The notes beneath the pieces are model-generated. The model was not told where the DNA came from and did no database searches. It saw nothing but the letters and a program-made list of their open reading frames with translations. A stretch of 64,000 nt of DNA from Hungatella sp. Its GTDB lineage: Bacteria > Bacillota > Clostridia > Lachnospirales > Lachnospiraceae. The translations under genes were made by a program, and so were the position numbers. The DNA is taken from NCBI GenBank assembly GCA_022792815.1, contig JAAWBS010000051.1, positions 62,001 through 126,000 on the forward strand, read 5' to 3'. Positions 1 through 64,000 of the stretch are shown in pieces. Every line of letters starts with the position of its first letter. Positions within the stretch are counted from its first letter, which is position 1.

Positions 1-1599
1 ACACTCCCAGAGGCCGAGAGCCACATATTCCCTCGTCTCATACACATTGTCCACCTGACGATTCATGAGAATGGCATCGATATAGGGATTGCTGTCGGCA
101 ATGTAGTAGGCATATGCCAGAGCCGCCGCCTGGATATCTTTTACATCTCCCCTGGTAGCGCTCTTGGACGTAAATCCCTGCTCCGACAAGATGATATGTC
201 TCACGCTGCCGTCCGGGGCTAAAAGCTCCTGCCTCTGCATATAGTCGGTCAGGATATGGAGATTGCGGAAATTGACAATCCTGGTATCCACACTGTCCGT
301 AGCCCTTCCGTTCTGATCGTCATCCCAAAATTCCGGCTCTGTCAGCGGGTCCGGATAGGGATGGTATGCCAGTCCCCAGCTGATATCTCCCCCTTCCCGC
401 ACCATGGCGCCGAAAGTGTCAATCACATCCCGCGCCCCGTATTTTACCAGAGAGGCCTCCGGCTCCGTCCAGAAAAAATCTGTGGAAAAATAGATCCGGT
501 CATTGCTGCTGACACTCTTGATCGCCGTGTAGAAGACGCGGAACGCTTTCATGTATTCCTTGATATAGGTGTCCAGATCCTTCTCACCGGCATAGTTCCA
601 GATCTCATTGTTGTTGATCTCATTGCCGATGACCCAGTTGGAAATCTTCCCCTTGGAACCGGTCTGGCCAGAGTAGCGCTGGGCCAAAAAGGAGGCGACA
701 GCCTTGATGGTCTCCACGCCCTCCCTGGTGTTGGCGTTGAAGCTGTAGTAACTGGCCTTGGATTTCTTCTCCACTCCGGGTAAAAACAGCTGAGGCGTCC
801 TCTCATTCCACCCGTTTAAGATAATCGCCGTGACCATAATATCCTTGCCGGACATCGTGTCCACAATCTTGTCGTAGCTCTCCACCAGCTCTCTGTTGAA
901 ATGGTAGGTCTTCCCGTCATACTGATAATCGATCCCTTCCCCTAAAATCTGGTGAAAAGCGATGTTGATCGAGGTGTGTTTCACCCCCAGCTCCATGGCA
1001 TCCGCGATCAGACCGCCGTCAATGAGGAGTCCCTTCTTGGTCAGAGGAGTCTTAAACTCCGCCTTGTTCCCCGCCACTGCCTCCGGATTCGTGATGTAGG
1101 ACGGCGCACTGACGGCATGATACCTGGTTCCGTCAAAAACCGCCAGCACATACTTGGAATACAGCCTGTCGCTGTCAAGGCCAAAATTCAGGGGAAGAGA
1201 ATAGCTTATGGCATCCCCCTTGGTCCACCACGCTTTATAGTCTGTCCTATCCCCCAGCTCATCCTCATAAGGTTCCATCTCAAAGAGATACCAGTAATTG
1301 TCAAAGACCGCCGGGTCCGATACCTCACCGGACACAGCTCCCGTGATGTTCACATTGGTTCCGTCTGTGGTACAGGAAAGAACGGCCTTTTCCGTGGGAG
1401 CCGCTGTCAGAACCTCCCCGGTCTCCTCTTTGCCGTCTGCTCCCGAAGCTTCAGAACCTGCCGCTCCCGTCAAAGTCTCCGCCTGCCGAAAGGCGAAAGA
1501 AGCCGCCTGTCCCTTGATCCCCATGCCGGCACTCATCCCATATATGACCAGAGCCATGACCGCAGCTGACCACAGCTTTCTTCTCGAATCTCTTCTCAT
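1..1599 (-). CDS. DUF5722-type glycoside-hydrolase-like exported protein (3' end outside window)
   Basis: The reading frame is open from the ATG at 1599 to the window edge (533 codons), so the C-terminus is missing. The start follows an ACAGGAGG ribosome site. The N-terminus is a signal peptide (basic RRDSRRK, then a hydrophobic stretch to about residue 30). A beta-rich region (about 50-180) precedes a probable TIM barrel. Around residue 323 stands WVIGNEINNNEIW, where the NE resembles the acid/base of clan GH-A enzymes, and around residue 470 LSEQGF resembles a nucleophile strand. These fit the uncharacterised DUF5722 family. I infer a secreted or wall-attached glycan-cleaving enzyme; the substrate cannot be read. 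It is transcribed alone from the promoter at 1655-1682. Confidence 0.75.
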   Translation of the reverse strand, partial: MRRDSRRKLWSAAVMALVIYGMSAGMGIKGQAASFAFRQAETLTGAAGSEASGADGKEETGEVLTAAPTEKAVLSCTTDGTNVNITGAVSGEVSDPAVFDNYWYLFEMEPYEDELGDRTDYKAWWTKGDAISYSLPLNFGLDSDRLYSKYVLAVFDGTRYHAVSAPSYITNPEAVAGNKAEFKTPLTKKGLLIDGGLIADAMELGVKHTSINIAFHQILGEGIDYQYDGKTYHFNRELVESYDKIVDTMSGKDIMVTAIILNGWNERTPQLFLPGVEKKSKASYYSFNANTREGVETIKAVASFLAQRYSGQTGSKGKISNWVIGNEINNNEIWNYAGEKDLDTYIKEYMKAFRVFYTAIKSVSSNDRIYFSTDFFWTEPEASLVKYGARDVIDTFGAMVREGGDISWGLAYHPYPDPLTEPEFWDDDQNGRATDSVDTRIVNFRNLHILTDYMQRQELLAPDGSVRHIILSEQGFTSKSATRGDVKDIQAAALAYAYYIADSNPYIDAILMNRQVDNVYETREYVALGLWEC

Positions 1600-1654
1600 G
1601 TTTCAACCTCCTGTCTTCTGCCTTTATCTGAAAAGATATGCATGATGTTAACTC

Positions 1655-1682
1655 ATTATATCGATTCTCTCAGAAAATACAA
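1655..1682 (-). promoter_or_regulatory. Sigma-A promoter for the DUF5722 gene
   Basis: On the minus strand TTGTAT (1682-1677), a 16-bp spacer and TATAAT (1660-1655) sit about 55 bp upstream of the ATG at 1599. Confidence 0.6.
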
Positions 1683-1757
1683 GGTTGAAATCCCTTACTT
1701 AGTATTACGGTTTTCTTAATGGAGGATCAGACTGTGATTCCATAGATCTTCCATATG

Positions 1758-2546
1758 TTACTCTCCCGATCCCCTCTCGTATAGGAATCCAATATGCTCA
1801 TAGACCTCCCGAAAATCGATGGCAAAGCCGTAATCCCAGAGCCCCACCGGAATCCGGGCATCGAACCCGTAGATCACGGGATACTCCTCCTTCTCAAACC
1901 GGTAGACCAGCACCTTTTTGTGGTCCGGGTCGATCATCCAGTATTCCCTGACCCCGGCAACCAGATATTTGTTCAGCTTTATCACCGCATCTCTCTTGAT
2001 GGAAGATTTGGAGATCACCTCGATGACAAAATCCGGCGCGCCGTAGATACAGCGCTCGATGACTTTATCCCTGTCACACACGATCACCACATCCGGCTGT
2101 ACCATAGTCCGATGATCGCAGTCAAGCTGTACATCGATGGGGGAGATCATGGGAAGGCAGCCCTCCTTTTTTTCAAGGACATGGTTGAGCAGTTTCGTAT
2201 AGATCAGCCCGGCGATCAGCTGGTGAAAGGACGTAGGAGAGGCCATGTCATAGATCACTCCGTCGATCAGCTCTACTCTTCTGTCCTCCGGAATCTGATA
2301 GTAATCTTCCAGGGTATAGTCACCCTGCCCTTTCACGCCGTAAAGGGCCCGGGGCTCACGGATATGGGACGGACCGGGCGGAGCAAGCACTTTCTCCAGC
2401 TCTGTCAGGGTATCATATCTGGGGGAGGCTGTCGCTCCGCTGAAGATCTTCTGCACAGTACCGAGGGGCACCCCGGACAGCCGGGCGATCTGGGCGTAGG
2501 TGTAGCCAAGCTCTTTCTTGCGCTCTCTCATCTCTTTTATGGTCAT
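1758..2546 (-). CDS. XRE helix-turn-helix domain fused to Uma2-family (DUF820) PD-(D/E)XK domain
   Basis: A 262-residue protein with two parts. Residues 1-55 are an XRE-type HTH (YTYAQIARLSGVPLGTVQKI). Residues 75-250 match Uma2: VELIDGVIYD with E92, QPDVVIV with D152, FVIEVISKSS with E176, and K190 in the following helix, so the acidic and lysine residues of a PD-(D/E)XK fold are present. Uma2 proteins are abundant putative nucleases of unknown role, and the HTH fusion is a known clostridial arrangement. It is monocistronic, with its own promoter at 2597-2625 and a large palindrome immediately upstream (2630-2664) that may be its operator. Function beyond DNA binding is inference. Confidence 0.8.
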   Translation of the reverse strand: MTIKEMRERKKELGYTYAQIARLSGVPLGTVQKIFSGATASPRYDTLTELEKVLAPPGPSHIREPRALYGVKGQGDYTLEDYYQIPEDRRVELIDGVIYDMASPTSFHQLIAGLIYTKLLNHVLEKKEGCLPMISPIDVQLDCDHRTMVQPDVVIVCDRDKVIERCIYGAPDFVIEVISKSSIKRDAVIKLNKYLVAGVREYWMIDPDHKKVLVYRFEKEEYPVIYGFDARIPVGLWDYGFAIDFREVYEHIGFLYERGSGE

Positions 2547-2596
2547 ATTATGGCTCCCTCCCGGATAAAAAACGGTCTTTTTGTTGTTTTATGGAA

Positions 2597-2625
2597 ATTA
2601 TATCATCAGCGGCTCTGATAGTTAA
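2597..2625 (-). promoter_or_regulatory. Promoter of the XRE-Uma2 gene
   Basis: TTAACT (2625-2620), a 17-bp spacer and TATAAT (2602-2597) on the minus strand, about 50 bp before the start codon. The palindrome at 2630-2664 ends 5 bp upstream of the -35 box. Confidence 0.55.
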
Positions 2626-2629
2626 CCGA

Positions 2630-2664
2630 AAAATATCCATATTTTATCAAAATATGGATATTTT
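2630..2664. repeat. Perfect 16-bp inverted repeat, probable operator
   Basis: AAAATATCCATATTTT (2630-2645), the 3-nt loop ATC, then AAAATATGGATATTTT (2649-2664). Each arm is itself nearly palindromic around its central CC or GG. The site lies 28 bp beyond the stop of the glycosyltransferase gene and just upstream of the XRE-Uma2 -35 box. The AT-rich stem without a T-run argues for a protein-binding site rather than a terminator. Confidence 0.6.
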
Positions 2665-2692
2665 AAAGCCAATGATTTAAAAAGTTTGTCCC

Positions 2693-4516
2693 TCACTCTG
2701 TGGTGTCGGTTCTTTCCGGTTCCCAGGTTCTCTCACTGATTATGTATCTTGGTCTCCGCTTCACTTCCATATACACCTTACCGATATATTCACCGATGAC
2801 GCCCAGGCAAATCAGCTGTATCCCGCCGATGAAACAGATCAGACACGTCATACTCGCCCAGCCGCTGACCGATTTGCCAAACAATCTTACTACAATGGAC
2901 CATACCACGCCCAGAAAGCTGAATAAGGCTACCGTCATACCGATCCCGGTTATCATCCTTATGGGCTTTACACTCAGACTTGTGATCCCGTCAAATGCCA
3001 ATGCCAGCATTTTGGAAAGAGGATAGTGGCTCTCCCCTGCCAGCCTCTCATGTCTCTCGTAATAAACCGACGTGCTGTGAAACCCCACCAGAGGAATCTT
3101 GACTCTCTTAACCAATGCCGGGATTGTAAAGTCGTACATAGAACAGAGAAACACCCAGTCCGTATTATCATGAAACACGATCCAGGGATTATCATGTTCT
3201 CTTTTTACTGCCTGATATTCATCCGCTGTCCTGGCCTTCAGGTACTGAATATTTTTACAATCATTCCGAAAAGACAGAATAAGGTTGACAAGCATGAAAC
3301 TTGCCATGATTCCCGCCACAGCAGACGGCACATCTATCTTAGGAATCGGGATTTTCGATATCAGGAACTCCAGATCATCCCTCAGCATCATCAGAAATGC
3401 GATGAGAATCAGTATAGCTGAAGACCACAGGTACCGTCCTTCTACGGAAGGCTGTGTATGAATCACAAAGACCGAATAGGCTGCACTTGACAGGACCGAC
3501 AGCCAAACCACCGCTTCCTGCTTCTTCTGGATGATGTAGATGACTGCCGCAGCCGAAAAAACCATAACGGGAATTACAAGATTGTTCCCCGCCGTCAGAT
3601 GGCTGATAATCGTACGCACAGCCTGGCCGGTCTCTGCTCCCAAATCCCCGCCGGCGAAGATCTTCTGAACACTTGAATGTCCTTTGGAGGAAGTATTCGC
3701 AAAAATATTGATAAACCAGTTGGGGAATAACACAGTCGCCGCCCCCAGAGACAGCAGCATGGCAGCAGCATAACCCACAGCTTTTTTTATCCTGTGGTCA
3801 TGTCCCTTCTCTGCCAGAATAGAGATCACATAAAATGCAGAAAAGAAAGCCAGCCAAATCCAAAAGTAGAAATGCGTCAGGATCCCAAATAATGCTGCCA
3901 ATCCAAGCTTAACATAACTTTTTCCGGAAAAGTCGTTCTCCTTCACGGCCAGAAGCATCATCACCTGTGCAAGTGTAAACATCAAATACATACGGATGGT
4001 TAACGCTTCTGACAAGACAGTCGGATGCAGGAGACAGACCATGGACAGTACAATTGTCAGACTTTTTTCCTTCTGTTCTATACCCCTCCCCACAATCTTT
4101 CGGTCAAAAAGTCTTCTGAGGCAGAAGAATAATACAAAATAAAAAATGATATTAATGCTTAGTCCAACCCATTTAGAACAGGAGCCGACAGCAGCTATAG
4201 AAGCAATCCTAAACAGCCAGAAATAAAGCGGAACATGGTCTGCAAACAGATATCGGGATATCTCTCCAAAGTTCAGTGATCTGTCATCGGCTCCGAGATA
4301 CCGTGTCACATCGGCTCCCGTGATCCACACATTGCTCTCCCGAAAAATAGGATTGTGAAAACTCTGGGCATTGGCTGAGGTATAGGAGTAGACCTCGTCG
4401 CAAAACCATATATCTTTTTGTATTCCAAGGAAAAGAAAGACGCCGGTCAGTATCACAACCGCGGCAATCATCCATATTCTTTCGGAGCTTAACTTTTTAC
4501 TGCGATTTTTTTCCAT
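2693..4516 (-). CDS. Membrane GT-C glycosyltransferase fused to the C-terminus of a GtrB-like GT2 protein
   Basis: 607 residues and the last gene of the polysaccharide operon. Residues 1-455 form a multi-pass membrane protein with an acidic pair (D40-E41, in WFCDEVYSYTSA) in the first loop, as in polyprenyl-phosphate-sugar-dependent GT-C enzymes. From about residue 474 the sequence changes family: VGFHSTSVYYERHERLAGES, then LAFDGITSLSVKPIRM and GVIGEYIGKVYMEVKRRPRY are the characteristic tail (two membrane helices) of DPM1/GtrB-type polyprenyl-phosphate glycosyltransferases, whose catalytic GT-A domain is absent. The junction is near 3095-3115. The likely origin is an in-frame deletion joining two adjacent genes, so the product may be impaired. 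Role in lipid-linked sugar transfer is inferred. Confidence 0.75.
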   Translation of the reverse strand: MEKNRSKKLSSERIWMIAAVVILTGVFLFLGIQKDIWFCDEVYSYTSANAQSFHNPIFRESNVWITGADVTRYLGADDRSLNFGEISRYLFADHVPLYFWLFRIASIAAVGSCSKWVGLSINIIFYFVLFFCLRRLFDRKIVGRGIEQKEKSLTIVLSMVCLLHPTVLSEALTIRMYLMFTLAQVMMLLAVKENDFSGKSYVKLGLAALFGILTHFYFWIWLAFFSAFYVISILAEKGHDHRIKKAVGYAAAMLLSLGAATVLFPNWFINIFANTSSKGHSSVQKIFAGGDLGAETGQAVRTIISHLTAGNNLVIPVMVFSAAAVIYIIQKKQEAVVWLSVLSSAAYSVFVIHTQPSVEGRYLWSSAILILIAFLMMLRDDLEFLISKIPIPKIDVPSAVAGIMASFMLVNLILSFRNDCKNIQYLKARTADEYQAVKREHDNPWIVFHDNTDWVFLCSMYDFTIPALVKRVKIPLVGFHSTSVYYERHERLAGESHYPLSKMLALAFDGITSLSVKPIRMITGIGMTVALFSFLGVVWSIVVRLFGKSVSGWASMTCLICFIGGIQLICLGVIGEYIGKVYMEVKRRPRYIISERTWEPERTDTTE

Positions 4517-4560
4517 CTTCGATTCTACCCCCTCAGTATTTTTACTGTCTATAAACGGTT

Positions 4561-5619
4561 TTATTCCGTCATTTTTTTCCTCAATATGTCTATTTCATCC
4601 TTGCTCACACCGTGATCTAAAAAATAGTTTTGAATCTTTTCCTGAAGACACTCCCCAGGATATCCTTTTATTGCCGCAGCCATAGAATCATATCTCTCGT
4701 CTTTTGTCCTATTTCCAAATATAGAAAAGGATGATAATTCATAATCTTTAATAAGGTCTTCTTCCGGCACCCCAAGTAATCCTAAAATCAACCAGGAAAC
4801 TGTTCCGGTTCTGTCGCATCCTGCATAACAATGTATGTATATGACCTCATTATCTATCAAGGTGTTCATAATAGCCTTTAAATTATCACCTGGTTCTGTA
4901 ATAAACTCTCCATAGGCTGTAATCGGAATACGAATATAATCAATTTCGTTCCCCATGGGTGACTCTGTAAGATATAAACTCTCTTCCTCTTCTCTTAAAT
5001 CTAAATCCGCAGTTATTCCTAATTGATTTTTTAATATATCTTTGTCCGTCTCAGATATATTCATATTCTGCGCACTATTCATTCCACTTCCTCTATATAT
5101 TTTTCCATATACAACACTTTTTCCATCCTCTGTCTCCCAGCCTCCCAGATCTCTGATATTATATAGACTGTCTGCTTTAATCATTCGATTTGCTCCTTCG
5201 GATTTTACAAATCCAAAGCTGTCAAATTTTGATTGAGTCTCATTAAATGCGTAAATCTTATACAGATACCATTGATCGGGGATGAGATTATAAACAGAAA
5301 CCGCATCGGTATTCTTATCAATGCTGAACTTAAAAGAATGTCTGTCCGATAGACAGTTTAACGTTACTGTATAATGATTAAATTCTGTATCTGTAATATT
5401 CTTCAAAAAAATATCAACACCATTGGGCTGATCATACCGCAAATCTTTCATCTCATAACTCTCTATATACTCATCGATATTGATCTCGTGAGATAAGAAT
5501 AATTTTACGATAGAATTTTCTGCTGATGCTCTGTATATTCCTCCAAAAAACAGCTTCATAAAAACACTGAATATACAGATTATAAGGATTACAAAAAACA
5601 TATATTTTTTATATTTCAT
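4561..5619 (-). CDS. Membrane-anchored tyrosine/dual-specificity phosphatase (Y_phosphatase3 type)
   Basis: 352 residues from the ATG at 5619; a TTG at 5643 is also in frame, but the ATG is followed by a better signal-anchor. Residues 3-27 (KYKKYMFFVIL...) form one membrane helix, so the catalytic domain is outside the cytoplasm or membrane-tethered. NIRDLGG (about 154-160) and the P-loop HCYAGCDRTG (C264, R270) identify a protein-tyrosine phosphatase of the PF13350 class with all signature residues. The start overlaps the end of the upstream flippase gene, so it is translated with the capsule operon. Phosphatases of other families regulate capsule kinases; no kinase of that type is in the window, so its substrate is unknown. 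Confidence 0.8.
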   Translation of the reverse strand: MKYKKYMFFVILIICIFSVFMKLFFGGIYRASAENSIVKLFLSHEINIDEYIESYEMKDLRYDQPNGVDIFLKNITDTEFNHYTVTLNCLSDRHSFKFSIDKNTDAVSVYNLIPDQWYLYKIYAFNETQSKFDSFGFVKSEGANRMIKADSLYNIRDLGGWETEDGKSVVYGKIYRGSGMNSAQNMNISETDKDILKNQLGITADLDLREEEESLYLTESPMGNEIDYIRIPITAYGEFITEPGDNLKAIMNTLIDNEVIYIHCYAGCDRTGTVSWLILGLLGVPEEDLIKDYELSSFSIFGNRTKDERYDSMAAAIKGYPGECLQEKIQNYFLDHGVSKDEIDILRKKMTE

Positions 5620-6961
5620 TTTTTCTATCACTTTTCTTCTCAAAATATTTTTTTATTTCCGTTTTTATTGTTTTCTTTTCTTCTATGCTAAGAATATCCC
5701 GCAAAGCCGCACCTTTCAAAATAGTAATTCCAAGTCCTCTGGTATCTTCATAAGTTAACGGCATTATCACCTGAATTACTATTTGTGTAATTAAAGTGGC
5801 AAAAGCAGCACCAACAATTCCCGCTTTTGGGATCATCATCATATTCAGAACTATATTTACAATAAAGCCTGCAAAGAAAAATTTTTTAATATATCTGTTT
5901 TTATGTTCATTGGCAAGATATACTCCGTTTAAAGTGCCTATTGTAGATATCCCATAATACCATACAACAATCACTAATGCTTCAATCGCGCCTAAGTATT
6001 CCTCCCCATATAATAGCAAAATAATATTACGGGCAAAAATGGTACAAAATACTGAATATACTGTATTAAGCAAAAAAATCATGGCATAAGTCTGTCTGAG
6101 CCTTCTTAAGTATACTTGATAGTTTTTCGCTGCCAGATCATATAAAAGAGGGATTACAGATTGAATAAATGCAGATGGAATCAGCGACCAGAGAGATGAA
6201 ATTGACAATGCCGCTGAATACAGCCCAACAGAACTGTTATCAAGCATATGTCCTAGCATGATTCGATCTATTTGTGCACATAATATCGTGATAAGCCCTG
6301 AAATTAAGTAATGATAAGATTGCTTTAACAAATTTTTACCAAGGTTCCGATTAAATACTGGCCTGAAGCCTTCACATTTAATATAAAATATCAGTAGAAA
6401 TATTGTCAAAAGAATCATATCTGTTGATGTTGCAAAGGCAAACCATATGATGTCAGCCCCTCTGATCAATAAAACGATTCTATAAAAAGACATGCCAACA
6501 TAGGCCAGTATACCTGCTATACTGCTCCACTTTGAAAGTAGTTTAGCCTGAAAATAATAGTTGATCGTGTCAAATGCACTAAATACAATTGATACGGACT
6601 CTAACAGCGCAATTTGAACAAGTCTGATGTCCTTACCATTAGTAATCCACATTAACACAATAATACAGGTGGCAGAACATATAGCTGTTATAAAGCGCAT
6701 CCAGATAGCTGTCCAAATTATCTCATTGCTGTCTGAATTCCCTAATGAAATTTCCTTAATTACAATAACCGAAAGACCTAACGAGGCGACAGAAGAAAAA
6801 AAGCTGATGTAGGCAGCTACATAGTTAATAAGGCCAAAATTTGACGGTCCTAGATACCTTGCAGTGGCAAGTGCAACAATAAACTGCAGAATCATATTTA
6901 AGATTTTTCCTGCTATCAGCCAACTCATATTGCTGAAAACTCTTTGATAACTTTCCCGCAT
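5609..6961 (-). CDS. Polysaccharide repeat-unit flippase (Wzx/MATE-like)
   Basis: 450 residues from the ATG at 6961, preceded by AAAGAGGG and lying 1 nt past the stop of the fucosyltransferase gene; a longer frame to 7060 lies inside that gene and is rejected. About 12-14 hydrophobic segments run the whole length, and the N-terminus (SWLIAGKILNMILQF, then ATARYLGPSNFGLINY) is the typical opening of Wzx/RfbX flippases (PF01943). The predicted role is moving undecaprenyl-PP-linked repeat units across the membrane for the polymerase at 8829. A short charged tail rich in Lys/Glu ends the protein. Confidence 0.88.
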   Translation of the reverse strand: MRESYQRVFSNMSWLIAGKILNMILQFIVALATARYLGPSNFGLINYVAAYISFFSSVASLGLSVIVIKEISLGNSDSNEIIWTAIWMRFITAICSATCIIVLMWITNGKDIRLVQIALLESVSIVFSAFDTINYYFQAKLLSKWSSIAGILAYVGMSFYRIVLLIRGADIIWFAFATSTDMILLTIFLLIFYIKCEGFRPVFNRNLGKNLLKQSYHYLISGLITILCAQIDRIMLGHMLDNSSVGLYSAALSISSLWSLIPSAFIQSVIPLLYDLAAKNYQVYLRRLRQTYAMIFLLNTVYSVFCTIFARNIILLLYGEEYLGAIEALVIVVWYYGISTIGTLNGVYLANEHKNRYIKKFFFAGFIVNIVLNMMMIPKAGIVGAAFATLITQIVIQVIMPLTYEDTRGLGITILKGAALRDILSIEEKKTIKTEIKKYFEKKSDRKNEI

Positions 6962-6962
6962 A

Positions 6963-7829
6963 TCATCCCTCTTTTTCACATCGTATTCTGTGCCAGTCCT
7001 CCGGATAGAAATCTCCTCTGCACATTCCTGCCTCCGGACAAATGATGCATCTCTTTTCATTCTGGTTTAACCATGCTGCCCACCAGCTATATGTACTGTT
7101 TGCTGTGATGATATGTTTGCAATTGCTCATGAGAAGGAAATCATCAAATGTCTTATTTTCAGATTCATACTGCAAAAAGCGCACATTCCCTCCTTCGTAC
7201 TCGTTAAAGTAATTCTTGCAGAATTCTAAATCATCGGAAAAGACATATATGACAATATTTTCATCATGGATTATGTCCTTTAACTTCTTGACAGCCTCAT
7301 CATAATAATTCATCTTAATTTGGCTTCCATTTTTTAGATAATCTCCTCTTCGAACATGCAAAGCAACACTATTGCAGTTTTTTACTTCAGATAGTAAAAT
7401 CTCCACATTTGGCGGACGTCTTTCGACAGGAACCAGAATTTTCATCAATTCCTCACGATATTTAATAAAGTATTTTTCATTTTGCCAATATCCCCGAAAA
7501 TATGTATCACCGGTAATATGAAATACCCCCTCATCATATTGGGTAGGTTCCTTTTCCAGATAAATTTTTGTATTGAAACCTATCATCCGACGTTTTCTCA
7601 ATTTATTAAAAACTGCGCGATTAATCATATCCTTTTTATATTTATAAAAAATTCTGTCATCATATTTTATTTGTAAATTTAATAATTGTAATTCTCTTGT
7701 GATCCTATTATCCTGCATACTTGTATCAATCATTAATCTGGCCCCTTTTTCTCTTGAAAGAGCGTACCCAAAACAGTAACAAAAAAGTTGGTTTCCAAAC
7801 CCTTCTACTACATCAACCATGATCCTCAT
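6963..7829 (-). CDS. GT11 alpha-1,2-fucosyltransferase-like protein
   Basis: 288 residues from the ATG at 7829, which has AAAGGAG upstream. EGFGNQLFCYCFGYALS at the N-terminus and HVRRGDYL (H158, R160, R161, D163) match GT11, where the HxRRxD motif binds GDP-fucose. The C-terminal NSTYSWWAAWLN is also typical. The product should add fucose, or a related GDP-sugar, to the repeat unit. No GDP-fucose synthesis genes are in the window, so the donor must come from elsewhere. Fucosylated capsules can resemble host glycans; that role is inference. It is co-transcribed with the flippase (1-nt spacing). Confidence 0.85.
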   Translation of the reverse strand: MRIMVDVVEGFGNQLFCYCFGYALSREKGARLMIDTSMQDNRITRELQLLNLQIKYDDRIFYKYKKDMINRAVFNKLRKRRMIGFNTKIYLEKEPTQYDEGVFHITGDTYFRGYWQNEKYFIKYREELMKILVPVERRPPNVEILLSEVKNCNSVALHVRRGDYLKNGSQIKMNYYDEAVKKLKDIIHDENIVIYVFSDDLEFCKNYFNEYEGGNVRFLQYESENKTFDDFLLMSNCKHIITANSTYSWWAAWLNQNEKRCIICPEAGMCRGDFYPEDWHRIRCEKEG

Positions 7830-7852
7830 ATTATTTATCTCCTTTGAACTGT

Positions 7853-8812
7853 CTACCAGTAGCATCCGTCTTCTACCATTTGTGCATTTGCAGGTCTCTC
7901 CGAACTCTCCGGATATATCCAGCTGTCATTATAAAAATTTCTTATTTCCTGTTCATGGGGATTTTCATCCCATCGCTTGCCTCGAATCCCAAAAAGCAAC
8001 TGTGTTGCTCCCCCTAGATGTATGACTTGTCTTCCCTCCCTCTTCAGCATAGCCGCCAGAGGAAATCCGTAAGCTCCACAGCCCAAAATAGCTATATCAA
8101 AATCAATCTTCATTGACTGTTCATACATCCAGTTCAATGCTTCAAACCATGTTTGGAATCTGCAGTCCTTCTCCCCCGCAATTGTCTGGACTGCTTTTAA
8201 GACAGTCAGGTCAAATTCCGGAAGGATCTTTGTGTCTGGAAATAATTCATTCCGCCTCTGGTATTGTCTGTAAATCGAATTTACAAATGGATGAATTACT
8301 AAAACTTTTTTATGTTCAAGCGCTTCCGTCCATGGACATTCGGGGTGCTTCCAGGGCCTTAAATTTGATAAATCCGTAATGTTCATATGTTTATCTGCAT
8401 ATTTTTTCAGATAATATCGCTCAAATGGCAGATTCCATATTCCCATAAAGTCTGTAGCCCCGATGGAGTTTATCATTAAATTCTTAAACTGGCAGCCGCT
8501 TGAGATATCTTTTGGAAAGAAACCGGACCACTCCATCAATTGTGAAAGAGTTTTTTCATATTTTGACTGGATCTCAAAGTCAAATACCATTACTGCATTC
8601 AACTCTGTTGCTCCAAATCGTCCTGCCATAAATGGCTTTCCTGATTTGATTCTATCTTTTATAATTTGATTAGAACCTTTGCTGTCCAGGACTTTTTTTC
8701 CATTATAAGAAGGAAGGCTCAATAGATACTGTTCCCGTCCCATTTGGTTCATTTTCTTTTTTCGAATTTTATCAGAAATATAATTCACAAAAAATATACC
8801 ATGTCTTTTCAT
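7853..8812 (-). CDS. GT-D-fold-like putative glycosyltransferase
   Basis: 319 residues, not a familiar named enzyme. MAGRFGATELNAV (residues 62-74, E70) resembles the R-(I/F)-G-x-x-E strand of GT-D (DUF1792-like) enzymes, and the C-terminal part ILGCGAYGFPLAAMLK followed by VIHLGGATQLLFGIRGKRW resembles the nucleotide-sugar-binding half of the same group. No signal peptide or membrane helix is seen. In this operon it is best read as a cytoplasmic glycosyltransferase of repeat-unit assembly. The family call rests on pattern recognition only and could be wrong; the gene itself is well supported by its AT-rich codon use and placement. Confidence 0.6.
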   Translation of the reverse strand: MKRHGIFFVNYISDKIRKKKMNQMGREQYLLSLPSYNGKKVLDSKGSNQIIKDRIKSGKPFMAGRFGATELNAVMVFDFEIQSKYEKTLSQLMEWSGFFPKDISSGCQFKNLMINSIGATDFMGIWNLPFERYYLKKYADKHMNITDLSNLRPWKHPECPWTEALEHKKVLVIHPFVNSIYRQYQRRNELFPDTKILPEFDLTVLKAVQTIAGEKDCRFQTWFEALNWMYEQSMKIDFDIAILGCGAYGFPLAAMLKREGRQVIHLGGATQLLFGIRGKRWDENPHEQEIRNFYNDSWIYPESSERPANAQMVEDGCYW

Positions 8813-8828
8813 TTACTTTTCCTCTTTA

Positions 8829-9974
8829 TTACACATAAGTTTCTCTATTCTTCTTTATACATATTGTCATATACAACAGTGGATAGAGCATATTATTAAT
8901 TCCAACCAAAATTTCAGTCTGTCCAATAACCAGATATGCTGTAATCAGTAAAAATACAATTTTACCCAATTCCGATTTTTCATTCTTTAAATAATAGGCG
9001 GCATACAGAAAAATCAAAATATTTAGAATCAGATACACCCATCCCCCACTAATGAGTAAATGTAAAATAAAATTATGTACATGATTTACAAGCAGATGGT
9101 CTCTTGAATCCAAAAAGGAAACCGTCACATTATTGCCATATCCATAAAAAGGCATCTCTCTCATCTTATCAAATCCTGCCAGCCACATATCACTTCGCCC
9201 TGTAAATCCCACATCCCTCCCCATCTTTAATAACAAAAATGTAAGAAGTCTTCCAATATACTGTCTATAGATAACAAAATAAAACGCAATCGCATCAACA
9301 ATTAAAACGAAATATAGATTAAAAACAGAACTTTTCCCATTGGGCATCAAGATAAGGCAAAGTAAAAAAAACGCGGCAGCAACCCCAGATGCAGACGATT
9401 TAAGAGCCATTATCATAACCGTCAAAAAAAGTACACTGATAAACAGAAAACCTTTCTGTTTTTTATGCTCTTTTTCCATACAATATACAGATAAACCCAC
9501 CGCAATCAGATAGATAATCATATGATAATTCTTATGCCCTAAGAGTCCGATATCTGCATTGCTGTAAGTTCCGTGCAGAAGGTCGTAAAACACCAAAACA
9601 ATATCAGCTGCAGACAGTCCCAGAAAGAAATTACGCATTGTCCGGATATAGCGATCACCTTGTTTTAAATGATGGTTGATGAGACACATCAGAGAGAATA
9701 TAGACAGAAATCGAAATATATTTTCTTTATGGACTTCCCCGTTTAAAAAATCCGAGCAGGTCACCCAGATCTGGCTCGCCAGTATCAAGAGGGCATACCG
9801 ATTTCTCAACAGGCTTCTTCCATAATTGGCAGCGATAATAAATGATAAGATGAAAATAACCACATAGTAAAGGTGTCTGGTGAAAGACCATATATAGAGA
9901 ACTTCTCCCACCATAACCAGCAGCGAAACATATTCAAAAAGATATTTATATGATATTCTCAGTCTCATTGTCAC
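8829..9974 (-). CDS. O-antigen ligase/Wzy-like polysaccharide polymerase
   Basis: About 381 residues from a GTG at 9974, 6 nt after AAGGAGG; an ATG two codons later is the alternative. The start lies inside the end of the upstream gene (29-nt overlap). About 10-11 membrane helices are seen, with the longest outer loop near the middle (around GHKNYHMIIY) and the late loop FTGRSDMWLAGFDKMRE followed by PFYGYGNN, a pattern of the O-antigen ligase/Wzy superfamily (PF04932). It probably polymerises the flipped repeat units. Sequence conservation in this family is weak, so ligase versus polymerase is decided by context alone. Confidence 0.8.
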   Translation of the reverse strand: MTMRLRISYKYLFEYVSLLVMVGEVLYIWSFTRHLYYVVIFILSFIIAANYGRSLLRNRYALLILASQIWVTCSDFLNGEVHKENIFRFLSIFSLMCLINHHLKQGDRYIRTMRNFFLGLSAADIVLVFYDLLHGTYSNADIGLLGHKNYHMIIYLIAVGLSVYCMEKEHKKQKGFLFISVLFLTVMIMALKSSASGVAAAFFLLCLILMPNGKSSVFNLYFVLIVDAIAFYFVIYRQYIGRLLTFLLLKMGRDVGFTGRSDMWLAGFDKMREMPFYGYGNNVTVSFLDSRDHLLVNHVHNFILHLLISGGWVYLILNILIFLYAAYYLKNEKSELGKIVFLLITAYLVIGQTEILVGINNMLYPLLYMTICIKKNRETYV

Positions 9975-11484
9975 GGTGCTCCTCCTTGCTACAGCCTCTT
10001 TTCCCCAACAGCAGAACAGCCTTTTCCCCATCAGAAAGATCAAATTCTTTTTCGTAGCAAATATCAAAAAAGTTCCCAAAAGCCTTCCTGACTGCGGATA
10101 AGCCCTTCTCCTGATCCGTACTTTCATGGCAAGTGATGCAGCAATACTTTTTTGATAGCTTTGAAATGGAATTGATCAGAGAATCCACCTTCCAGGCCTG
10201 ATAGATCTCTGCATGATTGGTAATGTCAACGGCAGTTACCAGGTCCGCCATAACACAGTTTCTGCTCTCTTCATCGGCGCCATAAATATAATTGTACAAA
10301 AAGGTATTTATAGGAATCTGTTTTTCTCTCAGTCGGCAGTAGGCTATCTCCGAATCCCTATCGCGATAATCCGCGGCAATGACTTTGACCTTAAATTCAT
10401 GGTATATGGCTTCCGCCAGATTCCCAAAATTTCCACCGATATCTGTACAGGACTCAATCTCCGGAATTATCTTTTTAATACCGGAGATCACTTCTTTTAT
10501 ATCTCTGTCTGCCTCTTTCATAATACCAACAGCCCCTTTCTCTTCCCTTAAGTTTTTATTATTGAAGAGAATGGATATATACTCAGGACGGACATCATAT
10601 AAATAAAAAATTTTCTGAACCAGCAGATTATAGAGCGGGGCGCTGTGAAGTACATGATATCTCATGAATTTACTCCGCATATGCTTATATTCAAGCGCAT
10701 CCGTATCATAGTACATCGGTGCAATCCAGATCTCGTTATTTTTTTCGTCATAAACCTGAATTCGTTTCAAGATACTGTTGTCCAGATTCCAAAACAGCAA
10801 TCGATAAAGTCCTGCAAAGACAACTGTCAGACTTTGTCCCAGGTGCAATCCGTCGTCGACGACAAAAGAACCAATATCGATAAACACACACCGTCCGTTA
10901 TCAAACGTAATATTATTCAAATGTCCGTCATGTAACTTAAATCCGAATGCGTTGCAAACCCTCTGAATCACAGTCATCATAATGCAGGCATCCTTGATCA
11001 TTTCATAGTTCCACATCTTCGAGGAGGAGATCGAAATTCTCTGATGTTCTATGATGATCGGATATTCCTCTGTAAAATAATCGGTTATAGATGTCTCCGG
11101 TATATACCCGTGCAGAGCCAAAACCTGTAAGATTCCGCTCTTCCACAATCTCTCAAAATAAGAACAGCTCTCTTTATAGATTCCCCGATAGATATGTCCG
11201 TCCTTTTCAATCACTTTTCCAAGGAAATCCCCATTATAACTGAGAAGGCGAAAGCCGGATAATTGGACGGTCCCCATGCCCACCGTAAGTGCGTCCGTCA
11301 GCTGAAACCTTTTTATCTCATCAGTAAGTTTGCTAATCAGCCGATCAAATTTATCTCTCTCTGTCTTTAACGTCCTATACGAAATCCACCTTGGACATAA
11401 TTTCCTGTCTTTTAATTTTCTGTACAAACGGACCTTTTGTTTTACCCTATAGACCAAAAATTCCTTTATTTGTGTTTTTGACAT
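9946..11484 (-). CDS. Kinase-like domain fused to SAM-methyltransferase-like domain (possible chain terminator)
   Basis: 512 residues. The N-terminal half has a protein/LPS-kinase-like core: [19 protein letters not shown] with H185, D186 and N190 as catalytic loop, and FIDIGSF (201-207, D203) in the place of the DFG strand. The C-terminal half starts at about 335 with [15 protein letters not shown] (D348, G350-G354), motif I of class I methyltransferases, and VIAADYRD (D372) as motif II. A kinase plus methyltransferase in one O-antigen gene recalls WbdD, which caps chains in E. coli O8/O9a, but there the methyltransferase comes first. Capping or length control of this capsule is inference. 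It overlaps both neighbours (18 nt upstream, 29 nt downstream). Confidence 0.65.
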
Positions 11485-12164
11485 GACAAATCCACCTGCC
11501 GAAGCTGTTCTATAAAATCATTAACATCAGAAAAACTTTCCCCGTGATCTCTGAGCCACTGTTCTTCCCGATTCCACCATTTAAATTCAAGTAGCTGCCT
11601 TCTTATTTCATCAGAAAATCTGTATCTGATAATCCTGGCAGGAACTCCTCCCACAATCGCGTAGGGAGGAACATCTTTTGTAACCACTGCCCCGGCTCCA
11701 ATGACAGCCCCATCCCCTATTCTCACGTTCTCTAAAATAGTTACTCTGCTCCCTATCCAGACATCGCTTCCTATTAGAATAGAAATCTTATGAGTGGGAT
11801 CAATATATTTAAAATCCGGGAATTTATCTTCTTCTACATAGCTGAGTTCGCCGTCTTTCTCAGAAGAATAGAACGCAGGATGGATAGAAACATAATTGAC
11901 AGGGTGATTTCCTGCAATGGTTATAACATCAGAGGCAATGCAAGAATACCTGCCTATGCAGGTGTTCTTTATAAAAGAATTATCGCCGACATAAGAGCTA
12001 TAGCCTATTTGGGAATTTAAAAAGGTTACATCATCTGTCAATTTGTTATTTCCCTCGAATACACAGTGTGAATCAATAATGACATTATGACCAAATCTGC
12101 ATTTCTTCCCCACCCTCATTCTATTGATAAACTGCTTTATAGATCTGCAAACTCTATAGTCCAA
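11466..12164 (-). CDS. Left-handed beta-helix acyltransferase (CatB/NodL-like)
   Basis: 232 residues if started at the TTG at 12164, which follows GGGGAGG and lies directly after the stop of the upstream gene; an in-frame GTG at 12191 lacks a ribosome site. Hexapeptide repeats run from about residue 25 to 175 ([14 protein letters not shown], then [20 protein letters not shown], then [14 protein letters not shown]), followed by [18 protein letters not shown], the typical end of xenobiotic/sugar O-acetyltransferases. The active-site His is probably in [10 protein letters not shown]. It should acetylate a sugar hydroxyl or the amino sugar made by the FdtA/FdtB-like pair. Which of the two acyltransferases does which cannot be told. 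Confidence 0.82.
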
Positions 12165-12165
12165 A

Positions 12166-12765
12166 TCAATCCTCCCCGATATCATCACCACTAACGGTTC
12201 TTATCCTTTTAGCGGGACATCCACCCCAAATCTCATTTGATGGAATATTTTTCGTCACAACGCTTCCCACGCCGACGATGCTCCTTTCTCCTATGGTTAC
12301 ACCTTTACATATAATACAATGTGCGCCAATGAATGCACCGTCTCTGATGATAACCGGTTTGCTGTTTCCACCCGGTTCTTTCATTCTCCTATGAAAATCC
12401 AACCAATGAAAATCCGTATCATATATCTTCGTTCCTCCGCCAATCAGTACATCGTTTCCGATCTCAATTGAAGCCGCTGCAAATAATGTAGAATTTGATA
12501 TTCCGCAATTGTTCCCTATTCTTATTTTACCGCAGCCCTTCGCAAATAAAATCGTCCTTCTGTCTCCTCCGATCGGATTGCTTTCTAAACTGGAATTTAT
12601 ACTGACATTATCACCTATAATAATTCCATCTCTTCGATTCGATACACAGTAGATCTTGCCAAGTATCTTTAAATTTCTTCCGTATTGAACCTGGCGATAT
12701 CTTAAAACCATAAAATTATATAACGTATCTGATATTCGAAATATCTTTTTGATAAAATTTTTCAT
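12166..12765 (-). CDS. Left-handed beta-helix acyltransferase (WbbJ-like)
   Basis: 199 residues from the ATG at 12765, with GAGGAAA 6 nt upstream. Hexapeptide repeats cover residues 45-185, ending [20 protein letters not shown]. The motif [13 protein letters not shown] holds the His usually found at the acetyl-CoA site of the maltose/galactoside acetyltransferase group. It is co-translated with the next acyltransferase (1-nt gap between stop and start). It could be the N-acetyltransferase (FdtC/QdtC-like) that completes a dTDP-3-acetamido sugar, or an O-acetyltransferase of the polymer. Confidence 0.82.
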
Positions 12766-12807
12766 AATGTATTTCCTCAAAACCTAACAGTCACAGGTAT
12801 ATACAGA

Positions 12808-13617
12808 TCACTTTTTTAATAAAATTCTAACATATGGTGATATGCTATAACCAAGCGCAGTGATCAGATTATAATTTTTATATAAAAAATGAAACCATTC
12901 TTTCCCAGGCAATCCCTTTGGTGATTCTTTTAATTTCAGCCTCGTCATTCTCGGCAGCGTTTTATCATTCCAACTTCCGGCCACCGGATTGTCATTACAT
13001 ATTCCGACATAATCAGATGAGACTTTTATTTTTATTCCCATTTTTTTTGCACACAGGCCATAATCAAAATCGCCTAATGCGTGTGTGTATACAGGGTCAA
13101 TATTTCCTAATCTTAAAAACAGATTCCACGGAATCAAGACACAATTGGCATTGAATGTATCGACAATTTTTCCTTTCTCTTTCTCAGCTTTAACAGTCTT
13201 AAACCTTGGAATCCAATCAGACTTTTTCTCAATTCCCCCATAGGATAAGATTTTATTTCTATCACATACAGGACCTACCCAAATACAATTTTTTTCTCGA
13301 CCAGCGAGGGTTTCTATTGCCCTGTGAAAGAATTCCACGTCATCGTTAAATAGCAGTACATATTCATATGACTTTTTATCCTTTCTCGCAGCATTAATTG
13401 CAGCTCGCATACCTCCACTGTAAAAGAGTGAACCTTCTCCGTGTAAAACTTTCACACAGTCAAATTGCTTTAAGGCCTCTGCTGTTCCATCGTTACTATT
13501 ATCATCAACAACAATAAAATAAAACTGTATATTAGAATTTCCTTCCACCAATTTATTTATTACTCCAACCGTCTTTTCCTTCCTATTAAAGCAGGTCAGC
13601 AATCCCAATATCCGCAT
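12808..13617 (-). CDS. GT2-family glycosyltransferase
   Basis: 269 residues of a GT-A fold. VDDNSNDGT (37-45) is the nucleotide-binding strand, NDDV (91-94) stands at the metal-binding DxD position, and GSLFYSGGMRAAINAA resembles the rhamnosyltransferase subgroup. THALGDFDYGLCAKKMG carries the D-x-D/Y of the acceptor-side loop. No membrane helix is apparent. It adds one sugar to the lipid-linked repeat unit; donor and acceptor are unknown. It sits 9 nt downstream of the GT4 gene. Confidence 0.88.
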   Translation of the reverse strand: MRILGLLTCFNRKEKTVGVINKLVEGNSNIQFYFIVVDDNSNDGTAEALKQFDCVKVLHGEGSLFYSGGMRAAINAARKDKKSYEYVLLFNDDVEFFHRAIETLAGREKNCIWVGPVCDRNKILSYGGIEKKSDWIPRFKTVKAEKEKGKIVDTFNANCVLIPWNLFLRLGNIDPVYTHALGDFDYGLCAKKMGIKIKVSSDYVGICNDNPVAGSWNDKTLPRMTRLKLKESPKGLPGKEWFHFLYKNYNLITALGYSISPYVRILLKK

Positions 13618-13626
13618 GATTGACCA

Positions 13627-14754
13627 TTATTCTCCTTTGTCAGCCTTCCTTGAAGAGTAACTGTTTTGTTTTATCCACCCATCGAACTTCCAAGCCGTCT
13701 GCTCCCAGGAAAACTTCTCGGTCACCCTTCTCCTGACATTGTTTTTATCCAGCTTTACACCGGACAAGATAATTCTCTTCATATCAGCCCCCGTATCTAC
13801 CAGATATCCGGAAATTCCGTTTTCAATGATGGAATCCGGGCCGGGCGCATGACAGGCCAAAACCGTACACCCCTGATACATTGCTTCCAATATACTCATT
13901 CCAAATATTTCATCAGAATTAAAATTTAAAAAGAAGTCACTCGCCAAATAATACTGGTGTATTTCATAATTTGGCATCTGACTAATCCGCCGAATATTAT
14001 CTTTGTAAGGAGAGCTGCGAATTTTTTCTTCTACCTGACGGTTCAGATTTCCAGTGCCTACCATAATCAAATAGAAATCTTCTCCCAGAGAATTCATCAG
14101 CTCTATTGCGTCGAGAGGCCTCTTATATCCATCCATTCTTCCAACAAATAGAAGTGCGGCTTTATTTTCAGGGATTTTTAATTCCATACGAAGTTTCTCT
14201 TTCGTCTTATGTATCGATGGTATGATATCCAAGTCCAACCCCACTGGAGCAATCTCCACATTTCTTATTCCCTGCCTTGCCATCTGAGTTTTTACAGACG
14301 GAGTCTTTACAAAACATTTATGCCTTTTATAACATCTAATATTTCTCTGATATAAAACATTCAACAAATTTCTCTTGACTTTATTTTTTGAGTCACTTGC
14401 TGTTGTTCCTATATAACAGTAGACAGGGATTCGATTCCTGGCACAAAAATGGATTACATCCGGGGCAAACAGTTGATTATCACTTCCGACTTGGACAATC
14501 TCTATTTGGTATTCCAGCAGTATGTTCCAATCGTATTTTGAATGAACTCCAAATACTTTTGCGGGCGTATAAATAATCTGTATCTGCTTTTCTACAGGTT
14601 CCTCCTTTGGTCTGGAAATATCTCTGCCAGGATAAAAAATGTAAACGTCATATCCTAACTTTTTCATCGCCTTTGCGAGGCCTATTTCCTGACTATTATA
14701 AAATCCCTTTTTACCAGATGAACCGCAGTACAATTCAACTATCCCCAGCTTCAC
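13627..14754 (-). CDS. GT4-family glycosyltransferase
   Basis: 375 residues of GT-B fold. The C-terminal domain opens with LLFVGRMDGYKRPLDAIELM and holds GMSILEAMYQGCTVLAC, in which the E is the usual ribose-binding glutamate, followed by IIENGISGYLVDTG. The N-terminal acceptor domain starts KLGIVELYCGSSGKKGFY. A retaining glycosyltransferase of repeat-unit assembly is predicted; the sugar cannot be read. It is tightly spaced (14 nt) after the gene at 14769. Confidence 0.88.
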   Translation of the reverse strand: MKLGIVELYCGSSGKKGFYNSQEIGLAKAMKKLGYDVYIFYPGRDISRPKEEPVEKQIQIIYTPAKVFGVHSKYDWNILLEYQIEIVQVGSDNQLFAPDVIHFCARNRIPVYCYIGTTASDSKNKVKRNLLNVLYQRNIRCYKRHKCFVKTPSVKTQMARQGIRNVEIAPVGLDLDIIPSIHKTKEKLRMELKIPENKAALLFVGRMDGYKRPLDAIELMNSLGEDFYLIMVGTGNLNRQVEEKIRSSPYKDNIRRISQMPNYEIHQYYLASDFFLNFNSDEIFGMSILEAMYQGCTVLACHAPGPDSIIENGISGYLVDTGADMKRIILSGVKLDKNNVRRRVTEKFSWEQTAWKFDGWIKQNSYSSRKADKGE

Positions 14755-14768
14755 TTAAGATTCCTCAC

Positions 14769-15785
14769 TTAATAGAAATAATCATTTAACTTTTCTAAGT
14801 CTATAACATCTGAAAGATACTTTATCTTCAGAGCAGCAAAATGTCTCTGTAAAAATCCCATGATCAGGTTGCTTGATCTGACCAATCTGTCTGGACTAAA
14901 ATCTACCCCATAATCTCTGACAAGAACTTTTCGAATATGTTCTATTTCTCTCATATACGGAATATATATGGTATATTTCAATTTCTGGTCCTTTGTCTGC
15001 GATTTAATGTTCACTTTTCTTCCGGACAGATATCTGATATTCTGAAAATGGTAAAAGATCAGAGGAAACTCTTTCCCTGAATCATCACACATCCGAATCC
15101 TTTTTCCGTCCAAAACAGTTATGGCATACTGTTCCAAATTCCAGGGTGCCACTCCCCCACCTAAATGTTCTAACTCATACACACCCTTAAAAAGGATCTT
15201 GAATTGATCCAAGTATTTTTGATCCCCCATCCTGTTTGGCTCCGGAATATCATAACACCACTCCAGGCATTGATCTCGCCACCATTCCAAGACCTTTCGG
15301 CCGTTTTCACTCTTCCGAAAATAGTTAAATTGAACGCAATATTTTCCATTTCTCTTCTCCAGCTTTTTTCCATATGCATTATCTTTAAACCTATGGGGCA
15401 CAATAGTCACATCTGCGTCTGCAGCGTGAATTTCGTCAAAGAGAATCTGTGGATCATCAAAAAAATAGAGGTCTGAATCGATATAGGTACAGCTGTCAAT
15501 CTCATGATTTTTCAAAGTATAGTCTATGATTACAGGAGTACATGTCCAACAGTATTCCGCTTTTGATCGCTCCCTCTTCTTTCCCAGCAATTCCGGTGTC
15601 TCAAAACAGCTGTGATGATGTACAATCATATGCGAAAAATTCATTCCCTTTAATATCTCGTAGGACCGGTCATCAAAGCAGTATGTAAATAAAGAAAAAT
15701 TGTCAGAGACCTTTTCTAAAGATTTGTACAATGCTATCCCTTTATCCAGATAATAACTGTCAAACAAGGTACAAAAGTTTATCAT
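14769..15785 (-). CDS. GT-A nucleotide-diphospho-sugar transferase
   Basis: 338 residues. The DxD strand is obvious (CTYIDSDLYFFDDPQILFDE), preceded by FDSYYLDKGIALYKSLE at the N-terminus, so the fold is that of GT8-like or related inverting GT-A enzymes. YCWTCTPVIIDYTLK and GDQKYLDQF are further shared segments of this group. The start codon overlaps the stop of the FdtA-like gene (ATGA). It probably transfers the amino sugar or another residue in the same pathway. Confidence 0.82.
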   Translation of the reverse strand: MINFCTLFDSYYLDKGIALYKSLEKVSDNFSLFTYCFDDRSYEILKGMNFSHMIVHHHSCFETPELLGKKRERSKAEYCWTCTPVIIDYTLKNHEIDSCTYIDSDLYFFDDPQILFDEIHAADADVTIVPHRFKDNAYGKKLEKRNGKYCVQFNYFRKSENGRKVLEWWRDQCLEWCYDIPEPNRMGDQKYLDQFKILFKGVYELEHLGGGVAPWNLEQYAITVLDGKRIRMCDDSGKEFPLIFYHFQNIRYLSGRKVNIKSQTKDQKLKYTIYIPYMREIEHIRKVLVRDYGVDFSPDRLVRSSNLIMGFLQRHFAALKIKYLSDVIDLEKLNDYFY

Positions 15786-16198
15786 CTCATTTTCTCCATT
15801 TCTGTTAAATAGTCCTTGTAATCACGGATATATTCTTTTCCGTTATAGTGAGTACTTGCAAGCACCAAAAGAACCGAATCCGCTGAAAAATCGTACATAT
15901 CCTTCCAGATCATTGAGGGAATATAGACTCCCATCATCGGTTTATCCAACTGAACGATAAATTCTTCCTTTCCGTCTGTGATCCTCACCTTGCTCTTTCC
16001 GGCTACATTGATCAGTACAAATTCGGATTCCTTATTGGCATGCTGTCCACGCACCACCGTCGAGTCTGACTCATAGATATAAAACACTCTCCGAATCTGG
16101 AAAGGAATGGCCATCCCGCCTTCGATGACCACAAGTTTTCCTCTCTCGTCACCCAAATCAGCAAACTGCAGTACAGGACATCGTTCTTCTAATGTCAT
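15782..16198 (-). CDS. FdtA/QdtA-like dTDP-4-keto-6-deoxyglucose 3,4-ketoisomerase (cupin)
   Basis: 138 residues, the usual length for the small cupin sugar isomerases. LQFADLGDERGKLVVIEG (10-27), RRVFYIYESD, then RGQHANKESEFVLINVAGKS (50-69) with the catalytic His match WxcM/FdtA/QdtA. The enzyme converts dTDP-4-keto-6-deoxyglucose to the 3-keto isomer, the substrate for the aminotransferase encoded 14 nt upstream. FdtA (axial C4, fucose series) and QdtA (quinovose series) cannot be told apart here. The dTDP-glucose synthesis genes rmlA/rmlB are not in the window. Confidence 0.85.
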   Translation of the reverse strand: MTLEERCPVLQFADLGDERGKLVVIEGGMAIPFQIRRVFYIYESDSTVVRGQHANKESEFVLINVAGKSKVRITDGKEEFIVQLDKPMMGVYIPSMIWKDMYDFSADSVLLVLASTHYNGKEYIRDYKDYLTEMEKMR

Positions 16199-16212
16199 CG
16201 TTTGTCTTCTCC

Positions 16213-17307
16213 TTATCTGAATTTATTGACAGCCTGAATCACATACTCCTGTTCTTCATCCAGCATCCCATTGTAGAGAGGGATGGAGAGCACGGTTTTC
16301 GCTAAATGTTCCGTGATTGGAAGAAATCCTTCTTGATGCCCAAGATATCTGTATGCTTCCGCGAGATGAGGCGGAATCGGATAATGGATGATCGTATGAA
16401 TACCCTTTCCATTCAGATATTCTATCAATCGATCCCTCTCCTCACATCGGATTACGTATTGATGCCAGACACAGCTTGACCCTTCCGGCACCTTTGGCAG
16501 CTGAATGACAGGGTTGCTGATCTGAGCGGAATATCTCTTTGCAATCCGTATCTTTTCCTCTGTCAACTCTCGCATGTGAGTAAGCCGAACCCTCAAAAAT
16601 CCCGCCTGCAGTTCGTCTAATCTGGAGTTTGCACCGACTACTTTGTTGTAATAACGTTTCTCGCTGCCATAATTTCTGAACATTCTAAAATCATCGGCTA
16701 ACTGCTTCTCATTTACGACCACCGCGCCTGCGTCTCCGAAGGCCCCAAGATTTTTGGAAGGATAAAAGGAAAAGCAGCCCACATCTCCGAAAGTACCTGT
16801 CATTTGACTATGAAAACAGGCTCCGTGCGACTGTGCACAATCTTCCACCAGACGAAGGTTATATTTTTTACACAGCTCAACAATCCGATCCATTTTAGAA
16901 GCAACTCCATAGAGATGAACGACCAAAATTGCTTTCGTCTTATTCGTTATTTTTTCTTCGATCTTATCAACATCAATTCCAAAATATGGATCTGGTTCTA
17001 CAAAAACAGGAGTCGCTCCATTGATCGTTATCCCCATAACACTGGCAATATAGGTATTGCCCTGGACGATTACTTCATCCCCTCTCCTGATGTTTAAGAG
17101 TTTGAAAGCAATCCACAGGGCATCCAGCCCGCTGGCTAATCCGACGCAATACTTTGCTCCCGTATATGCAGCAAACTCCTCCTCAAAAAAACTGACTTCC
17201 TTTCCCAGGATATACCACCCTGAACGCAGAATCTCCAATGCCTTCTTCTCAAATTCATCCTGATACTGATAGAACCCTCGATCCATTCTGTTTGCTGCAA
17301 TCTCCAT
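16213..17307 (-). CDS. DegT/DnrJ/EryC1/StrS sugar aminotransferase (FdtB/QdtB-like)
   Basis: 364 residues, full family length. CVGLASGLDALWIAFKLL is the PLP phosphate region, LVEDCAQSHGA holds D156, and FSFYPSKNLGAFGDAGAV carries the Schiff-base K185. Directly followed by the FdtA-like isomerase gene, so it should aminate C3 of the 3-keto sugar to give dTDP-3-amino-3,6-dideoxyhexose (Fuc3N or Qui3N). Neighbouring beta-helix acetyltransferases could complete Fuc3NAc/Qui3NAc. The start has GGAGG upstream. Confidence 0.88.
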   Translation of the reverse strand: MEIAANRMDRGFYQYQDEFEKKALEILRSGWYILGKEVSFFEEEFAAYTGAKYCVGLASGLDALWIAFKLLNIRRGDEVIVQGNTYIASVMGITINGATPVFVEPDPYFGIDVDKIEEKITNKTKAILVVHLYGVASKMDRIVELCKKYNLRLVEDCAQSHGACFHSQMTGTFGDVGCFSFYPSKNLGAFGDAGAVVVNEKQLADDFRMFRNYGSEKRYYNKVVGANSRLDELQAGFLRVRLTHMRELTEEKIRIAKRYSAQISNPVIQLPKVPEGSSCVWHQYVIRCEERDRLIEYLNGKGIHTIIHYPIPPHLAEAYRYLGHQEGFLPITEHLAKTVLSIPLYNGMLDEEQEYVIQAVNKFR

Positions 17308-17344
17308 AACTATCTCCTCCGTCTTAGAACCGGCAACAGCGATC

Positions 17345-18115
17345 CTAATTCCTTTTTACATATGTATACCAGAGAAATTTCGTATTGGTTCGAAGATATC
17401 TCCCCAATAACCTCCCCGGCTCCTGCAAAAGTCTGTAAAACCACTCCAGATTATGCCTCTGCATCCACTCCGGAGCCCGCCTGATATTTCCCGCAAAGTA
17501 ATCGAACCCGGCTCCGACTCCGACCATAAACCCCTCCACCTTTCCCTGATGGTCTGCCATCCATCGCTCCTGTTTCGGTGCTCCCAGCCCAACCCAGATA
17601 AAATCGGCCCCAGCTTCATTGATCCTCTGGGTGATCCGGGCGTCTTCTGCCTCTGTCACAGGCCCGAAGGGCGGGCTGTACATACCCACAATCCGGATCC
17701 AGGGATAATTGCTTTGGAGAGCAGATTTCAATCTCTCCAGTGTTTCCTTTGTAGATCCATAGAAATAGTGGCGATACCTCATTTTCCCGCTGAGTTTGAA
17801 GATCTCTTCCATATAAGAAGGGCCGGGAGTCCGCTGCATGTTCCGAAACCCCCGTTTTCTGCCGACAGAGGAGAGAGGACCCCCGTCAGGAATGGCCATG
17901 ATCCCGCCGTTTTGGATCGCCTCATAAGCAGGGTCCTCAGAGGCTGTGACGACCGTATGTACATTGGATACACACATGTAATCCCCGGAAAGCTGTCTGA
18001 TATTTTCATCCGTGAATCGAAGCAGCCAGTCCATGTCGACAGCCGCGATATCCACTCCCATGATCCTGCATGTGGGGATCTTGGTTTTATCTGCTCTGTG
18101 TACAAACTCTCCCAT
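17345..18115 (-). CDS. WecG/TagA/CpsF-family (GT26) glycosyltransferase
   Basis: 256 residues from the ATG at 18115; a GTG at 18130 overlaps the upstream stop and has poor spacing. IMGVDIAAVDMDWLL (strand one), ISNVHT-like VSNVHTVVTASED, IPDGGPLSSVGRK and FIWVGLGAPKQERWM with GFMVGVGAGFDYFAG are the full GT26 pattern, including the conserved Asp of IPDG. These enzymes add the second sugar (for example ManNAc) to undecaprenyl-PP-linked GlcNAc, so it may start the repeat unit. The C-terminal EWFYRLLQEPGRLLGRYLRT is the usual membrane-associating amphipathic tail. Confidence 0.9.
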   Translation of the reverse strand: MGEFVHRADKTKIPTCRIMGVDIAAVDMDWLLRFTDENIRQLSGDYMCVSNVHTVVTASEDPAYEAIQNGGIMAIPDGGPLSSVGRKRGFRNMQRTPGPSYMEEIFKLSGKMRYRHYFYGSTKETLERLKSALQSNYPWIRIVGMYSPPFGPVTEAEDARITQRINEAGADFIWVGLGAPKQERWMADHQGKVEGFMVGVGAGFDYFAGNIRRAPEWMQRHNLEWFYRLLQEPGRLLGRYLRTNTKFLWYTYVKRN

Positions 18116-18120
18116 CCGGC

Positions 18121-19017
18121 TTATCCCCACTTCTCCATCACCAGCTCTCTGGCATACTGTTTCATACAGTTGTCCTTTAAGTCTTTCGGTGTCAGCTTTT
18201 TTTCAATCCCTGCCAGCCTCCTGTATTTGTCAAAGATTCGAATAAACATCTCCATGGACAATGGTTTCCCCAACTTGGATAAAATGAGACGATCCTGGTA
18301 CTCTCCTGCCTTTTGAAAGGATTTTCTCTCCTCCAGCCACATCCCCATCTTCTTTTGAAGTTCCTGGGAGAAAAGACGAATGGTAAGGTCTTTTCCTCGC
18401 TTTCTCCGGATCATGACAGTTCCTTCTTCCCGGTCATAGTCCTGGATCTCCAGCCTCAGAAGCTCGCTGATCTCGATCCTGTGATAAAAGAGAAGTTCCA
18501 TCATCACCATGTCCCTCAGGCAGATACGCCTGCGGAAATCATTGTCCAGCCCTTCGTACTCCCGCCTCATGGCTTCGAAAAACCCATCGGCCTCTCTTCT
18601 TGAGAGCAGATTTTGTGACGGCTCTGTCTTCTTCTCAGCCAGCCCCTCTATAGGCCTCAATGAGCGGCAGCCAGAGATCACCCCCTGCTTGACCAGGTAG
18701 GAGAGATAATATCCAAGGACTTTGTTCGTTCGGTAAATGGTGGAAACGCTTAAGTTTCTTTCTCTGTTCAGGTAATTCAGATAAGCCTCCATCCAGTCTT
18801 CCCAGCTGTTCATAACCTCGACAGAAGCCTGCTTCGCCCTGGCGGCGCTTCTCTCAGTCCCTCTCTGTTCCATACTCTTTTGCTCTGCCCAGGTATAAAA
18901 ATGCTCTAAATCCAGGCGGTATGCTTTCTCTGTACGCCGGTCCAGACCGTGACCTGCCGCACGGCTTCGTATAAAACCGTCTATTAAACTTCTCGAATCC
19001 AAATCATGTTCCGGCAA
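18121..19017 (-). CDS. Tyrosine-recombinase-fold protein lacking catalytic residues, first gene of the polysaccharide operon
   Basis: 298 residues from a TTG at 19017 with AGGAGG 8 nt upstream. Residues 1-125 are a SAM-like core-binding domain and 140-298 resemble the catalytic domain of phage integrases. The active site is not conserved: box I reads HRIEISELLRLEI, with E182 where the first Arg belongs; box II reads LTPKDLKDN, with Lys at the His and Arg positions (278, 281); and the chain ends before the Tyr-bearing helix. It therefore should bind DNA but not recombine it. At the head of the capsule operon a regulatory role is likely, perhaps through the leader repeats at 19036-19137. No other mobile-element gene is nearby. 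Confidence 0.75.
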   Translation of the reverse strand: MPEHDLDSRSLIDGFIRSRAAGHGLDRRTEKAYRLDLEHFYTWAEQKSMEQRGTERSAARAKQASVEVMNSWEDWMEAYLNYLNRERNLSVSTIYRTNKVLGYYLSYLVKQGVISGCRSLRPIEGLAEKKTEPSQNLLSRREADGFFEAMRREYEGLDNDFRRRICLRDMVMMELLFYHRIEISELLRLEIQDYDREEGTVMIRRKRGKDLTIRLFSQELQKKMGMWLEERKSFQKAGEYQDRLILSKLGKPLSMEMFIRIFDKYRRLAGIEKKLTPKDLKDNCMKQYARELVMEKWG

Positions 19018-19252
19018 TCTATTTACCTCCTGATAATTTTTATTATTTTAAGATAATTGCAGAGACATATGATGTGGATTTCGTCCACATCTCGTTTCAC
19101 TTTTCTTCTAATTATTTTTATTATTTGAAGTTAATTGTTTGTAAACAATATGCCATGGAGGCATACGGATCCCTATCCTCTCATGACATCAGGCCTTGTC
19201 AGCTGTACCAAAAACTACACTTTTTGGCCAATCTGATCTTCTATAAGAAACG
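19018..19252 (-). promoter_or_regulatory. Structured 5' leader of the polysaccharide operon
   Basis: About 235 nt separate the predicted transcript start from the first gene. Besides the direct repeats, the leader holds a perfect hairpin GATGTGGA-TTTCG-TCCACATC (19071-19091), ATTGTTT-GT-AAACAAT (19134-19149) and TATGCC-ATGGA-GGCATA (19149-19165). None has a T-run, so these are candidates for protein binding or antitermination rather than simple terminators. Confidence 0.45.
19036..19137. repeat. Two direct repeats in the operon leader
   Basis: ATTTTTATTATTTTAAGATA continuing to 19059, and ATTTTTATTATTTGAAGTTA continuing to 19137 (start 19114): 24 nt, 22 identical, 78 bp apart centre to centre. 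One copy is directly upstream of the ribosome site of the integrase-like gene, so its own product may bind there. Confidence 0.6.
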
Positions 19253-19369
19253 TCTATAAGATTACTATGAAATTCACAAAAAGTCAATACAAATCCATCT
19301 TTTTTGTCTGGTTTTTTTGTTCATCTTTTCCAATCCCAAATTTGAACCAAAATCTGTAGTTTTTGGCAC
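19205..19369. repeat. Inverted repeats flanking the capsule promoter (candidate invertible segment)
   Basis: GTACCAAAAACTACA at 19205-19219 and its reverse complement with one mismatch, TGTAGTTTTTGGCAC, at 19355-19369; 12 central bases are perfect. The 135 bp between them contain the promoter at 19259-19287, which now points toward the capsule genes. Confidence 0.6.
19259..19287 (-). promoter_or_regulatory. Predicted promoter of the capsule operon
   Basis: Minus strand TTGACT (19287-19282), a 17-bp spacer and TAATCT (19264-19259). A direct repeat TCTATAAG (19240-19247 and 19253-19260) spans the -10 and start region. The transcript would begin near 19252. Confidence 0.5.
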
Positions 19370-19408
19370 AAAGAGAAGCTGATATTAAGTCGTACAAGCG
19401 ACGAAAGA

Positions 19409-19437
19409 CCCCGGAGCGGCAATCTCCGGGGCCTTTT
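19409..19437. terminator. Intrinsic terminator, bidirectional
   Basis: CCCCGGAG (19409-19416), loop CGGCAAT, CTCCGGGG (19424-19431), followed by CCTTTTCTG on the plus strand and TCTTTCG on the minus strand. On the minus strand it lies about 58 nt after the small peptide gene at 19489. Confidence 0.75.
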
Positions 19438-19488
19438 CTGTTCTCTGTTTTGGAGTGGCAGGGCTTATTTCCACAGGCTAGTTACCGA

Positions 19489-19569
19489 CTATTTGTTGCT
19501 GTCTGACCATTTGATGATATAACGGAAGATTACACCGGCCATAACCGCAGCGATAAGAGAAACCTCCAA
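19489..19569 (-). CDS. Small hydrophobic peptide (possible toxin-like or holin-like microprotein)
   Basis: A 26-codon frame from TTG at 19569 (or a GTG at 19575) to TAG. It encodes LEVSLIAAVMAGVIFRYI followed by IKWSDSNK: one membrane helix and a short charged tail with KW. It is followed by the strong hairpin at 19409-19431. Short membrane peptides of this layout recur in Clostridia and some are type I toxins. No antitoxin RNA was identified and the start codon is weak, so this is tentative. Confidence 0.35.
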   Translation of the reverse strand: MEVSLIAAVMAGVIFRYIIKWSDSNK

Positions 19570-19597
19570 GCCCACACAGCGCTCGCAGACATCAGCC

Positions 19598-19626
19598 TTG
19601 CAGCTGATAACAAATTATGCTATACT
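19598..19626 (+). promoter_or_regulatory. Sigma-A promoter of the NusG-domain-II gene
   Basis: TTGCAG (19598-19603), a 17-bp spacer and TATACT (19621-19626). The start would be near 19633, giving a 36-nt leader with GAGGAG before the ATG at 19669. Confidence 0.65.
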
Positions 19627-19668
19627 CTTAGGTGCTGTATTACACATTACATGAGGAGTGAATCTGAT

Positions 19669-20028
19669 ATGATAAAAGACAAGACAGCCCTGCGCGACCT
19701 GATACTGGCAGTCAGCCTTATCCTGATCGCCGGAGGATTCTACATCGGCAATCGGATCATGAACCGAAAACCGGCAGTCATTGTGGAAGTAACCGTAGAC
19801 GGAATCATGGTGGAGGAACTGGATCTGAGCAAAGACGGTGAATTTGTCATAAAGGGCTACAATGGCGGAACCAACACCCTGATCATAGAAGATGGTGGGG
19901 CGTACATCTCCGATGCCACCTGCCCGGACAAGGTGTGTATCCACCAGGGAAAGGTGAACCGCTCCGGAGAGATGATCGTCTGCCTGCCTAACCAGATGAT
20001 CGCCAAGATCGTGGGAGAGGAAGAATAG
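19669..20028 (+). CDS. NusG domain II-containing membrane-anchored protein
   Basis: 119 residues from the ATG at 19669, which has GAGGAG at 19653-19658; an upstream ATG at 19651 overlaps that site. Residues 10-28 (LRDLILAVSLILIAGG) form an N-terminal membrane helix. The rest is the NusG-II fold (PF07009): VEVTVDGIMVEELDLSKDGE, then NTLIIEDGGAYISDATCPDKVCIHQGKV, GEMIVCLPNQMIAKI. The two Cys of CPDKVC are typical. In Clostridia such genes often lie near Rnf-like or Gx transporters, and here the Rnf operon is 2 kb away on the other strand. The function is unknown. Confidence 0.85.
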   Translation: MIKDKTALRDLILAVSLILIAGGFYIGNRIMNRKPAVIVEVTVDGIMVEELDLSKDGEFVIKGYNGGTNTLIIEDGGAYISDATCPDKVCIHQGKVNRSGEMIVCLPNQMIAKIVGEEE

Positions 20029-20091
20029 GGCGGCAACACCTTTCATTAGGCGGCCGCACTGATATCAACTCTGCATGAAAACTATGGAAAA

Positions 20092-20133
20092 GGCCCACGG
20101 AACGCTTATCCGATTCTTCCGTGAGCCGTTTTT
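20092..20133 (+). terminator. Intrinsic terminator after the NusG-II gene
   Basis: GGCCCACGGAA (20092-20102) pairs with TTCCGTGAGCC (20117-20127), then GTTTTT. It also closes the converging pseudogene at 20140. Confidence 0.75.
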
Positions 20134-20139
20134 ATGTGA

Positions 20140-21780
20140 TTATTGATCTGCCGGGAGCACTTCCACTTTGCAGCGGTGAATCTTATCCTTTTTGTTGTAA
20201 CCGATTCCCACCAACAGGATCCTTCCGGTGTATCTCGGCTCTTCTGCTGTCTTTCCCCGAAATTTCTCCGTGTACCTCCGGTCCTTGATCTGTCGAATGG
20301 CCTCATCCGGCGTGTGGTCTGCTTTCAGCTCCAGAACCATACAGTCCATGCTTCGGTCCCGCTCCGGATAAAAGATAAAGTCCACATAGCCGATCCCCGC
20401 CTTATCCTCCCTCTCCACACGATAATCATCTCTGGCGGCAAGATAGACCAGATTCACCACTGCCGACAGCTCCGTCTCGCTGTTGTAGCTCAAAAGAGGC
20501 GTTTCTGTGTCATGGGCATATTCCAAAATCTCTGCCATGGTCTCGGTATCTCCCATCTGGGTCGCCCTCACCATACGCTCCGATTCTTTTGCCAGACGAT
20601 ACACATAGCCAAGAGATTTCTCTTTCCTCAACAGCACCTCAAATTGACTCATCAGCTCACGGTTGGGGATTGACACAGACCCGTTGTCAAAGCTGAGGAA
20701 ACCATAGACCACCATAGCGGAAAAAATCTCCTCCCGCGTCTGCAGATTCATGGATGTGGCCGCATATTCCTGAACCCTGCATCTTACCCCTTCCCCCGAC
20801 ACCATCAGAGCTAAGTCTGCCCTTACATCGGCCGCATTTTTCTCGATATAATAGTAGATTTCGTCATACGGTCCTGAACTGGTCCAGTAATTTCCCAAAT
20901 TATTATTGGATAGAGCCGCCACCACGGACCTGGGATTATAGACCCTGCCTCCGCCAAACGTGTGATAGCCGTCATACCAATCCTTCAGGCCCTCTCTGGT
21001 AAGCCGGGGGAAGTCATTTCTGGCCAGATAGCGCTGAAACAGCAGATCCACCTCCTTCTCCGTAAATCCGAAGCTGTCGCTGAAACGTGCCTCATTGGTC
21101 ATGGTGTACTCCCAGAACATGTTCAGCTCCGACCCGCTGGAATATTTTGCGATGGGGAGAATCCCCGTCATATAGGCAAAGCGTACATAGGGCTTGTCTT
21201 TTAAAAGGTTTCAAAGAAAAGAAAGATATTTCTTTTTATCATTATCCGTCATAAAGTTCTGATGAAAGACATAATCCCACTCATCCAGCACAAAAACAAA
21301 CTGTTCTCCTGTCTCCACACAAATTGTAAAGAGAATACTCCACAGCGAGTCGTCCTCATCGATCTCAATCTGGGGGTATTCCTTTATCAAATCAGAGATT
21401 AGACGGTTTTCAATGGATTCTATATACTGTTCATAACCGGTACATTTTCGCGGCAATTCGTTAAAAGAAATGTGTATCACCTGACATTGATTCAGGTATT
21501 GGCGATAGATGTCTGAAGTTCTTATACTTAAAGAGCGAAACAATCGTTCTCCGTCCTGCCCTTTCATCAAAAATGCAGACAGCATATTGGCAATCACCGT
21601 CTTTCCAAACCGTCTGGGTCTGGTAATGCAGATATAATTGTTATAGTTTTCAGCCAGCAGGATAATTTCTTCCAGCACTGTGGTTTTATCCACAAAATAT
21701 GGATTTATGGCTATCTTTTCATAAGTCATATACGCTGCAGGACTATTCAGATATCTTCCCATCATTCCACCCCATTTCAC
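20140..21780 (-). pseudogene. AAA-ATPase/PD-(D/E)XK (DUF1703-type) protein, broken by one in-frame TGA
   Basis: The frame is continuous from 21780 to 20140 (about 546 codons) except for TGA at 21211-21213. The N-terminal part has the family's Walker A-like RPRRFGKTVIANML and the Walker B region FVFVLDEWDYVFH. The C-terminal part has WYDGYHTFGGGRVYNPRSVV and the nuclease-like core VDFIFYPERDRSMDCMVLELK. The paralogue at 46846 reads FLRDLLKD where this one reads FL-stop-NLLKD, so CGA (Arg) to TGA is the likely change. This family is multicopy in Clostridia and Bacteroidetes and is of unknown role. The two halves might still be translated separately. Confidence 0.8.
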
Positions 21781-21923
21781 ACCTCAAACGTTCACTCAAG
21801 CCAATCCTTTCGATATAAAGTGTAACACACCTTTTCCTTCCCATCAAGGCCAACAAAAATAACCCTCAATCCGGCGGCTTAACGTGTTATTGGCTCACAG
21901 GTCCCCTGTGAACGTAACTGCAT

Positions 21924-21958
21924 AGAACGGGCCAGGATATGCTACCCTGGCCCGTTCT
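21924..21958. terminator. Strong hairpin beyond the rnf operon
   Basis: AGAACGGGCCAGG (21924-21936) and CCTGGCCCGTTCT (21946-21958) form a perfect 13-bp stem with a 9-nt loop, about 80 nt past the rnfB stop. There is no clear T-run on either side, so it may be a processing or stability element. The rest of 21781-22036 shows no gene. Confidence 0.5.
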
Positions 21959-22036
21959 TAAATCTCGTGCTGCTGATATAAAGATGTGGGGACAAACAGC
22001 ATTTTGACCCCTATGACAGAAAAACTGCTTCCTGTC

Positions 22037-22822
22037 CTACAAAATCACCTTCACAGGACACTTAGCCGCGCACTTGCCGCAGTTCGTACACTTCTCGTAG
22101 TCGATGACCGCTACATTGTTGTCCATATGGATAGCATCGTCCCCGCACTGCTTGGTACACAGAGTACAGCCGATACAGCCGTTGTCACACTTGGCCTTCA
22201 CATCTTTGCCCTTGTCATGGGAGGAGCACTGAACCAGATGCTTGGCGTCGTAGGGCACCAGCTGGATCAGATGGTTGGGGCAGGTCTGTACGCACTTGCC
22301 GCAGGCCACACACTTCTCCTTGTCCACGACAGCCACGCCGTCCACCACATGGATGGCGTCAAAGTCACAGACCTTCACACAGGAGCCGTATCCCATACAT
22401 CCATAGGCACAGGCCTTCTCGCCGCCGCCGGGAACCACAGACACCTGGCGGCAGTCGTCTATGCCGAAATAGTTGTACTGAACTCTGGTCTTGTCGCAAG
22501 TTCCCTTACACTTTACAAAAGCAACCTTCTTGACGGCGGTGCCGCTCTCCACACCCATGATGGCGGCAATCCTGTCAGCCACATCGGCTCCGCCTACAGG
22601 ACATCCGTTTACCGGGGCCGTCCCCGCGGCGATGGCGTTGGCCAGACCGTCACAGCCGGGAAAACCGCAGCCGCCGCAGTTGTTGCCCGGCAGCTCCGCC
22701 CGGACCAAGATCTCTCTCTCGTCAACTTCTACGTTAAACTTCTCACTGGCAATTCCAAGCAGTACACCGATAATGATACCGATCGCACCGATGACGCCGG
22801 CTGCCATAAGCAAACCCATCAT
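22037..22822 (-). CDS. rnfB: Rnf complex subunit B (ferredoxin-like, multiple Fe-S clusters)
   Basis: 261 residues. The N-terminal membrane helix (MGLLMAAGVIGAIGIIIGVL) is followed by the RnfB signature NNCGGCGFPGCDGLANAI and GCPVGG (the 4Fe-4S entry domain, about residues 48-78), then further Cys groups, including CVACGKCVQTCPNHLI, CIGCTLCTKQC and CTNCGKCAAKCPVKVI, for several [4Fe-4S] clusters. It takes electrons from reduced ferredoxin and passes them into the membrane part of the complex, which pumps Na+ or H+ while reducing NAD+. Last gene of rnfCDGEAB, 19 nt after rnfA. Confidence 0.95.
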   Translation of the reverse strand: MMGLLMAAGVIGAIGIIIGVLLGIASEKFNVEVDEREILVRAELPGNNCGGCGFPGCDGLANAIAAGTAPVNGCPVGGADVADRIAAIMGVESGTAVKKVAFVKCKGTCDKTRVQYNYFGIDDCRQVSVVPGGGEKACAYGCMGYGSCVKVCDFDAIHVVDGVAVVDKEKCVACGKCVQTCPNHLIQLVPYDAKHLVQCSSHDKGKDVKAKCDNGCIGCTLCTKQCGDDAIHMDNNVAVIDYEKCTNCGKCAAKCPVKVIL

Positions 22823-22841
22823 ATATGCTGCCTCCTCTTCC

Positions 22842-23417
22842 TTAGATCAGTCCGGCAAATCCCATAAATGCAATGGCCATCAGACCTGATGTGATCAGGA
22901 CAATCGGGGATCCTTTAAAATTAACCGGGATATCATTGTCTTCGATGCTCTCGCGGATGCTTGCCAGAAGGATAATGGCAAGTGTAAAACCGACAGCCGT
23001 TCCCAAGCCGTTAAAAATACTGAACAGAATGCCGTATTTCTTCTGTACATTGGTCAGGGCCGCTCCCAGCACCGCACAGTTGGTAGTGATCAGAGGCAGG
23101 AATACGCCCAGGGCCTGATACAGGGAAGGCATACTTTTCTTTAAAAACATCTCCACAAACTGAACCAAAGCCGCGATCACCAGGATAAATGCGATGGTCT
23201 GCAGATAGGTAATCTTAAGAGGATCCAGGACAAATTTGTAGATCAGGCTGGTCACAAAACTGGCCAGAGTAATAACGAATATGACTGCAGCACCCATTCC
23301 GGCAGCGGTATCCGTCTTCTTGGACACGCCCAGGAAGGGGCACAGGCCCTGGAACTGGCTCAGGATAATATTGTTCACCAGAGCAGCGCCTACAACGATT
23401 AAAATCAATTCTTTCAT
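22842..23417 (-). CDS. rnfA: Rnf complex subunit A (integral membrane)
   Basis: 191 residues, six predicted membrane helices, the usual length for RnfA/NqrE. The family segment NNIILSQFQGLCPFLGVSKK lies near the N-terminus, and ITTNCAVLGAALTNV holds the conserved Cys; in RnfA/RnfE these Cys of inverted topology are thought to hold a shared intramembrane [2Fe-2S] cluster. It is paired with RnfE, encoded 15 nt upstream. Confidence 0.95.
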   Translation of the reverse strand: MKELILIVVGAALVNNIILSQFQGLCPFLGVSKKTDTAAGMGAAVIFVITLASFVTSLIYKFVLDPLKITYLQTIAFILVIAALVQFVEMFLKKSMPSLYQALGVFLPLITTNCAVLGAALTNVQKKYGILFSIFNGLGTAVGFTLAIILLASIRESIEDNDIPVNFKGSPIVLITSGLMAIAFMGFAGLI

Positions 23418-23432
23418 CTTTTACGCTCCTCC

Positions 23433-24224
23433 TTAATTGTCTTTTTTATCCAGTTTTGCGGAAAGCTCTGCCTGTGTCTGTGCCACATCTGCCTTCTTGG
23501 CGGCCAACGCATCCTCCTGAGCCTGAAGACGTCTGGTCTCCAGCTGAGCGTGATTGGCCATACAGGCGGAACCGGTGCAGTTCATGCAATTCCCGCCGCA
23601 GGCGAGGACAGAACCGGAGGCCGAACCGTTGGTGGCGGACGGCATCTTCAGCTTGTTCTGGAGAGCGGTAAGACCTGCCAGGACGAAAAATGCGCCTGGG
23701 GCCAGCCCGAAGATGGCGATCTTGTAAGCCTCCGGGATGATGGTAAACCCGAAGACAGTGCCTGCGCCCAGAAGCTCACGAAACACGGCGATGCAGGTGA
23801 GGCCCAGAGTGAAGCCCAGCCCCATGCCGATGCCGTCAAAAGCAGACTCCAGAGGGCCGTTCTTGGCCGCATAGGCCTCGGCGCGTCCCAGGATGATACA
23901 GTTTACCACGATCAGCGGGATAAAGATTCCCAAGGATTTATCCAAAAACGGGATATACGCCTTTAAGAACAGCTGAACGATGGTAACCAGAGACGCCACG
24001 ATGACGATATACGCCGGGATACGCACTCTGTCTGGAATAATCTTCCGCAAAGAGGAGATAATAAGGTTAGAAAAAATCAATACGGCAGTCGTGGTGAGAC
24101 CCATGCCCACGCCGTTGACGGCGGTGGTGGTGGTGGCCAGAGTCGGACACATGCCTAACATCAGCACGAAGGTTGGGTTCTCTTTGATAATGCCGTTATA
24201 CAAACGTTCCATACATTTATTCAT
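23433..24224 (-). CDS. rnfE: Rnf complex subunit E with cysteine-rich C-terminal extension
   Basis: 263 residues from the ATG at 24224, with GGAGGTGGG upstream. Residues 1-195 are a standard RnfE/NqrD: ENPTFVLMLGMCPTLATTT and PLIVVNCIILGRAEAYA hold the paired Cys. After the last helix comes an extension of about 65 residues, with ACGGNCMNCTGSACMANHA (five Cys) and then a charged, Ala-rich coiled-coil-like tail. Typical RnfE ends soon after the last helix, so the extension may bind a metal cluster or dock a partner. It is fourth in the operon. Confidence 0.93.
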   Translation of the reverse strand: MNKCMERLYNGIIKENPTFVLMLGMCPTLATTTTAVNGVGMGLTTTAVLIFSNLIISSLRKIIPDRVRIPAYIVIVASLVTIVQLFLKAYIPFLDKSLGIFIPLIVVNCIILGRAEAYAAKNGPLESAFDGIGMGLGFTLGLTCIAVFRELLGAGTVFGFTIIPEAYKIAIFGLAPGAFFVLAGLTALQNKLKMPSATNGSASGSVLACGGNCMNCTGSACMANHAQLETRRLQAQEDALAAKKADVAQTQAELSAKLDKKDN

Positions 24225-24236
24225 GTTTCCCACCTC

Positions 24237-24851
24237 CTACTGATTCACGCAGCTGTTCACAAAATAGAGGGCCGAGTTCACTGCTCCCGTCACTGCGTTG
24301 GATGTAATGGTAGCGCCGCTTAAGGCGTCGATCTGGTCATCGGCCGAGGCGCCGGCCTTGGTTACGTTAAAGCGCTCCACGGTCTTGTCGGCAAACTGAC
24401 CTTTCCACTCAGGAGTGTCCGCGTTCATGCCCAGACCCGCCGTCTCTCCTATGGTCAGAAACGCGATTCCCTTGACCTCGCCCTCTGTGGTGATTCCCAC
24501 GGATACGGTGATATTGCCGCCGTAGCCGTCGCCGGAAGTGGCGGTCACCACATATCCCATAGGATTTCCGGATGAGTCCACACCGGTAGCGCACTCGTCC
24601 ACCTGCACATTGCCGAAATCATCCATGCCTGCCACATCCGTGTTGGCTTTCTCCAAAGCCGCGGAATAGTCGTCCAGCTTAAAGGAATCCGCGTCCGCCA
24701 GAACCGTGCGGAAGGCATCTTCTTTCGCCGCCAGCTCCGCCGCCTCGATGGGCCCCTTTGTGATCTCGTAAGCACCGCCCAGACAAGCTCCGGCCACCAG
24801 TGTGATGGCAAACAGGATCAGGGCGTCTTTCATAAATCCACCTTTACTCAT
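24237..24851 (-). CDS. rnfG: Rnf complex subunit G (covalent FMN)
   Basis: 204 residues; the start overlaps the rnfD stop (ATGA), and a second ATG at 24833 is possible. One N-terminal helix (DALILFAITLVAGACLGG) anchors an extracellular FMN-binding domain. DALSGATITSNAVTGAV is the flavinylation motif, the Thr of SGAT-x-T being the residue esterified to FMN by ApbE. No apbE gene is in the window. The protein moves electrons between RnfD/RnfE/RnfA and RnfC. Confidence 0.95.
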   Translation of the reverse strand: MSKGGFMKDALILFAITLVAGACLGGAYEITKGPIEAAELAAKEDAFRTVLADADSFKLDDYSAALEKANTDVAGMDDFGNVQVDECATGVDSSGNPMGYVVTATSGDGYGGNITVSVGITTEGEVKGIAFLTIGETAGLGMNADTPEWKGQFADKTVERFNVTKAGASADDQIDALSGATITSNAVTGAVNSALYFVNSCVNQ

Positions 24852-25780
24852 GCCTTTTTGCCCTCCTTTCCAAACGCAACGGGAAGGGTCACCTTCTCAA
24901 TCAGCGGCACCATCAGGTTGCTGATGATGATGGCATAGGACACGCCCTCCGGTGCGCCGCCAAAGAGACGGAACAGTCCCGTGAGAACTCCCAAAAGGAT
25001 GCCGAAGACGATCTGTCCGTTGGGAGTGATAGGGCTTGTCACATAATCTGTCGCCATGAAGAAGGCGCCGAAGATCAGCCCGCCGCCGCACAGATGAGCC
25101 AGCACAAAGGCCGGGTCATGCTGCCCGAACAGGAATACAAACACCGCGAAGGAGAGCAGATACGCTGCCGGAATCCGGATGGAGATCACCTTCTTACAGA
25201 GCAGATACGCTGCGCCGATAAGCAGGGCGATCACGGACACCTCCCCGATGGTCCCGGGGATCTTTCCCACAAACATGGCCGCCACATCTACGGATCCCCC
25301 GTTTTTCATCACCGCCAGGGGAGTCGCTGTTGACACGCCGTCCAGCTTAAAGGCAGAACCGGACATATGGCCGGCAAAGGAGATCAGAAGGAAACATCTT
25401 CCCGCCAGAGCCGGATTCATAAAATTCTGTCCCAGACCGCCGTAGAGCTGCTTCACCACGATGATGGCGAAGACTCCGCCCAAGAGAGGAATCCACAGGG
25501 GGATCTCCGGCGGCATGTTAAGCCCTAAGATCATACCGGTCACCAGGGCGCTGCCGTCCATGACGGTGATGGGCAGGCCCATCAGGCTCTCGTACACATA
25601 CTCGCTGAGGACACAGCCTGCAACCGTCACCAGCAAAACACACAATGCCTTTAATCCAAAATGATATACACCATACACAGACGCAGGAATCATGGCAATG
25701 GCCACGTCCAGCATAAGATTCTGTGTCAGCACATTGCTTCTTGCATGAGGTGATGATGATACGTTCAATAATTTATTCAT
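24848..25780 (-). CDS. rnfD: Rnf complex subunit D (membrane, covalent FMN)
   Basis: 310 residues with about 8-9 membrane helices. SSSPHARSNVLTQNLMLDV is the conserved N-terminus and LDGVSTATPLAVMKNGG is the flavinylation segment, the Thr of S-T-A-T carrying FMN in NqrB/RnfD. NFMNPALAGRCFLLISFAG and MATDYVTSPITPNGQI are further family signatures. It probably forms the ion path. The gap to rnfC is 12 nt. Confidence 0.95.
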   Translation of the reverse strand: MNKLLNVSSSPHARSNVLTQNLMLDVAIAMIPASVYGVYHFGLKALCVLLVTVAGCVLSEYVYESLMGLPITVMDGSALVTGMILGLNMPPEIPLWIPLLGGVFAIIVVKQLYGGLGQNFMNPALAGRCFLLISFAGHMSGSAFKLDGVSTATPLAVMKNGGSVDVAAMFVGKIPGTIGEVSVIALLIGAAYLLCKKVISIRIPAAYLLSFAVFVFLFGQHDPAFVLAHLCGGGLIFGAFFMATDYVTSPITPNGQIVFGILLGVLTGLFRLFGGAPEGVSYAIIISNLMVPLIEKVTLPVAFGKEGKKA

Positions 25781-25792
25781 GTTTCACCCCTC

Positions 25793-27115
25793 CTACGCTT
25801 TTTTTGCGCCGGCTCTCACCGCCGCGCGCATCTCTCTGAAGGCCTGGGTCAGCTGAATTCTGGCCGGGCAGCCCCAGGAACAGCTTCCGCACTCCACACA
25901 CTCCATGCCGTTTAACTTCTGGAACATCTCAAGATCATGGCGTTTGGCCGCTCTCATCATCTTCTGGGGAACCAGATTCTCCGGACACGCCGCCACACAT
26001 CGGCCGCAGCGGATACACGCCGTAGACTCCATCTCTGCCACTTGGTCCTTGGAGAGACAGGTAAGGGCGGAGGAAGTCTTGGACACCGGAATCGTCACAT
26101 CGAACAGTGCCTGTCCCATCATGGGACCGCCTGAGATCACCTTCTCCGGCTCTGTCTTAAATCCGCCTGCCTCATCGATCAGTTCCTGATAGCAGGTTCC
26201 CAGCCTTACATTGAAATTCTTGGGATTTGCGATAGCATCTCCGGTAACGGTGATGATCTTTCTCAGAAGCGGTGTGGTCTTGCACACTGCCATATAAATA
26301 CTGAGCACCGTGTCCACATTGTCCACGATACAGCCTACATCCGCGGGCAGCATGGAGGAATTTACCTTTCTCCCGGTAACCGCGTAGATCAGCGTGCGCT
26401 CACCGCCCTGGGGATATTTGGTCTTGAGAGGACATACCTCGATCTTCGGCTCGTCCTTCACCAGCTCTGTCAGCTTGGCGATGGCCTCCGGCTTGTTGTT
26501 CTCGATTCCGATGATGCCTTTGGCGTGGTCAAACAGCTGTAAGATCACCTTCAATCCGCCGATGATCTTCTCCGGTTCCTCCAGCATCAGCCGGTAGTCG
26601 CTGGTCAGGTAGGGCTCGCACTCCGCACCGTTGACGATGACATAATCAATTTTGGAAGGATCCTTCGGCGCCAGCTTCACGTGTGTGGGGAATCCGGCGC
26701 CGCCCAGACCCACGATCCCCGCCTCTTTCACGATGTTTAAAATCTCGTCTTTGGACAGCGAGGACGGATCCCGGTCCGCTCCCATCCCCTCTACGGTCTT
26801 GTACTCGCCGTCATTGTCAACCACAATCGAATTCACCATATTTCCGTTGGCCATGCGGCGAGGCTCTATGGCCTTTACCGTGCCGGACACGGAACAGATG
26901 ACATGAGCGGATACGAAGCCGCCGGCTTCAGCGATCTTCTGTCCCACCAGAACCTGGTCGCCCTTTTTCACCAATGGCTTCGCAGGCGCACCGATGTGCT
27001 GGGATACCGGATACACCAGCTCCCCCTTCGGCATCAGGACTTCAATCGGCTGATTCTCGGACAGTTCTTTTCCTTCATACGGATGAACGCCGCCTTTAAA
27101 TGTAGCCAATCCCAT
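25793..27115 (-). CDS. rnfC: Rnf complex subunit C (NADH-binding, two Fe-S clusters)
   Basis: 440 residues from the ATG at 27115 (MGLATFKGGVHPYEGKELS), preceded by AGAGGG; the frame extends upstream to 27202 but that part does not resemble RnfC and would include the promoter. GIVGLGGAGFPTHVKLAPKD is the Gly-rich NADH/FMN-binding loop. CIRCGRCVAACPENLVP (from about residue 367) and CVECGSCSWGCPARI (from about 406) ligate two [4Fe-4S] clusters. First gene of the operon, with its own promoter 78 bp upstream. Confidence 0.95.
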   Translation of the reverse strand: MGLATFKGGVHPYEGKELSENQPIEVLMPKGELVYPVSQHIGAPAKPLVKKGDQVLVGQKIAEAGGFVSAHVICSVSGTVKAIEPRRMANGNMVNSIVVDNDGEYKTVEGMGADRDPSSLSKDEILNIVKEAGIVGLGGAGFPTHVKLAPKDPSKIDYVIVNGAECEPYLTSDYRLMLEEPEKIIGGLKVILQLFDHAKGIIGIENNKPEAIAKLTELVKDEPKIEVCPLKTKYPQGGERTLIYAVTGRKVNSSMLPADVGCIVDNVDTVLSIYMAVCKTTPLLRKIITVTGDAIANPKNFNVRLGTCYQELIDEAGGFKTEPEKVISGGPMMGQALFDVTIPVSKTSSALTCLSKDQVAEMESTACIRCGRCVAACPENLVPQKMMRAAKRHDLEMFQKLNGMECVECGSCSWGCPARIQLTQAFREMRAAVRAGAKKA

Positions 27116-27192
27116 CTCGTTAACCCTCTTTCTATTCATTTTCGATATCCGTTGGCAGAAACGTGGTACCTCTTCTTCCTGCCATCTCACCA

Positions 27193-27221
27193 AGTATACC
27201 ATAAATTATGCCTCTCCACAA
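27193..27221 (-). promoter_or_regulatory. Promoter of the rnf operon
   Basis: TTGTGG (27221-27216), a 17-bp spacer and TATACT (27198-27193) on the minus strand. The transcript would start near 27186, leaving a leader of about 70 nt with no obvious riboswitch. Confidence 0.6.
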
Positions 27222-27303
27222 TTACCAATCTCAACTGTTTCGCCAAAACTCACCAAAAATAACCTGGCATTTATGGAATTTTCTTGTTAAAAAGTTATCA
27301 TAA

Positions 27304-28224
27304 TCAAAAAATCCAGGAAATCAACATGCTCCACAGCGGGATCGCTGCCATGGACAGTACCGTGGTAAGCACCACACATTTGCTGGCAAACTCCTCGTCT
27401 CCATGGTATTTTGCCGCGAGGATAGCCGTAGTGCTTCCTGCAGGCATCGCCGCAAGGATGACGGAAACCCCTGCCACCACGGAATCGACACCGGCCGCGA
27501 AACAGCCTGCCAGCACTGCCAGAGGGATCAGCGCCAGCCGGATCAGAGAAAATGCCGCCGTGGCCTTAGTCACCATGGTCCTTAAATCGGCACCGGCCAT
27601 AATGGAGCCGATGAGGAGCATGGTAACCGGCGTGGTGCTGCCGCTGAAACTTTTCAGAGTCCTGGTCAAGAAGTCGGGGAGAGGAAACTGGATCACCATG
27701 AGCGCCAGACCGATCTCCACCGCGATGATGCAGGGATGCCTCAGTACCTTTTTCACCACTTCTTTTCTGCTGGGGCTCTCTGTAAAATAGGAAACTCCCG
27801 CAGACCACATGACGATCCTCTGGGGAATCAGATAGATGGATGCATAGAGAAGCCCCATGGGGCCAAACAGCCCTTCTGCCACAGGATTTCCCAGAAATCC
27901 CGCGTTGGAACAGACGGTCCCATACTGAAGCACCGTCCGCTTCCTCCTCTCCACCCGGTTATAACAGGTGGCGCTGACGGCGGTACAGAAGATCTGAAGG
28001 AGGATGGATATGATCAGAATCTGCAGGCCTTTCATAAGGATTTCACCGTTTAATTCGATCATAAAGGACTGGATGATATTGCAGGGAAGGATCAGGTCGA
28101 TGACCAAGTCGGTCAGAACCTTCTTCCCCTCCTCCGTGATCAGGTTTTTCTTCTTCAAATACCAGCCGATGGCGATCTCCAAAAACATCATCAGCTGAAG
28201 GTTCATCACTGCCTGAAGTTCCAT
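27304..28224 (-). CDS. AEC-family (auxin efflux carrier-like) membrane transporter
   Basis: 306 residues from the ATG at 28224 (AAGGAGATAGGGCT upstream); longer frames to 28320 have no ribosome site. Ten hydrophobic segments form two five-helix halves. IAIGWYLKKKNLITEEGKKV and TDLVIDLILPCNIIQSF near the N-terminus, and NAGFLGNPVAEGLFGPMG in the middle, are AEC (PF03547) signatures. Members export or import organic acids such as malate or malonate; the substrate here is unknown. Monocistronic. Confidence 0.88.
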   Translation of the reverse strand: MELQAVMNLQLMMFLEIAIGWYLKKKNLITEEGKKVLTDLVIDLILPCNIIQSFMIELNGEILMKGLQILIISILLQIFCTAVSATCYNRVERRKRTVLQYGTVCSNAGFLGNPVAEGLFGPMGLLYASIYLIPQRIVMWSAGVSYFTESPSRKEVVKKVLRHPCIIAVEIGLALMVIQFPLPDFLTRTLKSFSGSTTPVTMLLIGSIMAGADLRTMVTKATAAFSLIRLALIPLAVLAGCFAAGVDSVVAGVSVILAAMPAGSTTAILAAKYHGDEEFASKCVVLTTVLSMAAIPLWSMLISWIF

Positions 28225-28325
28225 AGCCCTATCTCCTTGTCTCCTGTCATATTGCGGGGCTGTCCGGGATACACGGACTGCTCTTCGTCTTCCGGTATCC
28301 TGCCCCTGTCCGGCAAACATGTTTT

Positions 28326-28354
28326 ATTATATACAAAAATCTGCCGTCCCGCAA
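28326..28354 (-). promoter_or_regulatory. Promoter of the AEC transporter gene
   Basis: TTGCGG (28354-28349), a 17-bp spacer and TATAAT (28331-28326), about 100 bp upstream of the start codon. Confidence 0.55.
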
Positions 28355-28547
28355 GAGGAGCCGGATACCGCAGACAGCCTCCTGTCTCTCCCCACATTAT
28401 ACTACGTGGACAGAGATCGGATCCAGGCTTCTCTCGGTTTTGGATAAATAAGGCACGGCCTGCGGACGGAATCTGCGGATAAGAAAGAATCCCGGGGAAA
28501 TACTATAGAACACGATAACTAGATCGGAAAAACGGAAGGAGATTTCT

Positions 28548-29120
28548 ATGGTACTGTCCCTCACTGCCTATGCAGTCATCCCCATCTATACCCTGATGTT
28601 TGTCAGCGGTACCAACTGGTTTACGTCCAATCTGTCGGTCATCGGCAGCTGGCCCGGCCGCCGTCTGTCCTTTTTCCTGCTGGGGATCATCATCGGAATC
28701 TACTATCTGGTGGTATTAAAAAGGCTTTTGTCCTGCCTCCCCCGGCACCCCTTAGAAAGCCTCCTTCTCTATACGGCATTTTCCCTGCTCGTGCTGGCCG
28801 TCACCACCCCCTATCTGCCTGACTCCGTCCCCTTCCAGGCCTTCCTCCATGTGGTGTTTGCCTTCAGTTCCTCCGTCCTTTTGGCCCTGTGCCTGTGCCT
28901 GATTCTGTGGCGCCTCTCCGGACTCTCTCTATCCGCCCGGCGGGCCCTGCGCCCCTACCGTCAGGGCCTGGCCGCCATCCTGGCCGTCAGCGCCCTGCTG
29001 CTGGTGATCGCAGGCATCATCAGCAGCGCCCTGGAGATCTTTTTCGTGATCGCCACCACGATTTTGGTCCAGAGGCTGTATGTCAGACGGTTTCGGCTCT
29101 CGCCTTACGGGAGCAGATGA
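28548..29120 (+). CDS. Six-helix membrane protein of unknown function
   Basis: 190 residues, ATG at 28548 with GAAGGAG upstream. About six membrane helices cover nearly the whole chain. The first loop TNWFTSNLSVIGSW recalls DUF998/frag1-like membrane proteins, in which an N-terminal N-x-S-(V/I)-G segment follows helix one. There are no catalytic motifs. The C-terminus is short and basic (LYVRRFRLSPYGSR). The nitroreductase gene 146 nt downstream has its own promoter, so the two need not be linked. Confidence 0.65.
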   Translation: MVLSLTAYAVIPIYTLMFVSGTNWFTSNLSVIGSWPGRRLSFFLLGIIIGIYYLVVLKRLLSCLPRHPLESLLLYTAFSLLVLAVTTPYLPDSVPFQAFLHVVFAFSSSVLLALCLCLILWRLSGLSLSARRALRPYRQGLAAILAVSALLLVIAGIISSALEIFFVIATTILVQRLYVRRFRLSPYGSR

Positions 29121-29152
29121 AAAGGTGTAAAGCCTTTCTTGCCTTTCTCCTC

Positions 29153-29180
29153 TTGCATTTTCCCTGATTCCGTTTACAAT
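29153..29180 (+). promoter_or_regulatory. Promoter of the nitroreductase gene
   Basis: TTGCAT (29153-29158), a 16-bp spacer and TACAAT (29175-29180); the start codon lies 86 bp further on. Confidence 0.5.
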
Positions 29181-29266
29181 AGAAGTTACAGTTCGCGGGG
29201 CGGGGAAAACCGGGCAAAAAGATCCCCCTCCCCATGAATAACAACCAATACGAGGAGGTATCTGAT

Positions 29267-29785
29267 ATGAATGCTGTGATGGAAAACCTGCTGACCCGGC
29301 GGAGTGTCCGCGCCTTTGAGGACCGGGAAATTCCGAGAGAAGAACTGGACGAGATCCTGAAAGCCGCCCAGTATGCCCCCAGCGCCATGAACCGCCAGAC
29401 ATGGCAGTTTACCGTGGTGTGCAGCCGCTCCAAAATCCAAAAGCTGGCGGAGGCCATCGGGAAAGCCTTAAACCGCGACAACTATACCATGTATGAGCCC
29501 CAGGTCATCATCATCACCACCAACCTGCGAAATGCCCGGTTCGGCGTGGATGATAATGCCTGCGCCTTGGAGAACATCTTCCTGGCCGCCCACTCCTTCG
29601 GCATCGGTTCCGTGTGGATCAACCAGCTGAGGGATGCCTGCGACGATCCCAAGGTAAGGGAAATGCTCCGGGGATTCGGCATCCCGGACGATCATATGGC
29701 TTACGGCATCGCCGCCCTGGGATACGCGGCGCCGGCGCCGGAAAAGGAACTGGTGAAGAACGGGAAGATTGTGTTTGTAGATTAG
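29267..29785 (+). CDS. Nitroreductase-family flavoprotein
   Basis: 172 residues from the ATG at 29267, 8 nt after GAGGAGG; an ATG at 29234 lacks a ribosome site. NLLTRRSVRAFEDREIP with EELDEILKAAQYAPSAMNRQ is the FMN-binding start of the family, where Arg and Ser contact the FMN phosphate. GIGSVWINQL and YGIAALGYAAPAP complete the fold. It is a short, single-domain member without a ferredoxin domain. Such enzymes reduce nitro groups, quinones or enones with NAD(P)H; the true substrate is unknown. A terminator follows. Confidence 0.88.
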   Translation: MNAVMENLLTRRSVRAFEDREIPREELDEILKAAQYAPSAMNRQTWQFTVVCSRSKIQKLAEAIGKALNRDNYTMYEPQVIIITTNLRNARFGVDDNACALENIFLAAHSFGIGSVWINQLRDACDDPKVREMLRGFGIPDDHMAYGIAALGYAAPAPEKELVKNGKIVFVD

Positions 29786-29796
29786 AAAATCTTGTG

Positions 29797-29842
29797 ACAA
29801 AGCCGCCGGCTCTGATCATGCGATCAGAGTCAGCGGCTTTGT
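29797..29842. terminator. Bidirectional intrinsic terminator
   Basis: ACAAAGCCGC (29797-29806) pairs with GCGGCTTTGT (29833-29842), with inner stem CTCTGATC/GATCAGAG. It is followed by TTTTC on the plus strand and preceded by A-rich sequence, so it serves the nitroreductase gene and the converging ATPase gene. Confidence 0.8.
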
Positions 29843-29845
29843 TTT

Positions 29846-32482
29846 CTATTTGGGAAGCAGCGAAAGTACCTTCGGCCTTGCCCCTTTTCCGTATTTAAAC
29901 TTCAGCGCATGTCTTATGATCTCCGGCAGATAGTGCTTATCATTTTCTATCCTCAGATACCCCTCCTGCTTCATAACTTTTTCTTCTGCCTGGGTAAGAT
30001 CAAAGGTATCACTGTAAAACGGCAAGATTTTTTTCTCGGAAGGCGCGTTTTCCAGCTTGTCAAAGATCGGTTCCAGCGCTTTAATCTCCTGCCGTATCTC
30101 ACTGATCTTCTCAATGGAACAGTTGGACACCGCTTTTTTTATCTCTGCGGGCATCAGATATCGGTCAGCATAGAACGGGCGGCCCGTGTCTTCTGTCGCC
30201 TTTGCCAGGAACCGGATGATATCCCGGGCCTGAAGCTGTCCGTTAAAATCAGATAAAGCAGCCAAGATCCATCGGGATGAGTTGGCTTCATTGGAAGTGG
30301 GTTTTCCCAATTTTACTCCCCACAATGTTTGAAGGGTTCTGTCAATTACCTCTCGGGGAGCCATCTCGATCGGTGCCTCTTCCTGGTAGAAACCCGGCAC
30401 TGCCTGATTGACCAGCCAAATAACCAGCCTTAGTGCCTCTGTGCCCGACCACTGCAGCTCCATCGGGGAATGCTGAGAATAGAACTGTTCAAAATTGACT
30501 GTGATACAATCTCTTGCCATATCCTTTCTCAAAAATATCATCAACCCGAAATGGGTGTACTTGATCATGATCTCGCTGATTACATCTCTGCACAGGGCCG
30601 CAACGGCATTTTTCTCGTTTTCCGATGATATGGTCTGCAGAAAGATCTCCTCCAGGCCATCTGCCAAAAATACGATCCGAACCCCTCTTCTCCCCAGTGC
30701 CTCATCCAGCTCCTCTAGAGAGTCGTAAGCCTCATGAAAGGTGGACAAAATAACATGTTTCCAAATCTCTTTCCACTCTAACAAATCATGCGTTTCCCTG
30801 GCATATCTGGACAGACTGTCTCGGTTATCAATGTACACGGATTTTTTTATCTTATGATTCATTTGAAAATGATTACAATTTTCTATGGCATTTTCCAAAA
30901 TTTCATGAAGTTCCCCGATATTGCCGGAAGCAAGCAGCGGGACAGCAAAAATACGGTCTTCATCAGACGAGGCGCTTCTCTCCCCTGAACTCTTTTTATC
31001 CATGTGAGCGACAAACTTTTCCCAGGACTGTTTTCTCAAAATTTCCCTGTATAAAAAAGTCTTTCCCGACCCTTTCGCTCCCATAATCACGGTATTCGGA
31101 ACGCTGTTTCGATATCTCTTTATCAGGTTTTTAACCGGTTCTGTCATCAATACTTCCAGCGCCTCGTTGCCCTCTGCAGTGATCTGCCGCTCCGCCAGAC
31201 GATGAATCCTCTTTACAGCGGTTTCTCTCGTCAGTTCATCTGCCCTCTGACTCTGTCTACTGCCGGCGCAATAACTGTTTCTGACAATCTTTTCTATGTT
31301 ATTATAGAAATCCCTTCCGCTTAAATTCTTCATTATCTTCTGCAAAGACTCTAAATGTACAAGTTCACTTGCAAAGGGAAGTTCTGTCACAAGATTGTCT
31401 GTGATCGAACGGTTTTCATCTGATATATATTTATCATAAACAGACACCAGCTGACTGATCATATCCGTAGTATTGACATGTTCCTGGCCCATAGTCAGCA
31501 AAATCTCCGGCACGATGGAATTTCCATCTAAGGGCAGTCCTTTGCTGAGCTGATGCAGTAATAGCTCTGTTCCCTTTACAGACTGGTAGGATGTCGAGGT
31601 CACCAGATATTTTTTAACCCGGGGGTCAAAGAGCAGCGGGGCAGAAAACTCACTCAGCCCGGCTCTCAAGTCAACTAATACCATCTCTGCGTCTACCCGT
31701 TCCCCCAATTTTGACAGCACTTCCGCTAAAATGTATTTTTTATTATAACTGAGAGCAAGGCTTTCCGGACTCGAATACATGTCCAGCAGCTGCTCGATAT
31801 AACGATAGGTAGGCAGCACAATATGTTCCACCATACTTTTGTCTGTCTCGATATTAATTGTCAGCTCCGAGAGTCTATCAGCCGCTGCCTCAATCACTTC
31901 TTCCACATGATCTTTTTCCTGTGTGATCTCCAAAAGGTCTAAAAAGCTAAAGGCCGCCTCTTCCTGCCCCGATGTGAGCCATGTGATTCCCGGAGCTTCT
32001 ATATCGGCATCTACAATCAAAAGCCTTTTAGGACTTTTTAAATCCTTGAGCACGGACCATGCCTTTACAAAGGCCAGAAGCGATAACGTGCGTCCCACAC
32101 CGCCTTTGTAGGAATGAAAGGCAAGTACCGGCACTCCTGGAAGCTCCTTGTCCAACAATTCACTATAATATGCTGATTGCTGATACAGGACATTTTTGAA
32201 AAGAGGAATCATCACCGCAGACTTTTTCGTATCCTCCTGCACGTCAAAGCCGACCGTTAAATATTCCCCCTGCAAGTCTAAAAAAATTTTTTTCTCAATC
32301 CCATCATATTTTTTCCCCAACAATTCTTCCAGTATCTTTTCAGCAAAGCTTTTATCCTCTTCTTTTCTCAAATTGATGACCAGCTCGTCTGTATAAGTCT
32401 CGATATCGAGAATCGTTGTCCCCCAACGCTTTCTGTTCAATAATAAGTATCTCTCTACATCTTTCCAGGTATACAACAGCAT
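29846..32482 (-). CDS. KGGVGR-type ParA-like ATPase with second P-loop NTPase domain
   Basis: 878 residues from the ATG at 32482; a TTG at 32503 would overlap the upstream gene. Residues 1-115 are an alpha/beta N-terminal domain with no recognised motif. Residues 116-400 are a deviant-Walker ATPase of the ParA/MinD kind: FHSYKGGVGRTLSLLAF (K126-T132, with Arg where the second signature Lys normally stands), LLIVDADIEAPGITW and MVLVDLRAGLSEF. Residues 445-870 form a second NTPase: NTVIMGAKGSGKTFLYREIL (P-loop near 468-475), RIVFLADGLEEIFL as Walker B, and a helical C-terminus. KGGVGR ATPases occur in conflict systems. Its only partner is the HEPN-like gene 4 nt upstream; phage defence is inference. 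Confidence 0.75.
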   Translation of the reverse strand: MLLYTWKDVERYLLLNRKRWGTTILDIETYTDELVINLRKEEDKSFAEKILEELLGKKYDGIEKKIFLDLQGEYLTVGFDVQEDTKKSAVMIPLFKNVLYQQSAYYSELLDKELPGVPVLAFHSYKGGVGRTLSLLAFVKAWSVLKDLKSPKRLLIVDADIEAPGITWLTSGQEEAAFSFLDLLEITQEKDHVEEVIEAAADRLSELTINIETDKSMVEHIVLPTYRYIEQLLDMYSSPESLALSYNKKYILAEVLSKLGERVDAEMVLVDLRAGLSEFSAPLLFDPRVKKYLVTSTSYQSVKGTELLLHQLSKGLPLDGNSIVPEILLTMGQEHVNTTDMISQLVSVYDKYISDENRSITDNLVTELPFASELVHLESLQKIMKNLSGRDFYNNIEKIVRNSYCAGSRQSQRADELTRETAVKRIHRLAERQITAEGNEALEVLMTEPVKNLIKRYRNSVPNTVIMGAKGSGKTFLYREILRKQSWEKFVAHMDKKSSGERSASSDEDRIFAVPLLASGNIGELHEILENAIENCNHFQMNHKIKKSVYIDNRDSLSRYARETHDLLEWKEIWKHVILSTFHEAYDSLEELDEALGRRGVRIVFLADGLEEIFLQTISSENEKNAVAALCRDVISEIMIKYTHFGLMIFLRKDMARDCITVNFEQFYSQHSPMELQWSGTEALRLVIWLVNQAVPGFYQEEAPIEMAPREVIDRTLQTLWGVKLGKPTSNEANSSRWILAALSDFNGQLQARDIIRFLAKATEDTGRPFYADRYLMPAEIKKAVSNCSIEKISEIRQEIKALEPIFDKLENAPSEKKILPFYSDTFDLTQAEEKVMKQEGYLRIENDKHYLPEIIRHALKFKYGKGARPKVLSLLPK

Positions 32483-32486
32483 AGAC

Positions 32487-32951
32487 TCACATCCCTTCTT
32501 CAATCCAATCGGCTATATTTCTCAATGTCTCCTCCAGCTTTTCTTCCTTTTCTCTGTCCTTTTCCTGAGTTCTGATACAATAACGATAAAGCTGATGATA
32601 GGACTCGGAAGACACGAAATCCTTATGTATCGTTTCTAACTGGGGAAATTTAAAATTTCCCTGCTGTCCTAATTCCTTTATTATTTTCTCCAAATTGTGG
32701 GATGTTAACACACTCTTTTTCTTTTCATCTTTGCCGTCTAATACATTTCTCGGGTCGTTTTCATTCCACTTATCCAGCAGCTTATATTTTAATCCGCACT
32801 CTACGCTGTAGATCAATATCATTCTTCTGCTGTTCAGATCCCCGTTCTCCTGATGCAGTTTTTTGTATAATCTAAAATGTTTGTAATACCCGTTCCTATA
32901 ATCCCTTTTATCTGCATGCAGCATAATGGAATATCCGAACCTTTCCGACAA
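32487..32951 (-). CDS. HEPN-like all-helical protein, partner of the KGGVGR ATPase
   Basis: 154 residues, started by TTG at 32951, which stands 7 nt after AGGAGG. The helices resemble HEPN proteins: SRRMILIYSVECGLKYKLLD (41-60) as the conserved first helix, LTSHNLEKIIKEL (82-94), and a long C-terminal helix with SESYHQLYRYCIRTQ leading into EKLEETLRNIADWIEEGM. The usual RNase motif R-x(4-6)-H is not evident, so it may be a non-catalytic or divergent member. It is expressed first in a two-gene operon from a consensus promoter. The HEPN call is by pattern only; a plain helical adaptor is the alternative. Confidence 0.6.
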   Translation of the reverse strand: MSERFGYSIMLHADKRDYRNGYYKHFRLYKKLHQENGDLNSRRMILIYSVECGLKYKLLDKWNENDPRNVLDGKDEKKKSVLTSHNLEKIIKELGQQGNFKFPQLETIHKDFVSSESYHQLYRYCIRTQEKDREKEEKLEETLRNIADWIEEGM

Positions 32952-32954
32952 ATT

Positions 32955-32984
32955 AAGCCTCCTGCCATTTCTGACAAGAGGCTT
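32955..32984 (-). promoter_or_regulatory. Hairpin that covers the ribosome site of the HEPN-like gene
   Basis: AAGCCTC (32955-32961) pairs with GAGGCTT (32978-32984). On the mRNA the 3' arm contains part of the AGGAGG site used by the TTG start, so folding would limit translation. Confidence 0.4.
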
Positions 32985-33017
32985 TCATCATTTGAATCAA
33001 TCATCTGGCTGTTATTT

Positions 33018-33046
33018 ATTATATGAAAAGTCAAAAACAATGTCAA
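33018..33046 (-). promoter_or_regulatory. Consensus sigma-A promoter of the HEPN/ATPase operon
   Basis: TTGACA (33046-33041), exactly 17 bp, then TATAAT (33023-33018): a perfect consensus on the minus strand, starting transcription near 33011, 60 nt before the first gene. Confidence 0.75.
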
Positions 33047-33069
33047 TAACTACAGCCACTTTTACTCTG

Positions 33070-36000
33070 CTACTTCACCCACGCTCCCTCGGCGTCCACC
33101 CGGTACCCGTCGGGTGTGACGGTATCTCTGGCCATAGCGCCCTGGTCTGCGCCCTGACTGGGATTGAAATAATACCATTTCCCGTCGATCTCATGCCAGC
33201 CGGTATACATGTGTCCCATGGTGTTGTCCGACAGGTTGTGGAGGAAATAGCGTTTTCCCTGCCACTCCATCCATCCGGTGATCATATATCCGTCCTTGTC
33301 AAAGAAGTACCAGCCTCCTGTGCCATTCCAATCCAGGTATCCCCAGCGGTCAATGATATCCTCCCCCTTGGAATCCTTAAACCGCCATCCTCTGGCATCC
33401 CGGCTCCAGTCTCCGCTCTCCGTCGGGATGGACCCTGCGGCTTCTCTTCCCATATCGTAGGAATCGTCGTCGGAGTCATCGTCGTCGGACCAGGTTTTCT
33501 CCTTCAGACTGTCCACGGCCCGATACAGATCCTTTAAGGCCTTCTCCACCTGCTTCTCTGTGGCATTCTCGTCCTCCAGCACTTCTCTCGCATTCTCTAA
33601 GGCCTTTAAGAACCGGTTCCAGCTGGCCATGGTGTAATTGTCATTGGTAATCCGGCCGCACTCTTCCACTGCTGCCTTCAACTCCGACTTATCCACCGCC
33701 TGACCCTCTTTCACCGTCACATTAAAGATGGCCTTAAAGTCCTCCTCATACGTGACTGTGACCGGAGATTTGCCTGCCTTGTCAAAGCTGTAGCTTAAGT
33801 CATAATCCTCTATGGTCTCCTCGTAGGAGGCGTTGCTGGAGCTGGCCTTCATGACGGCTTTCACCACCAGGCCCTCCGTGTCCAGTTCCTCCCCTATGTA
33901 GTACTCGGTCTTGTCGGGCAGGTTGGCCACCCGGATTTTCTCTACATGGAAGGTATCCTCGGTCACATGAACCGTAAACCGCTTTACCAGGCGATAGACC
34001 CTGTCTCCCATGGCAGTCTCCACGGTGACGGATACTGTCTTGTCTCCCGGCTCCTGGGAGTCGAAACCGTCCACCTCATATTCTCCTTCTGCCAGCACTC
34101 TGGACTGAGCATTATTTGACGTGGCTGTCACCACCATACCGGTCAGATCCAGCTCCTCGCCCACCACATAGTTGAGCCGGTTGGGCTCCTTCACTTCGAT
34201 TCCTGTAAAGTACTCCTCATTTTCTCCGTTCTTGGTCAGGACCAGATCGCAGAATTCAATATGAGAAGCCTTCAGGCCATTCGCCACATCCCTTTTGCCA
34301 TTGCGGTAGATTCCCCACTTGGGACGATTGTACTGGTCAAAGCAGGCCGGATAATCCAGTTCTCCTACCCCATTCTGATAAGGCCTTCTCCAGGTATCAT
34401 GATTTCCCGCATAGTCCATCAGCACCTCTCCGGTCTGGGAATCTGTAATCATGACTTTTACCCATCCGTCGTCTGCGTGAAGCATCTCCAAGGACACATC
34501 GATCCATCTGCCTCTGACTTCGTTCATGGGAATCGACACTTCTTTTCCGTTCTGATCCACAACCACCTTATCCTCGCTGCGGAACTGAAGTCCTTTCGTC
34601 ACTGCCGTAAAGGAAAAAATCGCCTTTCCGTGTTCCTGAACCGGATCGGTAAATCCGGGCAGGGTTTTGTTTCTCTGTCCGTTCACCGCCTTCAGCTGGA
34701 AGATGTGATTGAAACTTCCGCTGACCGGATAGTCATCCGCCAGGCGCCACTTCCACTGATACTTGGTCACATCGCCATCCACGGCTACCAGCTCCATGCC
34801 GGAGTCGGTGCTGGGGCGGATCTCGATCCTCTGTCTGCTGTTATCCCCGTCCACCAGCTCTCCCGTGTCCTTGTTGTAATTGGCCTTGTGGGCATAACAG
34901 CCGATGCTGCAGTCATTGTCATGAGCCTGAATACTCATCACAAACCTCCCCAGCTCCTCGTCAAACAGGTTGATCATATGGCTCTCCGCCGCCGGAAGTG
35001 CGGCCCGGATCCTCTTGGTGGCTCCCTCCACAGGCTCGTCGGTTCCCAGTCCCTCTCCCAGCACGGTGAAGGGAGAGATCCCCGGCACCGCATTGATGAC
35101 GGATGTGGTGCCCGACTTGCTGGACACTGCCACGGTAAACAGGCTCTCCTCTCCGGACTCGAACCTGACGATAAACTGATTGTCCGCCGGCGGCAGACTC
35201 ATGAGATATACCTGGTCAAACACCAGGAGATTCCCCAGAATCTGATAGTCCGTCCCTTTCTTAAGGCGCACGATGCTCCCCGGCTTTTCCTGCCCGTCAC
35301 CCTTTTCCAGAGCTCTCTCCAGGGTGATGTGGCTGACGGATTTCACCTTCTCGTCCTCCGGAAATTCCGTGGACACGTCGGAGGCGATTCCCCGGAAATA
35401 GTCCGCCCGCTCCGGGTACAGCTCCACTTGATTTTTCACCGCGTCATATCCGAAAAGCTGTAAGTCCACCAGACCCAGGTCATGTTCCGGCACCAGGTTG
35501 GCATCTCCCAAAAGGGTGATGGAGACCATCACATACCTTGCGGTAAATGGATGGTGGAAAGTCTTGGTATCACAGGCCCAGTCCTTCCCGTTCAGCCTGG
35601 CATTGGACCACAGGCCCTCCGTCTCCGTGCCTCCTGCCAGATTCCACCCGTTTTCTTCCCATGAATACTCGCACACCTCATTGGAAGCCTCCGGGAGCTG
35701 ATCCCAGATCCGGTCGTCACTGGTATACACGATCTCAAATTTGTTGGACAGATTCTTGGCGTTTACTTTGTCCAGAGTCAGATTCAGGTGCTTTGCCTCA
35801 TTGGCCAGAACGATATAGGCGCTCTCTATGGTCTTCTCTGCCCCCAGATCCACGGCCCAGAACAGGGTCGAGGGTTCATAGACATCCTTGTATACCCCCC
35901 CCCCCGAAATCTCCGCCATGTTTCCAGTAGTGTACCCCGTCTCCGCACAGGGCATCCGTCCCCGGATAGTCCGGGTCCTCGGAGCTGACCTTGATGTTGG

Positions 36001-36172
36001 TCTCGTCAGGGGTAAACTCCGCCTCGTCCAGCAGATCCCTCACCTCAACCTCATCCTTCACTGCCGCCTGAGTCTCCTGGGGATAACACATACAGCTTCC
36101 GATCCCCAGCACAGCGGCAAGGACCAGAGCAGTCCTCCGCCTCAAGCCTTCACTCATTCCTTTTCTTCTCAT
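33070..36172 (-). pseudogene. Heparin-lyase-like surface protein, out of frame at a G11 tract (possibly phase-variable)
   Basis: Two frames join at the poly-C run 35895-35905. The first, from ATG 36172 (AAAGGAG upstream), encodes a signal peptide (LVLAAVLGIGSCMCYPQETQA) and about 90 residues, then runs out of frame. The second, down to 33070, encodes in order: a discoidin/CBM32-like module (WAVDLGAEKTIESAYIVL), a lyase domain like PF14099 (QRIEIRPS, WKWRLADDYP, NRPKWGIYRNG), two group-3 Ig-like repeats (VVGEELDLTGMVV, YIGEELDTEGLVV), a FIVAR-type three-helix module and glucan/choline-binding repeats at the C-terminus (GWHEIDGKWYYFNP). G10 or G13 would restore about 1,033 residues. It would cut acidic polysaccharides at the cell surface. 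Last gene of the uptake locus. Confidence 0.78.
35895..35905. repeat. Eleven-base homopolymer (C11; G11 in the coding strand)
   Basis: The tract sits about 90 codons into the lyase gene. With n=11 the signal-peptide frame does not enter the lyase frame; n=10 or 13 restores it. Either slipped-strand phase variation or a base-calling error. Confidence 0.85.
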
Positions 36173-36205
36173 CGATCCCATCTCCTTTCTCTTTCTTTTC
36201 TATTT

Positions 36206-36423
36206 ATAGGCATTCGCGAAACCCAAAACTTGGCTGAATATTCTGACAATATGTTCCAGGAAAAGCCATTACGCCATGGAGCTGAGGCCATAAAAAACAG
36301 GAGGACCCTCTGCCCGAGTGTTTTTTGCTTTATTGGGCTCAGCGGAATGCTTGGCGTACGAAGGCTTTGTATGGAATATATTGTCAGAATATTCTCTCAA
36401 CTTAGACTTTCGCAATTACCTAT
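36206..36423. mobile_element. MITE-like long imperfect hairpin
   Basis: Terminal inverted repeats of about 45 bp: the left end begins ATAGGCATTCGCGAAA, the right end (reverse complement) ATAGGTAATTGCGAAA, and both contain the identical 17 bases GAATATTCTGACAATAT (36236-36252 and 36378-36394). The inner parts also pair loosely (AAAGCC and GTACGCC blocks, GCTGAG blocks), so the entire 218 bp can fold back. It abuts the stop codon of the upstream gene at 36424. No transposase is encoded. It may act as a terminator or mRNA boundary before the lyase gene. Confidence 0.6.
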
Positions 36424-38202
36424 CTAGCTTTCTATCCCCCACTCGACAGTGATCTTCCCCTCAAGGCCTCTCCCGTCTTTTTCCCATATCACCCGGGTCT
36501 TCAGGCGGCCTCTGGGGGTACTGAACTCCCTCTCTTCCGGTACCGCTTCCACGCGGCAGGTGTCATACCCCAGCGCCGACAGTCCCTTGATCTCCCCCCG
36601 GTCAAATACCACCCGACTCTCCTCTTTCTCAAGTCTGGGGCCTGTGGAATAGACCAGCTGGGTCAGACGGATCTTCTCAAGTCTCTGTCCCGACACCAGT
36701 TCAAATTCATCCTTCCTGGTGATCCGGCCGCTTCGGAAGAGATATTCTGTCACCACCCGGACTCCCTCTGCCGCCTCGGGCCCCTCACCTCCCATGAGGC
36801 ACAGCTGCCTCTGCCGGCAGATAACCAGAAATGCTCCCTCCTGCTCCTTCGTCTCGATGGAGTCAAAGAAAGAAACAGGTCTCAGCACCCGGCCGTCCTC
36901 CATGACCAGCTCCGGCACCAGATTGCCGTGGCTTTCGTCCGGCACCTGGTCCAGGACCAGATTCTCCTGGGGGATGGGAAGGTAGGGGTCCATGCCGTAG
37001 TACTTCTTCCCTCCGCCGATCATGGGCAGAGACCACACATGGCCCTGGTCCCTTACGATCGCCAGCCCTCTCTGGTACTGTCCTCCGGCAAAGGGGACAA
37101 AGAAATATTTTTCGATCCCAGCCACCAGATTCCCGTACTCCCGGGTCACCTCCCGCTCCTGCCAGCCGGCCCTCACCCAGTGCTCGTAGGAATTTACCAT
37201 CTGCATAAACAGGCTCATATTCTCGCCCAGGATCCGGTTCTTGTTCCGATACCCGTCGGTCCGGCGCCCCTTTTCCCACATGTTGACGGACTGCATCTCC
37301 CGGTCATACCAGAAATCCAGGAGATTCTGCAGAATCCTGACGCTGTAGCCGTAGGCCAGCTCCTCCTCGTCCCCCTCATAGATCCCTCCGGCCTCCGCCG
37401 CTGCCGACAGAACCTCCATGGCCGCCGTATCCCCGTAAGCCCCGATGCTGCGGCCGTAGGAAAATCCCAGCCCCTTCTCGTCCGCCAGGTGCAGAAAGAT
37501 CTCCGCAGATTTTCTCAGCATGGTGCGGATCTTCTCCGGCGCTTCCATCCCTGTGGCCATGATTAAGGAGATGATCTCCCCGGGGATCAGGATGCTGTAG
37601 CGGTCAAATCTTCCGTCTCCCGCCGTCTCGTCCATGTATCCCACTCCGGAGTATCGGTCGATGTGCTCCATCAGCCTCCTAAGAAGCTCGCCGCTGTGGC
37701 CCCCCTTCTCCCATCCCAGAAGCTCCCTGTACTTGGCGATGCCGAAGGCAACTCCGTAATAGTTGGTAGGCTTGCCGATCAGCCGGTAGTGATCCTCTAT
37801 GTCCACAAAAGTCCGCCAGTCCAGAGACCGCTTCAGACGCTCCATGGTCTCTCTCGTCACTGCCTGCTCCAAAAGCCCTGCCTGTCTCAGCCGGTAAAGG
37901 CCTGTGACTCCGTTTAAGATCCCCCAGGTCTCCATGGGGAGATCCGCCGCCATGGAGATCACCTCCTTCAGGGTCTTAAGGCCTCTCTCATAGTCTTTTG
38001 TGCCCTTTAAAAGCTCCAGTACCACGTAACAGCTCATGTTGATGACTTTGCCGCCTACAAACTGGGCCTTGTCATTGTACACCGGCACTCCCTCCATGAC
38101 GAAATCCCGTCCCCCCTCGGCGGTCCGCCAGAACAGGGACACCATCTTGGGCCGCAGGTTCTCATAGATCAAATCCTTCATTCTGTTTCTTACACATTCC
38201 AC
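36424..38202 (-). CDS. Putative alpha/alpha-toroid polysaccharide-degrading enzyme
   Basis: 592 residues from a GTG at 38202 (AGGAGG 11 nt upstream); an ATG at 38181 is the alternative. No signal peptide, so cytoplasmic. The first about 380 residues look like helical hairpins of a toroid with clustered aromatics (TWGILNGVTGLYRL, HYRLIGKPTNYYGVAFGIA, GLGFSYGRSIGAYGDTAAME), and the last about 200 are beta-rich (DQGHVWSLPMIGGGKKYYGM and after). This two-domain form is that of several polysaccharide lyase families, but I cannot name one. Set between GH88 and the lyase-like gene, it probably degrades imported uronic-acid oligosaccharides. Confidence 0.6.
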   Translation of the reverse strand: MECVRNRMKDLIYENLRPKMVSLFWRTAEGGRDFVMEGVPVYNDKAQFVGGKVINMSCYVVLELLKGTKDYERGLKTLKEVISMAADLPMETWGILNGVTGLYRLRQAGLLEQAVTRETMERLKRSLDWRTFVDIEDHYRLIGKPTNYYGVAFGIAKYRELLGWEKGGHSGELLRRLMEHIDRYSGVGYMDETAGDGRFDRYSILIPGEIISLIMATGMEAPEKIRTMLRKSAEIFLHLADEKGLGFSYGRSIGAYGDTAAMEVLSAAAEAGGIYEGDEEELAYGYSVRILQNLLDFWYDREMQSVNMWEKGRRTDGYRNKNRILGENMSLFMQMVNSYEHWVRAGWQEREVTREYGNLVAGIEKYFFVPFAGGQYQRGLAIVRDQGHVWSLPMIGGGKKYYGMDPYLPIPQENLVLDQVPDESHGNLVPELVMEDGRVLRPVSFFDSIETKEQEGAFLVICRQRQLCLMGGEGPEAAEGVRVVTEYLFRSGRITRKDEFELVSGQRLEKIRLTQLVYSTGPRLEKEESRVVFDRGEIKGLSALGYDTCRVEAVPEEREFSTPRGRLKTRVIWEKDGRGLEGKITVEWGIES

Positions 38203-38220
38203 AGGTCGTCCTGCCTCCTT

Positions 38221-39333
38221 TTACCAGATCATGAATCCTTTTTCCAAAAGTCTCAGGATACCCTCCACGAAGAAATAGTCTCCGTAAATAATGGGAATAT
38301 GGGTTCCATCCTCTTTTCCGTAGGCCTCTGTCCCATCCTGAAGGATCGAGTCCCGCTCCTCATCCCAGTCACAGTGTCTCTCCTCCAGAGCCGTCAGCAT
38401 CTTCACTGCCGCCTCCCGATAAAGGGCCTTTTCCGGTTCAGGCACCGCTCCGGCGATCTCCAAAAGGCCGCAGGCGGCACAGGCCGTGGCTGTGGTGTCC
38501 CAGTACACCGGTTCCCTGGGCGCCCGAAAATCACAGACAGACACAAAGCCGGTGAGAGCCGTGTTGGCGATGAAATAGTGAGCCGTGTTTTTCGCCGTAT
38601 CCAGATACTCTTTCTTCCCCGTATGGCGGTATGCCAGCGCAAACCCGTAGATTGCCCACGCCTGACCTCTGGACCAGGAGGAGCCGGGGCCGTACCCCTG
38701 ACCTCCGGGGATTTCAAGCAATTCTCCCGTAGCCGGGTCACAGATTGCGATGTGGTTGCAGGAGCCGTCCTCCCGCACCAAAAGCTTCATGGCCGTGTGG
38801 GCATGGAGGTCGGCGATATCGGCGAATCTGGGATCCTGCAGCTCCCTGCCGGCCCAGTAGAGGAGCGGGATATTCATCAGGCAGTCCACGATCATCCATC
38901 CGGTCTTATCCAAGTTCCACGCCCGGATAAACTCACAGGCAGTGTTAAACCTGCCTGCCAGCAGAGTGGCGGCGTGAAGTGCTCTGACTCTGGACTCTTT
39001 GTTCCCCGTGAGCCGGTAGTCGGCCACCGCCGTGTGGAGAAACTGAAATCCCACATCGTGGTGGAGCCCCTCAAACCTTTTTAAGGCCTCGTCCATAGCC
39101 TTCTCTGAATACTCTGCCGTCTTCCGGTACAGATCTCTCCCCGTGGCGCTGTACATCTGCCAGAGCATCCCTGCCCAGAACCCGTTGGTCCACCAGGACA
39201 GGTTCACATCCCTCATATCGGTCTCATATCTGCCGTTTTGGGTGGTGTAGGGGATCTTCTCCCCCACCCGCCCGCATTCCGCCTGAAGTTTCCGGTCGAT
39301 TCGCTGTAAAATCTCCTGTAATTTCTGTTCCAT
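38221..39333 (-). CDS. GH88 unsaturated glucuronyl hydrolase
   Basis: 370 residues, full family length, cytoplasmic. The two catalytic aspartates of GH88 are in place: GLHHDVGFQFLH (D93) and GWMIVDCLMNIPLLYW (D150). The glycine/aromatic segment GQGYGPGSSWSRGQAWAIYG is also diagnostic. The enzyme removes the 4,5-unsaturated uronic acid that a polysaccharide lyase leaves at the non-reducing end, as with heparin, chondroitin, hyaluronan or xanthan fragments. This is the firmest evidence that the locus handles lyase products. Spacing to its neighbours is 10 and 18 nt. Confidence 0.92.
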   Translation of the reverse strand: MEQKLQEILQRIDRKLQAECGRVGEKIPYTTQNGRYETDMRDVNLSWWTNGFWAGMLWQMYSATGRDLYRKTAEYSEKAMDEALKRFEGLHHDVGFQFLHTAVADYRLTGNKESRVRALHAATLLAGRFNTACEFIRAWNLDKTGWMIVDCLMNIPLLYWAGRELQDPRFADIADLHAHTAMKLLVREDGSCNHIAICDPATGELLEIPGGQGYGPGSSWSRGQAWAIYGFALAYRHTGKKEYLDTAKNTAHYFIANTALTGFVSVCDFRAPREPVYWDTTATACAACGLLEIAGAVPEPEKALYREAAVKMLTALEERHCDWDEERDSILQDGTEAYGKEDGTHIPIIYGDYFFVEGILRLLEKGFMIW

Positions 39334-39343
39334 ATCTGCCTCC

Positions 39344-40225
39344 TTACTCCTTGACTGCCCCTACCATAGTCCCCTTGGTAAAATATTTCTGCAAAAACGG
39401 ATACACGCAGAGAATGGGGATAGTGGCTACCATGATGGTGGCGTATTTGATGGTCATTCCGATGGCCTCCGTATCCATAGCGCTGCTCCCTGCCGCCATA
39501 GAACTGACATCGTTCTGAAGAAGGATCTCTCTCAAGATGATCTGCAGCGGATACATCTCACGGTTGCGGATGATGGCAGACGCCCAGAACCAGGAATTCC
39601 AGATACTGACGCCGTAATAGAGGACCATAACCGCCAGAATCGCCTTGGATAGGGGAAGTACGATCTGAAACAGGATGGTGATGTGTCCCGCGCCGTCGAT
39701 CTGGGCCGCCTCCACCAGGCTTTCGGGGATGCTCTCAAAAGAGGTCCGCAGGATAATCATGTTGTAGGTGGTGATGAGGAACGGGATAATGAGTCCCCAC
39801 AGGGTTCCGGTCAGGTGAAGATCCTTTAAGTTTAAGTAAAAAGGAATCATACCGCCGGAGAAAAACATGGTAAATATGATAAACATCATAATAGGTTTCT
39901 TAAACATCACCCGTTTCCTCGAGAGGAAATAGGCGCCCAGGGAAGTCATGATCAGATCCAGAAACACACCTACCACCAAGATAAACATGGTGTTCATATA
40001 GCCCTTGACGATCATGGGGTTCTGGAATACCTTCATGTAGGCGTCCGTGCTGAATCCCAAGGGCTTCAGCAGGATGCCCATGTGCTGGGTCAGAAGGTTG
40101 CTGTCGCTGATGGAAGCCACAAACACATACCACACCGGATACAGACACACCAGCATAATCACCGTCAGAAGCGCGTAGTTAAAGACTTCGAAAATTCTCT
40201 CTCCTTTAGAACGTTTGACTTTCAT
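39344..40225 (-). CDS. Carbohydrate ABC transporter permease (YtcP/LplC type)
   Basis: 293 residues from the ATG at 40225, after AAGGGGGCAGGGACT; the frame to 40246 overlaps the upstream permease. Six membrane helices. The EAA loop ESLVEAAQIDGAGHITILFQ contacts the ATPase. N-terminal GERIFEVFNYALL and C-terminal YFTKGTMVGAVKE are typical of the YtcP/LplC group, which pairs with LplB and a large lipoprotein. No ATPase gene is present; such importers share an MsmK/MsmX-like ATPase encoded elsewhere. Confidence 0.92.
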   Translation of the reverse strand: MKVKRSKGERIFEVFNYALLTVIMLVCLYPVWYVFVASISDSNLLTQHMGILLKPLGFSTDAYMKVFQNPMIVKGYMNTMFILVVGVFLDLIMTSLGAYFLSRKRVMFKKPIMMFIIFTMFFSGGMIPFYLNLKDLHLTGTLWGLIIPFLITTYNMIILRTSFESIPESLVEAAQIDGAGHITILFQIVLPLSKAILAVMVLYYGVSIWNSWFWASAIIRNREMYPLQIILREILLQNDVSSMAAGSSAMDTEAIGMTIKYATIMVATIPILCVYPFLQKYFTKGTMVGAVKE

Positions 40226-40239
40226 AGTCCCTGCCCCCT

Positions 40240-41175
40240 TTACCACAAACTGGTCTCGCTGTAACGTTTGGATATCTTGTTGGTGATGATGAGAAGTCCA
40301 AAGTTAATCACGGAATTAAACAGACCGATGGCGGTAGAATAACTCCAGTCCTGATCTAAAAGGCCGATCCGGTAGATATGGGAGGAGATGATATCCGCAG
40401 TTTCATAGGTCGATGGGTTATATAACAAAATGGTCTTCTCGTATCCCATATTCATCAGAGAGCCCATTTTCATAATCAGCATAATGATAATGGTCGGCGC
40501 GATAGCCGGCATGGTCACATGGATCAGCTGCTTCCATTTTCCCGCTCCGTCGATCTGGGCCGCCTCGTACAGCTGGCTGTCCACTCCTGCCAGCGCAGAC
40601 AGATAGATGATGGAACCCCAGCCTACCTCCTGCCAGATGCTGGAGGCCACATAGATGGTCCGGTACAGCTTGGGATCCTGCAGAAGAGGCGCTCTCTCAC
40701 CTCCGAACAGCGCGATAATATCGTTGAACAGACCTGTGGTCATACAGAAGTTGGTCAGCATACCGGTTACCACGATCAGTGAGATAAAGTGGGGCAGGTA
40801 TGTGATGGTCTGGGTGATGCTCTTAAAATGCTTGTTTCTGACCTCATTGAGCAGAAGGGCCAGAATAATCGGCGCCGGAAACCCGAAGATCAGGTTGTAG
40901 ACGCTGAGAAGTATGGTGTTCTTGATCAGCCGCGTGAAATACACACTTTTAAAAAATCTTGTAAAGTTGGCAAATCCAACCCACGGGCTCTTGGCCACTC
41001 CCAGAGCCGGGGTGTAATCCTTAAATGCGATGATCGCCCCGTACATGGGCTTATAGTGGAACATCAGATAAAAAACTACCACCGGAATCACCAGAAGGTA
41101 CAGGGAACGGTTGCGGATCCAGTCCTTTCTCATCCGGTAGCCGAAGCTGCCATTCATTTTTTTATCCTTCATCAT
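40240..41175 (-). CDS. Carbohydrate ABC transporter permease (LplB type)
   Basis: 311 residues with six helices. RNRSLYLLVIPVVVFYLMFHYKPMYGA and AFKDYTPALGVAKSPWVGF are the LplB-type start, and SQLYEAAQIDGAGKWKQLIH is the EAA loop. The C-terminal NKISKRYSETSLW is characteristic of this subgroup. It makes the heterodimeric channel with the gene that follows. Start ATGATG at 41175, AAAGGA upstream. Confidence 0.92.
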   Translation of the reverse strand: MMKDKKMNGSFGYRMRKDWIRNRSLYLLVIPVVVFYLMFHYKPMYGAIIAFKDYTPALGVAKSPWVGFANFTRFFKSVYFTRLIKNTILLSVYNLIFGFPAPIILALLLNEVRNKHFKSITQTITYLPHFISLIVVTGMLTNFCMTTGLFNDIIALFGGERAPLLQDPKLYRTIYVASSIWQEVGWGSIIYLSALAGVDSQLYEAAQIDGAGKWKQLIHVTMPAIAPTIIIMLIMKMGSLMNMGYEKTILLYNPSTYETADIISSHIYRIGLLDQDWSYSTAIGLFNSVINFGLLIITNKISKRYSETSLW

Positions 41176-41229
41176 ACATCATCCTTTCCTTTTTCCTTTC
41201 CCTTTCCGAAAGCCTCGAAAGTCCCGGCA

Positions 41230-41278
41230 GCCGGACCCCGGCAGGGTCCGGCCGGGAGTCCGGCTGACCGGCCTCCCG
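41230..41278. terminator. GC-rich intercistronic hairpins between binding protein and permease genes
   Basis: GCCGGACCC-CGGCA-GGGTCCGGC (41230-41252) and CGGGAG/CTCCCG (41253-41258 with 41273-41278). On the minus strand there is no T-run, so partial termination or mRNA stabilisation is more likely than full stop; this would raise the binding protein over the permeases. Confidence 0.5.
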
Positions 41279-41325
41279 CTTTTCTCCCTGTTAAAGGATG
41301 TCACTCCGGGCAGTTCTCTTCCGGT

Positions 41326-43005
41326 CTATCTGGCGTTGTAGCGCTCCAGGGCTGCGTTCTGGATCTCCAGAGCACGGGAAAGTCCCATGTTCTCGATGTT
41401 CTTCACATACTCGTCAAAGTTGTCAAGGCTCTCTGTCCCGAAGATAAACTTTAAGGTCATCTCGTCCCGATAAGTATTGATCTCGTTCATGATGGTGGAG
41501 AACTCTCTGCTCTCATCAGAGGTGGGAGTAACCGGAGGCATCACATGGGCTTTTCCGTTGGAATCTCCCCAGGTTCCGCCTGTGGCCTTCTGCTCCTCCA
41601 AGGTGTAGTACTGCTCCAGGTAGCGGATATCCTGGACAAAGGGCCCGTTATAGTTGCCGCGGATGTAAGCGGACATAGCCTGGGATACGGGAAGCCCTTC
41701 CGGGTTCTTCATGATCGTATCCGTGTAGGTGGGGTATCCCTCTACCATATTGTAGGATTCTCCCTCGGTTCCGAAGTTGAAATACAGATGGCCTGCCTCG
41801 CCGTAAGCGTAATCCATCAGTCTGGCGGCTCTCTCCACATCCTTGCAGGAGGTGGTGATGGCAACACTGGCTCTTCCTGAGTACTTGTTCTCGATCTGTC
41901 CGAACTCTGCCTTCGCGCCTTTTTCTAAGGTTGGCGGCGGAGCTGCCACCAGTTTAAAGGTGGGGTTGCTGCTTCTGGCAGCGGTGGTCCAGGTTCCCAT
42001 ACGGCTTCCTGCCTGGCCCATGGAAGCGCCTGCGGTTCCGTTGGTGATCTTCGCGCTTACCTGGTCATTGCCGAGGGTTGCCAGATCCGGGTCGATGAGG
42101 CCTTCTGCATACCACTGAGCCATAGTAGCCAGGAAATCTTTATAATTCTCCTCAGCCGCTCCGAAATGGGCCTTGCCGTCGCTTCCCAGATAGAAGGAAC
42201 GGTTGGTCTCAAAAGCATAGGCGAAGGGGTCGGAATTCAGATACTGAGCATTGGTGTACTCGAAGCAGTAGGGAGCCGCAGCACCTTTCTTCTCTTTAAA
42301 TGCGGTCAGCACCGTGTGCCACTCATCGATGGTAGTAGGCACTTCCAGATTCAGTTCTTCAAGCCAGTCCTCCCTCAGCATAAGACCGATGGTGTTGCAC
42401 AGCTTATCCTCGCCTCGGATGAAGGGGAACACATAATAGTGGCCTTCGTCTGTCTTGATCATCTTGTCAATGTCCGGGTTTGCTTTTAAGTAAGCCGTCA
42501 GATTGGGGCAGTACTGCTCAAACACATCATTTAACGGAAGAATCACCCCATCCTTGATAGCCTTCTCCGGTCCGCCGGGATAGTCCACCATCCAGTTGTA
42601 CTCCATCAGGTCCGGAAGATTGCCGTCTGCCAAAATCAAGCTGAACTGTTCTTTCAGCTGGCCTGTGGGGGGATGAAGGAACTCGATCTGGGCTCCTGTC
42701 TCTTTCTGCCAGCCCTTTGCAAATGGAGTGTCTCCCAGGCTTGCGTAGTTGGCAGAAACCGTGGTGGTCAGCTCGCACCAGTAGGACAGCTTGTCGCCCG
42801 CCGCCATAGGATAGGAAAACTCTGCCGCTCCTGCCCCGGCTCCCTCCGCTTTGGTCTCTCCTGCACCTGTCGAAGCTCCTGCCCCCGAGTTGGCGCCCTC
42901 TGCCTGGGTGCTCTCTCCTGTGGTGGTCTGGCTGCCGCCGCAGCCGGCTAATGCAGTGGCTGTCATGGCCGCTGTAAGCAGTAATGATAAGGTTCTTTTC
43001 TTCAT
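41326..43005 (-). CDS. Extracellular sugar-binding lipoprotein of the ABC importer
   Basis: 559 residues from the ATG at 43005 with AAGGAGGAGACGCA upstream; the frame extends to 43164 but crosses the operator. The signal peptide ends in ALAGC (lipobox), followed by a Ser/Thr/Gly/Ala-rich linker of about 45 residues. The mature protein is a large family-1-type binding protein (YtcQ-like; LPDLMEYNWMVDYPGGPEKA, WAMDYAYG-like RLMDYAYGEAGHLYFNFG). It catches oligosaccharides released by the surface lyase. First structural gene after the regulator, and preceded by the shared palindrome. Confidence 0.92.
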   Translation of the reverse strand: MKKRTLSLLLTAAMTATALAGCGGSQTTTGESTQAEGANSGAGASTGAGETKAEGAGAGAAEFSYPMAAGDKLSYWCELTTTVSANYASLGDTPFAKGWQKETGAQIEFLHPPTGQLKEQFSLILADGNLPDLMEYNWMVDYPGGPEKAIKDGVILPLNDVFEQYCPNLTAYLKANPDIDKMIKTDEGHYYVFPFIRGEDKLCNTIGLMLREDWLEELNLEVPTTIDEWHTVLTAFKEKKGAAAPYCFEYTNAQYLNSDPFAYAFETNRSFYLGSDGKAHFGAAEENYKDFLATMAQWYAEGLIDPDLATLGNDQVSAKITNGTAGASMGQAGSRMGTWTTAARSSNPTFKLVAAPPPTLEKGAKAEFGQIENKYSGRASVAITTSCKDVERAARLMDYAYGEAGHLYFNFGTEGESYNMVEGYPTYTDTIMKNPEGLPVSQAMSAYIRGNYNGPFVQDIRYLEQYYTLEEQKATGGTWGDSNGKAHVMPPVTPTSDESREFSTIMNEINTYRDEMTLKFIFGTESLDNFDEYVKNIENMGLSRALEIQNAALERYNAR

Positions 43006-43118
43006 TGCGTCTCCTCCTTGTATATTGTTGTTTGGTTTGTTTTTTCGCTTCCCCGTGTTTTTTCGCCGGTTGGCTTGATGACCCCATCTTACCCGAATTT
43101 CAGCCGATTGAATATAGA

Positions 43119-43168
43119 AAAAATGCAGACTTTCATTGACAAAATTGCCAATGTGGGTCCGCATTTTT
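43119..43168. promoter_or_regulatory. 50-bp palindromic operator upstream of the binding-protein gene
   Basis: Outer arms AAAAATGCAGAC (43119-43130) and GTCCGCATTTTT (43157-43168), inner arms CATTG (43134-43138) and CAATG (43149-43153), core GACAAAATTGCC. On the minus strand a possible -35 (TTGTCA) lies within the core and TATATT lies just beyond the site, spaced 20 bp. The same element recurs at 45581-45629. Confidence 0.7.
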
Positions 43169-43198
43169 CTCCGTCAATACACGAAATTATGGATTTTT

Positions 43199-45439
43199 CT
43201 AAAATTTCTTCTTAAATTGCCCCGGAGTCACCCCGGTCTTCTTCTTAAACGCCCTGATAAAGCTGCCGCTCTCCCGAAATCCTGCCATCGGCGCCACTTC
43301 CACCACGCTGTACCCCTGCTCCAAAAGCTCCTGGGCCCGTTCGATTCTCATGGTGTTGATGTAATCCAAAAGGCTTCCCCCTGTCTGCTTTTTGTAGATA
43401 GAAGAGAGGTAGGCTGGGGTGATGTCAAAATGCTGACTGGTGATGGCGATATTTAAGTCCGGATCCCGGTAATTCTCCTGGATATAGGCCTCCACCTTCC
43501 TGCTGAAGGTCTTGTCCCCTGCAGCCTCCTTCTTCATGCCCAGAATCTTTTCACAGATCTCATCCAAAAGCTCCTGGAATCTCTGTTTTAACTCTGCCAC
43601 CGGCAGCCGCTTCATGGAAAAGCCGTCGGGGAAATCCAGCTCCCTGGCCGCCGACGTGTAGCCTCCCAGCTTTGCCCCCTTTACCAGAGTCCCCACCATG
43701 TCGTAGACCAGATGGCGATAACTGTCCGCCGACACCTTTCCCGACAGATTGTGATCAAAGATCTGTATCATCAGCTTTCCCGCCTGCCGGCTGTCCCCTG
43801 CCTCGATGGCATTGATGATCTTCTGCTCTGCTTCTATAGAATAGTCATAGTGAAGCTGCATGTTCTTCACGTCGTCATAGATAATTAAGTCCGCGTCCAA
43901 AAGCACCACATACTCTTCTAAGGATCCTGCCTGGAGATAGGAGGTGTGGATCCCCTCCAGCCCCTGACACGCTGCCCCGATAAAGGCGATGCAGGAAAAC
44001 TGGAAAGCCTCCTCTGTCATGGCCTGAAGATTTTCCACCTTATCCTTTAAGATCTCCATATAGTCCTCCGACATGCCGGGAAGATTGGTGATGGCTGCCA
44101 CCCTCTCTCCCAGTTCGATCATCTCCACATTGAAATGATCCTGACACATCTCCTCAAAGATGTTCATGACGATAAATCTCCTGAGAGCGGCCTCCCCGCC
44201 CTCCTCCTCCTTCCTCGGCTCAAACAAAACCACCACATTGACGTCAGAGTTGAAATGGATTCCATACCGGTCAAGCTCCTGCCCGTCCCCATAATAGTAG
44301 TCCTGCAGAAGCTGGAGAAGATAATAATTTTTCAGTCCCTTCTGATTGGATTTGATAACCAGATTGGCATCCACATGCTTTTTAAAAAACTGGTCCATCT
44401 GTGTGTTCAGCCACTGGTATTCATTGTCCTGCTCCCCGATCTCCCCCTCGCTGTGTTTTTTGAAAGTGTCCATGAGGGCCTTCAGCGGATTGTAGTTCTT
44501 TCCCGTCAGATAGCAGGAAGCCCCAAACCCCAGAATCCCGCAGCCGAACAGACAGACCATGGTCAGCGCCCGGATCTGTTTGGCGCTTTTCTCGATGAGA
44601 GTCATGGGAAACATGGCTACGTATTTCCAGTCAATGACCTGGGATTCCAGCACGGAAATCATAAATTGTCCGCCTTTTGTGCCGTGGACCACATGGTTTC
44701 CCGCCTCCAGCTCGTCGAATTTCAGGTTCCCCACAGGATTGGCAGGTTCTGCGGAGTGAATCTGCCCGTTGTCTCCGCTGACGATCACCGCGTCCATGGA
44801 ATCATCCCATTTTAAGGAAGAAAGTCTGTCTTTCAGCTCCGCAAACTTGATACCGATTCCGATGGTGGCTGTCCCCGTCCCCCCGTAGGAGTCCAGGGTA
44901 GTCATAGTAAAGAGGAGCATGTCCTTTCCCTCTCCTCTGGCGATTCGTAAGGTGTCGTTGTAGTGAGGTTTTTCCATGTATTGACAAAACTGACTGAAGG
45001 GATATTCCTCGTTTCGGTAATACAGATCATAAAATAATTCTGCCGACATATTCCCGTTGATTCCGCACACGGTCTTCGTGTTGTGGAAATAGATAAACAC
45101 ATCGTCTATGAAATCCTCTGACATGGCCAGGGACAGAAGATCATTGTAGAGGTAGTACAGAGACATCTGATCCTCCGTGCCAAATCTCCCCTTCACCTTG
45201 GAGGCCGCCTGAACACTGGTGTCCATGGCCAGCCTGGCCGCGATCTTCTGCACATCGCTGATCTGCTGATCCAGCTCCCTCTGAATCATCTCCAGCAGCG
45301 TGTCGTTCATCCGCTCTGCCTGGCTCCGGATCACCCGGCTGCTGTAGCCGTAGATCACGGCCGCCGCCACGATGGGAATACACAGCATTCCCAGGTAAGA
45401 CAAAAACATCCGGATATATACCTTCGGTCTCTTCTTCAT
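43199..45439 (-). CDS. Membrane-bound AraC-family regulator with extracellular sensor
   Basis: 746 residues from the ATG at 45439 (AAGGGGTGGGACCG upstream). Helix one (RMFLSYLGMLCIPIVAAAVIYGY) and helix two near residue 290 (LTMVCLFGCGILGFGASCYL) bracket an extracellular Cache-like domain of about 250 residues. A cytoplasmic linker follows, and the C-terminal 100 residues are two AraC HTHs: LNIAITSQHFDITPAYLSSI and YSVVEVAPMAGFRESGSFIR, ending KKTGVTPGQFKKKF. Such one-component sensors detect sugars outside the cell and activate the adjacent transporter. The shared palindromes before this gene and before the binding-protein gene are its probable sites. Confidence 0.9.
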   Translation of the reverse strand: MKKRPKVYIRMFLSYLGMLCIPIVAAAVIYGYSSRVIRSQAERMNDTLLEMIQRELDQQISDVQKIAARLAMDTSVQAASKVKGRFGTEDQMSLYYLYNDLLSLAMSEDFIDDVFIYFHNTKTVCGINGNMSAELFYDLYYRNEEYPFSQFCQYMEKPHYNDTLRIARGEGKDMLLFTMTTLDSYGGTGTATIGIGIKFAELKDRLSSLKWDDSMDAVIVSGDNGQIHSAEPANPVGNLKFDELEAGNHVVHGTKGGQFMISVLESQVIDWKYVAMFPMTLIEKSAKQIRALTMVCLFGCGILGFGASCYLTGKNYNPLKALMDTFKKHSEGEIGEQDNEYQWLNTQMDQFFKKHVDANLVIKSNQKGLKNYYLLQLLQDYYYGDGQELDRYGIHFNSDVNVVVLFEPRKEEEGGEAALRRFIVMNIFEEMCQDHFNVEMIELGERVAAITNLPGMSEDYMEILKDKVENLQAMTEEAFQFSCIAFIGAACQGLEGIHTSYLQAGSLEEYVVLLDADLIIYDDVKNMQLHYDYSIEAEQKIINAIEAGDSRQAGKLMIQIFDHNLSGKVSADSYRHLVYDMVGTLVKGAKLGGYTSAARELDFPDGFSMKRLPVAELKQRFQELLDEICEKILGMKKEAAGDKTFSRKVEAYIQENYRDPDLNIAITSQHFDITPAYLSSIYKKQTGGSLLDYINTMRIERAQELLEQGYSVVEVAPMAGFRESGSFIRAFKKKTGVTPGQFKKKF

Positions 45440-45580
45440 CGGTCCCACCCCTTGTATGTTAGATGATACTCATTTTACAAAATTTGTGGGCAATTTGTAA
45501 AGAGTTTGATAAATTTGCCCATAGATTCGACATTTTGCACATTGTACCTGGGGGAAATATGGAGGTGTAAAAGTTATAGA

Positions 45581-45629
45581 GAAAATGCAGACTAAATCGA
45601 CAAAACTGCCGATTTCTGTCTGCATTTTC
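45581..45629. promoter_or_regulatory. 49-bp palindromic operator upstream of the AraC sensor gene
   Basis: GAAAATGCAGAC (45581-45592) and GTCTGCATTTTC (45618-45629) are perfect 12-bp arms, with inner AATCG/CGATT and core GACAAAACTGCC. It aligns with 43119-43168 apart from one missing base. On the minus strand TATAAC follows 2 bp past the site, spaced 19 bp from TTGTCG. A second candidate promoter nearer the gene reads TTTACA-N18-TAAAAT (about 45500-45470). Confidence 0.7.
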
Positions 45630-45676
45630 TAAATTCCGTATCACCACACGGAGGCAGGTTTCACCCCAATCTCCCT

Positions 45677-46834
45677 CTACTTCTTCTCCCGGATCACCCC
45701 GTTCTCGTCGATCACTGCGTTGGCAGAGATCCCCTCCAGGAACCGAAACACCTGCTGCCGTCTGGCCTCATCAGTGATCAGCGTGGTCCTGCACCCGGAC
45801 TGTAGACAGGGTACAAACCGAAACTCCACCAATCCCTCGGGGGAGATATCCGCCTCCACGATCCCCGTATCCCTGGTCTTGCTGTTAAACCAGAAATTGC
45901 CCAAACTGTAGAAAATCGGCACCCCTTTGTAGTACTCCACCCCCTGAAGGCAGTGGGGATGATCTCCGATGACAAGGTCTGCCCCAGCGTCGATGTAGGC
46001 ATGTCCCAGCTTCTGCTGGTCTGCCTCGAACTGATTGACCCCCTCGGTGCCCCAGTGGACATAGACCACCACAAAATCGCTGTTCTCCTCGGCCTCCCTG
46101 ATCACTTCCACAAAAGCCGTCGGGTCGTAAGTCCTCAAAACTCCCGGGGACGTGTCGGTGGCCTCTTTCGTGAACACATAGGACCGCTCCACCTGGGTGG
46201 CGCTGACATAGGCGATTCTCTGATCTTCTACCTGAAAATAGACGATCTCCTTGGCCTCTTCCAGATTCTTTCCCGCCCCCACATAGGGAATCCCCTGCTG
46301 TCTCAGGGTCTCCATAGTGTCCAAAAGAGCCGTCTCCCCGTAATCATAGACGTGGTTGTTGGCCAGAGATACGATGTCCGCCGACAGGACGGACAGATTC
46401 TTCACCGTCTCCGGTTTGGCCCGGAAGGTGAAGGTCTTGCCGGAGAGCGGGGTCCCTCTGGTGCTGTAGGTAAATTCATTGTTGACCATCATGATATCCG
46501 CTGCGTCCATCCTGGCGATGACCTCGGGGGCGATACAGCGGGTGATATCGTCTCCGCTGCCGTGGTAGTAGGCCATATTGGCATAACCTTCCGCAAAGCT
46601 TATGTCCCCCGCAAAGGACAGTGTTATCTTGTCCTGAGACTTAGGCTCCTTCTCGTAGATCTGCATACCGGCTGTGTCCTGGCCGTCCTCCCTCTGACTT
46701 TCCTGTGCCGCCCCGACGGCGGGCTGTGCAGGCCCGTTGGCAGCCGCAGCCGTCGCCGGATGAAAGACCGCACCTGCCAGTATCATCACTGCCGTCAACG
46801 CCGCCATGTATCGATATCTGCCTGTATGTTTCAT
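45677..46834 (-). CDS. CapA-family exported metallophosphatase-like protein
   Basis: 385 residues from the ATG at 46834, after GAGGAGGATCAAT; the frame to 47005 lies inside the upstream pseudogene. A signal peptide ends in HPATAAAA. The PF09587 motifs are present: SFAGDISFAEG (metal-binding D), MVNNEFTY, SLANNHVYDYGE, GDHPHCLQGVEYY and IFYSLGNFWFNS. CapA was named for poly-gamma-glutamate capsule, but most clostridial members stand alone, without capBC, as here, and their role is unclear. It ends 48 nt before the operator at 45581-45629. Confidence 0.88.
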   Translation of the reverse strand: MKHTGRYRYMAALTAVMILAGAVFHPATAAAANGPAQPAVGAAQESQREDGQDTAGMQIYEKEPKSQDKITLSFAGDISFAEGYANMAYYHGSGDDITRCIAPEVIARMDAADIMMVNNEFTYSTRGTPLSGKTFTFRAKPETVKNLSVLSADIVSLANNHVYDYGETALLDTMETLRQQGIPYVGAGKNLEEAKEIVYFQVEDQRIAYVSATQVERSYVFTKEATDTSPGVLRTYDPTAFVEVIREAEENSDFVVVYVHWGTEGVNQFEADQQKLGHAYIDAGADLVIGDHPHCLQGVEYYKGVPIFYSLGNFWFNSKTRDTGIVEADISPEGLVEFRFVPCLQSGCRTTLITDEARRQQVFRFLEGISANAVIDENGVIREKK

Positions 46835-46845
46835 ATTGATCCTCC

Positions 46846-48423
46846 TCATACAAGATGAGCCTCCTCTATCACACATTGGTGTTTTTTGGTTCTCCTGCTG
46901 TAATTGATGCCCACCAGCAGTACTTCTCCTTGATACCCTTTCAGGGCCTGAATATACTGTTTTTCTTTGATCTGTTTGATTGCGGCTTTTGCAGACCGGT
47001 TCCATTTCAGTTCCACCACCATAGCCGGTTTCTCACTGCCTTTTCGCGGAAAAAAGACAATGTCTGAAAACCCTTTTCCCGCCGGAAATTCACGCACCAA
47101 AGTATAATCTTTCCTGGCACTGAAATATGCAAGAGAAATCACACAGCTGAGAGCGTTTTCATCGTTGTAGCTGAGTATGGATGTCTCCTCAGAGTGGAAT
47201 TGATCCAGCTTTTTGGCCACAGATTCTGCATCTCGGTTGATCGTGTCCTTCAACAATTCTTCAGACACCACCAAAAGTTTAGCCACATCCCCCCAATGCC
47301 CCAACCCCTCAATGGCATCTTTAAATTCTTTTGCAATCTCCAGATTAGGGATCAAAACCGTTTGTCCCTCCCAGTCATATGCCAGATATCCCAGATGGAC
47401 AAGCAGCGTAAACACATCATCTCTGCTATGGAAGGTTGTCATATCATTCTGGAATCTCCTCGGATTGATCCTGCATCTTCCGCCGCCCAGCATATTGGTA
47501 ATCCCGTCTTTTAAACCGTCAAGATTTATCTCCAGATAAATTCTCAGCGCTTCATACGTCTCCGTATGAGTCCAATAACTGTCCAGCCTCCCTCTTCTCA
47601 TAGCATCTACCACTGACTTGGGATTATAAATATGAGCAATCTCCCGAAAATGATATCCGTCATACCACCTTTGGACCTCTGTAAATTCCAGCCCATATAT
47701 CTCACACAGTTCCCTCACCTCCGCCTCTGTAAATCCCACATAGGGGGCCAAAACCTCCGGATTTGTCATAGAATATTCGTCGAACATATTTAAAGCGGAG
47801 TGAGTTCCATACTTTTTGACAGGAAGGATCCCGGTCATATATGCCAGACAGATACACTCTGCATCTTTCAGCAGATCTCTTAAAAAGTCCAGATATTTGG
47901 CCTGGACAGCAGTGTCATGGCGGTATTCACGAAAAATGCAGTCCCACTCATCGATTATGATGACAAAAGATATCCCCGAACTGGCATAAACCTGTTCCAG
48001 CGCCTCAGCCAGATATCGCTCTGTTCCCCTTACTACTGTCGGATACTCATCTCGTATCTCCTCGATCACTTTCTCCTGCAAATACTCAACCATAGATTCC
48101 AGAGAATCCGATCTGGACAAAAATTTCTGCATATTCAGAAAAATCACATGATACTGATTCAAATGAGTCAGAAAAGCCCCTGTCTCTCCTATAGCGCGAT
48201 TCTCAAACAGTTCCCTGGAATCACAGCTTTTGTCATAGTAAGCCGCCAGCATCCTCGCTGCCATGGACTTGCCAAACCGGCGGGGACGACTTACACAGAT
48301 ATATTTCTGTTCCGTCCCTAAGCTGTGGTTGGTATATTCCAGCAGACCTGTCTTGTCAATATAGATCTCCGACTAAACTGCCTGACAAAACGCTCCGTTA
48401 CCCGGATTTAAATAGACTCCCAT
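46846..48423 (-). pseudogene. AAA-ATPase/PD-(D/E)XK (DUF1703-type) protein, broken by a TAG at codon 17
   Basis: The natural start is the ATG at 48423 (GAGAGGAGGGACG upstream), giving MGVYLNPGNGAFCQAV, then TAG (48373-48375), then SEIYIDKTGLLEY in the same frame. The frame then runs to 46846 without another stop: Walker A-like SRPRRFGKSMAARML, Walker B FVIIIDEWDCIFREY, WYDGYHFREIAHIYNPKSVV and the nuclease core FSDIVFFPRKGSEKPAMVVELK. The ATG at 48264 within GKS-M would give a product without Walker A. It is a paralogue of the pseudogene at 20140. One base change would repair it. Confidence 0.8.
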
Positions 48424-48449
48424 CGTCCCTCCTCTCTGTCCCACACAGG

Positions 48450-49640
48450 TTATCTCCCATACTCCTCTTTCACAAACCGCTCCAATACGGGAAGGGACCG
48501 CTTCACCTTCTCCGTATCGATGCAGTAAGCCATACGGAAGTATCCGGGCACCCCGAAATTATCCGACGGCACCAGGATGAGGTCATACTTCTTAGCCTTC
48601 ATGCAGAAGGCACCTGCGTCCTCCTCCAGAGCCTTGGGGAAGAGATAGAAGGTTCCCCCCGGCTTCACCACAGTAAACCCCAAGTTCTTAAGACTCTCGT
48701 AGAGCAGATTCATGTTGGTCTCATACACCGACAAATCGCTGGTCTGATCCAGCATGCGCGCCACCGCCAGCTGCACGCTGGACGGCGGACAGTTGTGGCC
48801 GATCCCCCGGCTGATCTGGCCGCACATCACCGCCAGGATGTCGCCATCCTTGCATCTGGGATTCACCGCCACATAGCCGATGCGCTCTCCGGGAAGACTC
48901 AGGCTCTTGGAATAGGAATAGCAGGAGATGGAATTGTCGTAAAATCCGGACACATAAGGGGAGTCAGCCCCCTCAAACACAATCTCCCGGTAGGGCTCGT
49001 CACTGATGAGAAAGATATCATGACCGTACTCCCTCTGCTTTGCCCTGAGGAAATCTGCCAGTTTTCGGATGGTGTCCGTGCTGTAAACTGCCCCGGAAGG
49101 ATTATTGGGGGTGTTGACAAGGACCGCCATCACCTTCTCGTTCATCACCTCCTCCAAAGCCGGGAAGTTGATCTGAAACTGCCCGGTATCCGCAGGTACC
49201 ACCCGAAGCCGGGCTCCGGATAAGTTTACATAGGGTCCGTATTCCGGAAAATAGGGGGCAAAGGTGAGAATCTCGTCTCCCGGACCGGTGACGCATCGGA
49301 AGGCATGTGCCAGGGCCCCTGCAGCGCCGGAAGCCATAAAGATGTGCTTCGCCTCATAGTCCATGGCAAACCTGCGGTTTAAGCTGTCCGCCACCGCCTC
49401 TCTCACACTCTCGATCCCCAGGGAAGGGCTGTAGCCGTGGACGGCCATAGGGTCCTCCTCCCTCAAAAGTTCTATCATGCCGTCGGTGTAAGCCTGGGGA
49501 CAGGGCACGCTGGGATTGCCCAGGCTGTAGTCAAATACATGGTCGTAGCCGATCTCTCTCCCTCTCGCGGCAGCGTATTCGCTTAACTCCCGGATGATGG
49601 ATTTGCCTTGGAGCATGGCTTTGTAAGTCTCGTTGATCAT
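48450..49640 (-). CDS. PLP-dependent aminotransferase, fold type I (AspC-like)
   Basis: 396 residues, ATG at 49640 with GGAGGACAAACCC upstream. VFDYSLGNPSVPCPQAY (substrate region), SGAAGALAHAFRC, VNTPNNPSGAVYS, FLISDEPYREIVF and CYSYSKSLSLPGERIGYVAV, with the PLP Lys, are all intact. The C-terminal GVPGYFRMAYCID has the substrate-carboxylate Arg. The amino donor and keto acid are not predictable. The kinase downstream (49815) lies upstream on this strand and makes PLP from B6 vitamers, a plausible but unproven link. Confidence 0.9.
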   Translation of the reverse strand: MINETYKAMLQGKSIIRELSEYAAARGREIGYDHVFDYSLGNPSVPCPQAYTDGMIELLREEDPMAVHGYSPSLGIESVREAVADSLNRRFAMDYEAKHIFMASGAAGALAHAFRCVTGPGDEILTFAPYFPEYGPYVNLSGARLRVVPADTGQFQINFPALEEVMNEKVMAVLVNTPNNPSGAVYSTDTIRKLADFLRAKQREYGHDIFLISDEPYREIVFEGADSPYVSGFYDNSISCYSYSKSLSLPGERIGYVAVNPRCKDGDILAVMCGQISRGIGHNCPPSSVQLAVARMLDQTSDLSVYETNMNLLYESLKNLGFTVVKPGGTFYLFPKALEEDAGAFCMKAKKYDLILVPSDNFGVPGYFRMAYCIDTEKVKRSLPVLERFVKEEYGR

Positions 49641-49716
49641 GGGTTTGTCCTCCCGCTTCTATATCCTTTTATATTCTCTCTTATACCGGCTGTCTGGCAG
49701 CTCGACTGATTAACAC

Positions 49717-49745
49717 ATTTTACCACAAATTCTCTGCCTGTACAA
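49717..49745 (-). promoter_or_regulatory. Promoter of the aminotransferase gene
   Basis: TTGTAC (49745-49740), a 17-bp spacer ending in TGG, then TAAAAT (49722-49717): an extended -10. The leader is about 70 nt. Confidence 0.6.
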
Positions 49746-49814
49746 TCACCCAGTCATCTGACTAAAATCTACAATCTGGGTATAGATAATGAATTTGAGG
49801 CTCTGCGGCTTTCC

Positions 49815-50672
49815 TCACCTCAGCCGGTCCAGGATCTCCTCAAAGCAGACTCCGTCGGTGAGGGGCACCTCCATCCTGACGGATTCGATGATGCAGTCCT
49901 TTATAAACTTCGCCGCCTTTTCCACCGACCGCTCCAGAGGAACCCTGTGGATGCTGTCCGCCAGAAGGATGGCGGAGAAGATATCGCCGGTTCCGCACCG
50001 GGTCTCTCCCACCTTCTTCGTCCTCTTTAGGGTCCCTCCTGCCTGCCGGTCATAGCAGAAATTGCCCAGATAGCTGCCCATGGGCACTCCGGTGATCACT
50101 GCCTTTCCCGGACCCAGGCGGCACAGCCTCTCAGCCATGGTCAAAAGCTCCTCTGCCTTCCACGTACCCGGATGGTAGGGGATGTCTGCCAGGATACACC
50201 CTTCCGTCACGTTGGGCGTCACCAGATCGGCACAGGAAACCAGCTGTCTCATCTCCCGGCACATCTCCTCATTGTAGGTAGCATAGGTTCTGCCGTTGTC
50301 TCCCATGACCGGATCCACCAGCACGACGGTGTCCTCCCTGCTAAAATCCCGGATAAACCTCTCTGCGATGGCGATCTGGCGTTTGGAACCCAGAAACCCG
50401 GTGCCGATGCCGTCAAAGGTCAGCCCCAGCTTCTTCCACTCATGGATATAATCCTCCATGTGATCCGTGTAATCGTCAAAATAGCTGCTGGGGTAAGCGG
50501 TGTGGTTGGACAGGATAGCCGTGGGCACCGGGCAGCACTGCACTTTCAGCTTTGAGATGACCGGCAGGGCCACGGTGACGGCGCAGCGGCCAAAACCGGT
50601 GATATCGTTAATCAGAGCCGCCTTCTTCTGCCTGGAACTTCCCGGGGCCTGGGTGGATGGATTCTGGTTCAT
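49815..50672 (-). CDS. Pyridoxal/pyridoxamine kinase (PdxY/PdxK-like)
   Basis: 285 residues from the ATG at 50672 (AAAAGGAAAT upstream); ATGs at 50699-50702 are alternatives. INDITGFGRCAVTVALPVIS at the N-terminus, TAILSNHTAY, VLVDPVMGDNGRTY, VTPNVTEGCILAD and ETRCGTGDIFSAILLADSI, with the catalytic Asp in GTGD, are the ribokinase-superfamily B6 kinase pattern. It phosphorylates pyridoxal/pyridoxamine for salvage of PLP, used by the neighbouring aminotransferase. Confidence 0.9.
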   Translation of the reverse strand: MNQNPSTQAPGSSRQKKAALINDITGFGRCAVTVALPVISKLKVQCCPVPTAILSNHTAYPSSYFDDYTDHMEDYIHEWKKLGLTFDGIGTGFLGSKRQIAIAERFIRDFSREDTVVLVDPVMGDNGRTYATYNEEMCREMRQLVSCADLVTPNVTEGCILADIPYHPGTWKAEELLTMAERLCRLGPGKAVITGVPMGSYLGNFCYDRQAGGTLKRTKKVGETRCGTGDIFSAILLADSIHRVPLERSVEKAAKFIKDCIIESVRMEVPLTDGVCFEEILDRLR

Positions 50673-50759
50673 AATCGGATTTCCTTTTCTTTCTATCATC
50701 ATTTGTCCCCTATGATACCACGAATCCTATCCGCCGAAAAGCCTTTTCTTACCTCTCTT

Positions 50760-51857
50760 CTACCCCACCAGTGCCTTCAGCTGCTCTAAGAGGGCGCCTC
50801 CGCCTACCTGGATGTTGCCTACCTGTGCGCAGATGCGCTCTAAGCACTCCATCTCCTTCAGCTTATACAGAGTCTTGTTCTCGTCCATCAGCCTGGCGGT
50901 ATTCAGAAGGGATCTGGTGGAGGCCACCTCCTCTCTCCTGGTGATGACATTGGCCTGGGCCTTCCGCTCCGCCACCAGCACCGTGTTCATGATATCCCGG
51001 ATCTCACCCGGCAGGATGATATCCTTGATGCCCGCGCCGCAAAACCGGATACAGTAGCGGCTCTCCTCCTCCTTCAGCCGATCGAAGATAAACCGGGATA
51101 TGTCCTCCTTCTGGGCCAACAGCTCGTCAAGCCGATATCTGCCCACATACTCCCGGATCACCAGCTGTACACAGGCGTAGACCTGATTCTCCAGATTTTT
51201 AATCGTCTCAATCATCACCCTGGGCTCCACCACCTTGTAGGTGCACATCAGGTTGATCCGCACCCCGATCCGGTCCGCCGTCAGGATCTCCTGCCCGGTG
51301 ATCTCCAGAGGGCGAACCTTTAAGTCCACCACCCGGCACAGCACATCCTTGGAGTAGACCCAGAAGTAGTAAGTCCCGGTCTCAAGCTCCCTCACCACCT
51401 GGTTGTCGTAGTATAGAATCCCCACCTCTCCGGGCTGGATCTCCACTTTCTTGTAGTACTTAAGCGGGATCTGGGACAGATAAGCCTTGGACACTCCGGC
51501 CGCCGTCTCCGGCTCCCTCATATCCAAAAGCTCTACCTCCAGCCGGTTCCACACATTCCAGTAATAGTACTCCGTCTCCGTCAGCACTTTCTGTACCGCA
51601 CCGTCCTTTTTCAGAATCCCTATGTACCCCTCCGGTATGATCACATGAAGCACCTTCTCGGCAAATGCCTGATCCTGGTTCATGAGGATCTCCTTGGGAA
51701 TCCGGTTAAATCCCACTAACCCTTCCATATCCTCCGTCACCACCTCGCAGCCTGCCATCTTTAAAAAATGATAGGTCCCGCAGAAAAGGGTCTTTATAAA
51801 ACAGCCGTTTTTCAGCAAAAATCCGCATTGATTCTGATTGATCTGATATCTCATCAT
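50760..51857 (-). CDS. SPFH/band-7 (slipin-like) protein with triplicated N-terminal beta units
   Basis: 365 residues, ATG at 51857 (or the next codon), AGGAGGGAGA upstream. Residues 180-320 are the band-7 domain (KVRPLEITGQEILTADRIGV, TYKVVEPRVMIETIKNLE, ISRFIFDRLKEEESRYCIRF), followed by a helical VLVAERKAQANVITRREE. Residues 11-45, 77-113 and 143-181 share a pattern G-x-L-x(4)-G ... G-x-Y-(H/Y)-(F/Y) ... and look like three copies of one unit. There is no N-terminal membrane helix, unlike most slipins. A role in membrane organisation or stress is assumed from the family. Confidence 0.8.
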   Translation of the reverse strand: MMRYQINQNQCGFLLKNGCFIKTLFCGTYHFLKMAGCEVVTEDMEGLVGFNRIPKEILMNQDQAFAEKVLHVIIPEGYIGILKKDGAVQKVLTETEYYYWNVWNRLEVELLDMREPETAAGVSKAYLSQIPLKYYKKVEIQPGEVGILYYDNQVVRELETGTYYFWVYSKDVLCRVVDLKVRPLEITGQEILTADRIGVRINLMCTYKVVEPRVMIETIKNLENQVYACVQLVIREYVGRYRLDELLAQKEDISRFIFDRLKEEESRYCIRFCGAGIKDIILPGEIRDIMNTVLVAERKAQANVITRREEVASTRSLLNTARLMDENKTLYKLKEMECLERICAQVGNIQVGGGALLEQLKALVG

Positions 51858-52104
51858 TCTCCCTCCTATTTCTTACCTTTTCTTTCAAAACTGTCTGCGA
51901 TTCCGACCCGGAATCCGCCGCAGAAAATTCTGCGGGCCGTTCCTCGGATCAAACCGGCTCCTGTCCGGCTGTCCGGCTTCTTCCTTTCCGCCGCACCATG
52001 GGACAGCGCCCTGTTTTTCTCCTCGGAGGGCACTGGCAGCCCTTCTGCCGCACCGCTTCTCCACTCCGAAGCGATACCGGCAGATTCCGAGTCTTCTTCC
52101 TTGA

Positions 52105-52320
52105 GAGCGACACGTGACCGGTGTCGGGATTGAGCTTTATCCACTAAGCAACGGTTTTCACCGGTGGGATTCGAACCCACGTAATCAATCGTTTTGACCG
52201 TATTCAGTCCCTAACTGAACGTCAATCTGTCTCCGGCGGCATACCGCGCTGCAGTGCAGCCGGCACCGTCTGGCAACCATGCCATAACTGTAAGCCGGAA
52301 CCATCACCCTTTCGGTGACT
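52105..52320 (-). ncRNA. Structured RNA candidate with a tRNA-like T arm
   Basis: On the minus strand a chain of hairpins follows without an ORF: TCACC-GAAAG-GGTGA at the 5' end, GGCA-TGGT-TGCC, GCTGC-ACT-GCAGC, GCGG-TATG-CCGC, then TTCAGT-TAGGG-ACTGAA nested in TTGAC/GTCAA, a perfect T arm GTGGG-TTCGAAT-CCCAC (52180-52164), CGGT-GAAA-ACCG with a GNRA loop (52163-52152), GCTT/AAGC and CGACAC/GTGTCG (52126-52108). The T arm is not preceded by a D arm or anticodon arm at tRNA distances, so this is not a tRNA. An extended -10, TGGTAGGAT, lies just before the 5' hairpin. The 3' end is uncertain. It may belong to a known class such as raiA RNA; I cannot check. The stretch 51858-52104 shows only GC-rich hairpins and no gene. 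Confidence 0.6.
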
Positions 52321-52397
52321 CTATCCTACCACGAAAGAGAAGAGCCATCATTTCAAAAACACTGCGAAGTTTTCAGAGAGACTCTGGAGAATAATTG

Positions 52398-52406
52398 TGA
52401 TATACT
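52398..52406 (+). promoter_or_regulatory. Extended -10 promoter of the WYL pair
   Basis: TGATATACT (52398-52406), an extended -10 with no good -35, 36 bp upstream of the first WYL start codon. Confidence 0.45.
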
Positions 52407-52441
52407 TATGGCAATTACCAAAGGTACACAGGAGAGCCATC

Positions 52442-53701
52442 ATGTCAGAGTACAAGGAGCTGATCAGACAGTTCGACAAGATCCGGTCCTATGTCCGGGA
52501 CTTCTATGTCTACGGATTCAAGACCAGAGAAGATTTTCACGATAAAAGCGGCAGGACCTACGACAACCACCGGAGGCGGATGGAGAGCTGGTTCTCGGAC
52601 TACATATGCACAGACCAGAAGGGACACAAAAAATTCGTCTTCCTGACCATGGATTCCGGAAGGATGGCCGTCAATCCCCTGTATCAGGCCTGGAAATCCA
52701 AAACATTTACAGACAATGACATCCTTCTGCGCTTCTTTGTGCCGGATCTTCTGGCAGACGGGCAGCCTCGCAGCCTGGAGGCCATAGCCGATGAGATCCA
52801 GGATAAGTATCAGTGTCTGTTGGACACCCAGACGCTCCGGCGGAAGCTTACAGCCTGGGAAAAGGAAGGGCTGATTGTGAGAAAAAAAGCGGGAAAACAG
52901 TTCCTCTACAGTCAGGCGCAGCCCGTCTCCTGGTCCTGCCCCGGGATGCCGAAAGCCCTGAGCCTGGCCGCGGCATTTTTTCAGGGCGCTGCTCCCTTCG
53001 GGTTCATCGGCAGCACCATCCTGGATTTCTGGAATGAGCGAAATGATTGGTTCCGGTTCCGCAGCGATTATCTGGTCCACACCCTGGAGGACGAGATCCT
53101 TCTCCCCCTGCTGACTGCCATAGAACAAAGGTCCATGATCCGCATGACCGTGAGAGGCACGAAGAGACACCGGATCACCTCTGTCTGCGCCACCCCTCTG
53201 CGGATTCTCACCAGCACCCAGACAGGCCGCAGATACGTCTGCGCCATGAGGCCGGACTCCCGGCGTCTTGCCACCTTTCGCCTGGACTCCATCGAGGCTG
53301 TAAAGATCCTGGGGGAGGATCCCTGTTTTGAGCAGCACGGGAAAAAGCTTCAGGATACTCTTCCCTATGTCTGGGGCGTATCCTTCGGCAGCTCCCAGAA
53401 GCCGGAGAAAGTGTCCATGGAGATTGTTCTCGACGAGAAAACCGAGCCCTATATCCTGAGCAGACTTGAGCGGGAGGGACGGGGAGGCTCCCTCAAGCGG
53501 CTTGAGCCCGGCGTGTATGAGTACACCCGGCTCTGCCTGGACGGGGCGGAGCTTCTGCCCTGGGTAAAAACCTTTACCGGCAGAATCCGGTCCTTCTCCT
53601 GCACCAACCGGTCCGTATCACAAAGACTCCTGGATGACATGAATCTCATGAAATCCCGGTACCTTTCTTCCGAGGAGGAACCTGTTTATGAAGACTCCTG
53701 A
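52442..53701 (+). CDS. WYL-domain transcriptional regulator, first of a pair
   Basis: 419 residues from the ATG at 52442 (ACAGGAGAGCC upstream); the frame back to 52397 would include the -10 box. Residues 1-160 hold winged-helix segments (YGFKTREDFHDKSGRTYDNH, then SLEAIADEIQDKY and TLRRKLTAWEKEGLI). Residues 230-330 are the WYL-like Sm fold (LTAIEQRSMIRMTVRG, TPLRILTSTQTGRRYVCAM, ATFRLDSIEAVKIL). The literal W-Y-L triplet is degenerate. WYL proteins sense nucleotides or nucleic acids and often control conflict or repair genes. The second WYL gene overlaps its end by 14 nt, so the two probably act as a heteromer. Confidence 0.8.
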   Translation: MSEYKELIRQFDKIRSYVRDFYVYGFKTREDFHDKSGRTYDNHRRRMESWFSDYICTDQKGHKKFVFLTMDSGRMAVNPLYQAWKSKTFTDNDILLRFFVPDLLADGQPRSLEAIADEIQDKYQCLLDTQTLRRKLTAWEKEGLIVRKKAGKQFLYSQAQPVSWSCPGMPKALSLAAAFFQGAAPFGFIGSTILDFWNERNDWFRFRSDYLVHTLEDEILLPLLTAIEQRSMIRMTVRGTKRHRITSVCATPLRILTSTQTGRRYVCAMRPDSRRLATFRLDSIEAVKILGEDPCFEQHGKKLQDTLPYVWGVSFGSSQKPEKVSMEIVLDEKTEPYILSRLEREGRGGSLKRLEPGVYEYTRLCLDGAELLPWVKTFTGRIRSFSCTNRSVSQRLLDDMNLMKSRYLSSEEEPVYEDS

Positions 53702-54680
53702 ATGTTCCCTGTTCTCAGAGCTCTATACCTGCTACTACCAGGTTGTGGCCCGGATTCTTAAGGAAGCCGCCGATCACCCCGTCACCCGCCGCCGGATCGA
53801 GGACATGGCCAGGGAATACGGATATGACGAGAGCGCTCTCTCCATCGCCCCTAAGCTCCTCAGCGGAGACTGGCCCTTTCTTAAGCAGGAGCCGGACGGC
53901 ACTTACGGGTCCGTCTTAAAGCATCCTCTGTTCCCTCAGCCTCTGACTCTGCTCCAAAAGGCTTGGCTGAAAGCACTTCTGGGAGATCCCCGCATCGGCC
54001 TGTTTTTTACGGACTCTCAGATCATGGAGCTGAACCGGTTTCTCTCTGACGTCACCCCCCTCTACCGGACCGAAGATTTCTGTCTGTTTGACCAGTACGG
54101 GGATCATGACCCTTTCTCCTCAGTGATGTACCGGGAGCACATGCACCGGATTCTCGCAGCCATGGAGGAGAGGCGGTTTCTCATCGTATCCTACCTGTCA
54201 GGCAAGGGAAACATCCTCACTCACAGCTGGCTTCCCTGCCGCTTAGAATACGGGCAGCGGGACGGCAAATTCCGCCTCTACGCCATGTCGGTCCGGAGAA
54301 GCGGAAAAAAGCGGATCGATGTCCTCAACTTGGCCCGGATCCTGTCGCTTAAGGAGACCGAGTCCTTCTGTCCCTCCCCTGTGGATGTAGACCGCTGTCT
54401 GGACCAGGCCATGTGCAGACAGCCGCTCATCCTGGAGATCACCACAGAGCGCAACGGCCTGGAGCGGGCCATGCTCCATTTTTCCTGCTATCAGAAACAG
54501 GTGGAGCGGGTCAGCGAGACAGGGACCTACCGCTGTACGATTTACTATGATGTGCGGTGGGAGACCGAGCTTTTAATCCAGGTGCTCTCCTTCGGGCCGG
54601 TGGTGAAGGTCCTTGGACCGGAGTCCTTCGTGAGACAGGTTCGGGAGCGGGTAAAGCGGCAGGCCGAGCTCTTCTTGTGA
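53688..54680 (+). CDS. WYL-domain transcriptional regulator, second of a pair
   Basis: 330 residues, ATG at 53688 with GAGGAGG upstream. An N-terminal helical HTH-like part (TRRRIEDMAREYGYDESALS) is followed by a WYL domain: HRILAAMEERRFLIVSYLSG, HSWLPCRLEYGQRDGKFRLYAMSVRRSGKKRIDVLNLARI, and a C-terminal WCX-like domain (LLIQVLSFGPVVKVLGPESF, VRERVKRQAELFL). It is translated in the same transcript as the first. No obvious target operon follows; a terminator lies 30 nt downstream. Autoregulation or control of the neighbouring RNA gene is possible. Confidence 0.8.
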   Translation: MKTPECSLFSELYTCYYQVVARILKEAADHPVTRRRIEDMAREYGYDESALSIAPKLLSGDWPFLKQEPDGTYGSVLKHPLFPQPLTLLQKAWLKALLGDPRIGLFFTDSQIMELNRFLSDVTPLYRTEDFCLFDQYGDHDPFSSVMYREHMHRILAAMEERRFLIVSYLSGKGNILTHSWLPCRLEYGQRDGKFRLYAMSVRRSGKKRIDVLNLARILSLKETESFCPSPVDVDRCLDQAMCRQPLILEITTERNGLERAMLHFSCYQKQVERVSETGTYRCTIYYDVRWETELLIQVLSFGPVVKVLGPESFVRQVRERVKRQAELFL

Positions 54681-54709
54681 CACAGGAACCTTTTCCTGCG
54701 CTGCCAAAA

Positions 54710-54738
54710 GCCGGACCTCCCTGGATAGGGGGCCCGGC
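54710..54738. terminator. GC-rich terminator hairpin between converging genes
   Basis: GCCGGACCTCCC (54710-54721) pairs with GGGGGCCCGGC (54728-54738) with two mismatches. No clear T-run. Confidence 0.45.
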
Positions 54739-54751
54739 CCGGGACTGTCTG

Positions 54752-57070
54752 TCACAGCGTCTCTGTCTTTGTATCGGTTTCTGCTTTTGTCGTTGTCTCT
54801 TCGTTTGTCTCCGTCTCCAGTTTCCAGATATCTTTGTTATACTGGGCGATGGTCCGGTCGGAGGAGAAGAAGCCTGCCTTGCTGATGTTCACAAGCATCT
54901 TCCTCATCCAGGCATCCCGGTCCTCAAAGTCCTTGTAGGCCTGCTCTTTTACCTTCACATAATCCTCAAAATCAAGGAGAGTCATGAACCAGTCTTTCTT
55001 CAGCAGTTCCTCGGACAGCCTCTCCAGATTCTCCTTCTGTCCGATCTTTAAAAGCTCTGGACCTGTGATGAAATCCACGGCTCTCTTGATGTCTTCATTC
55101 TTCTCGTAGTAGTCCCGGGAGCAATAATCTGCCTTCTCATAGTGGTCGATGACGGTCTCACTGTTCTCCCCGAAGATATAGATGTTGTCCTCACCCACCA
55201 ACTGGGCGATCTCCACATTGGCGCCGTCCATAGTCCCCAGGGTCACAGCCCCGTTTAACATGAACTTCATATTGCCGGTTCCGCTGGCCTCCTTGGATGC
55301 CAGGGAGATCTGCTCGGAGATATCGCAGGCCGGAATCAGTTTCTCCGCCAGGGTCACGTTATAGTTTTCCACCATCACCACTTTCAGGTAGGGGCTTACT
55401 TCCGGGTCACTGTTCACCAACTGCTCTAAGCACAGGATCAGATGGATGATATCCTTGGCGATGACATAGGCAGGAGCCGCCTTTGCGCCGAAGATGACCG
55501 TGATGGGCCGTGTGGGCACATGGCCTCCCTTGATCTCTAAATATTTGTGGATCACATAGAGGGCGTTCATCTGCTGTCTCTTGTACTCGTGAAGCCTCTT
55601 CACCTGGATATCCAGGATGGAGTGAGGATCGATCTCGATTCCCTGAGTCGAAAGAAGGTAATCCCTCAAAATCTTCTTGTTCTCGTACTTGATGGACTGG
55701 ACCTGTCTCAGAGCTTCCTCGTCCTCCACCAGGTCTCCCAGTTTCTCAAGCTCTGCCGCGTCCAGCTTATACCCGCTGCCGATCCTGGAAGTGATCCAGT
55801 CTGCCAGCAGGTGGTTGCAGTGGAGGAGCCAGCGGCGGAAGGTGATGCCGTTGGTCTTGTTGTTGAACTTCTCCGGATAGATCTCGTAGAACTTGTGAAG
55901 CTCGTTGTTCTTTAAGATCTCCGTGTGAAGATAAGCCACCCCGTTGACGCTGAACCCATAGTGAATGTCGATGTGGGCCATGTGTACATTGTCTTGCTTG
56001 TCGATAATCGCCAGACTGGTGTCGTCAAATTTCCTTCTAACCTTGTCGTCCAGAATCTCGATGATGGGCACCAGCTGAGGAACCACTTTCTTTAAGTAGC
56101 GGACAGGCCACTTCTCCAGGGCCTCCGCCAGGATGGTATGGTTGGTGTAAGCGCAGGTCTTAGACACGATGTCAATGGCCTCATCCAAATCGATGCCGCG
56201 CTCCGTCAAAAGCCGGATCAATTCGGGGATCACCATAGTAGGATGGGTGTCATTGATCTGAATCACCGCGTAATCCGGCAGATCATACAGATTGGACCCC
56301 TTTTTCACACACTCGTCCAGGATGTACTGGGCTCCGTTGCTGACCATGAAGTACTGCTGAAAGATCCGCAGCAGACGGCCTTTCTCGTCGCTGTCGTCCG
56401 GATATAAGAACAGGGTCAGGTTCTTCTCGATCTCTTCTTTGTCAAATGCGATTCCCTCGGTGACAATCCCCTCGTCCACTGTCTCGATGTCAAACAGGTG
56501 AAGCTGATTCGTCCTGTTTTTGTAACCTGTAACCGCGATATCGTAGAGGCGGGAGTGAACGGTCAGATTGCCGAATTTCACCGGGTAAGACACCTCTCTT
56601 TTGGTCAGCCAGCTGTGGTCCTCGATCCAGGGATTCACCGTCTCCTTCTGCAGATTGTTCTCAAATTTCTGCTTAAACAGGCCCAGATGGTAGTTTAAGC
56701 CGATGCCGTCCCCGTTGAGTCCCAGAGTGGCGATGGAATCCAGAAAACAGGCGGCCAGACGACCCAGTCCCCCGTTGCCCAAAGAGGGCTCCGGCTCGAG
56801 CTCCTCGATCTGAGCCAGATTCTTCCCCGCGGCCTCTAACTCCTCCTTCACCTGGTCATAGAGACCCAGATTGATCAGATTGTTGGACAATAACTTACCG
56901 ATCAGAAACTCCGCTGAGATATAGTACAGCTTTTTCTTACCCTGACTGCTGGCCTTTTTCCCGGCCGCCTCCTGAGTCATATCCAGAAGGGCATCGTACA
57001 GCTGACGATCCGTGCACTGGCTGATCTCTTTGTGATACAGACGTGTTACATAATCCTTTACCAAACTCAT
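54752..57070 (-). CDS. glgP: Glycogen/alpha-glucan phosphorylase (GT35)
   Basis: 772 residues from the ATG at 57070 (AAGGAGTAGCC upstream); the frame to 57160 contains a frame-only extension. [22 protein letters not shown] is the N-terminal glucan/phosphate loop, [18 protein letters not shown] and [16 protein letters not shown] lie in the core, and [20 protein letters not shown] carries the PLP-binding Lys. The enzyme releases glucose-1-phosphate from glycogen. It is slightly shorter than the 800-815 residues of E. coli enzymes because of a short N-terminus. It lies alone, divergent from an AraC-type regulator gene. Confidence 0.95.
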
Positions 57071-57176
57071 GGCTACTCCTTCTCTCTCCAAAACTTTTGG
57101 GTGGAACCCTGTTCCCATATCCCGTGTTCTCAAACATGGTGCTGCTATCAGTATAACCATATTCCTGCTGTTTTTC

Positions 57177-57206
57177 TTGTCATATCATGGCAAAATATGG
57201 TACAAT
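57177..57206 (+). promoter_or_regulatory. Promoter of the AraC-type gene at 57262
   Basis: TTGTCA (57177-57182), an 18-bp spacer ending TGG and TACAAT (57201-57206). Facing the other way, TATACT at 57155-57150 is a likely -10 for glgP, giving a leader of about 73 nt. The two transcripts diverge from this 190-bp region. Confidence 0.5.
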
Positions 57207-57261
57207 CCTATCAATTCTATGATCTCACAATATCCAAATATATAGAAAGGTACTGTATTTT

Positions 57262-58143
57262 ATGAATATCACAGAGTACGAAAACTATCAAGAAAAAAAA
57301 GTCCGGTCCTCCTCCTCCTTCCCCTATGTGACTTACCCCTGCTCCATCCCTCTGGATTTCTCCAGAGTGCCTCTCCACTGGCACGACGAGATGGAGTTCA
57401 TCTACATCAAGAAAGGCGGCGGTGCGGTCACCGTGGATTTTCTCACCTATACGGTCCGATCCGGAGACATCCTGGTGGTCCTGCCGGGACAGCTTCACTC
57501 CATCGACCAGGCAGACGGCCGGACCATGGAATATGAGAATATTATCTTTCACACAAACATGCTTTTCTCCCGGCAGGAAGACGTGTGCTTCAACCAATAT
57601 TTTCTTCCTCTCATGCAGCGCCAGATTCAGATCCCCCTGTACCTGTCCGGGGACTGGGAGGCCTACGCTGAGGCCGCCGCCTGTCTGGACCGGGCCGACA
57701 GCCTGTGCGGTCTGCGCCCGCCGGCCTACCAGCTGTCGGTAAAAGCCCAGCTGCTCCAATTCTTTTACATATTATTTTCCCACTCGGTCCCCGCCGAAAG
57801 ACCTGTCCGTCCCGCTAAAAGCAGCTCTTTGGACAAGGCCAAACTGATATTAAAATATATAGAGACCCACTATGCCGACAATCTGACCATAAAGGAAATG
57901 GCTGAAGTCTGCGGCTTCAGCCAGTCCCATTTCATGAAATTCTTTAAAGCCTCTTTCGGCACTTCCTTTGTGGCCTATCTGAAAGAATACAGGCTGACCA
58001 TGGCCTCCCGGCTTCTGCTGGCCTCCTCAAGCTCCATCCTGACCATCGCCCAGGAGACCGGCTTTGACAATCTGTCCTACTTCAACAGAAGCTTCAAAGC
58101 CATGTACGGAGTCACACCCGGACAGTTCCGACAGGGCAGCTGA
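57262..58143 (+). CDS. AraC-family regulator with N-terminal cupin
   Basis: 293 residues, ATG at 57262 with GAAAGG upstream. The N-terminal cupin senses a small molecule: VPLHWHDEMEFIYIKKGGG, then YTVRSGDILVVLPGQLHSID with the paired His. Residues 190-290 are the two HTHs (LTIKEMAEVCGFSQSHFMKF and SSILTIAQETGFDNLSYFNR), ending GVTPGQFRQGS. This type regulates sugar metabolism. It is divergent from glgP, so glgP is a natural candidate target, though nothing in the sequence proves it. Confidence 0.88.
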   Translation: MNITEYENYQEKKVRSSSSFPYVTYPCSIPLDFSRVPLHWHDEMEFIYIKKGGGAVTVDFLTYTVRSGDILVVLPGQLHSIDQADGRTMEYENIIFHTNMLFSRQEDVCFNQYFLPLMQRQIQIPLYLSGDWEAYAEAAACLDRADSLCGLRPPAYQLSVKAQLLQFFYILFSHSVPAERPVRPAKSSSLDKAKLILKYIETHYADNLTIKEMAEVCGFSQSHFMKFFKASFGTSFVAYLKEYRLTMASRLLLASSSSILTIAQETGFDNLSYFNRSFKAMYGVTPGQFRQGS

Positions 58144-58184
58144 CACCATAAAACCGCTCCCTCCCCGGCCCGACGGCTGAAGGG

Positions 58185-60545
58185 TCAGTCATCTGTCATG
58201 TATCCCAACAGGGTACGGAAACCGCAGGTTCCCTCATAGTCTGTGATGCACAGGTAATTGCCCCTTTTGACCGTGAGAAACTCCGAATCGGCTCCCATGA
58301 CGAATTCCGTGCCGTCGGTCTCATAGAGGACAGTTCCCAGACTGTCTATGACCGTTTGACCCTCCTGAGTGCCGATGATGAAAAGTCCGTCCGATTCCGT
58401 CCAGTGAGGGTATTCTCCTTCCATGATACATCGATCGCCCTGGTAGATATATCCCTTCGTTTCGTTCCACTCGGAGTCATAGACATAAAATACATTTCCT
58501 GTAACATGGCTGGCAGTGTAGCTCTCCGGGCAGGAAATCTCATACTGCTCTTGTGTGGACGGATCTTTTATCTTCAGAGTCCCCGCCTCCCACATTGCGC
58601 AGAATCCTCCTCCCACAAACCGGTCAAAGGGAGCGCCGGAGTCGGAGAGAACTGGCTGCCCGTCCTCCTGGCAGATGATCTTCTCCCCGTCCCGGGACAC
58701 ACAGAAATATCCGCGGCCATTCTCCGTATCGATGCTCTCGATCTGATCGCTCTGCTGAGTCAGCTGCCGGCCCGTGGCCAGATGATAGATATAGGACTCC
58801 TTGGTTCCCGCTCCCGGCTCGGATATCCAGACCCACTGAGGACTGAAGCCGTAAACCCTCATCGGTCTCCCCAAAGTCTCTTCCCCGAAGAGAAGAGTGC
58901 CGTCCTGGCTATAGACTTCCCCGCTCTGGTCCTGGAATATCATGACATAGCAACCCTGGTTTGTGTACCCGTAACGAAATGGCCTCTGAGAGAAATCCAG
59001 CAGCTTTTCCGGAATCCCCCCCTGTCCGGGAAAGGTCTCTCCCCTGTAGATCTGGTAAGTGTTTCCTTCCTCCTTCCACCAGTACTCCCCCAGCCTCTCG
59101 TACAGGCCTGTGGATTCCTCGTAGGATCCCGTCTTCTCATTCCAAAAGATCCTGCATGTCTGTCCGTCTCTGTAACTGTACAGCGTGTTGTCGGTATCCG
59201 AAGAAGAAATATAGTCATAAACCGGCTCCAGAACCCACCGGCCTTTCTCCACATCGTACAGCCCTGTCTTTTCACTGGCCTCGTCGATCAGGGGCACCGG
59301 CTCCCCCTCTCCCAGCAGGACCATGGAACTGTTGATCCTCTTGTCAGTCATGAACTCTTTCTCGACCAGATCACGCCCCAGAACCAGTACCCCGCCGACA
59401 CCTTTGGCATAATCTCCGTCCAGAAGGACCCGGCTTTTCTCCCTCAAGGTCACTGTCCCGGGCGCGGGGTCCTCCATCACCTGACGGTCCACCTGGATCG
59501 ACTTTGTCTCTCCCACACCTACATATCCGACTGACTCCACCAGGGCCTGGCCGTCCTCGGTGGTCAGCCACTGAAACAGTTGGTATGCCGGGGAATCCTC
59601 GGGCTCATCCTCCCGGACAGCTGCGTAGAATTCATTGACATAGGGGTAGGTGCCTTCTTTGATGTTCTCCTTATCCGGCATGACCCCGTTCACTGCCATA
59701 AACTTAAGTCCCGGTTTCTGGTACATGTTTCTGGCATAGAAATACACCGAATAGCCCAGGGCATTCTCCTCATTGTTGTAGGACGCCACCTGGTCAATCA
59801 GCTCTCCCATCTCTCCCACCACCCGGGTCTGGGGAGCGGCGGCCATGGGAAGCCCCTTCATCACCAGCTTCTCCATCAGAGTCTGACTGCCTGAGCCCTG
59901 GGGCCTCTGAAAGGCGATAATCTCTTTTCCGGCGCCGCCTACCTGGGACCAGTCTTTGTATTTCCCGGAGTAGATCTGGGTCAGCTGGCTGTCGCTTAAG
60001 GAGGTGACCGGATTGCCCTCATTAGCCATAAACACCAGGGCATCTCGGCCGATCGGCTTGATGATCACATCCCGGCCGGTCTTTCGGATCACATCGTAGA
60101 CCGATTTGGCCGGCTCATAGGCGATGACCAGATCCACCTCGTCGTAGAGCAGACGCAGATAGGAAGCAGTCGTCTTGGAGTGGTCCACCGCCTTTTCCGC
60201 CTCCTCTGTGGAAGCCCCTGTCACCACCTGGTACAGAGCCGTGGACAGGGGGATCGTAGCCGTGGATCCGTCCACCACCGGATATTCCTCCCTGGTCATG
60301 TGAGGCGCTTGCAGGGGCCTTGCAGACTCCACGGAATCCTGGGCTTGTGTCTCCCTCTCCTCCTCTGTCTCCTTCCCTGCCTCTTCCCTGTCATCCTTCC
60401 CAGGTTTATCCGACTTTTCGACGGTCTCCTCCACAGTCCGCTCCGTCTCCTCCCCGCCTGTCTGACTGCCCATACAGCCGGACAGCCAGGAAGATGAAAG
60501 GAGCGCGGACGCCAGCAGGACAGCGATCATCCGGTTCTTTTTCAT
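58185..60545 (-). CDS. Lipoprotein: PstS-like binding domain fused to WG-type repeats
   Basis: 786 residues from the ATG at 60545, after GGGAGGGATTTC. The signal peptide ends WLSGC (lipobox), followed by a Glu/Thr-rich linker. Residues 60-350 resemble phosphate-binding PstS proteins (DGSTATIPLSTALYQ, SDSQLTQIYSGKYKDWSQVG, IAFQRPQGSGSQTLMEK). Residues 370-786 are beta-rich, with WG-like units (KTGLYDVEKGRWVLEPVYDYIS). The PstS-like part of such proteins binds phosphate or another anion; no pst transporter genes are near. I infer a surface ligand-sensing or adhesive protein. The fusion is unusual. Confidence 0.7.
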   Translation of the reverse strand: MKKNRMIAVLLASALLSSSWLSGCMGSQTGGEETERTVEETVEKSDKPGKDDREEAGKETEEERETQAQDSVESARPLQAPHMTREEYPVVDGSTATIPLSTALYQVVTGASTEEAEKAVDHSKTTASYLRLLYDEVDLVIAYEPAKSVYDVIRKTGRDVIIKPIGRDALVFMANEGNPVTSLSDSQLTQIYSGKYKDWSQVGGAGKEIIAFQRPQGSGSQTLMEKLVMKGLPMAAAPQTRVVGEMGELIDQVASYNNEENALGYSVYFYARNMYQKPGLKFMAVNGVMPDKENIKEGTYPYVNEFYAAVREDEPEDSPAYQLFQWLTTEDGQALVESVGYVGVGETKSIQVDRQVMEDPAPGTVTLREKSRVLLDGDYAKGVGGVLVLGRDLVEKEFMTDKRINSSMVLLGEGEPVPLIDEASEKTGLYDVEKGRWVLEPVYDYISSSDTDNTLYSYRDGQTCRIFWNEKTGSYEESTGLYERLGEYWWKEEGNTYQIYRGETFPGQGGIPEKLLDFSQRPFRYGYTNQGCYVMIFQDQSGEVYSQDGTLLFGEETLGRPMRVYGFSPQWVWISEPGAGTKESYIYHLATGRQLTQQSDQIESIDTENGRGYFCVSRDGEKIICQEDGQPVLSDSGAPFDRFVGGGFCAMWEAGTLKIKDPSTQEQYEISCPESYTASHVTGNVFYVYDSEWNETKGYIYQGDRCIMEGEYPHWTESDGLFIIGTQEGQTVIDSLGTVLYETDGTEFVMGADSEFLTVKRGNYLCITDYEGTCGFRTLLGYMTDD

Positions 60546-60707
60546 GAAATCCCTCCCTCTGTTTATCAAAATGAACGATCTGGGACCGGCGGACGATCTG
60601 CCGATTCGCCTGACACTCCATGACCTGCGCCTTCCCAGCCAAAATTTCTTATCTATCATTATATCGTCAGAGTGCTGTTCTTACAAGAAAAACATGGCTC
60701 TATTTTC

Positions 60708-60736
60708 TTGTTTTTCTTTCCTCTCCGTGATAAAAT
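60708..60736 (+). promoter_or_regulatory. Promoter of the aldo/keto reductase gene
   Basis: TTGTTT (60708-60713), a 17-bp spacer ending TGA and TAAAAT (60731-60736), 34 bp before the ATG. Confidence 0.6.
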
Positions 60737-60769
60737 GATACCATTATCATACAGAAAGAAGGGACTTCC

Positions 60770-61807
60770 ATGACTACAGTTACGTTAGGTTCCACCGGTA
60801 TCACGGTCAATAAAAACGGCTTCGGCGCTCTGCCGGTTCAGAGGATCTCCAAGGAGGACGGCGCGGCTCTTCTCAAAAAAGCCTATGAGGGCGGCATCAC
60901 CTTTTTTGACACTGCCCGGGCCTATTCTGACAGCGAAGAGAAGATCGGCATGGGTCTTTCGGATGTCCGAGACCGCATCTACATAGCCACCAAGACCATG
61001 TCCACCACAGCGGAGGGCTTCTGGAAGGATTTAGAGACCAGCCTCTCGCTCCTCAAGACCAGCTACGTGGATATCTACCAGTTCCACAACCCCGCCTTCT
61101 GCCCCAAGCCGGGAGACGGCACCGGACTCTATGAAGCCATGATACAGGCCAAAGGTCAGGGGAAGATCCGCCACATCGGCATCACCAACCACCGCCTGGC
61201 CGTGGCCATGGAGGCCGTCGAGAGCGGTCTCTATGAGACACTCCAGTTTCCGTTCTGCTATCTGGCCACGGACAAGGAGATCGCTCTGGTTGACGCCTGC
61301 CGGGAACACAACATGGGCTTTATCGCCATGAAGTCCCTGTCCGGCGGATTGATCACCAACGCGGCGGCGGCCTACGCGTTTGCGGACCAATACGACAATG
61401 TACTTCCCATCTGGGGGATTCAGAAACAGTCGGAATTAGACGAATTCTTAGGTTTTATCCGGCATCCTGCTGCCATGACTCCCCAGCTCCGGGAGCTGAT
61501 CGACAAGGACCGAAAGGCGCTCTCAGGAAGCTTCTGCCGGGGATGCGGCTACTGTATGCCCTGCCCCGCGGGAATCGAAATCAACACCTGCGCCCGGATG
61601 TCCCTGCTCCTGCGCCGGTCACCGTCGGACAGCCACTTATCTGCCAAGGGCCAGGAGAAGATGAGGAAGATCAAGGACTGTCTCCACTGCAACAAGTGTA
61701 TGAGCCATTGTCCTTATGGCCTGGACACACCAAAGCTTCTGGCCAGAAACTTAAAGGACTATGAGGAGGTGCTGGCCGGGAAGGTGATGACGGCAGACAA
61801 CTTCTGA
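60770..61807 (+). CDS. Aldo/keto reductase with C-terminal 4Fe-4S ferredoxin domain
   Basis: 345 residues, ATG at 60770 with AAGAAGGG upstream. Residues 1-240 are an AKR barrel: NKNGFGALPVQRI, FFDTARAYSDSEEKIG with the catalytic Asp and Tyr, IATKTM with Lys, DIYQFHN with His. Residues 255-345 hold CRGCGYCMPCPAGIEI and CLHCNKCMSHCPYGLDTPK, two [4Fe-4S] motifs. AKRs with this domain are common in anaerobes and probably couple ferredoxin to reduction of a carbonyl; the physiological substrate is unknown. Monocistronic and followed by a strong terminator. Confidence 0.9.
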   Translation: MTTVTLGSTGITVNKNGFGALPVQRISKEDGAALLKKAYEGGITFFDTARAYSDSEEKIGMGLSDVRDRIYIATKTMSTTAEGFWKDLETSLSLLKTSYVDIYQFHNPAFCPKPGDGTGLYEAMIQAKGQGKIRHIGITNHRLAVAMEAVESGLYETLQFPFCYLATDKEIALVDACREHNMGFIAMKSLSGGLITNAAAAYAFADQYDNVLPIWGIQKQSELDEFLGFIRHPAAMTPQLRELIDKDRKALSGSFCRGCGYCMPCPAGIEINTCARMSLLLRRSPSDSHLSAKGQEKMRKIKDCLHCNKCMSHCPYGLDTPKLLARNLKDYEEVLAGKVMTADNF

Positions 61808-61830
61808 TTGAACCGCACCGAAAAAGAATC

Positions 61831-61885
61831 ACGGAGGCCATGAGCCGCCCCCTCTTCGCGCAGAGGGACGGCTCATGGCCTCCGT
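61831..61885. terminator. Bidirectional terminator
   Basis: ACGGAGGCCATGAGCCG (61831-61847) and CGGCTCATGGCCTCCGT (61869-61885), with inner CCCTCT/AGAGGG. On the minus strand it is followed by GATTCTTTTT, so it mainly serves the converging c-di-AMP receptor operon; the AKR gene also ends here. Confidence 0.75.
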
Positions 61886-61943
61886 TGTAGATCCACATCA
61901 CATTTTATCCCGCAGTCAGAAACTGACAGAGTCAAGTCTTTTT

Positions 61944-62279
61944 CTAAATCTTCTCATACCTCTCTACATCCGTCACAAAGATGGTAGCGCCTCCCAGTTC
62001 CACGGTCATGGGCATCATCATATAGCCGGCGGAGATGGAGGAGATGTTGGGAGCCGGAACATTGCAGGTGATCTTCTGGCGTTTCCCGCAGGTCTCCTTG
62101 ATCAGTTCGATGGCCTGGTCCACATTCACCGCCTCCGTACCGATCATCAGGGTACAGTTCCCCTTTTTCAAAAAGCCGCCGGTGGTAGCCAGCTTTGTCA
62201 CCATAAACTGGTGCTCGTTGAGTACCTCCGTCACCCGGTTCCCGTCGTCAGAGCTTACGATCGCATAAATAATCTTCAT
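61944..62279 (-). CDS. Cyclic-di-AMP receptor (DarA/PstA-type PII-like protein)
   Basis: 111 residues from the ATG at 62279 (GGAAAGGAG upstream). MKIIYAIVSSDDGNRVTEVL, VTKLATTGGFLKKGNCTLMIG and AGYMMMPMTVELGGATIFVTDVERYEKI cover the PF06153 pattern, including the TGGFL(K/R)KGN loop of the c-di-AMP site. It forms a trimer like PII proteins and relays the second messenger, but its downstream target is unknown in most Firmicutes. It follows the SH3 lipoprotein gene by 19 nt, so the two may share a transcript. Confidence 0.9.
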   Translation of the reverse strand: MKIIYAIVSSDDGNRVTEVLNEHQFMVTKLATTGGFLKKGNCTLMIGTEAVNVDQAIELIKETCGKRQKITCNVPAPNISSISAGYMMMPMTVELGGATIFVTDVERYEKI

Positions 62280-62298
62280 CTTCAACACTCCTTTCCTC

Positions 62299-63336
62299 TT
62301 ACTTGGAATAACTGGTCACCCTCCGCTCTCCCGAGCTTGTGGTCTCATAGAAGATCTGTATCTTATCCCCGGGAGCCACTTCTTTCGGGGTGTTGCCTCC
62401 CCAGGTAAACTGGTAGCTGGTTCCGTCACTGGTCTGGACCGTCACACCGGTCGGATCGATGTTGGTGATGCTTCCGGTGACGGAGTTTTGTCCGGAACTG
62501 CCGCCTGTCTGGGAAGCGCCTCCGGGGCTGCTGTTCCCGCCCGGACTAACAGTTCCTCCCGGGCTGGCGCTTCCTCCCGGTCCCACACCGTTCTGATCAG
62601 CAGCCGTACTCCCACTGCCGCCTCCGGGTCCTGTGGTCCCTCCGGATGAGGTACCGGTACCGCCTGCCGTAGGTCCCGCAGGCTTGGTTGTGGTGCTGTT
62701 ATTGTTGGAGGGAGAGGTTCCTCCGGCATTCCCGCTGCCTGTACCGCCTCCCTGGGAGGTCTGATCGGTCTGAGCTTTGGCAGTCTCCGGAGGGGTCTCC
62801 GTCAGATAATCTTTGGACACATAACCTGTATGTCCCTTGTAATTGACTCGAAGCCATCCGTTCTCCGACTGTCCCGTCACCTCCACCTTCTCGTCCTTAG
62901 TGAGTCCTGCCAGCACGTCGGAACTGGTGGAATAGCTGGCACGCACCCGCACCGCCGCCGTGGCGTACATGGTCTTCTTCAGATCCGTCACCTTGTACAC
63001 CTTGGCCGCCGTAGTCTCCGGCTGAGCGGCAGGCCGTGTAGACGGACTCGTCGGAGCCTGAGTCGGAGCCTGGGTCTGCACAGGAGCCTCTGTGGTCTCC
63101 GGCTGCCCCTCCGTAGACTCCGGCGCCGTCTCCATGGCGGGGGAAGTCTCCCCTGTCACAATCTCTATGGTAGTCCCTGAGGAAATCTGTCCTGCCGTCT
63201 CAGAACTGCTCTCCTGGGCTTCTCCTTCCACTGCTCCTGCGCTGGTCCCGTTGATCACGATCCCGTCCCCGTTCCCACAGGCCGTTATCCCGAGGGCAGT
63301 CGCCGCTGCTACCAAAACCATCCATCGTCTCCTCAT
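62299..63336 (-). CDS. SH3-domain lipoprotein with Gly/Ser/Pro/Thr-rich region
   Basis: 345 residues from the ATG at 63336, 6 nt after GGAGG; longer frames to 63420 lack a ribosome site. The signal peptide ends GITACG, a lipobox with an unusual TAC. A Glu/Thr/Ser-rich linker follows, then a bacterial SH3 domain at about 120-185 (MYATAAVRVRASYSTSSDVL, GWLRVNYKGHTGYVSKDYL), a low-complexity stretch of about 100 residues rich in GGTG, GPGG and SPGG, and a C-terminal beta domain (SITNIDPTGVTVQTSDGTSY). It probably binds peptidoglycan at the surface. Confidence 0.82.
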   Translation of the reverse strand: MRRRWMVLVAAATALGITACGNGDGIVINGTSAGAVEGEAQESSSETAGQISSGTTIEIVTGETSPAMETAPESTEGQPETTEAPVQTQAPTQAPTSPSTRPAAQPETTAAKVYKVTDLKKTMYATAAVRVRASYSTSSDVLAGLTKDEKVEVTGQSENGWLRVNYKGHTGYVSKDYLTETPPETAKAQTDQTSQGGGTGSGNAGGTSPSNNNSTTTKPAGPTAGGTGTSSGGTTGPGGGSGSTAADQNGVGPGGSASPGGTVSPGGNSSPGGASQTGGSSGQNSVTGSITNIDPTGVTVQTSDGTSYQFTWGGNTPKEVAPGDKIQIFYETTSSGERRVTSYSK

Positions 63337-63807
63337 AATCATCCTCCATGTGATCTGCGGCTGCCGAGACAGCCTCAACTGTTCTGCTCTGTTTTCCCTG
63401 TCATGCCTTGTATCATCCATTCTGTCTTTTCATCAATTATACACCACTCTCCGTCGTTTTTCTATTTAAGTTTTTATAACAAAATCCGAATGCTGCCCAT
63501 GGTTTTCTCTGTTTTAGGTCTTGCTTTTTTGTTACAAATTACGTATAATAAAATCAACCAGTATTTTCGTGATCATTGACTTGCAGGTTTCAGCTTGAAG
63601 ATAATACTATCATTTTTTACCGCCTTCGTCAATCTCGGTTAAGATATAATCAAGAATAACCTTTTCCGCTCCTTCTTCTTCCTATCGCTCAAGCCGTCTG
63701 CAATCTCCATCAATTTGTTACATCTCCAATGTAATTATGATACATCCTTCCTTTTATGACAGAACTACTCTCACACTCAAATTCATTACACAAGAAAGGA
63801 CCCTCTT
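63337..63807. promoter_or_regulatory. Divergent intergenic region with three promoter-like pairs
   Basis: Minus strand: TATAAT at 63441-63436 after GTG, near the SH3 gene, and TTGACG-N17-TAGTAT at 63632-63604. Plus strand: TTGCTT-N17-TATAAT at 63521-63549, which would give a leader of about 250 nt for the ArsR-like gene. A nearer TTGTTA at 63714-63719 has a poor -10. There is no ORF in the leader and no clear riboswitch. Confidence 0.45.
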
Positions 63808-64000
63808 ATGGCTGGCAAAGCAAAAGCTCCCATAAAAATCATCGGCGAGAGGGACATCGAGCTGTTCCTCGGCAACCGCAATCACTATGACCACATCGTA
63901 AAGGTGGGGAAAGCCCTCTCCTCCCCCATCCGTCTGGAGATCCTGAATCTGCTGAAAAATACGGCGCTGTCCCTCCAGGAGATCTCGGACATTCTCCATA
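63808..64000 (+). CDS. ArsR-like winged-helix regulator (3' end outside window)
   Basis: 64 codons are visible, from the ATG at 63808, which has AAGAAAGGA upstream. After a basic start (MAGKAKAPIKIIGERDIELF), KVGKALSSPIRLEILNLLKN and LSLQEISDILH form the first helices of an ArsR-type winged helix. Typical members have about 100 or more residues. Ligand and target are unknown because the rest is missing. Confidence 0.75.
   Translation, partial: MAGKAKAPIKIIGERDIELFLGNRNHYDHIVKVGKALSSPIRLEILNLLKNTALSLQEISDILH

Follow-up and report, generated by a model that had tools for sequence, protein, structure and literature searches.

Organization of the locus

Within the window (the whole 64-kb stretch of Hungatella sp. 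DNA that was analyzed), two genes on the minus strand form a compact operon. The first encodes a small protein of 154 a.a. with a HEPN-like fold, related to PDC-M28A and Pfam HEPN PF05168 (32487..32951); the second, 4 bp downstream, encodes a large protein of 878 a.a. in which a PDC-M28B-like ATPase is joined to a PDC-M28C-like ATPase (29846..32482). The small gene begins with a TTG codon preceded by an AGGAGG site, and the large protein is 878 a.a. long when read from its ATG and 885 a.a. when read from an upstream TTG. A promoter of the form TTGACA-17-TATAAT (33018..33046, minus strand) agrees with the consensus at 12 of 12 positions and is the sole exact match in the window, against 0.04 expected by chance. 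The consensus promoter and the two-gene unit of the initial annotation are thus borne out.

The 5′ leader contains a hairpin with a 13-bp stem lying over the small gene's ribosome-binding site, AGGAGG (32955..32984, minus strand); the surrounding region (32925-33011) has a z-score of −2.69, with 1 of 200 shuffles folding as well. By eye, a 13-bp stem of this kind was seen in none of 10 other leaders that were folded. The leader of one relative (L061), also read by eye, displays weaker pairing over its own GGAGG. Directly 3′ of the large gene, and before a convergent gene at 29234-29785, is a second hairpin (29798..29841, minus strand; −36.4 kcal/mol and z −9.25 for the region 29780-29850). The proposal that terminators isolate the unit therefore holds downstream, where this hairpin is strong, but not upstream: the scan detected no terminator-like site on the minus strand between the end of the preceding gene, which runs in the same direction (33070), and the promoter. 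Overall, the scan returned 5 sites against a shuffle mean of 6.4, i.e., no excess. The GC content is 0.38 for the small gene, 0.45 for the large gene, and 0.49 for the window.

The flanking genes had been described as unrelated metabolic genes, which does not fit the right-hand neighbor, a protein with Big_3 and choline-binding repeats; the left-hand neighbor is nitroreductase-like, as judged by eye alone. Among the neighbors examined, no signs of a defense island or prophage were found.

Two ATPase modules in the large protein

The large protein has two ATPase domains: (i) a KGGVGR-variant domain of the ParA/MinD type (residues 117-312; 31547..32134, minus strand), matched by NCBIfam NF047398 with 145 bits against a cut-off of 90 (E-value 3.3e-42); and (ii) a Sll1717-type P-loop domain (residues 462-840; 29963..31099, minus strand), matched by NF047389 with 66.4 bits (E-value 2.6e-18), short of the cut-off of 75, which the relative L002 clears at 79.5 bits. 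The Walker A variant of the first domain, KGGVGRT (residues 126-132; 32087..32107, minus strand), is invariant at 7 of 7 positions among eight aligned proteins, all of which have an arginine in place of the usual P-loop lysine. In the same eight proteins, 7 of 8 positions of the second Walker A, GAKGSGKT (residues 468-475; 31058..31081, minus strand), are invariant, and DGLEE follows at residues 608-612. The initial reading of a KGGVGRT domain plus a separate second P-loop with DGLEE is confirmed. Profile matches of the KGGVGR domain in the PDB include a PF-32 protein, a site-determining protein, and ParA.

A PADLOC search matched both modules to components of a listed candidate system, PDC-M28. 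The PDLC04559 model (PDC-M28 B, KGGVGR ATPase) matches residues 112-312 (E-value 1.5e-14), and PDLC04561 (PDC-M28 C, Sll1717-like ATPase) matches with an E-value of 2.5e-9; each model is matched only in part. In L061, PDLC04561 has no match at 0.1. PADLOC thus already lists the parent family, albeit as separate genes, and the initial description of the system as a candidate undescribed one is not supported.

A distant HEPN relationship of the small protein

In hmmscan searches of Pfam, NCBIfam, and PADLOC, the small protein of the window matches nothing above cut-off, and no Pfam HEPN match was obtained at all, so that the gathering score is not reached. Pfam HEPN models were also run on eight relatives, of which three pass (L027, L034, and L036), two fall below the cut-off (L008 and L035), and three have no match. 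The PADLOC models for PDC-M28 A likewise have no match to the window protein; they do match its relatives L061 (1.5e-5) and L077 (0.0041). Comparison of profiles does detect the relationship: the small-protein family aligns to 14 PDC-M28A-type proteins with a probability of 95.6 (E-value 1.1e-8), a 16-sequence profile aligns to the same 14 with 96.0 (E-value 4.6e-9), and a comparison against five relatives (three above the Pfam cut-off and two not scanned) gives 90.0 (E-value 1.6e-6), while the best of 30 shuffled controls reached 1.2. The predicted structure is helical, and HEPN structures fill the top rows of the fold search, the best matches including HEPN toxin-antitoxin pairs. The model itself has moderate confidence (mean pLDDT 67), falling below 50 at residues 101-128, the stretch that contains Arg123 and Tyr124; searches of PDB sequences, by phmmer as well as by profile, returned no HEPN. 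Profile comparison and predicted fold together support the HEPN assignment proposed at the outset, with the small protein as a distant relative of PDC-M28A and Pfam HEPN.

None of the 16 small proteins has the HEPN RNase motif Rx4-6H at Arg123, as read from the alignment (the interrupted L102 left out). Two Rx4-6H matches elsewhere in the window protein are unconserved. In a wider set of 20 proteins, the motif is present at the Arg-Tyr site in L008, L031, L032, and L035. Against an otherwise low identity, Tyr48, Glu51, Cys52, Lys55, His85, Arg123, and Tyr124 are kept in 16 of 16, a pattern that suggests chemistry or tight binding.

Pairing and spread of the two genes

The pairing of the two genes across genomes was upheld: in all 17 close-relative loci whose large gene is intact, a small homolog lies directly upstream of it. 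Nine of these loci were found through the large protein alone and lie outside the small-protein model set; the small gene is interrupted in L102 and its match is weak in L110. The spacing between the two genes ranges from −25 to +11 bp (8 of 8 loci), and the identities of the small and large proteins are correlated (r 0.87 over 28 pairs, which are not independent of one another). The pair is sparsely distributed: counting the window's own genome each time, it was found in 3 of 26 genomes of the genus, 9 of 397 of the family, and 4 of 398 of the phylum. Of the 392 genomes sampled from the order, 22 match at an E-value of 0.001, and only three (the window's own, G146, and G334) carry a full-length match. 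The genus-mate G006 has an empty site. A scan of genome contigs yielded a single find, a broken copy in Schaedlerella arabinosiphila that is 68% identical in its best segment.

As a family query, PDC-M28B picks up ParA/MinD proteins in general and therefore matched 396 of 398 genomes and 14 of 14 controls; from it, long and strong matches alone were kept (L031-L037 and a second match in G475), and L008 came from the order sample. In a tree of 21 rows, from which L029 (a near-copy of L028), the truncated L037, and later-found members were left out, the window, P2, and P4 members form a common clade (support 100/100), separated from PDC-M28 by a long branch (100/100).

Phage, satellite, and plasmid settings

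Of 5426 Escherichia coli genomes, 11 carry the pair (11 records, 10 strain names). The large protein of the window is 28% identical to its E. coli counterpart over 837 columns (E-value 8e-111), and the small protein 28% identical over 96 (E-value 1e-8). In 11 of 11 copies, three of them inspected in full, int, the pair, and psu lie in one stretch, with the pair between int and psu of a P4-like satellite. All copies are chromosomal, with the replicon unassigned for those from draft genomes. Since the copies are at least 99% identical, the 11 placements are nearer to a single event than to eleven. In a P2-like prophage (IMG/VR contig L077), the pair is flanked by a portal gene on one side and an origin-nicking replication gene on the other; this is one contig, found by every viral-contig search that returned any relative, and two others were empty. 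The available portions of one study describe the psu-int locus of P4-like satellites as an antiphage hotspot and the gpA-gpQ locus of P2-like phages as the other (Rousset et al., 2022; PMC9122126).

Of 40 plasmid records, eight further ones were opened, and four of these hold all three modules (L071, L072, L074, and L076), bringing such plasmid loci to seven with L027, L028, and L029. At L076 a split relative lies between BREX-2 pglW and pglX, L027 adjoins hsdR, L071 is separated by a single gene from a type III restriction gene, and L028 is near a TIR gene; in the stretches shown for the other three, no restriction, BREX, or TIR gene is annotated. An Aeromicrobium plasmid locus with a C-like gene and no B was set aside, as were plasmid loci with MqsA or TIR architectures.

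Proposed function

The pair is probably a mobile two-gene antiphage defense cassette and a fused form of the candidate family PDC-M28. This reading follows from where its relatives sit, namely where some phages and phage satellites keep weapons against other phages; the placements at psu-int, in the P2-like prophage hotspot, and in BREX-2 support it well, and the hotspot locations (psu-int and gpA-gpQ) likewise lend support to the defense role that was first proposed from the window alone.

Two other roles are improbable to different degrees. The pair could be a toxin-antitoxin (addiction) module, in which a HEPN toxin is restrained by its ParA-like partner and which maintains mobile elements rather than stopping phages. 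The constant small-then-large order and the structural matches to HEPN toxin-antitoxin pairs agree with such a module, but the partner is a protein of 860-960 a.a. with two ATPases. Usual antitoxins are far smaller. MAE_18760-type HEPN proteins with ParA/Soj ATPases have been predicted to be toxin-antitoxin pairs, yet that HEPN keeps the Rx4-6H motif missing here, according to the portions available (Anantharaman et al., 2013; PMC3710099). The psu-int, gpA-gpQ, and BREX-2 placements (the last of a split relative) also suit defense better, and an addiction module appears unlikely, although the two roles may coincide. Less probable still is a partition or segregation system in which the ParA-like KGGVGR domain retains a plasmid-like element in the cell. 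Such a role would suit the ParA/MinD-type domain with its PF-32, site-determining protein, and ParA matches, as well as a report, in the portions available, of putative partition systems at the gpA-gpQ locus in roughly one in four P2-like phages (PMC9122126). However, the unit has no third, ParB-like gene, the E. coli copies are all chromosomal (replicon unassigned in drafts), arginine replaces the usual P-loop lysine in all eight aligned proteins, and NCBIfam partition models fall far under cut-off in the relatives scanned.

Within the antiphage reading, whose estimate covers both versions, the HEPN protein may be the effector or a non-catalytic adaptor or nucleic-acid sensor. With Rx4-6H absent in 16 of 16, effector is one among several readings, so that of the proposal "effector or regulator" the HEPN fold stands and the effector part is only one option. 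As an adaptor, it would leave the large ATPase to act on the phage, e.g., by binding or blocking DNA. The strict conservation of both ATPase sites is consistent with this, and HEPN domains without conserved polar residues are held to be nucleic-acid binders in the available text of PMC3710099; the same text allows that some PF05168 members with a displaced histidine may still be active, and the seven residues kept in 16 of 16 point instead to chemistry or tight binding. The adaptor version is a minority possibility and does not exclude the best explanation.

A tentative mechanism, which as a whole we put somewhat below an even chance, can be drawn for the preferred antiphage reading. The small HEPN protein would bind the large protein and be kept idle by it. 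In an infected cell, the large protein would use ATP-dependent dimerization of the KGGVGR domain and a second ATP switch in the Sll1717 domain to sense phage DNA or a phage component, and would then release or reshape the HEPN protein. The latter would in turn arrest the cell, with RNA cleavage or a nucleotide-dependent reaction as the likeliest means, at an unusual site proposed to comprise the invariant Glu51, Lys55, His85, Arg123, and Tyr124. More speculatively, and with considerable doubt, the pair could represent a distinct antiphage class: infection would be sensed by the two-ATPase protein, which would then trigger a HEPN protein with a non-canonical E-K-H-R-Y site in place of Rx4-6H. 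Such a class would be common to chromosomes of the window's family, P4-like satellites of E. coli, and a P2-like prophage.

Relation to known systems

In the literature searched (bioRxiv and supplements lay outside the search), no paper was found on KGGVGR, PDC-M28, Sll1717, or a defense pair of ParA-like ATPase and HEPN, nor any published bench test of the pair. The available portions of Rousset et al. (2022; PMC9122126), supplementary tables aside, do not name it. Two screens for new systems in E. coli (PMC13092281 and PMC9519451) include HEPN systems, with no mention of a ParA-type partner in the portions available, and inactive MinD/ParA domains are described from other conflict systems in the available text of Kaur et al. 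(2020; PMC7159879). The fused pair ties PDC-M28, a listed but apparently uncharacterized candidate, to two well-studied antiphage hotspots, including in E. coli, where a natural 3.1-kb cassette makes function directly testable. It also raises the questions of how a HEPN protein without the RNase motif contributes to defense and what ParA-type ATPases sense in conflict systems.

Several described systems resemble the pair in part. HEPN (MAE_18760) and ParA/Soj pairs (Anantharaman et al., 2013) likewise place a HEPN gene beside a ParA-type ATPase gene, but with Rx4-6H kept and a plain ParA/Soj partner, whereas the window pair lacks the motif and has a second ATPase joined to the first. The HepT-MntA toxin-antitoxin shares the HEPN-like fold and the two-gene unit; in contrast, the partner in the window is no nucleotidyltransferase, and its small protein is without Rx4-6H. 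Among the antiphage systems of P2 gpA-gpQ and P4 psu-int (Rousset et al., 2022), relatives of the window pair occur at both loci. The closest likeness is to PDC-M28, found here on Enterobacter plasmids (E. coli has nothing closely matching this split system) and in a Streptomyces BREX-2 operon. Module content and order agree, with HEPN-like A first, then KGGVGR ATPase B and Sll1717-like C, under a three-gene PADLOC rule as read from the model names; PDC-M28 lists B and C as separate proteins, whereas a single gene encodes both in the window and its close relatives.

Operon Organization

The small gene (32487-32951, minus strand, 154 aa), encoding the HEPN-fold protein, and the large gene (29846-32482, minus strand, 878 aa), encoding the KGGVGR ATPase, are separated by 4 bp and form one operon. 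The promoter (33046-33018, minus strand) matches 12/12 consensus positions and is the sole exact site in 64 kb (1 vs. 0.04 expected by chance), which bears out the two-gene unit with a consensus promoter described in the initial annotation. That annotation also had terminators isolating the unit. A strong hairpin does lie 3' of the large gene, but the gene preceding the operon is co-directional and stops 24 bp short of the promoter, and a scan found no terminator-like site between the two; isolation is thus apparent on one side only. A leader hairpin (32955-32984, 13-bp stem) masks the small gene's ribosome-binding site and, being absent from relatives, is possibly a local control element.

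The right-hand protein (33070-35955 and 35876-36181, minus strand) carries Big_3, FIVAR, and choline-binding repeats and is seemingly frame-shifted, with a signal-peptide-like start (by eye) in a different, overlapping frame; either gene decay or an error in sequencing may be the cause. Elsewhere in the window, GC is low (about 0.32-0.41) across 4001-16000. This stretch carries polysaccharide genes, encoding a flippase, a Wzy_C ligase, glycosyltransferases, and a tyrosine phosphatase, and resembles a capsule or exopolysaccharide locus that has been exchanged.

Domains of the Large Protein

Residues 117-312 of the large protein score 145 bits (cut-off 90) against the NCBIfam KGGVGR-variant ATPase, in whose loop an arginine replaces the usual P-loop lysine, as judged against known ParA motifs. 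Residues 462-840 are similar to the Sll1717 P-loop ATPase family (NCBIfam; 66.4 bits, below the cut-off of 75), and one relative (L002) passes that cut-off. PADLOC places PDC-M28B at 112-312 and PDC-M28C at 463-683, PDC standing for "phage defence candidate." Two Enterobacter plasmids encode the modules as separate genes; in one (L028), the matches to PDC-M28A, B, and C span almost the full length of these genes. The large gene of the window is thus a joined B-C.

In a tree of 21 KGGVGR-domain sequences, the window falls inside an 8-member clade (support 100/100, branch of 2.81 changes per column) comprising five members of its family, one of another family of the phylum, a P2 prophage, and E. 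coli; the Pantoea row (L074) is long and of odd composition. One change suffices to separate joined from split architectures (support 92/91), and, the tree being unrooted, both fusion of split genes and splitting of a fused gene are possible.

Conservation and Mobility of the Pair

Conservation of the pair across genomes, proposed earlier as a check, holds: a small homologue lies directly upstream on the same strand in 17/17 loci with an unbroken large gene, these being each distinct such locus from the genus, family, phylum, and order searches, together with L077, a contig of a P2-like prophage, and a single E. coli copy that represents eleven; at L102 the small gene is in a single open frame for its second half only, and at L110 its match is weak. 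Three decayed loci lie beyond the 17; the small gene survives as a remnant in L104 and was not detected in L004 or L106. The broken copy in L004 (8001-9980, Schaedlerella arabinosiphila) is the closest relative by identity (68%, best segment), and the same 18-kb locus holds a MobA-like gene (by eye).

Strong matches, the window's own genome included, occur in 3/26 genomes of the genus (alignment search, E 1e-20), 9/397 of the family, and 4/398 of the phylum (both E 1e-60), with three full-length matches in an order sample of 392. Surroundings vary between genomes (four family loci with longer flanks). In genus-mate G006, the two genes flanking the window site lie 93 bp apart with the operon absent between them, and its own copy adjoins an apparent sigma-factor gene (by eye) at another site. 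No operon trace occurs within the adjoining 1.5 kb or less in ten further genus-mates that possess the left-hand gene. The operon's GC is below the window mean. The distribution, empty site, varied surroundings, and lower GC give the picture of a mobile cassette.

Genomic Locations of Relatives

In L077, the pair lies between the portal gene (phrog_68) and the replication-origin nicking gene (phrog_91). E. coli carries it in 11/5426 genomes, with int, the pair, and psu within one stretch in 11/11, a count to be read with caution as the copies are near-identical; in one, an IS21 element separates the pair from psu. These two positions correspond to the P2 gpA-gpQ and P4 psu-int loci, which Rousset et al. 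(2022, PMC9122126) describe as antiphage hotspots and from which they validated several systems. The same authors note putative partition systems at the P2 locus, a reason for caution.

All three modules occur at seven plasmid loci. One (L076, Streptomyces) lies between BREX-2 pglW and pglX, one (L027) adjoins hsdR, one (L071, Calothrix) is separated by a single gene from a type III restriction gene, and one (L028) has a TIR gene nearby; the other three (L029, L072, L074) show none of these in the annotated stretch. In L071, two more function-unassigned genes (6514-8265) follow the split A-B-C, before the next opposite-strand gene, and may belong to the set. Plasmids L070 and L073 have another KGGVGR architecture, a ~620-aa protein preceded by an MqsA-family antitoxin-like gene. 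A short protein of Microcystis phage Mic1 (L030, 5037-5657) matches only the second ATPase (Sll1717-type) of the large protein, and its ParA annotation looks wrong.

Proposed Function and Relation to Known Systems

The sequence-level results concern architecture, pairing, conservation, and location, and the operon is probably an antiphage system. If so, the large protein could tentatively be sensor and switch, with the HEPN protein as effector; slightly less likely is an adaptor role for the HEPN protein, with the large protein as the acting part. Polar residues of the small protein are strictly conserved at an otherwise 24-33% identity to the window's (7 relatives), a pattern that points to chemistry or tight binding there. 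Members of PF05168, as treated by Anantharaman et al. (2013, PMC3710099), can have D in place of H, where a histidine elsewhere could aid activity.

KGGVGR, PDC-M28, and Sll1717 are unnamed in the literature searched (preprints and supplementary tables lying outside the search). The initial annotation's "undescribed" does not stand for the parent family, and because PDC-M28 is an already listed PADLOC candidate, the window operon ranks as a variant of it. In PDC-M28 of the Enterobacter plasmids B and C are separate genes, whereas in the window B-C is one gene.
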